Source: Clostridia bacterium (lineage in GTDB: Bacteria > Bacillota > Clostridia > Christensenellales > Aristaeellaceae). Taken from it: a stretch of 37,040 nucleotides of DNA. A program made the translations under genes and the position numbers. Positions 1 to 37,040 of the stretch are shown in pieces. The stretch covers positions 1 through 37,040 of the forward strand of contig JAFRTK010000011.1 in the NCBI GenBank assembly GCA_017427165.1, in the 5' to 3' direction. The notes beneath the pieces were generated by a model that had not been told where the DNA came from, searched no databases, and worked only from the letters and a program-made list of their open reading frames with translations. Every line of letters starts with the position of its first letter. Position 1 is the first letter of the stretch.

Positions 1-1
1 C

Positions 2-1462
2 ATCGCGGCGGTCACCACGATCGTCTGGCTGATCACCGGCCAGACCGTTGCCTATGCATTAGCCCGCGGAATCTCCGTCCTGGTCATCTCCTGCCCCTGC
101 GCCCTGGGCCTGGCTACCCCGGTGGCCATTATGGTCGGCAACGGCCTGGGCGCGAAAAACGGCATTCTGTTCAAAACCGCCGTCTCCCTGGAGGAGACCG
201 GCAAAGCGAAAATCATTGCGCTGGATAAAACCGGCACGGTCACCGAAGGCCTGCCGAAGGTCACCGATGTCCTGCCCGCGGATGGGATCACGGAAAACGA
301 ACTGCTCACCTCAGCGCTCGCGCTGGAAAGCAAGTCCGAGCATCCGCTCGCCCGCGCGGTCGTCGCGTACGCGGAAGCCGAAGGACTTTCCGCCCCGGAA
401 ACGGAAAACTTCACTGCCCTGCCCGGCAACGGCCTGCAGGCGGAGCTGTCCGGCGCCCGGCTCATCGGCGGCAGCCGCAAATATATCGGCAGCCTGGTCC
501 GCCTGCCGGATAATGCCGTGCAGGCCGCAGACCGGCTCTCCGGCGAGGGAAAGACGCCCCTCTTCTTTGTCCGTAATGACCGCCTGCTTGGGATGATCGC
601 CGTGGCGGATACCCTCCGGGAGGACAGCCGGGAAGCCATCACAGCGCTGAAGAATATGGGCCTGAAGGTCGTCATGCTCACCGGTGACAACCTGCGCACC
701 GCGCAGGCCATCGGAAAGGCAGCCGGGGTAGATGAGGTCATCGCCGGCGTCCTGCCGGATGAAAAGGAAGGCGTGATCCGCCGCCTGCAGACGCTCGGCA
801 AAACGATCATGGTCGGCGACGGAATCAACGATGCTCCCGCTCTCACCCGGGCGGATACCGGCATCGCCGTCGGTGCGGGCACGGATGTCGCGATCGACGC
901 GGCGGACGTGGTCGTCATGAAGAGCCGCCTGTCCGATGTTGCGGCCGCCGTCCGGCTCAGCCGCGCCACCCTGCGGAACATCCGGCAGAACCTGTTCTGG
1001 GCGTTTTTCTACAACGTCATCGGTATTCCGCTCGCGGCCGGCGTATGGATTCCCGTTTTCGGCTGGGAGCTGAATCCCATGTTCGGTGCCGCAGTGATGA
1101 GCCTTTCCAGCTTCTGTGTCGTCACCAACGCGCTGCGCCTGAATCTCTTCAGGCTGCACGATTCCGACAAAGACCGGGCACTCACGCCGGTCGCGGAGGA
1201 AGACTTCCGCGCGGCGGTTGAAAATATCCAGTCCGAATTATTGAAGGAGGAACAGACTATGACGAAGACCATCGGAATCAAGGGAATGATGTGCATGCAC
1301 TGCGAGGCGCGCATGAAGAAGGCGCTCGAGGCCGTGGACGGCGTTGTCAGCGCCGCGCCGGACCATGAGAAGAACCAGGCCGTCCTGGAGCTTTCCAAAG
1401 ACGTGCCGGAAGCCGTGCTCCGCAAGACCGTGGAAGACGCCGGCTACGAATTCGTCGGCTGA
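2..1462 (+). CDS. copA: Copper-exporting P1B-type ATPase with C-terminal HMA domain (5' end missing)
   Basis: The reading frame is open from base 2, so the gene enters from outside the window. It pumps Cu(I) out of the cytoplasm using ATP. Visible in order are the CPC metal-transport motif in the membrane helix (around bases 90-100), the phosphorylation motif DKTGT near base 223, the SEHPLA motif typical of P1B ATP-binding domains, TGDN, and the hinge motif GDGINDAP near base 818, followed by two C-terminal membrane helices. After a short linker comes a complete HMA domain with GMMCMHC, where the two Cys bind copper. CopA proteins usually carry HMA domains at the N-terminus; any N-terminal copy here would lie upstream of the window. 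An internal start makes separate synthesis of the last domain likely. The gene ends at a bidirectional terminator. Identity is secure at family level; Cu(I) rather than another soft metal is inferred from CPC and CxxC. Confidence 0.95.
   Translation: MAAVTTIVWLITGQTVAYALARGISVLVISCPCALGLATPVAIMVGNGLGAKNGILFKTAVSLEETGKAKIIALDKTGTVTEGLPKVTDVLPADGITENELLTSALALESKSEHPLARAVVAYAEAEGLSAPETENFTALPGNGLQAELSGARLIGGSRKYIGSLVRLPDNAVQAADRLSGEGKTPLFFVRNDRLLGMIAVADTLREDSREAITALKNMGLKVVMLTGDNLRTAQAIGKAAGVDEVIAGVLPDEKEGVIRRLQTLGKTIMVGDGINDAPALTRADTGIAVGAGTDVAIDAADVVVMKSRLSDVAAAVRLSRATLRNIRQNLFWAFFYNVIGIPLAAGVWIPVFGWELNPMFGAAVMSLSSFCVVTNALRLNLFRLHDSDKDRALTPVAEEDFRAAVENIQSELLKEEQTMTKTIGIKGMMCMHCEARMKKALEAVDGVVSAAPDHEKNQAVLELSKDVPEAVLRKTVEDAGYEFVG
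1259..1462 (+). CDS. Internal in-frame start for a CopZ-like copper chaperone within copA
   Basis: The last 67 codons of copA form an exact copper-chaperone unit that begins MTKTIGIKGMMCMHCEAR and runs to the shared stop. AAGGAGG at 1244-1250 lies 8 bases before the ATG at 1259, which is a textbook ribosome binding site inside a coding frame. The product would have the size and CxxC motif of free CopZ (about 68 residues), which carries Cu(I) to CopA. The preceding segment is a charged linker rich in Glu and Asp. The likely outcome is two products from one mRNA, a fused pump and a soluble chaperone. The sequence shows the signal; actual initiation is inferred. Confidence 0.6.
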   Translation: MTKTIGIKGMMCMHCEARMKKALEAVDGVVSAAPDHEKNQAVLELSKDVPEAVLRKTVEDAGYEFVG

Positions 1463-1476
1463 TTTTCCGGCATGCG

Positions 1477-1506
1477 AAAAGGAGGCAGCGTCCGCTGCCT
1501 CCTTTT
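1477..1506. terminator. Bidirectional rho-independent terminator between copA and the convergent kinase gene
   Basis: Perfect 14-base inverted repeat: 1477-1490 pairs with 1493-1506. It begins with four A and ends with four T, so it gives a GC-rich stem followed by U on either strand. It starts 14 bases after the copA stop and touches the 3' end of the convergent kinase gene (stop at 1509). Confidence 0.9.
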
Positions 1507-1508
1507 GG

Positions 1509-2960
1509 TTATCCGCGTTTTTTCTTCCGCCTGGATTTTGCTTCCTCCTGCGGCGCGTCTCCGGAGGAGGGTTCCGCCGGAAGCACAATCTCGAAGGTCG
1601 TTCCCGTGCCCACCTTGGAGCGGACGCGCAGCTTGCCGCTGTGCGCCACCACGATGATCCGCGCGATGGACAGGCCCAGTCCGTGGCCGCCTGTTTCCGA
1701 GTTGCGCGCGGCGTCTGCGCGGTAGAAGCGCTCGAAGATTTTCGGCAGGTCCTCCTCGGAGATGCCGGCGCCGTGGTCCGTCACGGTCAGGATGCACCCG
1801 TTCCCGTTCGGCCGGGTGCCGAGCGTCACGGTGCTGTCTGCCGGGGAATACTTCACGGCGTTGTCCACCAGGATCCGCATCACCTGCTTGATCATACCCC
1901 GGTCCGCGTGGATCAGGCTGCTCTCGCAGGGGTTCATCTCAAACCGGTGGTCGCCGGAGACCATGCCGGCTTCCTGGCATACTTCCTTCACGACGTCCGC
2001 CGGGTCAAACTCGCTGATCTCCAGCAGCAGCGTCTTCTTGTCATGCCGGGCCAGGAACAGCAGGTTCTCCACCAGCTCGCGCATGGCCACGGTTTCCTGG
2101 GAAATCGCGCCGATGCCCTCGTCCAGTACCTCAGGATCCTCTTTGCCCCAGCGCCGCAGCATATCCGTATACCCCTGGATCACAGCGATCGGGGTCCGCA
2201 GCTCGTGGGACGCGTCGGAAACAAACTGCTTCTGGCTGTTGTAGCTCTGCTCAATCCGGTCCAGCATGGAGTTGATGACCACCGCCAGGTCCTGCAGCTC
2301 ATATTTCATTCCTGCGACGTTGATCCGGTTGGACAGGTTCGCTGCCGACAGGGTTTTCGTAATCTCCGTCATTTCGCGGATCGGGGAAAGCACCTTCTTG
2401 TCCAGCACCTTCCGCCGCCGCAGGAAGGACATCATCCGCAGCAGGTCCGCCAGGACGATCCCGGCGATGATCGCCGCCCAGATGAACAGGCTTTCCCGAA
2501 GATCCAGCGACAGCCGGATAATATGCCCTTCCGTTCCGTTGTCCAGCATGAATACCGGGCGCCACGGCGCCCCGCCGGATGTCAGCACGGTAAAGAATTC
2601 CTTCACCTGGTCACCGAAGTTCTCCGGCGCTGTCCGTTCCACCATCACGGCGTCCGCGCGGGCGTCCTGCAGGATCAGCTGGCTGTACCGTCCGTCCTCC
2701 AGGTCCGGCGCTTCCGTGGCCACGCGCCGCGCCAGCGAGATGGCGCCGGGAACATTGCCGGCCGCCAGGGCCAGGGTCATGATCACCGCCGCCAGCAGGA
2801 ATGTGCGCGCCAGCCGCCCGCAGTAATGCCCGGCAATCCGCAGCGACAGGGAAAGCCGGATCCGGGAGCTGATGCGCCCCAGTCCGGCATGCACGGTCTC
2901 TGCCGCCTGGTTATAAGTACGGGCTTCCCGCACGCTTTGTGCCTGTTTCTTTTCACTCAT
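1509..2960 (-). CDS. OmpR-partner sensor histidine kinase with HAMP domain
   Basis: 483-residue membrane kinase that phosphorylates the regulator encoded just upstream. A first membrane segment lies at about residues 53-70 and a second at about 157-175. They enclose an extracytoplasmic sensing region of roughly 85 residues. A HAMP linker (about 178-240) follows, then the HisKA H-box SHELRTP with His252 as phosphoacceptor, and an ATPase domain with the N-box DNAVKYS, DHGAGI and GGHGLGLSIA. The tail is very basic (RRKKKRG). The ATG at 2960 overlaps the last 8 bases of the regulator gene, indicating translational coupling. Architecture resembles the ArlS/CssS type, but the stimulus cannot be read from the sequence. 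Convergence with copA does not by itself link it to copper. Confidence 0.93.
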   Translation of the reverse strand: MSEKKQAQSVREARTYNQAAETVHAGLGRISSRIRLSLSLRIAGHYCGRLARTFLLAAVIMTLALAAGNVPGAISLARRVATEAPDLEDGRYSQLILQDARADAVMVERTAPENFGDQVKEFFTVLTSGGAPWRPVFMLDNGTEGHIIRLSLDLRESLFIWAAIIAGIVLADLLRMMSFLRRRKVLDKKVLSPIREMTEITKTLSAANLSNRINVAGMKYELQDLAVVINSMLDRIEQSYNSQKQFVSDASHELRTPIAVIQGYTDMLRRWGKEDPEVLDEGIGAISQETVAMRELVENLLFLARHDKKTLLLEISEFDPADVVKEVCQEAGMVSGDHRFEMNPCESSLIHADRGMIKQVMRILVDNAVKYSPADSTVTLGTRPNGNGCILTVTDHGAGISEEDLPKIFERFYRADAARNSETGGHGLGLSIARIIVVAHSGKLRVRSKVGTGTTFEIVLPAEPSSGDAPQEEAKSRRKKKRG

Positions 2961-3639
2961 AGCTGAACAGATATCCCACCGACCGGATGGTCTGGATGGT
3001 TTTTACGCCGAAGCGTTCGTCAATCTTGTGCCGCAGGTAGCGGATGTAAACGTCCACCACATTGGTGTCCCCGGTATATTCGTATCCCCAGATGTTCTCC
3101 AGCAGCTCATCCCGGGTCACCGCCCGGTCGCGGTGGGTCATCAGGTAGTACAGGAGGTCGTATTCCTTCTTGGTCAGCTGCAGCAGCTCGTCCCCGAAGC
3201 GGACCTCATAGTTCGCGGGGTTGACGGAGAGCTGCCCGATCCGGCAGATCTCCGCCTCCGCCGGCGCTTCCTTCACCGCCCGCGGCTTGCGCAGGGCGAC
3301 GCGGATCCGCGCCAGCAGTTCCTCAATCGCGAAGGGCTTGGTCATATAATCGTCCGCGCCCATATCCAGGCCCATCACCTTGTCCGACACGTCGTCCTTA
3401 GCGGTCAGCATGATGATCGGCACGTCACTTTCATGCCGCAGCCGGCGGCATACCTCGATGCCGCTCAGTTCCGGCAGCATCAGGTCCAGCACCAGCAGGT
3501 CGGGAGAACCCTCCAGGGCGCGCTCCAGTCCGGTCCGGCCGTCCCCGGCCGTCTCCACATCATAGCCTTCATGGCGGAGCTCCAGCTCCAGGAAGCGCGC
3601 GATCTTCCGTTCGTCCTCAATCACCAGGATCTTACTCAC
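2953..3639 (-). CDS. OmpR/PhoB-family response regulator
   Basis: 228 residues. The receiver domain (1-120) has the acidic pair EDE near the start, phosphoacceptor Asp52 in LDLMLP, Thr in MLTAKD and Lys in MTKPF. The winged-helix DNA-binding domain (about 130-226) ends with the usual IQTIRSVGYLF. It controls transcription after phosphorylation by the downstream kinase, with which it overlaps by 8 bases. The start is GTG at 3639, chosen because GGGAGGGAG precedes it and the protein begins at the normal point of the fold. A promoter-like sequence lies directly upstream, so the pair forms its own operon. ArlR-like by overall look; target genes unknown. Confidence 0.95.
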   Translation of the reverse strand: MSKILVIEDERKIARFLELELRHEGYDVETAGDGRTGLERALEGSPDLLVLDLMLPELSGIEVCRRLRHESDVPIIMLTAKDDVSDKVMGLDMGADDYMTKPFAIEELLARIRVALRKPRAVKEAPAEAEICRIGQLSVNPANYEVRFGDELLQLTKKEYDLLYYLMTHRDRAVTRDELLENIWGYEYTGDTNVVDVYIRYLRHKIDERFGVKTIQTIRSVGYLFSYE

Positions 3640-3663
3640 TGTGTTCTCCCTCCCTCAGCGCCC

Positions 3664-3669
3664 ATTGTA
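3664..3669 (-). promoter_or_regulatory. Probable extended -10 promoter of the two-component operon
   Basis: On the minus strand TGATACAAT gives an extended -10 (TG, one base, TACAAT), about 24 bases before the GTG start of the regulator. The best -35 at 17 bases spacing is only TTTTCC, so assignment rests on the extended -10 and its position in the 62-base gap. Confidence 0.45.
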
Positions 3670-3701
3670 TCACACAACGGTCCTCAGGAAAACCGGGTTC
3701 A

Positions 3702-4475
3702 TTACCCGATCGTGGCGGTATGGTAGCCGTTTCCGTCTTCCACAACTTCCACGCTGCCGTCCGTGCTCTCGGAGCGCAGCGGCACCTGGATCGTGGGAAC
3801 AGCGGGGCCGTTCAGCTGGCGGTCCATTTCCTGCAGGATCTCAGCATTCATGTCCTTCACGGGTTCGGCCTTCACGGTCTCCGCCATCACAGGCGCGGCC
3901 TTCACAGGTTCAGCGGCAGGGGCTTCCGGGGCGGCAGCGGCCTTTGCAGCTTCCTCAGCCTTTTTCTTCTCCACGGCGCTGTTGATCTCGCGGGAGATGC
4001 CGTTCACGGTCTTCTTCACGTTGTCAGCGGCGTTGCGGACGATCTTCTCCACCTTCTCCTGGGTGAAAGCTTCGTCATTGTTGTCGATGTTGATCTGGTA
4101 GCCCATCATCAGGCCGAGGATCAGGCCGATCGCCGCGATGCCGAACGCGCGGTGCAGGCCCATCAGCAGGGCGGCGGCCACGACGAAGAGCACGGACAGG
4201 TTGATGATCAGTGTATCTCCTTTGCGGACCTTGATGCGGGTCCGGATCATTTTCTGGATGAAGTTCATGAATTTTCCTCCCTTTTTGTTGCTGTCTGTCT
4301 GGGGCGCCTGGGTCCGGGTGGTGTTCACCTCATGCAGCCGGCCGTTCTTTTCCAGGTCGATCAGCACGCGGGCCACGTCTCCGTTGTGGTAATCCAGCAT
4401 GGATACCGCTTCCTCATAGGTGATCCCGCTCTTCCGGCGGATCAGTTCAATGTCTTCCATCGAGTAAGTCGCCAT
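3702..4475 (-). CDS. DUF4342-like protein: UBA-like domain, membrane hairpin, coiled-coil tail
   Basis: 257 residues from the ATG at 4475. That ATG has AAAGGAG seven bases upstream; an in-frame ATG 18 codons earlier would add a Cys/Arg-rich stretch and has no such signal. Residues about 5-45 (IELIRRKSGITYEEAVSML, then NGDVARVLIDLEK) look like the UBA-like three-helix domain at the start of DUF4342 proteins, related to the EF-Ts N-terminal fold. Two hydrophobic segments follow (about 90-130), then a long Lys/Glu/Ala-rich probable coiled coil with Pro-Val-Lys-Ala-Glu-rich repeats. The C-terminal 40 residues contain no recognised domain. Function is unknown; a membrane-tethered adaptor is conceivable. 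It stands alone between two other transcription units. Confidence 0.8.
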   Translation of the reverse strand: MATYSMEDIELIRRKSGITYEEAVSMLDYHNGDVARVLIDLEKNGRLHEVNTTRTQAPQTDSNKKGGKFMNFIQKMIRTRIKVRKGDTLIINLSVLFVVAAALLMGLHRAFGIAAIGLILGLMMGYQINIDNNDEAFTQEKVEKIVRNAADNVKKTVNGISREINSAVEKKKAEEAAKAAAAPEAPAAEPVKAAPVMAETVKAEPVKDMNAEILQEMDRQLNGPAVPTIQVPLRSESTDGSVEVVEDGNGYHTATIG

Positions 4476-4516
4476 TTTCGTTCTCCTTTCACTGCCGGGT
4501 TCTCCCACCCGACACC

Positions 4517-4532
4517 GGCATGATACCATGCC
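4517..4532. repeat. Perfect palindrome upstream of the UBA-like gene
   Basis: GGCATG, four bases, CATGCC. On the minus strand the centre reads TGGTATCAT, which fits an extended -10 (TG, G, TATCAT). No good -35 is present at normal spacing. It could be the promoter of the UBA-like gene with an overlapping operator, or an mRNA leader hairpin. Confidence 0.4.
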
Positions 4533-4641
4533 CGGCGCCGCGTTGCTTGAGAAACAGCTTACTTTTAAATGAGAATCAGATTAAAAAATCCACCCTGTTT
4601 TCTTAAACTTCGTCCGGAAAGCCCCTTCCGCGGCACGCGAG

Positions 4642-4668
4642 AGCCCCCGGCGCACAGGGCCGGGGGCT
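4642..4668 (-). terminator. Strong hairpin after tcdA, probable terminator
   Basis: AGCCCCCGGC (4642-4651) pairs perfectly with 4659-4668 across a 7-base loop, 22 bases after the tcdA stop. On the minus strand it is followed by CTCTCG rather than a clean U run, so termination may be partial. Confidence 0.55.
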
Positions 4669-4689
4669 TTCTGCCGATTCACTCCGGGG

Positions 4690-5442
4690 TTATTTCTGCA
4701 GCAGGTCCTTCACCACTTCACCGGCGAGGATCAGCCCCGCCACGGACGGCACAAACGCCGTGGATCCGGGAATGTCCCGGCGCACGGTGCATTTCCGCGT
4801 TCCCGGCGGGCAGATGCAGTGATTCCGGCAGCTGATGGCCGGGTCTTCCAGCGGACGCGTCGGGATTTCCGTGGAATATACCACCTTCAGGTGTTTGATC
4901 CGGCGCTTCCGGCATTCCGCCCGCATCACCCGGGCCAGCGGGCATACCGATGTCTTGTAGATATCGGCCACGCGGAACGCGGTGGGATCCGTCTTGTTGC
5001 CCGCGCCCATGCAGGAAATGATGGGCGTTCCCGCCGCCTTTGCTGCTTCCACCAGCGTCAGCTTTCCCTTCACGGTGTCGATCGCGTCCACAATATAGTC
5101 GTATTCGGTAAAGTCAAACTGGTCCTGGGTATCGGGCATATAGAACGTCTTCCACGCGCGCACCCGGCAGTCCGGGTTGATGTCGCGGATGCGTTCCTCC
5201 GCCACCTCCACCTTGTACCGGCCCACGGTGGACCGCGTCGCGTACAGTTGGCGGTTCACATTCGTCAGGCACACCTTGTCGTCGTCAATCAGGTCCAGCG
5301 CGCCGATTCCGGACCGCGCCAGCGCCTCCACGGCATATCCGCCCACGCCGCCGATGCCGAATACCGCCACGTGGCTGTTCTTCAGTTTTTCCATTCCCTC
5401 CGCGCCGAACAGCAGCCGCGTGCGGGAAAACTGATCCTGCAT
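4690..5442 (-). CDS. tcdA: tRNA threonylcarbamoyladenosine dehydratase
   Basis: 250 residues. It belongs to the ThiF/MoeB/E1-like family and converts t6A at position 37 of ANN-decoding tRNAs to cyclic t6A using ATP. The Rossmann nucleotide motif GIGGVGGYA is at about 29-37, with the adenylation-fold motifs DLIDDD, NVNRQLYA and DAIDTVKGK. The C-terminal third carries CICPPGTRKC and the PSVAGLILAGEVV helix seen in TcdA/YgdL. Start set at M47 of the open frame (5442) because the protein there begins QDQFSRTRLLFG, the usual family N-terminus. It lies 32 bases behind the Rrf2 gene, so both probably share one promoter. In Bacillus subtilis tcdA (yrvM) also sits close to cymR, an Rrf2 gene. Confidence 0.92.
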   Translation of the reverse strand: MQDQFSRTRLLFGAEGMEKLKNSHVAVFGIGGVGGYAVEALARSGIGALDLIDDDKVCLTNVNRQLYATRSTVGRYKVEVAEERIRDINPDCRVRAWKTFYMPDTQDQFDFTEYDYIVDAIDTVKGKLTLVEAAKAAGTPIISCMGAGNKTDPTAFRVADIYKTSVCPLARVMRAECRKRRIKHLKVVYSTEIPTRPLEDPAISCRNHCICPPGTRKCTVRRDIPGSTAFVPSVAGLILAGEVVKDLLQK

Positions 5443-5474
5443 TCTGTTTCCGTTCCTTCCGTTCTGTCCCGGTC

Positions 5475-5873
5475 TTATTCCGCCAGGTCGCTCAACCGCT
5501 TGCTGTAGAAAAAGTCGTGTATCAGCTGGTTGTATTCCTTCCACATCGGCAGTGTCTCGCACATTTCCGCCCGCGGGCACGGTTCCGCGCCGTTCTCCAG
5601 GCAGGCGACGGAGCCGAATCTTCCCTCCGTCAGTTCAATGATCTCGCCCACGGGGATGTCCTCCGCCTTGCGGGACAGCTTGTATCCGCCGCCTTTTCCG
5701 CTGATGCCGGTCACCAGCTTTCCGTTCACCAGGTCGCGCACAATAATCTCCAGGTATTTTTTGGAGATCCCCTGCCGCTCCGCGATGTCCTTCAGCGGGA
5801 TATAGTGTTCCTGCGGCTGTTTGGCCAGGTCAATCATCACGCGCAGTGCGTATCTTCCCCGGGTGGAAATCAT
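5475..5873 (-). CDS. Rrf2-family transcriptional regulator with three-cysteine cluster motif
   Basis: 132 residues. The N-terminal winged helix (ISTRGRYALRVMIDLA to about residue 65) is typical of Rrf2/IscR/CymR. Cys91, Cys99 and Cys105 are placed as in IscR-type regulators that bind an iron-sulfur cluster, though the first gap is longer (seven residues between the first two). CymR lacks such a cluster and senses cysteine status with CysK, so an iron-sulfur sensing role fits better here. AGGAGGA seven bases before the ATG supports the start. The promoter immediately upstream is built into a large palindrome, suggesting autoregulation. No iscS or iscU is adjacent; the co-transcribed partner is tcdA. 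Confidence 0.92.
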   Translation of the reverse strand: MISTRGRYALRVMIDLAKQPQEHYIPLKDIAERQGISKKYLEIIVRDLVNGKLVTGISGKGGGYKLSRKAEDIPVGEIIELTEGRFGSVACLENGAEPCPRAEMCETLPMWKEYNQLIHDFFYSKRLSDLAE

Positions 5874-5888
5874 GGTCTCTTCCTCCTC

Positions 5889-5933
5889 TGACTCAATACG
5901 CCTATTTTACCGCAGGGTAAATAGGCGAGTCAA
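5889..5933 (-). promoter_or_regulatory. Promoter embedded in a large palindrome, probable Rrf2 operator
   Basis: On the minus strand TTGACT (5928-5933) and TAAAAT (5904-5909) are separated by 18 bases. Over them lies a two-part palindrome. The outer arms TGACTC (5889-5894) and GAGTCA (5927-5932) match exactly. The inner arms 5900-5911 and 5916-5926 match except for one extra T. Transcription would start only about 24 bases before the ATG of the Rrf2 gene, so a regulator bound here would block polymerase. Confidence 0.75.
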
Positions 5934-5956
5934 GCTTCAATCCCGTTTTCCGCAGG

Positions 5957-5987
5957 AAAAAACCCGCAGTGTTCATCATTGCGGGTT
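5957..5987 (-). terminator. Terminator of the ylbF-mltG-U32-vanW operon, overlapping the vanW stop
   Basis: AACCCGCA (5961-5968) pairs with TGCGGGTT (5980-5987), and on the minus strand six T follow. The vanW stop codon (5976-5978) lies in the loop, so the first arm of the hairpin is the last coding sequence of vanW (Asn-Pro-Gln). Confidence 0.88.
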
Positions 5988-7739
5988 GTATTCCACGGTT
6001 TCCTGGTATGCCTTGTAGGTCGTGGTGTACAGCAGCTCCTCCCGGACCACCCGGTTCCCCTGGTACCACATTTTCCAGGTCTCCACTACGTATCCCGGCC
6101 GCCCGGTCACGGTTTTCTTGCTCTGGCCCGGCGCCAGGCTGGAGTTGATTACGTAGTTGGTACCCGACGGCTGGTCGATCGTCCGGACAGTCTTGCTTTC
6201 CAGGTCGATCTTCATGTCCGCGCCCAGGCTCATGCCGTAGATGTTCACGGTGATCTTCCGGTTGGAATACCCCGCCACAATAAAGATCGGCCAGTCCGTG
6301 TTGTTTTTGAATTTCATATCCAGCCCCGGCCAGTTGACCGTGGCGTCAAATCCCTTTTCAATATAGGAAGACGGCCATGCGTGGGGATTCCGCTCCACAA
6401 TTTCCATATTCGCCCGCATCGCCGCGTTGAACAGCGTAGAGCTGGTCTGGCATACGCCGCCGCCGATCTCATCCCGCGTCGTTCCGCCGGAGATCGCCGC
6501 GGCTTCCTTGTATCCCTTGGCGGCGGTCCGCTCCCCGGTCGCCTGGTTGAAGGAGAAGGTCTCATGCGGCAGCACGGTAATTCCGTTGATCGCCTTTGCG
6601 CTCAGGTCGATGTTGGTGTTCCGGTTCTTGTTGTTCGTTGTCGAGGTGGTATAGGCGGAAATCAGGCCAAAGCGGTTCATCAGTTCTGTTTTCGTCATCT
6701 CCGCCAGCACCTTTTCCGGCGTCACCCGGATGGTGGTCGCAGTCACGCCGTTGTCCAGCAGCGTTGTCAGCCGCTCGTACAGGTCGTCCGGATCAATCCG
6801 CGCGCCGGGCCGGTCATCCGTAAAGGTAAATTTCTTGGTGGTAAAGTCAAAGGTCGCCACAGTGCTGTTCACCGGATCACAGTTCACATACTGCACGATG
6901 CCGTCCGTCATGGCCCGCAGTGCCTTATGGTCATAATCCTGCTTTGTGGTGAACGAAACCGGATTGGCCTGCAGGGAGGATGCCCGGTTCACGCGTTCCT
7001 GGAACGGCGTCATGCTGCTGCCCTGCAGCTCTGTGGTGTTCCCCCGTCCGGCCGCCCAGGCCTTTTCCACCGTCTCGGCGATGTTCCGGGAAATCGGGAC
7101 GCGTTCGCTGTTCACATGCCAGCTTTCGTTGCCCACCGATACCACGATATCAAAGGTGGTGTCCGTCTTCACATTCACGGCTTCCACGGCCTTGATTGCC
7201 TGCTCGCGGGTCATGCCGCCCACGTCCACGTTGTCAATGAACACGCCGGGATAGATTTTGTCGGAGTACAGGAGCTTTCGCCATTCGTCAATCGCTTCAT
7301 CCAGCTGCGGTTCCTGCGTCAGCACGCTTCCGTTCGCGAATCCGATCGTCGGCAGGAACTTGTACGGAATACCGGTCACCTGCGGGAACATCAGCACGCC
7401 GATCCCCGTCAGGATCACCATGCATACCACGATCACCGCTGCCCATGCCCCGCGGTTCTTCGTCTGTTTCCGGGGCCGCCGCCATTCCCCCTCGTCCCGG
7501 TTGCTGCTGAACCGGTCAAAATCGTCAAACAGCGGGGACGGTGCGCCCAGCCCGTCATCCTGATTGCCGGCGAAATAACGCCGCCGGTCCGCAGGCGGCT
7601 CCGGCTTCCGGGCCTCCTCCGTCCGGCCGTAGGGCATCTTACCGGGCAGGGGCGTATCCCCGGTCTGTTTCGGACCGGTATACTCACCCGGAATGACATC
7701 CCCGTCTCCGTAGAGCTCGTATCGTTTCAGTTTCGCCAT
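5976..7739 (-). CDS. VanW-family membrane-anchored cell-wall protein
   Basis: 587 residues. A long charged, Pro- and Arg-rich cytoplasmic tail (1-95) precedes one membrane helix (about 97-118, AVIVVCMVILTGIGVLMF), so the bulk is outside the cell. The external part begins with a segment like the peptidoglycan-binding domain of YoaR-type proteins (about 150-330). The VanW core follows (roughly 360-490), with LPHETFSFN, GGGVCQTSSTLFNAA and NPHAWP. A β-rich C-terminal extension completes it. VanW was named for the vancomycin-resistance cluster, but its biochemical role is unsettled and chromosomal copies like this are common in clostridia. It is last in an operon with mltG, 12 bases behind the U32 gene, which fits a wall-associated role. 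The ATG at 7739 has GGAGAAGGA upstream. Confidence 0.88.
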   Translation of the reverse strand: MAKLKRYELYGDGDVIPGEYTGPKQTGDTPLPGKMPYGRTEEARKPEPPADRRRYFAGNQDDGLGAPSPLFDDFDRFSSNRDEGEWRRPRKQTKNRGAWAAVIVVCMVILTGIGVLMFPQVTGIPYKFLPTIGFANGSVLTQEPQLDEAIDEWRKLLYSDKIYPGVFIDNVDVGGMTREQAIKAVEAVNVKTDTTFDIVVSVGNESWHVNSERVPISRNIAETVEKAWAAGRGNTTELQGSSMTPFQERVNRASSLQANPVSFTTKQDYDHKALRAMTDGIVQYVNCDPVNSTVATFDFTTKKFTFTDDRPGARIDPDDLYERLTTLLDNGVTATTIRVTPEKVLAEMTKTELMNRFGLISAYTTSTTNNKNRNTNIDLSAKAINGITVLPHETFSFNQATGERTAAKGYKEAAAISGGTTRDEIGGGVCQTSSTLFNAAMRANMEIVERNPHAWPSSYIEKGFDATVNWPGLDMKFKNNTDWPIFIVAGYSNRKITVNIYGMSLGADMKIDLESKTVRTIDQPSGTNYVINSSLAPGQSKKTVTGRPGYVVETWKMWYQGNRVVREELLYTTTYKAYQETVEYNPQ

Positions 7740-7751
7740 TTTCCTTCTCCG

Positions 7752-8981
7752 TTATCTCCTGTGGTTCCGGACCGGTCCCCGCAGGATATCCCCGGCTTCG
7801 CAGCCCGGCAGTTCCATGCGGATCGTCTCTCCGGCAATTCCCAGTGTTTCCATGATTTCGCCCGTTTTCTCCCGCAGAAAGGGCTTCGCGGTTACCTTCC
7901 GCACGCCCGCGGGCGTCATCAGTTCCAGTTCCTCTCCCGCGAAAAAGCGGTTCTTCAGCAGCAGCTGTGCTTCACCGGTTTCCGCGTCATAGCCGGTCAC
8001 CCGGGCGCAGAATTCGCGCTCCTGGTGGAAGCCCTCCGCGCCGCCCGGCTCTTCCGGCTTCCCCAGCAGGAAGCCCGTGTCGCTGTCCCGGTGGCTGGCG
8101 CATTTCAGCTCTTCCGTAAGCTCCGGCAGGGCCTGTGCGAACGCTTCCCGTCCCTGCGCCAGCAGGTCCAGTGCCCGGCGGTACGCGCCGGTCACCACCG
8201 CCACGTAGTATTCCGTCTTCATCCGGCCTTCAATCTTCAGGCTGGATACCCCGGCGTCCGCCAGCTCCGGCAGGATCGGCATCAGGCACAGGTCCCTGGC
8301 GGAGAACAGGTAGGTGCCCCGTTCATCCTCCTCCACCGGCAGGTACACGCCCGGCCGTTTTTCTTCCATCACGGCATACTGCCACCGGCACGGCTGGGCG
8401 CATTCGCCCCGGTTGCCGCTCCGTCCGGTCAGGTACGCGCTCAGCATGCACCGCCCGGAATACGCCATGCAGCTGGCTCCGTGAACAAAGGTTTCCAGCT
8501 GGATGCTGTCCCCGACGGCTTCCTTCATCCGGGCAATCCGCTCCAGGCTCATTTCCCGGGCCAGGATCACCCGCTCGCAGCCCATATCCCGGTACATCTT
8601 CGCAGCGTCCGTGTTCACGGTGTTCGCCTGGGTGCTCACATGCACCGGCAGCTCCGGCAGTTCCCGCCGAAGCCGGCGGATCGCGCCGGGATCGCTCACG
8701 ATCACCGCGTCCGCCCCGGCGTCCCGCGCCTTGCGCGCGGCATCCACAAACCCCTCCATCTCATCGTCGAAGGGGAAGATATTCATCGTCACGTAAAACC
8801 GGGCGCCGCATTCATGGGTCCGCCCGATGGCCGCGCGCAGCTCTTCGCCGTCAAAGTTGCCGGCATATGCCCGCAGGCCGTAATGCTTCATTCCGCCGTA
8901 TACCGCGTCTGCCCCGAAGTGCAGCGCTGCCTCCAGCGATTCCCGGTTCCCCGCCGGGCACAGCAGCTCCGGCACCTTCAT
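7752..8981 (-). CDS. U32-family peptidase-like protein, TrhP/YrrO type
   Basis: 409 residues. The N-terminal TIM-barrel part starts KVPELLCPAGN and includes FGADAVYGG. The U32 signature is ETFVHGASCMAYSGRC, followed by a second Cys pair in CAQPC. Together these Cys are thought to hold a cluster or metal in the TrhP/RlhA group. Those members perform prephenate-dependent hydroxylation of tRNA uridine or rRNA cytidine; the old name is collagenase-like peptidase. The C-terminal third has a β-barrel-like segment. Start set at ATG 8981, 8 bases after AGGGGG and overlapping the mltG stop by one base; a GTG at 8984 is the alternative. In Bacillus subtilis two U32 genes (yrrN, yrrO) follow mltG (yrrL), so synteny supports TrhP-like function. 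Only one copy is present here. Confidence 0.88.
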   Translation of the reverse strand: MKVPELLCPAGNRESLEAALHFGADAVYGGMKHYGLRAYAGNFDGEELRAAIGRTHECGARFYVTMNIFPFDDEMEGFVDAARKARDAGADAVIVSDPGAIRRLRRELPELPVHVSTQANTVNTDAAKMYRDMGCERVILAREMSLERIARMKEAVGDSIQLETFVHGASCMAYSGRCMLSAYLTGRSGNRGECAQPCRWQYAVMEEKRPGVYLPVEEDERGTYLFSARDLCLMPILPELADAGVSSLKIEGRMKTEYYVAVVTGAYRRALDLLAQGREAFAQALPELTEELKCASHRDSDTGFLLGKPEEPGGAEGFHQEREFCARVTGYDAETGEAQLLLKNRFFAGEELELMTPAGVRKVTAKPFLREKTGEIMETLGIAGETIRMELPGCEAGDILRGPVRNHRR

Positions 8982-10162
8982 CACTGGATCCCCCTGCTCT
9001 GGTCATACTGCTCCCAGGAATTCCGGTAGGCGTTCACCGCGCGCTCATGCTCCGCCAGCGTCCGGGAGAAGTACAGCTCGCCGCTTTCCGGTTCCTTGGC
9101 GCAGAAGAACAGGTAATTCTGGGCCACCATTGTCTCGTCGGGATACAGCGCCGCGCGGATCGCCGCCGGCGAGGGATTGCAGATCGGTCCGGGCGGAAGC
9201 CCCTTGTTGGTGTAGGTGTTGTAGGGGTTGTTCACGCTGACGTCGCTCTGGGTCAGCGCCATTTTCCGCACGCCGGTGATATAGTGCACGGTCACGTCGC
9301 TTTCCAGCTTCATGCCCGCCTTCAGCCGGTTGTGGAACACTGCGCTCACCCGCGCGAAGTCTGTTTCCCGGCCTTCCTTCTCGATCAGGCTGGCCAGTGT
9401 CAGGGCTTCATCCATGGTCATGCCCAGGCTTTCAGCCCGTTCCTGGTATTCCTCCGGGAATACCGCTTCGGTCTGGCTCAGCAGCTTCCGGATGATTTCC
9501 TCTTCCGTTGCGCTCACATACACCTCGTACGTGTTCGGCGCCAGGTATCCTTCCAGGATATACTTCCGCTGCCCCGCGTTCCGGTTCGCCAGCACATCCG
9601 CGATATAGTAATAATCCCTGAATTCCGTTCCCTCCCGGCACAGCCGCAGGAACGTGTCCCCGCTTTCCAGCGTGCCGTTTTTCACCAGCTTCGCCGCAAA
9701 GTCTTCGATTGTCTCGCCGGGAATCAGCGTGACGTTGCGCACCAGCGGGTTTCCGTCGCCGGCCGCCAGCTGTTCCGCGATTTCGGTCATGTTCATGTTC
9801 TTGCGCAGCTGGTAGGTGCCTACCTGGATCTTCTGGCCCATGCCGACGAAGTCGCAGTAATACTTGAACACCGTCTTGCTGCGGATCAGCCCGGCCGCTT
9901 CCAGGTTCGCCGAAACGCGGTTCAGGCTCTGTCCGGAGGTGATTTCAAACGGGTATTCCGCCGTGTCTTCCACGTCCACGGGCGCGGCAAACGTACCGTA
10001 CAGCTTGTTCCATACGGTGGTTCCGATTCCCACAATCAGTACCAGTACCGTCAGCGCGATCATGATCGGGCGCAGGATCTGCCACAGCCCGCTGTACCAG
10101 TACAGGCCGTACTGCCGCTCATCCCGCATGCTGCGGTAGGTGTAATTCTTCCGTTCCTTCAA
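8981..10162 (-). CDS. mltG: Endolytic murein transglycosylase
   Basis: 393 residues, single-pass membrane protein (helix about 33-51). It cleaves nascent glycan strands and so sets their length. After a LysM-like subdomain (about 70-140) the YceG/MltG catalytic domain contains IPGETIEDFA, EGYLAPNTY and ASLIEKEGRE. Glu261 corresponds to the catalytic Glu of Escherichia coli MltG. Near the end NPYNTY and GLPPGPICNPSPAAIRAAL are family hallmarks. The start is TTG at 10162. It is chosen because GAGGGG, overlapping the ylbF stop, sits six bases upstream and the next ATG would remove part of the cytoplasmic tail. Co-transcribed with ylbF (3 bases away) and the U32 gene. Confidence 0.94.
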   Translation of the reverse strand: MKERKNYTYRSMRDERQYGLYWYSGLWQILRPIMIALTVLVLIVGIGTTVWNKLYGTFAAPVDVEDTAEYPFEITSGQSLNRVSANLEAAGLIRSKTVFKYYCDFVGMGQKIQVGTYQLRKNMNMTEIAEQLAAGDGNPLVRNVTLIPGETIEDFAAKLVKNGTLESGDTFLRLCREGTEFRDYYYIADVLANRNAGQRKYILEGYLAPNTYEVYVSATEEEIIRKLLSQTEAVFPEEYQERAESLGMTMDEALTLASLIEKEGRETDFARVSAVFHNRLKAGMKLESDVTVHYITGVRKMALTQSDVSVNNPYNTYTNKGLPPGPICNPSPAAIRAALYPDETMVAQNYLFFCAKEPESGELYFSRTLAEHERAVNAYRNSWEQYDQSRGIQ

Positions 10163-10165
10163 TGT

Positions 10166-10516
10166 TTACCCCTCAAGCCCCGGAATGGACATATCGACGT
10201 CCGCCGCTTCCGTCACAATCCGGAAAATATCCGCCAGCGCCTGCTGCAGCCGCATCTCGGCCATCAGGAACTGGCTGACCTCCTCCTTGGAAAACAGCAG
10301 CGCGGAGATGCCGGAAAACCGCTGCATATCCTCGCTGTCCGCCTGCTGCCCGCTCATCACGGCCATCTGGATGGTCACCTGCAGCTTCCGGTATTCCTTA
10401 ATCAGCGCTGCGGTGGTTTCATCCGCCATCACGGATTCCTTCAGGTCATGGTATGTCCTGTATTCCTCGCTGTCACGGATATCCTGTGCGAGGCGGTAAG
10501 TGGATGAGTAATCCAT
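10166..10516 (-). CDS. YlbF/YmcA-family protein
   Basis: 116 residues, all-helical and soluble. The family pattern is visible: an N-terminal helix with LAQDIRDSEEYR, a central helix with IKEYRKLQ, and a C-terminal helix with LLFSKEEVSQFLMAEMRLQQALADIF. In Bacillus subtilis YlbF, YmcA and YaaT form the Y-complex that steers RNase Y in mRNA maturation and affects competence and biofilm. Having it next to RNase J suggests an RNA-turnover context here, though a Y-complex partner is not visible in the window. AAGGAGG lies 8 bases before the ATG. It is the first gene of the operon leading to mltG, U32 and vanW. Confidence 0.82.
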   Translation of the reverse strand: MDYSSTYRLAQDIRDSEEYRTYHDLKESVMADETTAALIKEYRKLQVTIQMAVMSGQQADSEDMQRFSGISALLFSKEEVSQFLMAEMRLQQALADIFRIVTEAADVDMSIPGLEG

Positions 10517-10537
10517 GGCGGATGCCTCCTTCAGTTT

Positions 10538-10576
10538 AAAAAACGGCCAGCAGGGGTTTTTTCTTCCCCGCTGACC
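10538..10576 (-). terminator. Hairpin with U-tract between the RNase J gene and ylbF
   Basis: On the minus strand 10566-10576 pairs with 10545-10556 (11 base pairs with one bulge and one mismatch) across an A-rich loop, followed by six T at 10538-10543. It serves as terminator for the RNase J gene. A promoter lies upstream of it, so the same hairpin would also be the very 5' end of the ylbF mRNA. Confidence 0.75.
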
Positions 10577-10579
10577 TTT

Positions 10580-10608
10580 ATTATATCGTTTTCCGCTGCT
10601 TTTCGCAA
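10580..10608 (-). promoter_or_regulatory. Promoter of the ylbF-mltG-U32-vanW operon
   Basis: On the minus strand TTGCGA (10603-10608), 17 bases, then a perfect TATAAT (10580-10585). The predicted start near 10573-10576 coincides with the foot of the terminator hairpin. It begins 7 bases past the stop of the RNase J gene. Confidence 0.75.
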
Positions 10609-10614
10609 CGAATG

Positions 10615-12297
10615 TCAGATGTCCAGGATGATCGGCAGAATCATCGGGTTCCGCTTGATCTTCTCGAAAATGAAGCGGTGCACCTCGTCCTTGATCAGGT
10701 TCTTCAGGTCCGGCCAGTTGTCGCCCTCGAGGTTGTTCTCCGCAAGGATATTCCGCACCAGTGCCTGGGTGTTGTCGATGATGTCCTCGTTCTCCTTCAC
10801 GTAGATGAAGCCGCGGCTCACGATATCCGGGCCGCTCACCAGCTTGCCCTCGTCGCGGTCGATGGCCATCGCCACGATCACCAGGCCGTCCTGGCTCAGG
10901 TGTTTCCGGTCGCGCAGCACGATGTTTCCGACGTCGCCCACGCCCAGGCCGTCCACCAGGACGCCGCCCACGGGAACCTGCTCGCCCAGGGCCAGCACGT
11001 CCTCGTTCATTTCGATCACCTGGCCCAGCTCGGGAATCACGATGTTCTGGCTCGGCACGCCCATGGACTCAGCCAGCAGCGCGTGCTGCCACATCATGCG
11101 GTATTCACCGTGCACGGGGATGAAGTACTTCGGCCGGATCAGCGCGTGCAGCAGCTTCAGCTCTTCCTTGCAGGCGTGGCCGGAAACGTGCACCTCCGCC
11201 ATCGCGCTGTACACCACCTGCGCGCCCAGCCGGTACAGCTGGTTGATCACGCGGGAGATGAACTTCTCGTTGCCGGGAATCGGCGTCGCGGAAATGATGA
11301 CCATGTCGCTCTGGCGGATCTGCAGCTTCCGGTGTTCGGCGTACGCCATCCGGGTCAGGCCGGCCATCGGCTCGCCCTGGCTGCCCGTGGTCATCACCAG
11401 GATCTCGTTGTCCGGATACTGGTCGAGCATATCCATGTCGATCAGGCATTCTTCCGGTATCTGCAGCTCGCCGATGCTCATCGCCACGCGGCTGACGTTC
11501 ACCATGCTCCGGCCGATAAAGCATACGCGCCGGCCGAAACGGATGGCGCTGTCGATAATCATCTGCATCCGGTGGATGTTGCTGGCGAACATGGCCACGA
11601 TCACGCGGCCCTCCGCCGTCTCGAACATCTTCTCGAACGTTTCACCGACTTTCAGTTCACTCATCGTGTAGCCCGGACGCTCCACGTTCGTGCTTTCGCA
11701 CAGGAACGCGAGCACGCCCTGGTCGCCGTAATGGGCAAAGGTCTGCAGGTCGGTCACCTGTCCGTCAATCGGGGTATAGTCCACCTTGAAGTCGCCGCTG
11801 CAGATCACCGTGCCGGCGGGGCAAGTAATCGCAATGGCGCACGCGCCGGCGATCGAGTGGCTCACATGGATAAACTGGCAGCTGAACTGTCCCAGCTGCA
11901 CGGTGTCCCGCGGTTCCACCACGTGCATCGGAATACCCTCCACCCGGTATTCCTTCAGCTTCAGGTCCACCAGGGCCATCGTCAGCTTCGTTCCGTAGAT
12001 ATGGGACGGAGCCTGCTTGAGGATGTACGGCGTCGCGCCGATATGGTCCTCATGGCCATGGGTGAACAGGTAGCCGCGGATGTGGTCCTTCTTGCTCAGC
12101 AAATAGGTAATGTCCGGGATAACCAGGTCAACGCCCAGCATGTCCTCCTTGGGGAATACACTTCCGCAGTCCACGATGATGATATCGTCTCCATACTCGA
12201 ACACATACATGTTCTTGCCGATTTCATCAACGCCGCCGAGGGAAACAATCCTGAGCCGTCCAACCTCCTTTTTTTCGGGTGTCTTCATGTTTGACAT
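10615..12297 (-). CDS. rnj: Ribonuclease J
   Basis: 560 residues from ATG 12297. Metallo-β-lactamase/β-CASP ribonuclease with endonuclease and 5'-3' exonuclease activity, central to mRNA decay and rRNA processing in Bacillota. The zinc motif HGHEDH is at about 80-85, with further ligands in HVSHSI and CSGDFKVD. The β-CASP insert contains STNVERPGYT and FASNIHRMQ. GSQGEP and PVHGEYRM complete the site, and the C-terminal domain about 460-560 is intact. Start is uncertain: AAAGGAGG is only 3 bases before the ATG at 12297 and 12 bases before a second ATG at 12288. The upstream leader carries small hairpins. Single gene with its own promoter and terminator. Confidence 0.96.
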   Translation of the reverse strand: MSNMKTPEKKEVGRLRIVSLGGVDEIGKNMYVFEYGDDIIIVDCGSVFPKEDMLGVDLVIPDITYLLSKKDHIRGYLFTHGHEDHIGATPYILKQAPSHIYGTKLTMALVDLKLKEYRVEGIPMHVVEPRDTVQLGQFSCQFIHVSHSIAGACAIAITCPAGTVICSGDFKVDYTPIDGQVTDLQTFAHYGDQGVLAFLCESTNVERPGYTMSELKVGETFEKMFETAEGRVIVAMFASNIHRMQMIIDSAIRFGRRVCFIGRSMVNVSRVAMSIGELQIPEECLIDMDMLDQYPDNEILVMTTGSQGEPMAGLTRMAYAEHRKLQIRQSDMVIISATPIPGNEKFISRVINQLYRLGAQVVYSAMAEVHVSGHACKEELKLLHALIRPKYFIPVHGEYRMMWQHALLAESMGVPSQNIVIPELGQVIEMNEDVLALGEQVPVGGVLVDGLGVGDVGNIVLRDRKHLSQDGLVIVAMAIDRDEGKLVSGPDIVSRGFIYVKENEDIIDNTQALVRNILAENNLEGDNWPDLKNLIKDEVHRFIFEKIKRNPMILPIILDI

Positions 12298-12341
12298 GAT
12301 CCTCCTTTCATGCAAACAAAACATGCTTGTGCATAGCATTA

Positions 12342-12356
12342 GCACGGGAAACGTGC
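12342..12356 (-). promoter_or_regulatory. Leader hairpin of the RNase J mRNA
   Basis: GCACG, 5-base loop, CGTGC within the roughly 110-base leader. A second possible stem (ATGCT/AGCAT) lies just downstream. RNase J leaders are plausible sites for autoregulation or 5'-end protection, but nothing here proves it. Confidence 0.35.
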
Positions 12357-12411
12357 ATAAGTCGAGCGCGTCTCCAGTAAATCAAAACTTATGAAGCTCA
12401 CACTTGTATGT

Positions 12412-12417
12412 ACTATA
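12412..12417 (-). promoter_or_regulatory. Probable extended -10 promoter of the RNase J gene
   Basis: Minus-strand TGATATAGT (TG, A, TATAGT). The -35 region (TAGCTA at 17 bases) is poor. Position gives a leader of about 110 bases and is divergent from the promoter of the membrane-protein operon. Confidence 0.5.
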
Positions 12418-12485
12418 TCACACTTTTCCAAAAATAGCTACCCCTTATTTTTCAATAGTTTCGGAATTTGTCTGTCCTTTTTCTG

Positions 12486-12515
12486 TTTACCCGTTCCGCC
12501 ATGCTGTGCTATAAT
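12486..12515 (+). promoter_or_regulatory. Promoter of the DUF5058-M20 operon
   Basis: TTTACC (12486-12491), 18 bases, then TATAAT (12510-12515) preceded by TGC as an extended -10. The ATG of the first gene follows 30 bases later with ACGGAGG in between. Confidence 0.8.
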
Positions 12516-12545
12516 TCGTACATCAAAAAAACGGAGGCAACCGGT

Positions 12546-13334
12546 ATGGACAGTTCTGTTCTCCAGCAGCTGAACAGCGGTTCAATATTCCTGATCTGCG
12601 GTGTGATTATCGCAGTCATCGCTGTCGTCTGCGTCATCTTCATCGTCCGCGCGTGGCGGGCAGGCCTCGCCCTGGGCATGGATCCGGTGCGCATGCGCCG
12701 CGCCGTCACTTCCAGCGCCACCTTCTCCATCCTTCCCGGCGTCGGCATCCTGCTGGGCGTGCTTGCCCTGAGCGGCAGCCTCGGCACTCCGTGGCCCTGG
12801 CTGCGGCTGAGCGTCATCGGCGCGCTGCATTATGAAACCTCCGTGGCGGATGCCGCGGCGGAGCAGCTGGGCGTCAGCCTCGGGTCGGATTCAATGACCG
12901 TCGGAGCCTTCGCCACCATCGCGCTCCTGATGAGCGTCTGCATCATGTGGGGCATGATCCTTGCCACCCTCTTCAATAAGCGTTACCTCAAGCGCCTGGA
13001 AGGGAAAGACCCGGCGAAAAAGGCCGGCGGCGGCTTCGGGGACCGGGCGATGATCGCCATGTTCATCGGCATGGTCAGCACCTACCTGGGCAGCTATATC
13101 GGCGATTTTGTTTCCCGCGCGCCGGCTTCCTCCGGCGCGGAAGGCACATATGTCCCGTCCCTGTTCTCCTTCCGGGGTGACTGGACGCCCCTGGTGGCCG
13201 CCGCCGCTGCGGCAGTGGCCATGGGCATCTTCATCTGGCTGAAGGAGAAAAAGCATCTGGACTGGGTGGAGAACTTTGCCGTCGCGGGCAGCATGCTCAT
13301 CGGAATGCTCGTGGTCGTGCTGGTTCACCTGTGA
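12546..13334 (+). CDS. DUF5058-family integral membrane protein
   Basis: 262 residues from ATG 12546, chosen because ACGGAGG precedes it; an in-frame ATG 26 codons earlier lies upstream of the -10 and cannot be used. About six hydrophobic segments are visible, including residues about 13-40 (LICGVIIAVIAVVCVIFIV), 60-80, 123-145, 180-200 and the last 50 residues. Cytoplasmic basic loops lie after the first (RAWRAGLALG) and third segments (KRYLKRLEGKD). I recognise it as DUF5058, a family of unknown function. It is followed 14 bases later by another membrane protein and then a hydrolase, so a two-subunit transporter is the natural hypothesis. Confidence 0.8.
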   Translation: MDSSVLQQLNSGSIFLICGVIIAVIAVVCVIFIVRAWRAGLALGMDPVRMRRAVTSSATFSILPGVGILLGVLALSGSLGTPWPWLRLSVIGALHYETSVADAAAEQLGVSLGSDSMTVGAFATIALLMSVCIMWGMILATLFNKRYLKRLEGKDPAKKAGGGFGDRAMIAMFIGMVSTYLGSYIGDFVSRAPASSGAEGTYVPSLFSFRGDWTPLVAAAAAAVAMGIFIWLKEKKHLDWVENFAVAGSMLIGMLVVVLVHL

Positions 13335-13348
13335 AAGGGGGCGGTTTG

Positions 13349-14035
13349 ATGAAACGTGATTTTTCCTATGAATCCTACCTGAACGGAACCCACCGCCTGG
13401 GCCGGATCTTCTCCGTGCTCACGCTGATCATGCTCGTCGGCGCGCCCTTTGCCATCGGCGGAATCCTCGGCGCCATGCCGGACCTGGCCGCGGCCGCCCG
13501 GGGCTTCATCGCCGTCGGGCTCGTCTGGACCGTCTCCGCGGTGGTCGAATACCTGGTCTACACGCCCATGCTCGGTGCCGGCGGCAGCTACCTGGCCTTC
13601 ATCACCGGCAACCTGATCAACATGAAAATCCCCTGCGCGATGAACGCCCGGGAGATGACCGGCGCCAAAACCGGTACCGCGGAAAACGAGGTCATTTCCA
13701 CCCTGTCCATCGCCACGTCCTCCCTGGTCACCATCCTGGTGCTCGCGCTGGGCGTGCTGCTGATGATCCCCCTGCAGCCTGTGCTGCAGAGCGCCGTGCT
13801 GAAGCCGGCGTTTGCCAATGTGGTTCCCGCGCTGTTCGGCGCCATGGCCTGCCAGTATTTCCGCAAGGATCCCCGCCTCGCCGTGGTGCCCATGTGTGCG
13901 ATGACGCTGCTGTTCATGCTTGTGCCCTCGCTCACCTCCAGCACCAGCATGATGATCATGCCGGCCGGCGCGCTCACGATCACCCTGGCCTGGCTGCGCT
14001 GGAGGAAGGAACGGAAGGAGGCCGCACAGTCATGA
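13349..14035 (+). CDS. Multi-pass membrane protein, partner of the DUF5058 protein
   Basis: 228 residues with about five or six membrane segments. Start set at ATG 13349, about 8 bases after AGGGGG; a GTG at 13331 overlapping the upstream stop is less likely. A Gly-rich central motif GAGGSYLAFITGNLINMKIP, followed by CAMNA, sits between helices and looks like a conserved functional loop. The C-terminus is short and basic (RWRKERKEAAQ). I do not recognise the family. Its position directly behind DUF5058 and its 4-base overlap with the M20 gene suggest that all three act together, probably in moving a small solute across the membrane. Confidence 0.75.
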   Translation: MKRDFSYESYLNGTHRLGRIFSVLTLIMLVGAPFAIGGILGAMPDLAAAARGFIAVGLVWTVSAVVEYLVYTPMLGAGGSYLAFITGNLINMKIPCAMNAREMTGAKTGTAENEVISTLSIATSSLVTILVLALGVLLMIPLQPVLQSAVLKPAFANVVPALFGAMACQYFRKDPRLAVVPMCAMTLLFMLVPSLTSSTSMMIMPAGALTITLAWLRWRKERKEAAQS

Positions 14036-15468
14036 CGGCGGTCTGGCTCCTGCTGGGCCTGGTTGGCCTGGTGCTCCTGCTCCTGCTCATTTCGCTGGTC
14101 CGCACGCTCTTCATTCCCTCCCGCCGGTCGGAATACGTTCCTGCTCCGGATCCGGCCCGTACATCGGAGTACGCGGAAAAGCTTGCCCGCATGGTGCGGG
14201 TGGAAACCGTCTCTGTTCCCGGGGAAAACCAGCGGGAGAAGTTCCTGTCCTTCCACCGTGAGCTGGAATCCCTGTTTCCCCTCGTCCATCAGAAGCTGGA
14301 AAAAACGGAAATCGACGGGAACCTGCTCTTCTTCTGGAAAGGGAAAAGCAGCGAAAAGCCCCTGGTCCTCATGAGCCACCAGGATGTGGTGCCCGCCGAG
14401 GGCGAATGGTCCCATGCTCCCTTCTCCGGGGATATTGCGGACGGAAAGGTCTGGGGCCGCGGTTCCTCGGATACCAAGTGCTCCGTCATGGCCTTCTTCC
14501 AGGCCGCGGAAGAGCTGCTGGCTGCCGGGTATGTTCCGGAAAACGATGTATACCTCTCCTCCTCCTGCACCGAGGAATGGGCGGGGGACGGCTGCCCGAA
14601 GCTCGTCGCGGAGCTGAAGCGCCGCGGTGTCCGCCCCTGGCTGGTGTGTGATGAGGGCGGCGGCATCATTTCCGAGCCCATGGGCGGTATCCATGGCAAT
14701 TTCGCCATGATCGGCGTGTTCGAGAAGGGCAAGGCGGATGTCCGCTTCACCGCCCGTTCCAGCGGCGGCCACGCCTCCACGCCGAAGCCACATTCCCCCA
14801 TTGCGAACCTGGCCGCGTTTGTGAATGATGTGGAGACCCACCGGGTCTTCCGGCGCCGCCTTCCGAAGGAAGTTGCCGCCATGTTCCGGACGCTCGCGCC
14901 CTATGCTTCATTCCCGATGAAGTGGATCTTCAGCAATCTCTGGCTCTTCCGGCCGGTCCTGCTGCAGGTCCTGCCGATGATCAGTGCCCAGGCCGGCGCC
15001 ATGATCCGCACCACCATCGCCTTCACCATGCAGTCCGGCTCCGATGCCTGCAATGTCATGCCGCAGGAGGCCACTGTCAGCGCCAACATGCGCTTCATTC
15101 CCCACCAGGGCATGGAGGAAAGCCTGGCCATCATCGAAAAGCGCGCCAAGAAACACGGCCTGTCCATGGAAGTACTCCAGGCAACAGACTATACCGTCTC
15201 CGCGGACCTCTCCGGCGAAGCTTTCCGGACGGTCTGCCGCGTGGTGGAGGAAACCTTCCCCGGCTGTCCCCACAGTCCCTATGTCATGACCGGGGCCACG
15301 GACGCCCGGTTCTTCCAGGAAATCTGTGACCACGTTTTCCGCTTTGCCCCGGTCATCTACGGACCGGAGCAGATGAAGGGCATGCATGGGCTTAATGAGA
15401 ATATCGAAATTTCCTGCCTGCCCGGCGCTGTGGATTTCTATAAAAACCTGATCAAGGCCTGTATCTGA
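14032..15468 (+). CDS. Membrane-anchored M20-family metallohydrolase (CPS1/PM20D1-like)
   Basis: 478 residues from ATG 14032, which overlaps the upstream stop by 4 bases; GGAAGGAGG lies 11 bases before it. An N-terminal membrane helix (about 4-27) is followed by the M20 catalytic domain. Metal ligands His116 and Asp118 are in MSHQDVVPA, bridging Asp147 in GRGSSDTK, and Glu181-Glu182 in CTEEW supply base and ligand. A dimerisation domain insert (about 225-370) carries GGHAS. The long form with EWSHAPFSG resembles carboxypeptidase S and PM20D1, which hydrolyse peptides or N-acyl amino acids. A two-zinc amidohydrolase acting on such a compound is likely; the substrate is unknown. Context suggests that the neighbouring membrane proteins carry substrate or product. 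Confidence 0.88.
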   Translation: MTAVWLLLGLVGLVLLLLLISLVRTLFIPSRRSEYVPAPDPARTSEYAEKLARMVRVETVSVPGENQREKFLSFHRELESLFPLVHQKLEKTEIDGNLLFFWKGKSSEKPLVLMSHQDVVPAEGEWSHAPFSGDIADGKVWGRGSSDTKCSVMAFFQAAEELLAAGYVPENDVYLSSSCTEEWAGDGCPKLVAELKRRGVRPWLVCDEGGGIISEPMGGIHGNFAMIGVFEKGKADVRFTARSSGGHASTPKPHSPIANLAAFVNDVETHRVFRRRLPKEVAAMFRTLAPYASFPMKWIFSNLWLFRPVLLQVLPMISAQAGAMIRTTIAFTMQSGSDACNVMPQEATVSANMRFIPHQGMEESLAIIEKRAKKHGLSMEVLQATDYTVSADLSGEAFRTVCRVVEETFPGCPHSPYVMTGATDARFFQEICDHVFRFAPVIYGPEQMKGMHGLNENIEISCLPGAVDFYKNLIKACI

Positions 15469-15488
15469 CTTCCGCTTGCAGTTTTATC

Positions 15489-15527
15489 AAATTCCCGTCT
15501 TTCCCATGGGGATAGACGGGAATTTTT
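15489..15527 (+). terminator. Terminator of the DUF5058-M20 operon
   Basis: 12-base perfect stem, 15489-15500 with 15514-15525, with a smaller stem inside the loop, ending in a T run (15523-15527). It starts 20 bases after the M20 stop. Confidence 0.9.
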
Positions 15528-15572
15528 GTATTTTTGTATACATACATTTCTCTCGCTTTTTCGGAAAATATA

Positions 15573-15581
15573 TGATATAAT
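15573..15581 (+). promoter_or_regulatory. Extended -10 promoter of the GPH symporter gene
   Basis: TGATATAAT: TG plus a perfect TATAAT at 15576-15581. No clear -35 is seen at 17-18 bases, which an extended -10 can tolerate. The leader is about 45 bases. Confidence 0.65.
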
Positions 15582-15633
15582 ACCGGAAAAGATACCCGGC
15601 ATTTCCCGGGCACAACAAAACAGGAGGCCCCCG

Positions 15634-17007
15634 ATGAAGCTTTCTTTGAAGCAGAAAGTTGCCTTTGGCTTAGGCGCGGTCGGCAAGGATATGGTCTATG
15701 CCCTCAGCGCCAGCTACGTCATGTTCTATTACCAGGATACGCTGCACCTCAGCGCCACGTTTGTCGGCCTGATCCTGATGATCGCCCGGGTCTTTGACGC
15801 GCTCAACGATCCGTTCATGGGTATTCTCGTCGCGAAAACCAAAACCCGCTGGGGCCGTTTCCGTCCCTGGCTTTTCAGCGGCACCGTGCTGAACGCCGTT
15901 GTGCTTTACGCGCTGTTCTCCGCGCCGTTTGACGCGCCCGCCGGAACGCTCATGGTTTACTTCTCCGTGGTCTACATCCTCTGGGGCGTCACTTACACGA
16001 TGATGGATATCCCCTACTGGAGCATGATCCCCGCCGTCACCGATACGCCGAAGGACCGGGAAAACCTCTCTGTTGTCGGCCGCACCTGCGCCGGCGTCGG
16101 CTCCGCCCTCATCGCGATGTTCACCATGCTGGCCGTCGGCATCTTCGGCGGCGGCAACGACATCATCGGTTTCCGTTATGTCGCCCTGGCGGTCGCCGTG
16201 ATCTTCGTGATTACGGAAATCATCTGCTGCATCTTCATGAAGGAGAACGACACCGGCAAAATGCAGGTTGCCTCCGTCCGGGAAATGTTCAAAGCCCTCT
16301 TCGGCAACGACCAGGCGCTCATCGTAGTCTGCACCATCGTGCTCATCAACATGTCGCTGTACCTCACCAGCAACTTCATCATCTACTTCTTCAAATATGA
16401 CTTCGGCGGTGAAGGCTGGAAGGGCAGCTATACTCTGTTCTCCACCATCGGCGGCGCCTTCCAGATTCTCGGCATGATGGTCCTTTATCCCATTCTCCGG
16501 GGCCGCAAAGTGCCGAATGAGAAAATCTTCCTGGTCGCCATCGCAATGGCCGTCTTCGGTTATGCCGTCCTGCTGGCGCTCTGCTTCACCGGCTTCACGC
16601 ACAACCTGATCCTGCTCGCTGTTCCCGGTGCCGCGGTCTTTGCCGCCAACGGCGTGCTCAGCGTGCTCACCACCGTGTTCCTCTCCGGCTCCGTCGATTA
16701 CGGGGAGCTGCGCACCGGCCGCCGGGAGGAAAGCGTGATCTTCTCCATGCAGACCTTCGTGGTCAAGGCGGCCAGCGGTGTCGCGGTATTCCTCACCGGT
16801 ATCGGCCTGGACCTCATCGGCCTCGTCGGCAATACAGATGAGGAAGCCACCATCGTTCAGCAGTCAGCTTCCACCCTCACCGGCCTCCGCCTGCTGATGA
16901 CAATCCTCCCGATTATCGGCCTGTTCGTGGCCGTCATGGTATTCAAAAAGAAATTCAAGCTGACGGACGCCTATTCCGAGGAAATCCACCGTCAGCTCCG
17001 CGGCTGA
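15634..17007 (+). CDS. GPH-family sugar:cation symporter (MelB-like)
   Basis: 457 residues from ATG 15634, with AGGAGG six bases upstream; an in-frame ATG further up precedes the promoter. Twelve membrane helices are expected, and the hydrophobic pattern fits. The N-terminal region GLGAVGKDMVYAL and RVFDALNDPFMG, followed by KTKTRWGRFRPW, is diagnostic of the glycoside-pentoside-hexuronide:cation symporters. Asp55 and Asp59 fall at the same residue numbers as the cation-binding pair of Salmonella MelB. It imports a glycoside, pentoside or glucuronide with Na+ or H+. No glycosidase is adjacent, so the substrate cannot be narrowed. Single-gene transcription unit. Confidence 0.93.
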   Translation: MKLSLKQKVAFGLGAVGKDMVYALSASYVMFYYQDTLHLSATFVGLILMIARVFDALNDPFMGILVAKTKTRWGRFRPWLFSGTVLNAVVLYALFSAPFDAPAGTLMVYFSVVYILWGVTYTMMDIPYWSMIPAVTDTPKDRENLSVVGRTCAGVGSALIAMFTMLAVGIFGGGNDIIGFRYVALAVAVIFVITEIICCIFMKENDTGKMQVASVREMFKALFGNDQALIVVCTIVLINMSLYLTSNFIIYFFKYDFGGEGWKGSYTLFSTIGGAFQILGMMVLYPILRGRKVPNEKIFLVAIAMAVFGYAVLLALCFTGFTHNLILLAVPGAAVFAANGVLSVLTTVFLSGSVDYGELRTGRREESVIFSMQTFVVKAASGVAVFLTGIGLDLIGLVGNTDEEATIVQQSASTLTGLRLLMTILPIIGLFVAVMVFKKKFKLTDAYSEEIHRQLRG

Positions 17008-17036
17008 TCTTCATAGGTTCTCCTCCTTTTCTCCTT

Positions 17037-17065
17037 GCCGCATCCGGAAACGGATGCGGCTTTTT
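17037..17065 (+). terminator. Terminator of the GPH symporter gene
   Basis: Perfect 10-base stem GCCGCATCCG / CGGATGCGGC with a GAAA tetraloop and five T (17061-17065). Confidence 0.95.
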
Positions 17066-17086
17066 GCTGCATTTTGGGTCTTTTGC

Positions 17087-17115
17087 TTGATTCCGGAACG
17101 AAAAACGACTAAACT
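17087..17115 (+). promoter_or_regulatory. Promoter of the polysaccharide deacetylase gene
   Basis: TTGATT (17087-17092), exactly 17 bases, TAAACT (17110-17115). The leader is about 47 bases and includes CCGGAGG before the ATG. Confidence 0.65.
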
Positions 17116-17168
17116 ATCCATACCAGTCCGTCATATCGGACCGCGAATGTTCAACCGGAGGTACACCC

Positions 17169-18551
17169 ATGAGCCGTTCTTCAGTTCTTTGGGACCGTTT
17201 TGTCAAACGGATTATTCCCCTGGCACTGGCACTGCTTCTTCTGCTTTGTGAACTTCCTGTCAGCTCCGCACAGGCAGAGCCCCTGCAGGACTGTCATAAG
17301 GTCACCAATACCTATACCGATACCACCCGCAGCAACAAGGCGCAGATCCGCCTCTGGCAGGTGGAAACCGCCCTTCCGGCTGTCACGGAGGAGATCAACG
17401 GCATCGCTTCCGGCTGGGTGGAGGAGCTTGGCAATTTCCTGCCGGATGCCAAAAACACCGGCAAGAAGAACAGCCGCCTGGATGTGGAAATCCGTTACAG
17501 CCGCACCGGTCTCCGCTGGATGAGCTTCCTGGTACAGGCACGGACCACGTTCCACCAGGACCTCACCGCCCAGCGCATCGCCTCCCGCACCTATGATATG
17601 ATTTCCGGGGAGCGGATCATGCTCAGCGACCTGTTCAATGACACCGCTGCCTGGTCCTTCCTGGCTGACCGCGTCCGGGAATCCCTCACAGCCTACTGGC
17701 CGGATGTGAAGCCCGATCCGGAAAAGCTGAACGCCCTCTGCGAGCAGTCCGCCCTGGAAGAGGCGGAATTCACCCTTCACGGCATGTCCCTCGTGCTGCA
17801 TTACCCGGCGGACCTGCTGTATCCGGATAAGCACACCCTGATGGAGGTCACTGTCTTCTATCCGGAAATCCGGGATATGCTGGCTCCGGAAGCCGCAGAG
17901 CAGACCGATAACCTCGCGTATTACAAAACCTGTGCCCTCACCTTTGACGACGGTCCCAGCTCTGAAAACACCCCAAAAGTCCTCATCAGCCTGATGCAGA
18001 CCGGTGCCCGGGGCACCTTCTTCGCCATCGGCAACCGTGTGGATGAATACCGCTACCTGGTCCGCCGCGAGCATGACAACGGCCATTCCGTCGCCTCCCA
18101 CAACTGGCACCACGGCAATGCCACCAAGTCCTCCGCTGCAGCCCTGCGCCGGATGCCGGAAAAGGTCAACAACGTCATGATCAAGGCCATCGGTATCCCC
18201 GTCCGTTACGACCGGGTGCCCGGCGGCCGTTATCCGCCCATGGTCAAGGCCAAGGTCAAGTGGGCGTATATCCAGTGGAGCCTGGATACCTATGACTGGC
18301 GCGGCCGCTCCGCGGACGAAGTCCTGAACACCGTAAAGAGCCAGATTGACGACGGTGATATCATCCTTTGCCACGACATCAAGAAGAATACCGGGGAAGC
18401 CACACGCAAGGTCGTGCAGTACCTGGAAGAGAACGGCTATATGTGCCTCACCATCGATGAGCTCTTTGCCAAGGACGGCGTCACATTCGAAAACGGCAAG
18501 GTCTACTACCGCTGCAAAAACGGCGATTATTCCATCAAGAAAACCAAGTAA
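17169..18551 (+). CDS. Secreted polysaccharide deacetylase with RsiV/DUF3298-like N-terminal domain
   Basis: 460 residues. A signal peptide or anchor (1-37; PLALALLLLLCELPVSSAQA) leads to an exported N-terminal domain (about 60-240). The segment SRTYDMISGERIMLSDLF resembles the DUF3298/RsiV family seen before many clostridial deacetylases. The NodB domain (about 255-445) follows. Its metal and catalytic motifs are TFDDGP with Asp260-Asp261, SHNWHH with His311 and His315, RVPGGRYPP, DTYDW, and ILCHD with His402. Such enzymes remove N-acetyl groups from peptidoglycan or chitin-like chains, usually outside the cell, which can give lysozyme resistance. The active site appears complete. Own promoter and terminator. 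Confidence 0.9.
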   Translation: MSRSSVLWDRFVKRIIPLALALLLLLCELPVSSAQAEPLQDCHKVTNTYTDTTRSNKAQIRLWQVETALPAVTEEINGIASGWVEELGNFLPDAKNTGKKNSRLDVEIRYSRTGLRWMSFLVQARTTFHQDLTAQRIASRTYDMISGERIMLSDLFNDTAAWSFLADRVRESLTAYWPDVKPDPEKLNALCEQSALEEAEFTLHGMSLVLHYPADLLYPDKHTLMEVTVFYPEIRDMLAPEAAEQTDNLAYYKTCALTFDDGPSSENTPKVLISLMQTGARGTFFAIGNRVDEYRYLVRREHDNGHSVASHNWHHGNATKSSAAALRRMPEKVNNVMIKAIGIPVRYDRVPGGRYPPMVKAKVKWAYIQWSLDTYDWRGRSADEVLNTVKSQIDDGDIILCHDIKKNTGEATRKVVQYLEENGYMCLTIDELFAKDGVTFENGKVYYRCKNGDYSIKKTK

Positions 18552-18561
18552 TCCCGTTCAT

Positions 18562-18590
18562 AAAAGGCCACTGCCAGGCAGTGGCCTTTT
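18562..18590 (+). terminator. Terminator of the deacetylase gene
   Basis: Perfect 14-base inverted repeat 18562-18575 / 18577-18590, flanked by A and T runs, so it can work in both directions. It starts 10 bases after the stop. Confidence 0.92.
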
Positions 18591-18598
18591 TCATATGC

Positions 18599-18629
18599 AA
18601 AAAAACGGAGCGGCATCCCTGCCGCTCCG
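18599..18629 (-). terminator. Terminator of the YtfQRT-YjfF-like ABC operon
   Basis: Perfect 10-base stem 18606-18615 / 18620-18629 with a 4-base loop, followed on the minus strand by seven T (18599-18605). Back to back with the deacetylase terminator. Confidence 0.93.
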
Positions 18630-18660
18630 AAAAGGAGAAAGGGGATAGTTCCCTGGTATG

Positions 18661-19782
18661 TTATCCTTTGGTCAGCTTCAGCCACGGCGGAAGCTTCATT
18701 TTATGTCCGCGGCGGCTCAGTACTACGCTCTGCAACAGGATGAAGAAGCACAGCATGGCTCCCGTCGTAATGGTCTGCCACCACGGTTCACGAAGTCCGG
18801 ATGCCACCACGATCAGTTTGATCGTTGCCAGGATCATAACGCCGAAGAATGTCCCGATTACATTGCCCACACCGCCGGACAGCAGGGTTCCGCCGATGAT
18901 CGAGGATGCAATGGCGTCCATCTCTCCTGCCGTAGCATTGGTCGCGTTGCCGGATACGTTATGCATCATGAAAACAAACCCTGCAATTCCCGCCAGCAGG
19001 CTGCTGATTAAGTGGGCCTGGAAACGTGTCCTTTTCACATTGATCCCCAGAGTCAGGGCACTCTGGCGGTTCCCGCCTACTGCATAGAAATGCCGTCCAA
19101 GCCGGGTTTTGCGCAGTATAACCGCAATGATCACCACCACCAGAAGCGCCGCAATCACCCCGACCTCCATCCGGGCCGGAATAATCACACCTTTCTTGTT
19201 GGGTGATCCCAGGAACATCATTTCAATACGGTGCTGTACGATTGTCAGGATCCCCGGCTCATTACTGACCGTTAATTGCAGCGGTTCCGCACTGACAATC
19301 GTGATCATACCCCGTGCAAAGAACATGCCGGCCAGGGTAACAATAAACGGCTGGATATCAAGGTATGCGATCAGGGTTCCCTGGACCAGGCCGAACATCA
19401 GGCCAATCCCGACGGCAATACAGGCTGCGAGCGCTACGCGTACTCCGTCAGACATCCCTTCAGCCGGCCAGAGCCTTCCCTTCAGGAACATAACCGATAC
19501 CATCGAGACCAGGGCAACAACGCCGGCAACCGAAATATCGATAGAGCCGTTGATCATCACTATCGTCAGTGCGCACGCGATTATAATCAAATGGGCATTG
19601 TTGTTCAGGATGTCAAAAACCTGCTGTGGTTTTGTAAATCCGCCTTTCAGGGTAATGATCGCCACGATATACATCGTCAGGAAAATGCCGATGGAAATGC
19701 ATGTCAGCAGGGTGGCATTGGAAACAGGTTCACGGCGTCTGGCTGTAATTGCTTCGTTTGTGCTTACACTGTTCGCTGTCAT
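18661..19782 (-). CDS. Sugar ABC transporter permease (YjfF/RbsC type), second subunit
   Basis: 373 residues from ATG 19782, one base after the stop of the first permease; AAAGGAGG lies upstream. Member of the branched-chain-like permease family used by ribose and galactofuranose importers, with about nine or ten membrane helices. The hallmarks are INGSIDISVAGVVAL, LDIQPFIVTLAGMFFARG, VGGNRQSALTLGINV and ASSIIGGTLLSGGVGNVIGT. It forms the channel together with the other permease. The two-permease, one-ATPase layout and the YtfQ-like binding protein match Escherichia coli YtfQRT-YjfF. Last gene of the operon. Composition is more AT-rich than in neighbouring genes. Confidence 0.93.
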   Translation of the reverse strand: MTANSVSTNEAITARRREPVSNATLLTCISIGIFLTMYIVAIITLKGGFTKPQQVFDILNNNAHLIIIACALTIVMINGSIDISVAGVVALVSMVSVMFLKGRLWPAEGMSDGVRVALAACIAVGIGLMFGLVQGTLIAYLDIQPFIVTLAGMFFARGMITIVSAEPLQLTVSNEPGILTIVQHRIEMMFLGSPNKKGVIIPARMEVGVIAALLVVVIIAVILRKTRLGRHFYAVGGNRQSALTLGINVKRTRFQAHLISSLLAGIAGFVFMMHNVSGNATNATAGEMDAIASSIIGGTLLSGGVGNVIGTFFGVMILATIKLIVVASGLREPWWQTITTGAMLCFFILLQSVVLSRRGHKMKLPPWLKLTKG

Positions 19783-19783
19783 C

Positions 19784-20857
19784 TCATGCCGCCTCCTTTC
19801 CGATGCTCGTTCTGCCGCTGTTGGAACGCATCCGCAGCCGGCGGAACGCGTCCTTAACCACCGGACTTCCGAGGATAACCAGCAGGATAATGACAATCGC
19901 CTTGTAAGCTTTCACGTCTGTCGAGGGAACCTTCATGGCATACAGTGTGATCGTCAGTGCCTGGATCGTATATGCGCCCAGTATGGATCCGGCCATGTTG
20001 AACTTCCCGCCGCCCAGGCTGTTACCGCCGATGGCAACTGCCAGGATTGCGTCCATTTCGATATTCAGCAGTAACGTCTCATGGTTGATCAGGCTCAGCC
20101 GGCTCACACCGATTACGCCTGAAACAGAACAGCATGCTCCCAGCAGGATAAAAGCAAGCAGCTTGATCTTAAGAGGATTGATGCCGTTCAGTTTGGCGGC
20201 TCCCTGATTGATACCCACTGACTGGATATACAGCCGCAGGGTCGTGGTCCGGAAAACAATTGACAGGATAATTCCAACCAGGATCACAATCAGGATCGGT
20301 GTCGGAACAGGAATTCCGGGAATAAAGCTGCCGATCGCTGTAATGATCGGACTGCCGACGGTAGGCGTCGCCCCGCCGTTAATCCAGTATGCGATAGACC
20401 GGCCGCATGTGAACAGGATAAGTGTGGCAATCATCGGCTGGATTTTGAAAACAGAAACCAGTGTGCCGTTAAAGCAGCCAAAAACCATCGCCACAAGGCA
20501 GCACAGCACAACACCCAGTGCAACAGTCCATCCGGTAATCGGTCCTGCCCGGAGCACCTTCACAAACACGCTGCCGGCAATTGCCGCCAGGCATCCCACC
20601 GAAATATCCTGGCCGCCGGAAGCTGCAGTGACCAGCGTCATGCCCATAGCAAGAATGGCGAGCTCGGATGCGCCGTTCAGGATACTGATCAGGTTGCCCT
20701 GAAGTACCGGATATCCGTCATTATTGGTGCCGATATTCACGGAAAAGAATGAAGAATCCCGTATCAGGTTGAAAATCAGCAGGAGTCCGATTGCCACCAG
20801 CGGAATCAACAGCTGGGAATTATTCTGAAAGAAACCGGTTTTCTTTCTCTCAGGCAT
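19784..20857 (-). CDS. Sugar ABC transporter permease (YtfT/RbsC type), first subunit
   Basis: 357 residues, about ten membrane helices after a short basic N-terminus (ERKKTGFFQNN). Family motifs are SGGQDISVGCLAAIAG, FKIQPMIATLILFTCGRS, GINQGAAKLNGI and VAIGGNSLGGGKFNMAGS. Pairs with the following permease to form a heterodimeric pore. Its ATG is 8 bases inside the 3' end of the ATPase gene, with GGAGG seven bases upstream. The C-terminus is basic and cytoplasmic. The substrate is probably a hexose or pentose, by analogy with the galactofuranose importer. Confidence 0.93.
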   Translation of the reverse strand: MPERKKTGFFQNNSQLLIPLVAIGLLLIFNLIRDSSFFSVNIGTNNDGYPVLQGNLISILNGASELAILAMGMTLVTAASGGQDISVGCLAAIAGSVFVKVLRAGPITGWTVALGVVLCCLVAMVFGCFNGTLVSVFKIQPMIATLILFTCGRSIAYWINGGATPTVGSPIITAIGSFIPGIPVPTPILIVILVGIILSIVFRTTTLRLYIQSVGINQGAAKLNGINPLKIKLLAFILLGACCSVSGVIGVSRLSLINHETLLLNIEMDAILAVAIGGNSLGGGKFNMAGSILGAYTIQALTITLYAMKVPSTDVKAYKAIVIILLVILGSPVVKDAFRRLRMRSNSGRTSIGKEAA

Positions 20858-22355
20858 TTTCTTTCCCTCCTCCCGCGATGGTCCTCATAACATTGGACTG
20901 GGTTAATTCTTCACCTTTCAGTTCTCCGACGATTTTCCGGTCACGCATAACAATCAGCCGGCTGCATGTCCGAAGCATCTCCTCAATTTCGGAGGAAATG
21001 AACGTGATGCTCATTCCTTCTTCGGCCAGTTTCAGCACCAGCCGCTGGATCTCTGTCTTCGTACCGACATCTATGCCGCGCGTCGGCTCGTCCAGGATCA
21101 GGTATTCCGGATGGGTCAGCAGCCATCGGGCCAGGATCACCTTCTGTTGGTTGCCTCCGGAAAGGCTGCCCACCGGGGTATCCTGGCTGGCTGTTTTGAT
21201 CTCCAGTGCCCGGATATATTCATCCGCAAAACCAGACATCTGTGCCTTGGACATCGGATGGAAGAAACCCTTCATTACCTGCAGTGCAAGGATGATATTC
21301 TCCCGGACAGACAGGTCCGCGATGATTCCGTCCCGTTTCCGGTCCTCGGGAAGGTACCCGATTCCCGCCTTCATTGCCTGATAGGGTGTATTAATATTAA
21401 GCTGTTTGCCTTTCATCCGGACTTTTCCGCCGGTCACCTTGTCCGCGGCAAAAATGGCGCGCACGCTTTCACTTCGTCCGGAACCCAGCAGTCCGGTAAA
21501 TCCGTTCACCTCACCCTTAGCAATCTGGAAATCAAACGGCTTTGCTTCACTGCTGCTGAGATTTTCCGCCTCATATAAGGATTCTCCCGCTGCAGAGCTT
21601 TTACCCCGGTTTTTATCCAGATCACTGAGGCCCTCCAGTTCCTTGCCCATCATCTTGGCAACGAGTTCCACCTGCGGCAGTTCCTCCACCACATACTCGC
21701 CCACCAGTTCGCCGTTGCGCAGCACCGTTATGCGGTCACTGACCGCGTAAACCTGCTCCAGGAAGTGGGTTACGAAGATAATGCCCACACCCCGGCTCTT
21801 CAGGTCCCTCATCAGGCTGAACAGCATCTCCACTTCCTTGTCATCCAGGGAAGATGTCGGCTCATCCAGGATCAGAACCTTGCAGTTCATATCCACCGCC
21901 CGGGCAATTGCCACCATCTGCTGCACCGCAATGGAGCATGATCCCAGTTGCTGCTTCGGCCTGGCCGGGATCCCGAGATTCTTCAGAAGTTCATCTGAGC
22001 GTTTCACCATTTTGCCCCAGTCCACAACCAGGTTTTCGTTCCGGCCGATGAACATATTTTCTGCCACAGTCAGATTCGGGCACAGTGTAATCTCCTGGTA
22101 TACGGTAGCGATACCGTTCTTCTGCGCATCCTGGGGAGAATGAATGGCAATCGGCTGTCCCTCTACACTGATCTCTCCGGTATCCTTTGGATAAACGCCG
22201 GTCAGCACCTTGATCAGCGTGGACTTTCCTGCACCGTTTTCGCCCATCAGGGCATGAATCTCTCCCGCACGCAGGGTAAAGTCCACATTGTTCAGCGCTT
22301 TTACGCCCGGAAAGGATTTGCAGATACCCCGCATCGTCAGCAAGATTTCTCCCAT
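20850..22355 (-). CDS. Sugar ABC transporter ATPase with two nucleotide-binding domains (RbsA/YtfR type)
   Basis: 501 residues, the usual length for this class. The first domain has Walker A GENGAGKST, the Q-loop in YQEITLCP, a signature region where the family consensus LS is replaced (GSCSIAVQQM), and Walker B LILDEPTSSLD. The second domain has the degenerate Walker A GLLGSGRSES normal for the family, PEDRKRDGI, signature SLSGGNQQK and Walker B LILDEPTRGIDVG. It powers import through the two downstream permeases from the cytoplasmic side. Start at 22355, with AAAGGGGAG upstream; the extra 24 codons before it fall in the intercistronic hairpin. The 100-base gap to the binding-protein gene holds an attenuator-like hairpin. 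Confidence 0.95.
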   Translation of the reverse strand: MGEILLTMRGICKSFPGVKALNNVDFTLRAGEIHALMGENGAGKSTLIKVLTGVYPKDTGEISVEGQPIAIHSPQDAQKNGIATVYQEITLCPNLTVAENMFIGRNENLVVDWGKMVKRSDELLKNLGIPARPKQQLGSCSIAVQQMVAIARAVDMNCKVLILDEPTSSLDDKEVEMLFSLMRDLKSRGVGIIFVTHFLEQVYAVSDRITVLRNGELVGEYVVEELPQVELVAKMMGKELEGLSDLDKNRGKSSAAGESLYEAENLSSSEAKPFDFQIAKGEVNGFTGLLGSGRSESVRAIFAADKVTGGKVRMKGKQLNINTPYQAMKAGIGYLPEDRKRDGIIADLSVRENIILALQVMKGFFHPMSKAQMSGFADEYIRALEIKTASQDTPVGSLSGGNQQKVILARWLLTHPEYLILDEPTRGIDVGTKTEIQRLVLKLAEEGMSITFISSEIEEMLRTCSRLIVMRDRKIVGELKGEELTQSNVMRTIAGGGKENA

Positions 22356-22372
22356 TCGTTGCTCCCCTTTCG

Positions 22373-22424
22373 AAAAATGCGCGGTGCGGATCGCGGATTC
22401 CTCCACGGCTCCACACCGCGCGTT
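22373..22424 (-). terminator. Intercistronic attenuator hairpin between binding-protein and ATPase genes
   Basis: On the minus strand a stem of about 12 base pairs (GCGCGGTGTGGA with TCCGCACCGCGC, one U-G pair) across a loop of roughly 19 bases, followed by A and five T. Placement inside the operon fits partial termination or 3'-end protection, which would give more binding protein than membrane components. Confidence 0.75.
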
Positions 22425-22455
22425 CATACCTTAATCTTTACTGGTTTTCAGTCTG

Positions 22456-23418
22456 TTATTCGCCCAGGCCATAGGTGGCGATGTCATCCTCAGTGAGGGT
22501 GGTAGCATCAAATCCCTTTTCCTCGGAGATGATCTGGTTCTTTTCGTTCAGGCCTTCAATGGCTTCACCGGCTTCCAGCTTCTGGATCATGTCACTGATT
22601 ACCTGAGCCTGGAAGGGGCTGCACTGTCCATCATAGTTCCAGTTGCCGGCCAGCAGTTCCCGTAGGGCCCACTTGTTGCAGTCAAAGCCCATCACGATAA
22701 CGTCCTTGCCAACGCCATGGGAGATGCCCGCTTCATCCAGGGCAGCCACAGCACCCTTGGCCATACCGTCGTTTTCAGCATAGATGACGTTGAAGGGGGT
22801 CTTCGCGTTGATCACGGATTCAGTGATCTTCTTGGCTTCCGCTTCATCCCAGGTAGCGGTCTGCTGTACAACCTTGTTCATGGTGCCCGCTTCGAACTGA
22901 GCGTCCAGAGCTCCGGTACGTCCCAGCTGAGCATCACTGGCCATTGCGCCCTGGATGTGGATAACATTGTATTCATCCAGTTTCTGGTCCAGCAGCCACT
23001 GAACGGCCAGATCGCCTTCCTTGGACATGTCGGACACGACAGCCGCGGCATACAGGGAAGGATCACAGTCGATCATACGGTCAAACAGGAAAACAACGAT
23101 TCCGGCTTCCTTCGCATCGTTCAGGACCTTTTCCCAACCGGTGGTCTCAGCAGCGGAGATCAGCAGATAATCCACACCATCCGTGATGAACTGGGTCGCA
23201 GCGTTCAGCTGTTCGTCGTTCTTCAGGCTGTAGAAGGTCTTGGCTTCGTAACCATTCTCTGCGGAGAAGACTTTCTCGAAGTCTTTCACATTCGCTTCAC
23301 GATAGCCGGATTCAGACGGCGGGTTGTTCACAATGCCGACCTTGATGCCATCCGCAAGCGCGAGGGACACGGACAGGATCATCACAAGAGCGATAACCAG
23401 AGCCAACAGTTTCTTCAT
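22456..23418 (-). CDS. YtfQ-like periplasmic-binding-type sugar-binding protein of the ABC importer
   Basis: 320 residues from ATG 23418, with GGGAGG upstream. A Sec signal peptide (KKLLALVIALVMILSVSLALA) appears to be cut after Ala-Leu-Ala, and there is no lipobox Cys. The mature domain is a type-1 periplasmic-binding fold: VGIVNNPPSESGYREAN, TGWEKVLNDAKEAGIVVFLFDR, IQGAMASDAQLGRTGALDAQF and YAENDGMAKGAVAALDEAG. It resembles Escherichia coli YtfQ, a galactofuranose/galactose binder, and is a paralogue of the sensor lipoprotein at 26302-27279. First gene of the importer operon. How it stays at a Gram-positive surface without lipidation is unclear. Confidence 0.92.
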   Translation of the reverse strand: MKKLLALVIALVMILSVSLALADGIKVGIVNNPPSESGYREANVKDFEKVFSAENGYEAKTFYSLKNDEQLNAATQFITDGVDYLLISAAETTGWEKVLNDAKEAGIVVFLFDRMIDCDPSLYAAAVVSDMSKEGDLAVQWLLDQKLDEYNVIHIQGAMASDAQLGRTGALDAQFEAGTMNKVVQQTATWDEAEAKKITESVINAKTPFNVIYAENDGMAKGAVAALDEAGISHGVGKDVIVMGFDCNKWALRELLAGNWNYDGQCSPFQAQVISDMIQKLEAGEAIEGLNEKNQIISEEKGFDATTLTEDDIATYGLGE

Positions 23419-23471
23419 GATTCTTTCCTCCCAAAGATTATTCTTTTTTGGCATACCTGCCATTTACCTGA

Positions 23472-23499
23472 ATTATAAAAAAGAATCCCCTGCTTTTGA
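23472..23499 (-). promoter_or_regulatory. Probable promoter of the ABC importer, overlapping the upstream terminator
   Basis: On the minus strand TATAAT (23472-23477) lies 17 bases after TTCAAA (23495-23500 region). The -35 falls in the loop and the -10 in the U-tract of the terminator that ends the sensor operon. The leader of about 45 bases contains a small TGGCA/TGCCA hairpin. Confidence 0.5.
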
Positions 23500-23511
23500 A
23501 TGCAGAGGATT
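23477..23511 (-). terminator. Terminator of the sensor kinase/regulator operon
   Basis: AATCCCCTGC (23484-23493) pairs with GCAGAGGATT (23502-23511) with one wobble pair and an 8-base loop. On the minus strand C and six T follow. About 75 bases after the regulator stop. Confidence 0.85.
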
Positions 23512-23586
23512 TCGATTTTGGTTGAAATTTTTCCGTATTTGGCATGTTTCTCGTCCAAAAAAGGGAAGTATCTTTGGATTATTGGT

Positions 23587-24846
23587 TCATTTTTTTTGGT
23601 CGCGCCAGCTCTTCCGGTACTCGCTGGGCGTCATTCCGGTGTTCCGCTTGAACATATAGCTGAAGTAGTGCGCGTCGTTGTAACCGACCTCTTCCGCGAT
23701 CCGGAAGGACCGCAGCTCCGTGGTCTCCAGCAGCTCCTTTGCCCGCGAGATCCGCAGCCCGGTCAGGTACTGTGTGAACGTCATTCCCGTCTCCTGCGCG
23801 AAGATGGTGGACAGGTGGCTCTGGCTCAGGTGCACTGCCTCCGCCGCGTCGGAAAGCATCAGGTTCGGATCGGAGAAATGCTCCTCCAGGAACAGCCGCG
23901 CCTTCAGCACGGAACCTTCGCCGTATCCGCTTCCGCGTCCGCCGGGGCTCACAATGCTGCGCTTGGCCGGGCCCTCCGCCGTCTGCAGGTGGCGCAGGTG
24001 CCGCGCGCTGCGCATGCTCCTGCGGATATCATGGAAATCATCCACCGTATCCCCGATGGTGATCAGCAGGTTCTGTTCGTTTTCCAGCTCCGGCAGGTGC
24101 ATCGCGGAGTTGGCGTAGGAATACGCCCGTTCCTCCACGTCCTCCGGGTGGTCGCCCAGCACCAGCGCCCTGGCGCCCTTCGCGCCGGAGCACACAAACA
24201 CCGTGCCCCCGCTCATTTCCGCCAGGCTCGTCAGTGCACCGCGGCAGGCCGCCCGCGCCTCCCCCTCCGATGCAAAGGAGATGTCCAGCACCGCGTAGCA
24301 TCCGGCCATCAGGTTCACGCCCAGCCCGCGCATCTGGCTCACCACCGCGTCATCGTCCGCCGGATCGCCCTCGTCGGTGAACAGGCTTTCCAGCAGCTTG
24401 TCCCGCAGGAAGGCGTTCTCGTTCATCGTGCGGTTCTTCAGCGCGGTCAGGTTTTCCCGTTCCCGGCGCTTTTCCTCAATCTGGCTGCGGACCCGGTCCA
24501 GCACGTCCCCGAGTTCCTTTGCCGTCACCGGCTTCAGCAGGTATTCCCGCACGCCCAGGCTGATCGCCTTCCGGGCGTATTCAAAGTCGTCATATCCGGA
24601 CAGGATAATCCGCTCCACCCACGGCATCGTCCGCTGCACCTCTTCGCACAGCTTCATCCCGTCCATAAACGGCATCCGGATATCCGTCAGCAGGATATCC
24701 ACGTCCAGGTCGCGGATCATCGGCAGGGCCATTTCCCCGTCCGGTGCCTCGCCCACCAGCTGGAATCCCTTCTCCTCCCATGGAAAGGAATTCCGCAGGT
24801 TTTCCCGGATGGCTATTTCATCGTCTACCAGAAAGACCTTCATCAT
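23587..24846 (-). CDS. AraC-family response regulator (YesN type)
   Basis: 419 residues. The receiver domain (1-120) carries VDDE, phosphoacceptor Asp55 in LTDIRMP, and Lys in LLKPV. A middle region (about 130-310) with no sharp motif probably mediates dimerisation. The C-terminal AraC/XylS double helix-turn-helix (about 318-415) contains LSQSHLSTIFAQETGMTF and IAEEVGYNDAHYFSYMFKR, followed by GMTPSEYR. It should activate sugar genes after phosphorylation by the overlapping YesM-like kinase; the adjacent importer is the obvious target. ATG at 24846 with GGGAGG nine bases before it; it starts 29 bases inside the kinase gene, so the two are translationally coupled. Confidence 0.94.
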   Translation of the reverse strand: MMKVFLVDDEIAIRENLRNSFPWEEKGFQLVGEAPDGEMALPMIRDLDVDILLTDIRMPFMDGMKLCEEVQRTMPWVERIILSGYDDFEYARKAISLGVREYLLKPVTAKELGDVLDRVRSQIEEKRRERENLTALKNRTMNENAFLRDKLLESLFTDEGDPADDDAVVSQMRGLGVNLMAGCYAVLDISFASEGEARAACRGALTSLAEMSGGTVFVCSGAKGARALVLGDHPEDVEERAYSYANSAMHLPELENEQNLLITIGDTVDDFHDIRRSMRSARHLRHLQTAEGPAKRSIVSPGGRGSGYGEGSVLKARLFLEEHFSDPNLMLSDAAEAVHLSQSHLSTIFAQETGMTFTQYLTGLRISRAKELLETTELRSFRIAEEVGYNDAHYFSYMFKRNTGMTPSEYRKSWRDQKK

Positions 24847-26299
24847 GGTCGATTTCCTCCCTCGCCCGGATCGGAATCACAAAGGATACCTCCGTTCCCT
24901 CCGGACCCGATTTGAGGGTCAGCCCCTTCTTCTTTTCATAGTACAGCCGGATACGCATGTCCACGTTCCGCAGGCCGAATCCGGAATACCCCGGTTCCAG
25001 CGCCGCCTGCAGGCTCGGTTTCTCGGCGTCCAGCGCCCTCCGGATTTCCTTCAGCTGCTCCGGCGCCATTCCCTTGCCGGTATCCGCCACGGTAAAGCGC
25101 ATCAGCGCGCCCTCCGCCTGCATGCGTACGGTAATCCGCCCGCCGCCGCGCTTTTCCTTGATGCCGTGGTACAGTGCGTTCTCCACCAGCGGCTGCAGCA
25201 GCAGTTTCAGCATGTACACGTTCTCCATGCCTTCCGGGGAATCCACCTCGTAGGTCAGGATATCCCGGTACCGTGTCTGCTGGATGCTCAGGTAGGCGGA
25301 TACATGCTTCAGTTCCTGGCTCACCGGAATCCAGTCCGCGCCGGAGGACAGGGAGATGCGGAAGAAGTCACTCAGGTTCCGCGTCAGGCGCACCACCTCG
25401 TCGCCCTTCCCGCTTTCCGCCTGCCATACAATCGCGTCCAGCGTGTTGTACAGGAAGTGCGGGTTGATCTGCGCCTGCAGCGTCCGCAGCTCCGCCTTCG
25501 CCAGGTGCTCCTGGTTCCGCCGGGTTTCCGCGATCAGGGTCTCCAGCCGTTCCGCCATCTGGTTGATGTGCTCCGCCAGTTCCTGCAGTTCCTCCACGCC
25601 CAGGTCGCTCACCCGGTCGCGCAGGTCGCCCTCGGCGATCCGCCGCACCGTGGCCTCCAGGGAGGAAAGCGCTGTCCGGATATTGTCCGTCAGCCGGTTC
25701 ATGGCAAACCGGGTATAGAACAGCGCCAGGATCAGCAGCAGGAATTCCGCGCCGGCTGTGATCAGCACCACCCGGTTCAGGCGGGTGCTGGTCGCCCGGG
25801 CATTCAGGATCTCCTGCCCGATGAACGCGTCCACCATGTCCGCGACCTGCGCGCCGATTTTGCGGATTTCATCCACGATTTCGATGATTTCGTCAATCGG
25901 GATACCCTCCGCCATGCCGTCCCGGACCTTCAGGATATACTGCTCCAGCGTCTCCATTGTCCGCCGTGCCACTGTCAGCTGCAGGTGGCCGTTCCCGGAG
26001 GTTTCCGCCAGCAGCTCGTCCAGCGTCCCGTCCACCCGGGCAATCAGCTTTTCCGCGCCGCTGTCTGCAAATGAGGAACGTCCGGCCGCCACGGCAAACA
26101 TGTTCTCCGCCAGCGTGGTCTCCACCACCGGCTTCTGCTCCGCGGCCCGGTCCATCCGGCGGATCATCGCCTGGTACTGTTCCGAGTAGATGATCGTGGT
26201 AACCAGCCCGCCGATCACCGGCAGGATCAGCAGCAGCGCAATCGTGGTAACCGATATCCGCACCTGCCGGACAATGCTGGTCATTCTTTGCCGTGCCAT
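24818..26299 (-). CDS. YesM-type sensor histidine kinase
   Basis: 493 residues. Membrane helices lie at about 17-37 and 178-197 and enclose an extracytoplasmic helical domain of about 140 residues. A HAMP domain follows (about 198-252). The His_kinase domain has phosphoacceptor His281 in QINPHFLYNTLDAI, and the ATPase has LVENALYHG, DTGKGM and GFGLRNVDMRI. It phosphorylates the AraC-type regulator encoded downstream. Its external domain has no ligand-binding fold that I recognise, which fits sensing through the lipoprotein encoded two bases upstream. The start at 26299 has GGAGG 10 bases upstream, inside the lipoprotein gene. Confidence 0.94.
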   Translation of the reverse strand: MARQRMTSIVRQVRISVTTIALLLILPVIGGLVTTIIYSEQYQAMIRRMDRAAEQKPVVETTLAENMFAVAAGRSSFADSGAEKLIARVDGTLDELLAETSGNGHLQLTVARRTMETLEQYILKVRDGMAEGIPIDEIIEIVDEIRKIGAQVADMVDAFIGQEILNARATSTRLNRVVLITAGAEFLLLILALFYTRFAMNRLTDNIRTALSSLEATVRRIAEGDLRDRVSDLGVEELQELAEHINQMAERLETLIAETRRNQEHLAKAELRTLQAQINPHFLYNTLDAIVWQAESGKGDEVVRLTRNLSDFFRISLSSGADWIPVSQELKHVSAYLSIQQTRYRDILTYEVDSPEGMENVYMLKLLLQPLVENALYHGIKEKRGGGRITVRMQAEGALMRFTVADTGKGMAPEQLKEIRRALDAEKPSLQAALEPGYSGFGLRNVDMRIRLYYEKKKGLTLKSGPEGTEVSFVIPIRAREEIDHDEGLSGRR

Positions 26300-26301
26300 G
26301 C

Positions 26302-27279
26302 TCAGAAGCCCTCCACCCGGGGATCCGTCAGGTCATCCAGGTCGGAGAAGGCGCCCTCATCCGGATGGGTGACCCGCGGGATTTCCTTTCCCGCCTTCAG
26401 GTCCTGCACCAGCTTCATCACCTCGTCGCCCAGGTCCGGGGAGCACTGCACCACGCAGTTGATCCTCCCGGCCTTCAGCGCCTCCACCGCTTCCTTTTCG
26501 CCGTCCACCGTAATCAGGATGATATCCTTGGCCGGCCGGATCCCGTTCTTTTCCAGGATGTCCAGCACGCCCAGCGTCATGGAATCGTTGTGGGAATAGA
26601 TCACGTCGATTCCGTCTTTTCCGTATTTTTCCAGCAGGTACGTCATGCATTCCTCGCCTTTTGAGCGCAGGAAATCCCCGCTGATGCTGTCAATGATTTC
26701 AAACCGGCTGTCCTCCCGGATCGCGTCCTGGAATCCGCGCTGCCGGTCCCGCATCGGGGTGGAGTCCGGCGTCCCGCTGATCTCCGCGATCCGGACGTGG
26801 TCCATTTTCTCCGCGTCCGCCTTCCGGATCAGGTACTCCCCGGCCCGGCGGCCTTCCGCGTAAAAATCCGCACCGACAATCGCCGTATACAGCGAATCCG
26901 CGTTCTCCGATTCGATCATCCGGTCCACCAGGATCACAGGGATATTCGCCTGTTTCGCCTCGTTCAGCACATTGTCCCAGCCGGTTTCCACAATCGGGGA
27001 AAACACGATCACGTCCACCCGGTACGCAATAAAGGAGCGGATTGCGTCAATCTGCTTCTCCTGCTTCTGATTGGCGTTTTCCATCATCAGGCCGAATCCG
27101 TACTGCTTCGCCGCGGCTTCCACGCTCTTCGTGTTGGCCATCCGCCAGGAGCTTTCCGCTCCCAGCTGGGAAAACCCGACAACAATCGCACGGTTTTCCG
27201 GGTCCGCCGGTTTTCCCGCGCATCCGCCCAGCAGGCCCAGCAGGATGACTGCCAGTACCATTATCGCGATTTTCCGCAT
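26302..27279 (-). CDS. YtfQ-like sugar-binding lipoprotein, probable sensor component
   Basis: 325 residues from ATG 27279, with GGGGGAG upstream. A lipoprotein signal (RKIAIMVLAVILLGLLGGC) has its lipid-attachment Cys at residue 20. The mature protein is a type-1 periplasmic-binding fold very like YtfQ: VGFSQLGAESSWRMAN, QKQEKQIDAIRSFIAYRVD, TGWDNVLNEAKQANIPV, SGDFLRSKGEECM and YSHNDSMTLGVLDIL. It heads an operon with the YesM-like kinase and AraC regulator and has no permease genes of its own, so ligand presentation to the kinase is the likely role. Comparable three-component arrangements are known, such as XylFII-LytS with an AraC-type partner for xylose in clostridia. Ligand probably shared with the neighbouring importer. 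Confidence 0.9.
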   Translation of the reverse strand: MRKIAIMVLAVILLGLLGGCAGKPADPENRAIVVGFSQLGAESSWRMANTKSVEAAAKQYGFGLMMENANQKQEKQIDAIRSFIAYRVDVIVFSPIVETGWDNVLNEAKQANIPVILVDRMIESENADSLYTAIVGADFYAEGRRAGEYLIRKADAEKMDHVRIAEISGTPDSTPMRDRQRGFQDAIREDSRFEIIDSISGDFLRSKGEECMTYLLEKYGKDGIDVIYSHNDSMTLGVLDILEKNGIRPAKDIILITVDGEKEAVEALKAGRINCVVQCSPDLGDEVMKLVQDLKAGKEIPRVTHPDEGAFSDLDDLTDPRVEGF

Positions 27280-27317
27280 AAGCTCTCCCCCGGTTCGTTT
27301 TTTCTTCTGTCCTGCGC

Positions 27318-27357
27318 ATTTGTGTATCATTATAGATACAAATTCCGGTTCGCGCAA
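27318..27357 (-). promoter_or_regulatory. Promoter of the sensor operon with a palindrome over the -10
   Basis: On the minus strand TTGCGC (27352-27357), 17 bases, perfect TATAAT (27329-27334). The -10 is flanked by an inverted repeat: GTATC (27324-27328) and GATAC (27335-27339), extended to ATTTG/CAAAT-like arms with a two-base offset. A bound regulator here would interfere with or tune initiation. Confidence 0.75.
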
Positions 27358-27371
27358 TCCCCTTCTCCCCC

Positions 27372-27393
27372 GGGCATATCCGCCGGTATGCCC
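27372..27393. repeat. Inverted repeat upstream of the sensor promoter
   Basis: GGGCATA, 8 bases, TATGCCC, located about 15 bases upstream of the -35. Possible activator site. Its GGTATGCC half also occurs in the leader of the ABC importer (23450-23457, other strand). Confidence 0.35.
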
Positions 27394-27416
27394 CGCATGT
27401 CCCGGGATACAGGCAC

Positions 27417-27445
27417 AGGAAAAGGGAGCGGCGTATGCCGCTCCC
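27417..27445 (-). terminator. Terminator of the long carbohydrate operon
   Basis: Perfect 9-base stem GGGAGCGGC / GCCGCTCCC with a 4-base loop, followed on the minus strand by TTTTCCT. 22 bases after the binding-protein stop. The U run is short but the stem is strong. Confidence 0.72.
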
Positions 27446-27467
27446 CGGATTATCCATGGTTTCTTCC

Positions 27468-28835
27468 TCAGTTCGCGAAGATCTGGTCCAGCGTATCCTG
27501 GACCACCTGCTTGTATTCCTCCTGCAGCTGGGCAGGGGTGTAATCGCCGTTGATAAACTCACGCAGCGGCATGCTTTCCAGCACCGTTCCGGCAAAGTCC
27601 ACAACAGTGCGCTCGCCCATCTTCTTCATGATTTCGAAGTTCCACTCCTGCAGGTCCAGCTTGTCGGACGTGGTGGTGTACCACCACTCCAGTTCTTCCG
27701 GATCATCGCGCAGGGCAACGTCGTCATGGTACCAGTTCTGGTAAGCACGGAATACGTCATACACCAGCTTCGGATTCTCGATGCCGACCGGGATGATGTA
27801 GAAGCTGCCGGCCGCGATCTTGGTCGCATTCGTATCGGCGTTGCCGTGCGGTCCGATCGGGTAGTCCACAAACACCATGTCGAAGTCCAGCGTGGTTTCC
27901 GCTTTTCCGTCCCAGTTATAGTCGTCGTAGTTTGCCATGATCCAGGCCGCGGTGGTGGTGAAGGCCACCTTCTTGTCCCGGTACAGGTAACGGCAGACGT
28001 CCCAGCCGCTTTCTTCCGGCAGCGGATAGGCCGCCTTGTCGGTAAGCCACAGGTCCTGCAGGAACTTCAGGGTTTCGCCCATTTCCACGGAGGAGAGGTT
28101 CTCCTTCGGGGTGGAGGCCAGCGTGGTGCCGTTGGACATGTACCAGTAGGGCAGGCAGTCGGTGATCCACGCGCCGTAGCCGTAAACGTCCGTCACGCCG
28201 TCGCCGTCATTGTCCTTGGTCAGCGCGATGCAGTACTCCCGGAACTTGTCCCAGGTCCACTCGCCGCGCGCGGCCAGGTCCCGCGGATCCTCCAGGTTCG
28301 CTTCCTCGATCATCTGCAGGTTGAAGGCCAGCGGATAGGTTGCCGCCACCTGGTCCTCCGCGCCGTTGACCGTCAGCAGGCTCACTGCGCCGTTTTCCAG
28401 GTTCACGTAGTTCAGCACCGTATCCTCATGCTTCAGCAGCGGATCGTCCGGATCCAGCACGTCCCGCAGGTCCATGGCATAGCCGTTCATCACGGCGGGA
28501 ACGCCCCAGCCCAGTTCCACCATGTACACGTCGCAGTCCGGTTCACCGGCCAGGATGGAGTTGTTCACGGAGTCCTGAACGCCCGCGTAGGTCAGGTTCT
28601 GGAATTCGTAGGTGACCCCGTAGGTGTCCTCGATGGTCTTCACGTTGTCAAACCGCATCAGGTCGGTGTCCTTGCCGGTCGCCGCCTCATTGTCTTCCCA
28701 GGATTCATCGTTGGAGTCATAGTAAATGTCCCACCACAGGGCGATGGTGATATTCCGCGGATCTTCCGCCAGTGCCGTTGCGGCCAGGGAGAGGACCAGC
28801 GCCAGCGCCAGCAGTACAGCTGTCAGTTTTTTCAT
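27468..28835 (-). CDS. Family-1 extracellular carbohydrate-binding protein of a CUT1 importer
   Basis: 455 residues. A signal peptide (KKLTAVLLALALVLSLAATALA) ends in an Ala-x-Ala site, with no lipobox Cys. The mature protein has the family-1 pattern: an N-terminal lobe beginning NITIALWWD, SILAGEPDCDVYMVE, and GEWTWDKFREY. It also contains a calcium-loop-like DNDGDGVTD, a feature common in this family. Many surface Trp and Tyr residues (WWDIYYD, WYHDD, EWWYTTT) suit stacking against sugar rings. It lies last in an operon whose two permeases are of the maltose type. AAAGGAG lies 10 bases before the ATG. The ligand is probably an oligosaccharide; its identity cannot be told. Confidence 0.93.
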   Translation of the reverse strand: MKKLTAVLLALALVLSLAATALAEDPRNITIALWWDIYYDSNDESWEDNEAATGKDTDLMRFDNVKTIEDTYGVTYEFQNLTYAGVQDSVNNSILAGEPDCDVYMVELGWGVPAVMNGYAMDLRDVLDPDDPLLKHEDTVLNYVNLENGAVSLLTVNGAEDQVAATYPLAFNLQMIEEANLEDPRDLAARGEWTWDKFREYCIALTKDNDGDGVTDVYGYGAWITDCLPYWYMSNGTTLASTPKENLSSVEMGETLKFLQDLWLTDKAAYPLPEESGWDVCRYLYRDKKVAFTTTAAWIMANYDDYNWDGKAETTLDFDMVFVDYPIGPHGNADTNATKIAAGSFYIIPVGIENPKLVYDVFRAYQNWYHDDVALRDDPEELEWWYTTTSDKLDLQEWNFEIMKKMGERTVVDFAGTVLESMPLREFINGDYTPAQLQEEYKQVVQDTLDQIFAN

Positions 28836-28868
28836 ATGGATTGTTCTCCTTTCCTGTTCAGATGGTTT

Positions 28869-30578
28869 TTACTTGATCGCCTGGCCGACTGCCACGGAGT
28901 AAACCGTCCAGGCGGAAGCGCTTTCGCACTGCATCATGGCGCCCCAGGTGCTCTTGTCCTCGCCGCATACCGCCGCGATCTGCTCGTAGGTCACCTGCGC
29001 GATGGAGCCGTTCGCCACGTCAGTGCCGTCGTTGCCGACGCGCATCCAGCCGGCTGCCGCCCAGGGCATCACGAGCCACATGCTGCCGTCTTCGGATTCG
29101 TAGGAGATGGTCACCACGGAACCGGGTACCAGCGCGTCAATGATTTCCTGCGGCATTTCCAGGCCGTCCTGCGCCCATGCGCCGGCGGACTTGGCAAATC
29201 CCGGGAAGGAAACCAGGTTGGTCAGTCCGAAGAACTCAGCCTTCTGGCCGACGCGGACGCTGTAAACCTCCCACGCGGAGGAGCCTTCGCACTGCATCAT
29301 GGCACCCCAGGTGCCCTTGTCCTCGCCGCACAGCGCAGCGATTTCTTCATAGGTGATATAGGCCTTGCCGCCGATCTTGGTGGCTGTTCCCTGGGAAACA
29401 CGCATCCAGCCGGCTGCTGCCCACGGCATAACGAGCCAGATGTCGCCATCCTCAGAGGCGTAGGTGATCTCCACCACGGATCCGGGAACCAGCGCATCGA
29501 TGATTTCCTGCGGCATTTCCAGGCCGTCCTGCGCCCATGCGCCGGCGGACTTGGCAAATCCGGGGAATTCCACCGCGTTCTTCAGCACGATCTGGTTGGC
29601 CCGCTGGCCTACGCGCACCGCGAACACTTCCCAGTCGGAAGCCGCTTCGCACTGCATCATCGCACCCCAGGTGCTCTTGTCTTCGCCGCACAGGGCTTCG
29701 ATCATCTCATAGGGGATCTGGGCAATCGTCTTGCTGTTGTTGATCGCCGCGGTACCCTGGCCCACGCGCATCCAGCCGGCAGCCGCCCACGGCATGACGA
29801 TCCACATGGAGCCGTCCGCGCTCGCGAATTCCACTTCCACCACGGAACCGGGAACCAGCGCGTCAATGATTTCCTGCGGCATTTCCAGGCCGTCCTGCGC
29901 CCATGCGCCGGCGGACTTGTGGAAATCCGGGAATTCCACAGCATTGGTCAGCGCCACCAGGTTGCTCATGTCACGCTCGGAAGCTTCCGCCACGTACACC
30001 GCGGTGGTATCCAGCGCGATCGCGTTGCCGTCCTTGTCCAGCAGCTTGATGTTGTCCAGGTAGAAGGTCGCGGGTTCTCCGCCCGCCTGGTCTTCCCTGG
30101 AGATCATCACATAGTTGCCCGCTCCCGCGGTGAAGGCGGCCTTGAAGTCGATCTTCACATTGCGCGGGTTTTTCTTTTCCATGTACACGGACCAGTTGGC
30201 CTTGTTTTCATCCGCAGCCTCACCGGTGTAGCTGTACACCACGCCGGACACCGCGTAGAACTTGCCGTCCGCGGCCTTGTCCACGCCGATGTCAAAGGAG
30301 ATGGCGGCCACGTCTGCCAGCTTGTCGCCGGCCAGGCCTTCGATGTTCAGGGCAACGTAGGGAATCCCCTGCGCTGCGACCTTCAGCGCCTTGGAGCCGT
30401 TGTATTCAACGATCTCCAGCGCGGTTGCGGTGTCCGCGTTCGGCTTGGCGGCGCCAACACCGAGGAAAGCGAAATTGCCGTCCTCGAAGTCGAGCGCGTC
30501 AGCCGTCTCGGCGGACGCCCAGGAGCACATACCGATTGCCAACACGGCAACCAGCAACCAGGAAATGATTTTCTTCAC
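28869..30578 (-). CDS. Secreted protein with CBM-like domain and three near-identical repeats
   Basis: 569 residues from GTG 30578, chosen because AAGGAGG lies 8 bases upstream and a signal peptide follows at once (KKIISWLLVAVLAIGMCSWASA, cut after ASA). Residues about 28-185 (ALDFEDGNFAFLGV to FYLDNIKLLDKDGN) look like a β-sandwich carbohydrate-binding module. Three tandem repeats follow at about 208-326, 330-446 and 450-566, each starting near KSAGAWAQDGLEMPQEIIDA and ending near VRVGQ. They are Trp-rich and have one Cys pair each (297/310, 417/430, 538/551). There are no catalytic motifs. I do not recognise the repeat family. Set between permease and binding-protein genes, it probably holds glycan near the importer. 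It could instead be a structural surface protein. Confidence 0.8.
   Translation of the reverse strand: MKKIISWLLVAVLAIGMCSWASAETADALDFEDGNFAFLGVGAAKPNADTATALEIVEYNGSKALKVAAQGIPYVALNIEGLAGDKLADVAAISFDIGVDKAADGKFYAVSGVVYSYTGEAADENKANWSVYMEKKNPRNVKIDFKAAFTAGAGNYVMISREDQAGGEPATFYLDNIKLLDKDGNAIALDTTAVYVAEASERDMSNLVALTNAVEFPDFHKSAGAWAQDGLEMPQEIIDALVPGSVVEVEFASADGSMWIVMPWAAAGWMRVGQGTAAINNSKTIAQIPYEMIEALCGEDKSTWGAMMQCEAASDWEVFAVRVGQRANQIVLKNAVEFPGFAKSAGAWAQDGLEMPQEIIDALVPGSVVEITYASEDGDIWLVMPWAAAGWMRVSQGTATKIGGKAYITYEEIAALCGEDKGTWGAMMQCEGSSAWEVYSVRVGQKAEFFGLTNLVSFPGFAKSAGAWAQDGLEMPQEIIDALVPGSVVTISYESEDGSMWLVMPWAAAGWMRVGNDGTDVANGSIAQVTYEQIAAVCGEDKSTWGAMMQCESASAWTVYSVAVGQAIK
28881..29957 (-). repeat. 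Three tandem coding repeats of 360-366 bases
   Basis: Units 29601-29957, 29241-29591 and 28881-29231. A 53-base block is identical in all three (29867-29919, 29501-29553, 29141-29193), including every synonymous position. Spacing is 366 and 360 bases, an exact codon multiple. This indicates recent duplication or gene conversion. Confidence 0.9.
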
Positions 30579-30601
30579 GGGATTTTCCTCCTTTAATATT
30601 T

Positions 30602-30624
30602 TTACCCGATCCCGGGTTGGGTAA
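30602..30624. repeat. Inverted repeat between permease and repeat-protein genes
   Basis: TTACCC and GGGTAA around a CCCGGG centre, in the 61-base gap just before the ribosome binding site. Could be an mRNA processing or stabilising hairpin, or an internal operator. No U run, so not a terminator. Confidence 0.35.
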
Positions 30625-30639
30625 CAGATGAATGGGGGC

Positions 30640-31638
30640 TCAGCCCACAATGCCGGACCGCTCCACGCCCTCGATAAACCGCCGCTGCAGCAGCAGGTAG
30701 ATCACCACCACCGGCACCAGCACCAGCACAACGCCGGCATCAAAATACAGCTGCTGTTCCCGGATGGTCTGGATCTTTTCGGCGTTCGCGATCACGTTGA
30801 TCAGCGATTCCAGCTTCCGGGTCACCAGGATGGAGTCGCTGATGTTGAAGGTGTTGGCGAAGAATGAGTCGTTGTACTGCCATACGATGGAGAACACCGC
30901 CACGGTGATCACCGCGGGCGCCGCGTTCGGCATCATGATCGTGAAGTACGTCCGTCCCGTCCCGGCGCCGTCCACCAACGCCGCTTCCTCAATTTCCTTC
31001 GGCAGCCCGCGGAAAAACTGGTTGAAGATGTAGATGTACAGCCCGGACCGCAGCCCGCACCCGAACAGGGACATCAGCACGGTCGGCCAGGGCGTCTGCA
31101 GCAGGTTGATCCCCTTGCCGCCGTTGAACAGGCTCACAATCCCCAGCGGGTCAAAGAAGCGGAACGTCGTGTACAGCGGAAACTGGATGGTGTTCAGCGG
31201 AATCACGATCGTCACCAGCACAAAGGCAAACAGGATACTCTTCAGCGGGAACTTATACCGGGCAAACCCGTATCCGGCCATGGAACAAACCAGCAGCTGG
31301 ATCAGCGTTACCCCGAATACATACAGCAGCGTGCTGCCCAGCACCGGCAGATAATCCAGGTACTTGATCGCCATCGTGTACCGTTCCAGCGTCGGGCTGA
31401 TCGGAATCGTGAATACCATCGGGTTAATGGAGTCCTGCCGGGAGAAGAAGGAATTCGCGATTATATTGATCACCGGCGCCAGGATCACGTAGCTGATCCC
31501 GGCAATCACGATCAGCCGGAACAGGCCGATCGCGAAGTTCTTCAGGCCGGTCAGCGTTTTGTCCCGCCGGTTGGCGTAGGCCGGGGAACTCCGGAATTCC
31601 CGCCAGGTCAGCTTGTTGCTCGCCGTGTTTGCGGTCAT
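30640..31638 (-). CDS. CUT1 carbohydrate ABC permease, MalG type
   Basis: 332 residues. A polar N-terminal tail of about 40 residues precedes six expected membrane helices; the first is about 43-65. The ATPase-docking EAA loop is EEAALVDGAGTGRTYFTIMMP-like with the invariant Gly, and the C-terminus RRFIEGVERSGIVG matches the MalG ending. It forms the channel with the permease encoded 16 bases upstream. Length is about 40 residues above the family norm because of the N-terminal tail. No ATPase gene lies in the visible operon, so a shared MsmX-type ATPase encoded elsewhere is expected. Confidence 0.94.
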   Translation of the reverse strand: MTANTASNKLTWREFRSSPAYANRRDKTLTGLKNFAIGLFRLIVIAGISYVILAPVINIIANSFFSRQDSINPMVFTIPISPTLERYTMAIKYLDYLPVLGSTLLYVFGVTLIQLLVCSMAGYGFARYKFPLKSILFAFVLVTIVIPLNTIQFPLYTTFRFFDPLGIVSLFNGGKGINLLQTPWPTVLMSLFGCGLRSGLYIYIFNQFFRGLPKEIEEAALVDGAGTGRTYFTIMMPNAAPAVITVAVFSIVWQYNDSFFANTFNISDSILVTRKLESLINVIANAEKIQTIREQQLYFDAGVVLVLVPVVVIYLLLQRRFIEGVERSGIVG

Positions 31639-31654
31639 CTTGTCCTTCCTCCCC

Positions 31655-32581
31655 TCAGTTGTAGTAGAAAGCCCGCTTGTTCAGCAGGTATACGATCAGT
31701 CCCAGGATCAGGATGGTCACCAGCGTGGAGACCACGGAGAACGCTGAGGACAGGCCGTAGTTGTACAGTTCCTTGTAGGTCCGGGTCGCCAGCCCGATCA
31801 CCTCGCTGGAGGTAAACCGGTCCACCACCGTGTAGATCGTGTTGGTAATGATGTGCGGCATCACCATCGGGAACGTCACCTTCCAGAAGGTTTCATACCC
31901 CGTGGCGCCTTCAATCCGGGCCACTTCGTACAGCGAACCGGGGATCGACTGCAGCGCCGCGATAAACAGGATGATCTGCACGCCGGAACCCTTGATGATC
32001 GTGGAAATCCGGTTCACCGTATCCACGATGTATCCCAGGATGGAATCCGGAATTGCCAGTTCCCCGAACAGCTCCATGTAGTACGCCACGGAGACGCCGC
32101 CCGCGGAAGCCGCCTCCAGGCTCGCGCCGGAAACGCCGGCGTTCACCAGCTCCGTTGCCCGGGTGATCGCGTTGCCGACCGCGTCCGCGCTCAGGATAAT
32201 CGGCAGGAAGAAGATCGCCCGGACCACCGCCCGCCCTTTGAACTTCCGGTTCAGCATCATTGCCACAAACAGGCTGAAGAAGATGATCATCGGCAGGTCG
32301 ATCATCATGTCGATCAGTGAGGACGTCAGCGTCTGCTTGAAGGTCGCGTGGCTTGTAAACGCCTCAATGTAGTTGCTGAAGCCGACGTATTCCTTCGTCA
32401 TGCCCGTTGCGGCATCCAGCCCGATCTTCGACAGGCTGAATTCGCCCAGCTGCACCAGGCATCCGGCGTAAAACACCAGGAAGCCGATCAGCCACGGGAG
32501 GATAAACCGGTATCCGCGCGCGGCATTCCGCTGCTCATAGGAAAGGTGGAAAATGCTCCTTTTCCTGCGAATGGCCGTCAT
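31655..32581 (-). CDS. CUT1 carbohydrate ABC permease, MalF type
   Basis: 308 residues with six membrane helices. It starts with a basic tail and RGYRFILPWLIGFLVFY, typical of LplB/UgpA-type subunits. The EAA loop is YEVARIEGATGYETFWKVTF. A predicted external loop between helices 3 and 4 (about 140-190) is longer than usual and Ala/Gly-rich (SGASLEAASAGGVSVAY). The ATG at 32581 overlaps the stop of the DUF5696 gene by 4 bases, tying the importer to that gene. Partner of the MalG-type subunit that follows. Confidence 0.94.
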   Translation of the reverse strand: MTAIRRKRSIFHLSYEQRNAARGYRFILPWLIGFLVFYAGCLVQLGEFSLSKIGLDAATGMTKEYVGFSNYIEAFTSHATFKQTLTSSLIDMMIDLPMIIFFSLFVAMMLNRKFKGRAVVRAIFFLPIILSADAVGNAITRATELVNAGVSGASLEAASAGGVSVAYYMELFGELAIPDSILGYIVDTVNRISTIIKGSGVQIILFIAALQSIPGSLYEVARIEGATGYETFWKVTFPMVMPHIITNTIYTVVDRFTSSEVIGLATRTYKELYNYGLSSAFSVVSTLVTILILGLIVYLLNKRAFYYN

Positions 32582-35169
32582 TCGTCCTCACCTCCCGCCG
32601 CCAGGTAATTCATTGCCGGGATCCGGTACCCGTCCGCCTCCGCGTCGCTCTCCCCGCTGTTCACATACAGCACGGTCCCGTTGGAGTAGGCCACCCGGGC
32701 CAGCGTATCGGTGATCCGTTCGTGCCGGATCATCTCCGCCCCGCTCACGCGGCGCAGCGCTTCGTTCACAAAACGGTAGCTCTCCGCGGCTTCATCCTTC
32801 CATGCGGAGAAGGTCGTCGCGTAGTTGTTGTTCAGCCCGGTATACTTCATGTCCGCCGAGCTGTTCCACGTGAATGTGTAATGTACCGACGCGCCGTATT
32901 CCACCAGGTGGAGCAGTGCTGCCCTTTTGTCCCCGCTCTGCGCCAGGTTCAGCGCGGATCCGCAGTAGTCGATTGCCCCGTGGGTGATCATCTCCCACAG
33001 CGGGATCTGCTCATCCACAATTGCGAACATCGTCGCTTCCACCGGTGCGTTGATCACATGGCGGACGTAGGGGAAGCTGTAGTCATTCCCGCCGCTCACC
33101 ATCAGCTCGCGGTTTTCGCCGCCGATCGTCCCGAAGGCCGCTTTCACCAGGTCCAGGTCCGCCTCCCGGCTGATCACATTCGTCCGGCGCTTGTCCGCGT
33201 GCACCTCGTTTCCGAGATCCCGCAGGCTCAGTGCGTCCAGTCCCAGCCGGTCCGCGGCGGCCGCCAGCCGCTCCGCGTACCGCGGCAGGAACCGGGGAGA
33301 CAGCAGCATATAGCCGCGTTCGGTAAAGCCCATTGTCGCGGTCCGCCGCAGCGTAACCGGTCCGATCACGCCCAGCTCGGCCACATAGCCCTTGGCATAG
33401 TAGCGGCTGGCTTCCTCGCTGCGGAAAAAGCCTTTGGCAATTTCCGTCACCAGCTGGACCGCCGCATCCGGATATACCTTCCCGCCGGCGGCCTCCGCCG
33501 CATCGCGCAGGCGCTTCAGGCCGGCTTCCCCGCCCAGCTCGTTCAGCACGGAGATGTGGTTTACCGGGTCGTGGTAATATCCGCCGTTCATCCATCCCTG
33601 CAGGTTTACCCGCGGGTTGGAAATCTGTCCGTCCGCCAGCTCCGCCAGCATTTCCTCCGCCCGTTCAAAGGCAGTCATCGGCATCACCCGCAGGTACTGG
33701 ATGCCCATCCAGTGGGCGGTTTCCTTCACGCCGCCGATGATGTCGCAGTAGAAGGGAACATCCCCTTCCGCCTCTGCCTTCATGGCCAGCGATCCGTCCG
33801 CAAGCAGTTTCTCCCGCACGGCCTTGGCCAGGCCGTTGTATCCGGTGTACTCTCTGTCCAGGATCCGGTAGGTCACCGCGCAGTCCACCGGGTAGGCGTC
33901 TGCCTCCGCAACCACCGCGTCCTCCCCGGCCACCACCAGCGTGTCCGTCCGCCTCAGCCGGAAGGTGAAATAGGCATAGTTGTAGCTGTTGTTCCGGCCG
34001 GCCACGTCCGCTGTCACGGTGGCCAGGGTCGCGCCCCGGTCACAGGTGGCCAGCACGCTGTAATCCTTCCGGCAGATCCCGTACAGTGCCAGCCGGGCGG
34101 TCTGGATGTTCTGGGTTGCCGTGAAGTCGCTGTCAATCAGGTCCAGGTCGTAGATGCTCTGGTTGTACTGGGGCGCGGTCGTCTTTCCGTTGTTGAAGTG
34201 GATCAGGGCGCCGCTTCCGTCCGGTACCACCAGGTCGCCTTCTTCATCGGCCCCTGCCGCTCCCAGGAACGGCAGCAGCTGGATGGTGCGCACCTTGCCG
34301 CCGCCGGTTTCCGAGATGCCTTCATAGGGAATGGTGACCCGCAGGCCGTCCGCCGTCAGCGTGTAGTCCAGTGTGATTACAAAGGACAGGCTTTCCGCCG
34401 CTTCCTCGTCATCCGCCTCCGCCAGTGCTTCCATTTCCTCATAGTCTTCAATGGTGAATCCGGCTTTCCGGGCGTCCGCGTCAATCTGCTGCCGGTGCCG
34501 TGCCGTAACACCCTGGGACTTCAGCACATACAGGCCGCTCTCCTCATCAGGCACGTAGGATTTGGCCGCCTGCTTCTTGCCTGCCTGCGACAGGATTTCG
34601 TACCATTCCGCCGTCATCTGCCGCGGCACCAGCATCAGTTTTTCATTCGAAAGCGTGTATACCGCCCGGAATCCGTTCTCAATCCGCTGGTACTCAATCT
34701 GTCCGTTCTCAACTGCCTTCGCGTAGGAGCTCCACGGGGTGCCTTCACGGGAGTTCGTGTCCAGGTAGTTCAGGATAAACTGGCTCTTCAGGTTACCCTG
34801 ATTCAGCCCGGATTTGGCCACCGGGTCGCTGGCCGCGTCCTGCGGATTGGAGTAGATCACCCGGCCGGTTTCCTTGTCATACAGCGCGATCCCGGCGGTC
34901 TTCTCCTCCAGGTACAGTCCCAGCCGGTCGTTTTCCGCCGCCAGGCTGAATCCCGGCACACGGTTTTCCGGGTCCCGGGCCGTTTTCAGTTCCGTCCCCT
35001 CTTCCAGCGCCGCGGGCGCGGTGATATAGGCTTTGTACGCGTCATATCCGCGGTAGTTCACCAGGTACCATCCCAGGAACACCGCCGCGGCAATGACTGC
35101 CAGGGCTGCGAGAATCCACAGCGTCCGCCGCACGGCGGTCGGGAGGGGCAGCTTATTCGGGTTTTTCAT
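32578..35169 (-). CDS. Large membrane-anchored DUF5696-family protein
   Basis: 863 residues from ATG 35169, with GAGGAGGGA upstream. One membrane helix (about 14-36) follows a short basic tail, so the remainder is extracytoplasmic. Residues about 60-330 are β-rich and resemble a substrate-binding or β-sandwich region (LYDKETGRVIYSNP, VPDGSGALIHF). The C-terminal half (about 480-840) looks like an α/β barrel by its alternating pattern and motifs such as LGLDALSLRDLGNEVHADK, VSGGNDYSFPYVRHVI and DEQIPLWEMITHG. I recognise this as the DUF5696 group, which has no established function. A glycoside-hydrolase-like barrel is my guess, with acidic residues in these motifs as candidates for catalysis. 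It is coupled by overlap to the sugar permease genes. Confidence 0.78.
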   Translation of the reverse strand: MKNPNKLPLPTAVRRTLWILAALAVIAAAVFLGWYLVNYRGYDAYKAYITAPAALEEGTELKTARDPENRVPGFSLAAENDRLGLYLEEKTAGIALYDKETGRVIYSNPQDAASDPVAKSGLNQGNLKSQFILNYLDTNSREGTPWSSYAKAVENGQIEYQRIENGFRAVYTLSNEKLMLVPRQMTAEWYEILSQAGKKQAAKSYVPDEESGLYVLKSQGVTARHRQQIDADARKAGFTIEDYEEMEALAEADDEEAAESLSFVITLDYTLTADGLRVTIPYEGISETGGGKVRTIQLLPFLGAAGADEEGDLVVPDGSGALIHFNNGKTTAPQYNQSIYDLDLIDSDFTATQNIQTARLALYGICRKDYSVLATCDRGATLATVTADVAGRNNSYNYAYFTFRLRRTDTLVVAGEDAVVAEADAYPVDCAVTYRILDREYTGYNGLAKAVREKLLADGSLAMKAEAEGDVPFYCDIIGGVKETAHWMGIQYLRVMPMTAFERAEEMLAELADGQISNPRVNLQGWMNGGYYHDPVNHISVLNELGGEAGLKRLRDAAEAAGGKVYPDAAVQLVTEIAKGFFRSEEASRYYAKGYVAELGVIGPVTLRRTATMGFTERGYMLLSPRFLPRYAERLAAAADRLGLDALSLRDLGNEVHADKRRTNVISREADLDLVKAAFGTIGGENRELMVSGGNDYSFPYVRHVINAPVEATMFAIVDEQIPLWEMITHGAIDYCGSALNLAQSGDKRAALLHLVEYGASVHYTFTWNSSADMKYTGLNNNYATTFSAWKDEAAESYRFVNEALRRVSGAEMIRHERITDTLARVAYSNGTVLYVNSGESDAEADGYRIPAMNYLAAGGEDE

Positions 35170-35183
35170 CTTGCTTTCCCTCC

Positions 35184-35807
35184 TCATACGCGGAACACCA
35201 GTTCCATATAGATCCCGCGGAAGAATGAGTACACCTGGGTGATAAAGTTGAACACCAGCAGCATCAGGAAGATAATGATCAGCATGGCCACCACCGTCAG
35301 GAACAGGGTCACCAGCGTCTTCCCGAAGGTGTAATTGTGGATCTGCATGATGCCAATCAGCAGCATCACCGCCGTATAGGCGGTTCCGAGCCCCATCAGG
35401 ATGGTGTAGAAGGCCTCTTCGTTTTCCGCCACCAGGTGGGAAACCGCCGTGGCCGCCACCGTGGTCACCAGCATCGGGAAAAGGGCGTAGCCCGTTGCGG
35501 TCAGGATGTCCCGGAACCGGCCTTCCCCTTCCATCAGGCATGTCACCGACCAGTTGCCCACGCACAGGATAAAGTACAGGGCGATCACACCCGCCAGCTC
35601 CGCCGGCAGGTTCACGGTCCGCGGCTCAATGTCGTTCACGATAAAGCTCGCGCTGATCCGGTTCATGGAGAACGCGATGCCGTACAGGATCACCATCAGG
35701 AATGCGATCCCCAGGCTGCCCTTCTCCTGGTGCCGGATCCAGTAGTATCCGTCCGCGGGATGGCTCACCGTGTAGAAGAAATGCTGCCATTTTCCGCTCC
35801 GCTTCAT
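35184..35807 (-). CDS. Yip1-family integral membrane protein
   Basis: 207 residues with five predicted membrane segments after a soluble N-terminus that contains the HPADGYYWIRHQEKGSL motif common in bacterial Yip1 proteins. FGNW-like CVGNWSVTCLMEGEGRFRDI lies between helices 2 and 3, and the C-terminal helix ends near the last residue. Bacterial Yip1 proteins have no settled role; the eukaryotic members act in vesicle membranes. The ATG overlaps the upstream NHL-protein stop by 4 bases, and the DUF5696 gene follows after 14 bases. This trio ahead of sugar permeases recurs, to my knowledge, in other Bacillota, which argues for a joint function at the membrane. Confidence 0.82.
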   Translation of the reverse strand: MKRSGKWQHFFYTVSHPADGYYWIRHQEKGSLGIAFLMVILYGIAFSMNRISASFIVNDIEPRTVNLPAELAGVIALYFILCVGNWSVTCLMEGEGRFRDILTATGYALFPMLVTTVAATAVSHLVAENEEAFYTILMGLGTAYTAVMLLIGIMQIHNYTFGKTLVTLFLTVVAMLIIIFLMLLVFNFITQVYSFFRGIYMELVFRV

Positions 35808-37039
35808 GCCGCATTCCTCCTTTTTCCCCGCTTCCGGATCCGGGGAAGGACCGCCTTCACGCTGATCACGCCCAGCGCGACCGCTGCGATGATTCCGCTC
35901 AGGATCCAGCTGATGTTGTTCCGCAGCCGCTCATTCCGCCAGCGTTTGAAGGCCACCGAGTAATACTCCCGGTTCATGCCGCGCCGCAGGTAAAGCATGG
36001 CGTTCTCGTTATCCCCGGCCGACAGGTACGCCTTGCCGATGCCGGTGTTCGCCAGCTCGTTGATCTCGTCCAGCCGCAGCACCTCCTGCCACAGCGGAAC
36101 CGCCAGGCTCTCGTCCCCGTCATACCGCAGGCTCACCGCCTGGTTGATCAGGGATCCGTACTCCGTCTCGGCGAAGATGGTCAGGTTCCCCTGCTGGGAA
36201 TCCAGCACCAGCAGCCGGTTCCCCAGCTGTTCGATCGCCGCCGGGGTCTGGAAGGTTCCCGCCTGGGAACCGATGCCGCCGAAGATGTACAGCAGGTTGC
36301 CCTCGTGGTCATAGGTAAAAATCCGGCCCCGCCGGGCGTCCAGCAGGGAATAGATCCCATGCTTCCGGTACACCACGTCCACGATCTGGCTCGGTCCGGC
36401 GTAATTGCCGATGTTTCCGTATACGCGGTCGCCGCCCAGGTTCTGCGTCGGGCCCTTGCGGATCACGTCCTGCCCCTTTGGGTTCAGCCGGCGTACCGCC
36501 TGTTTGCCGTCCGTGTCCTTGTTCGAAGCGTATACGAATCCCTCGTCGTCCACATCGATTCCCGTAAACTCGGTCGGGATAAACAGCTGCTGCTTGGACC
36601 GTTCTTCCTTGGTCGCCAGCTTCCGCCAGAATTTCTCCCACATGGAGATCTTCACGCTGATCGTGCCGAAGAACCCGGTAAACGCCCCTTCTTCGCTGAA
36701 CACCATGATGCCCTGGAACATGTTCTGGGCGATCACATACACGCGGTCCGCGTAGTCTACCGATACCCGCAGCGGGGTAAACACATATCCCTCGTCCAGC
36801 ACCTCGCTCTGCGGGTTCTGCACGTATTTCACAAAGGTTCCGTCCGCCTCCAGCACTACGATCCGGCGGTTCTGGCTGTCAGCGATATACAGCCGGTGCT
36901 TTTCCGATACGGCCACACCGGAAGGCGCGCTGAAAGTCTGCGCCGTGCCGTCCGCCTCAAAGCCGCTGATGATGCCTTTTACCGTCTTCAGATCGCCGGC
37001 CAGCTTCACAATCCGGTTGTTGCCGGTATCGGCGATGTA
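35804..37039 (-). CDS. NHL-repeat β-propeller protein with TPR segment and C-terminal membrane anchor (5' end missing)
   Basis: The frame stays open to the window edge and reads YIADTGNNRIVKL there, a complete NHL motif, so the true start lies outside. The visible 411 residues hold further NHL blades: HRLYIADSQNRRIVVLEAD, then VYVIAQNMFQGIMVFS, FVYASNKDTDGKQAVRRL and RLLVLDSQQGNLTIFA. A TPR-like helical pair (about residues 300-360; LWQEVLRLDEINELANTGIGK) follows. One membrane helix near the end (ILSGIIAAVALGVISVKAVL) and a basic tail (RIRKRGKRRN) complete it. So the propeller is outside, anchored by its C-terminus. A scaffold or glycan-binding role in the operon is inferred. A GTG at 37009 is only an internal codon. 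Confidence 0.87.
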   Translation of the reverse strand, partial: YIADTGNNRIVKLAGDLKTVKGIISGFEADGTAQTFSAPSGVAVSEKHRLYIADSQNRRIVVLEADGTFVKYVQNPQSEVLDEGYVFTPLRVSVDYADRVYVIAQNMFQGIMVFSEEGAFTGFFGTISVKISMWEKFWRKLATKEERSKQQLFIPTEFTGIDVDDEGFVYASNKDTDGKQAVRRLNPKGQDVIRKGPTQNLGGDRVYGNIGNYAGPSQIVDVVYRKHGIYSLLDARRGRIFTYDHEGNLLYIFGGIGSQAGTFQTPAAIEQLGNRLLVLDSQQGNLTIFAETEYGSLINQAVSLRYDGDESLAVPLWQEVLRLDEINELANTGIGKAYLSAGDNENAMLYLRRGMNREYYSVAFKRWRNERLRNNISWILSGIIAAVALGVISVKAVLPRIRKRGKRRNAA

Positions 37040-37040
37040 G

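Follow-up and report, generated by a model that had tools for sequence, protein, structure and literature searches.

What task is served by an operon that sets two sugar permeases beside an NHL-propeller protein, a Yip1-domain membrane protein and a large protein of the DUF5696 family? The question is raised by the last 9.6 kb of a 37,040-nucleotide stretch of Clostridia DNA (GenBank contig JAFRTK010000011.1), hereafter the window. A first-pass annotation had proposed an undescribed surface glycan system, in which a membrane-bound complex captures and processes a polysaccharide and hands oligosaccharides to an importer. We found the functional idea well supported and the single complex plausible. 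The genes are listed in Table 1.

Table 1. Genes of the operon in the window, in order from the contig end.
Feature	Coordinates	Strand	Remarks
NHL-propeller + TPR protein	35804->37040	(-)	C-terminal 411 aa only, cut by contig end; Pfam NHL 1e-7
Yip1-domain membrane protein	35184-35807	(-)	Pfam Yip1 3e-15; five predicted helices
DUF5696 protein, 863 aa	32578-35169	(-)	Pfam DUF5696 1.5e-182; N-terminal membrane anchor and GH129-like domains (predicted)
CUT1 permease A	31655-32581	(-)	Pfam BPD_transp_1 2e-10
CUT1 permease B	30640-31638	(-)	Pfam BPD_transp_1 8e-13
Secreted 3xCBM65 protein	28869-30578	(-)	CBM65_1 2.4e-70, three stretches; GTG start after AGGAGG; signal peptide
Extracellular solute-binding protein (small SBP)	27468-28835	(-)	SBP_bac_1 5e-10; signal peptide, no obvious lipobox

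The seven genes follow one another from the NHL gene to the small SBP gene at spacings of -4, 14, -4, 16, 61 and 33 bp, so that the overlaps and short gaps described in the first-pass annotation hold, together with the coordinates and gene content. The CUT1 importer parts that it named, a permease pair and a binding protein, are all matched by Pfam, and it had rightly called the importer ATPase-less, as none of the seven genes encodes an ATPase. The genome of the window contains six OB_MalK matches; the surroundings of one, a MalK-type ATPase gene elsewhere in the genome (L238), were read and have no permease match in the 13 kb covered. Against the PDB, the small SBP found a sole match, the arabino-oligosaccharide-binding protein 6RJY (2e-6). 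Two related cassettes (L036 and L039) also encode a small SBP with a signal peptide and no obvious lipobox, unlike the neighbouring SBP at 26302-27357 in the window, which has one.

The protein described earlier as a repeat-bearing binder has CBM65 domains as its repeats, which rules out a repeat of unknown type. Its N-terminal part has no Pfam match over the cut-off, the whole protein found no credible match in the PDB by phmmer, and the genome-wide profile search found CBM65 in this protein only. A 1053-aa open frame at 27435-30596 (+), which overlaps the CBM65 and SBP genes in antisense, is most likely a side effect of coding sequence with 60% GC. Directly downstream of the operon on the same strand (18661-27357) lie genes for a lipobox Peripla_BP_4 protein, a His_kinase-type sensor, an AraC-type response regulator and a CUT2 importer (SBP, double ATPase and two BPD_transp_2 permeases), a set that may have a role in sensing or importing monosaccharides connected with the seven-gene operon.

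The first-pass annotation had suggested a possible hydrolase barrel in the large anchored protein, and the fold of DUF5696 had been chosen beforehand as the point to be compared with carbohydrate proteins. DUF5696 has the three-domain fold of GH129, consisting of a β-sandwich, a TIM-barrel and a C-terminal β domain, and a fold unrelated to sugars is thereby ruled out. Hydropathy predicts a single N-terminal helix preceded by two arginines, and 33 of 100 relatives have a lipobox-like motif near the N-terminus. The identity to the GH129 and GH129-like structures NagBb (5WZN) and ZgGH129/DagB (5OPQ, 8RZK) is only 13-17%, and the single DUF5696 sequence gave no credible phmmer match in the PDB. 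Asp651 of the window protein aligns with the NagBb nucleophile Asp435 and is an aspartate in 61 of 72 relatives; the remaining 11 (Glu in two) include proteins from intact cassettes (L120, L133, L103). The NagBb acid/base Glu478 aligns to Ser692, a position occupied by Glu in 12 and Asp in 9 of the 72 sequences (21/72), and an asparagine close to it, Asn695, is found in 69. DUF5696 is a Pfam family separate from Glyco_hydro_129 (PF11308); at E 0.001 the latter model matches nothing in the window's genome. Because both the acid/base glutamate and the Pfam GH129 model fail, we dropped membership of GH129 itself and call DUF5696 GH129-like; it differs from NagBb and ZgGH129/DagB in its membrane anchor and in the lack of conservation at the NagBb Glu478 position. 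Its activity may be absent or dispensable, given the missing acid/base residue and the replacement of Asp651 in intact cassettes. A short form of about 725-740 aa without the nucleophile motif occurs in L120, L132 and L133, whose cassettes are otherwise complete and have NHL and Yip1 fused.

Of the label "NHL/TPR", the NHL part stood, with a Pfam match of 6e-14 in a relative (L039); TPR was weak there, and its matches of 0.05 in the window fragment and 2e-5 in another relative (L056) are below the Pfam cut-off. Hydropathy predicts one C-terminal helix at residues 376-394 of the NHL fragment, followed by a basic tail. By the positive-inside rule, which gives the orientation of membrane helices, the arginines before the DUF5696 helix and the basic tail after the NHL helix suggest that the bulk domains of both proteins should face outward, in line with the outward, membrane-anchored propeller proposed initially. 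The Yip1 membrane protein was likewise identified correctly. Yip1 domains as such are common, being found in 7 of 14 control genomes; the window's genome has three matches, each beside one of its three DUF5696 genes. NHL and Yip1 form one open reading frame in 44 of 160 loci (6/80, 3/20 and 35/60), and these many fusions are the best sequence evidence that the two act together.

Only the downstream half of the operon lies in the window, which is contig C26 in full. The last 141 bases of another contig, C146, match exactly the first 141 of the window's reverse complement. Contig C146 carries in the same direction a GH26 gene (truncated at the contig start), a gene for a 996-aa solute-binding protein (giant SBP X, by Pfam SBP_bac_1), a second permease pair (by our own profiles) and the N-terminus of the NHL protein. 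K-mer assemblers can produce such a 141-base overlap where the assembly graph branches, and the case for adjacency is thus strong though short of proof. Six loci of the same genus (L122, L123, L126, L128, L130, L137) have the full order GH26-X-permA'-permB'-NHL-Yip1-DUF5696-permA-permB-CBM65-SBP on one contig. The predicted fold of giant SBP X comprises two β-sandwiches, a helical stalk and an SBP domain. In one metagenome bin (L041:1119-5564), a CBM35-GH26 mannanase is fused in frame to giant SBP X (1482 aa), which as a single case is weaker evidence of joint action than the NHL-Yip1 fusions. Elsewhere, a reverse-strand open reading frame, possibly a transposase, splits permB' of an otherwise complete cassette (L206:4687-6012), and several SBP genes stand in a row downstream of one cassette (L103:10525-18090), as if many binding proteins were served by one permease pair.

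We defined the core as NHL and Yip1 upstream and permA and permB downstream of DUF5696, and followed it in three samples: the 80 best named loci, which span Paenibacillus, Cohnella, Bacillus, Thermobacillus, rumen and gut Clostridia and others; 55 loci found in an evenly drawn set of Bacillota genomes (the phylum sample); and 20 chosen loci, 19 of them from the window's genus. The core is complete in 78/80, 50/55 and 20/20 loci, respectively, and in 76/76, 48/49 and 19/19 of those with enough flank, confirming the suspected recurrent linkage of DUF5696 to sugar permeases; a stricter overlap rule gave 74/80, 45/55 and 20/20. Among the phylum-sample loci short of the full core, four have too little flank (L192, L194, L219, L225), and the sole exception among the 49 (L224) has both missing genes visible in its stretch on separate reading. 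The core of the phylum sample spans 16 families. Giant SBP X is found in 74/80 best-match loci, 19/20 chosen loci and 36/55 of the stretches fetched for the phylum sample.

We also searched 398 Bacillota genomes, including that of the window, with DUF5696 and an NHL profile (A6) made from this NHL family, scoring at most three matches per genome. Strong DUF5696 and strong NHL matches occur together in 37 genomes, DUF5696 alone in none and NHL alone in one, as a fragment (G377); the Fisher p of 2e-51 for this co-occurrence overstates the certainty, since relatives are not independent. The tally of DUF5696 over the cut-off is 39 genomes, the two extra ones (G436, G459) having weak matches and no cassette in either stretch. 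We left such weak matches uncounted, most of them at 17-26 bits (e.g., G436, G141, G043) and two at 48-55 bits in G052; those in G052, G094 and G459 are GH129-like. Locus conservation and DUF5696-NHL co-occurrence together rule out a chance linkage of the core genes. The distribution is patchy: of the 37 genomes available for the window's genus, many of which are incomplete, 31 have DUF5696 and 6 lack it, and the family is present in only few of the 24 other genera of the order.

As for the substrate, GH130 genes stand beside three related operons (L039 by Pfam; L036 and L041 by sequence reading and our own GH130 profile), and the window's genome has its GH130 genes elsewhere, with none directly downstream of the operon. 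The GH26 gene upstream, the three CBM65 domains and the GH130 genes of these relatives point to β-mannan or glucomannan for the window's operon. This assignment rests on neighbours, given that the same core also stands beside xylan enzymes (GH10 or GH43) and, in few copies, beside pectin enzymes and others, so that the core appears constant and the enzymes variable. The sole PDB match of the small SBP, an arabino-oligosaccharide binder, also tells against mannan. One of five modelled GH families lay within the fetched stretch in only 17 of 55 phylum loci, and the Pfam scan of neighbours covered 96 of 163 open reading frames (near-duplicates dropped by hand), with 25 of 68 families among the matches listed. 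The CBM65s described in the accessible parts of two papers prefer xyloglucan and β-glucan, and one is described as a weak binder of glucomannan (PMC10992016, PMC4954948).

A polysaccharide-utilisation locus (PUL) of Gram-positive bacteria combines a degradative enzyme, a transporter and a regulator in one locus. The present operon has transporters and, via C146, a GH26 enzyme; its candidate regulators, the sensor kinase and the AraC-type protein, are encoded 1-3 kb further downstream. In the mannan loci of Roseburia, GH26 acts outside, an SBP and permeases import, and GH130 acts inside; compared with them, the present module is marked by the second permease pair and the giant SBP. The SusC/SusD systems of Bacteroidota, to which the first-pass annotation had likened the operon, follow a logic of surface capture, outer processing and handover to import, with variable enzymes around a constant module. 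The operon would share this logic but use ABC permeases for uptake, and no SusC or SusD domain was found among the 28 window proteins scanned with Pfam. The Gram-positive PUL model of the Roseburia mannan-locus type is discussed in the available part of PMC13278490, from whose main text the words NHL, YIP1 and DUF are absent.

The claim that the system was undescribed stood only in part. In Caldicellulosiruptor (Anaerocellum) bescii, the operon xloEFG-X-GH129-axoFGE-xynF-xynE-xynD-xyn10A-xynX-xynB (Athe_0174-0185) is raised on xylan and has the same order, with SBP-perm-perm, an unnamed gene, a GH129-annotated gene, perm-perm-SBP and xylanases; XloEFG and AxoFGE are two CUT1 transporters, and growth on xylan, pectin and cellulose suffered when msmK, the gene for the shared ATPase, was deleted (Rodionov et al., 2021; PMC8579813, as far as accessible). 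By its order, matched by description rather than by sequence, this is the same cassette: the unnamed gene "X" stands at the place of NHL-Yip1, and GH129, which the main text names once, at that of DUF5696. It would differ in having NHL-Yip1 as one fused gene and xylanases as enzymes. In a Paenibacillus exoproteome, part of which we could consult, a GH129 is among the proteins seen only on crystalline cellulose (PMC4867992), and our guess is that it is DUF5696. In the literature searched, mostly without subscription papers, we found neither a paper with the word DUF5696 nor a description of a system of NHL, Yip1 and transporters. What is new, in that these searches yielded no description of it as such, is the combination of the constant NHL-Yip1-DUF5696 module, two permease pairs and a giant SBP, found across 16 families of the phylum sample.

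We consider it probable that the locus is a Gram-positive polysaccharide-utilisation operon for β-mannan or glucomannan, with a conserved membrane module for the capture, trimming and import of hemicellulose at its base. Mannan would be cut by the secreted GH26 enzyme, and the 3xCBM65 protein would hold the chains near the cell. On the outer face, the membrane-anchored DUF5696 protein would bind the oligosaccharides set free in this way and probably strip them of α-linked decorations. Giant SBP X and the small SBP would then supply two separate CUT1 permease pairs with oligosaccharides, both pairs being presumably powered by a shared MsmX/MsmK-type ATPase, while the NHL-TPR propeller and the Yip1 protein would form an outward membrane platform that keeps the parts together. 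The polysaccharide reading proposed at the outset is favoured by the CBM65 domains, the upstream GH26, the GH130, GH10 and GH43 neighbours and the published xylan induction of the operon of matching order (PMC8579813, in part).

A simpler account, to which we give somewhat less than an even chance, is an ordinary Gram-positive PUL, in which two independent CUT1 importers and a debranching GH129-like enzyme share an operon by chance and NHL and Yip1 have accessory roles, e.g., in housekeeping or in membrane insertion, without forming a complex with the rest. Each permease pair indeed has its own SBP, giant SBP X lies with its permeases downstream of the core in some loci (e.g., L198, L208, L211, L220), and in Rodionov et al. 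the C. bescii operon counts as a pair of transporters together with GH129 (PMC8579813, accessible part). Against it stand the core order kept across 16 families while the enzymes change, NHL and DUF5696 never found apart save for the one NHL fragment, and the NHL-Yip1 fusions. At the other extreme, NHL-TPR, Yip1, DUF5696, giant SBP and two permease pairs may be united in a single membrane supercomplex that would be the equivalent of SusCD in monoderms. Its propeller/Yip1 platform would gather two ABC permeases about a glycan-handling barrel derived from GH129, and a swapped secreted endo-enzyme and SBP would retarget the system from mannan to xylan to pectin; this bolder version we regard as rather unlikely.

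The role of DUF5696 could also be non-catalytic, a GH129-derived barrel that binds glycan at the membrane and steers it towards the permeases, with the trimming done by other enzymes. We hold this to be quite possible, if short of evenly balanced: the poorly kept acid/base position beside the nearly constant Asn695, the replacement of Asp651 in intact cassettes and the presence of the same protein in mannan-, xylan- and pectin-type loci are in line with it, whereas most relatives keep the nucleophile, and ZgGH129 is active though it shares only the Asp with NagBb (PMC5698469, accessible part). Improbable in our view is that NHL-Yip1 is a sensor reporting extracellular glycan to the cell and not a part of the uptake machine. 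The predicted outside propeller, membrane helices and short basic cytoplasmic tail would suit such a sensor, but Pfam scans of NHL and Yip1 found no cytoplasmic signalling domain, response-regulator-like genes stand near many loci, and the window has its own kinase/regulator pair. Building or export of a surface glycan is very improbable. In its favour is a likeness of the NHL part to the NCBIfam ScyF model, at 63.8 bits and so far below the cut-off of 350 bits, while CUT1 permeases with SBPs are importers and the GH26, GH10, GH43 and GH130 neighbours are degradative; the xylan induction published for C. bescii also argues against it (PMC8579813, in part).

The module occurs in roughly one of eleven Bacillota genomes (37/398 in the even sample, the window's genome included). 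Should its constant part be a common machine for handling hemicellulose, this would account for the retention of large oligosaccharides at the membrane by monoderm fibre degraders, would give a function to DUF5696 and to the prokaryotic NHL-Yip1 pair, and would provide a marker to predict polysaccharide use from genomes.
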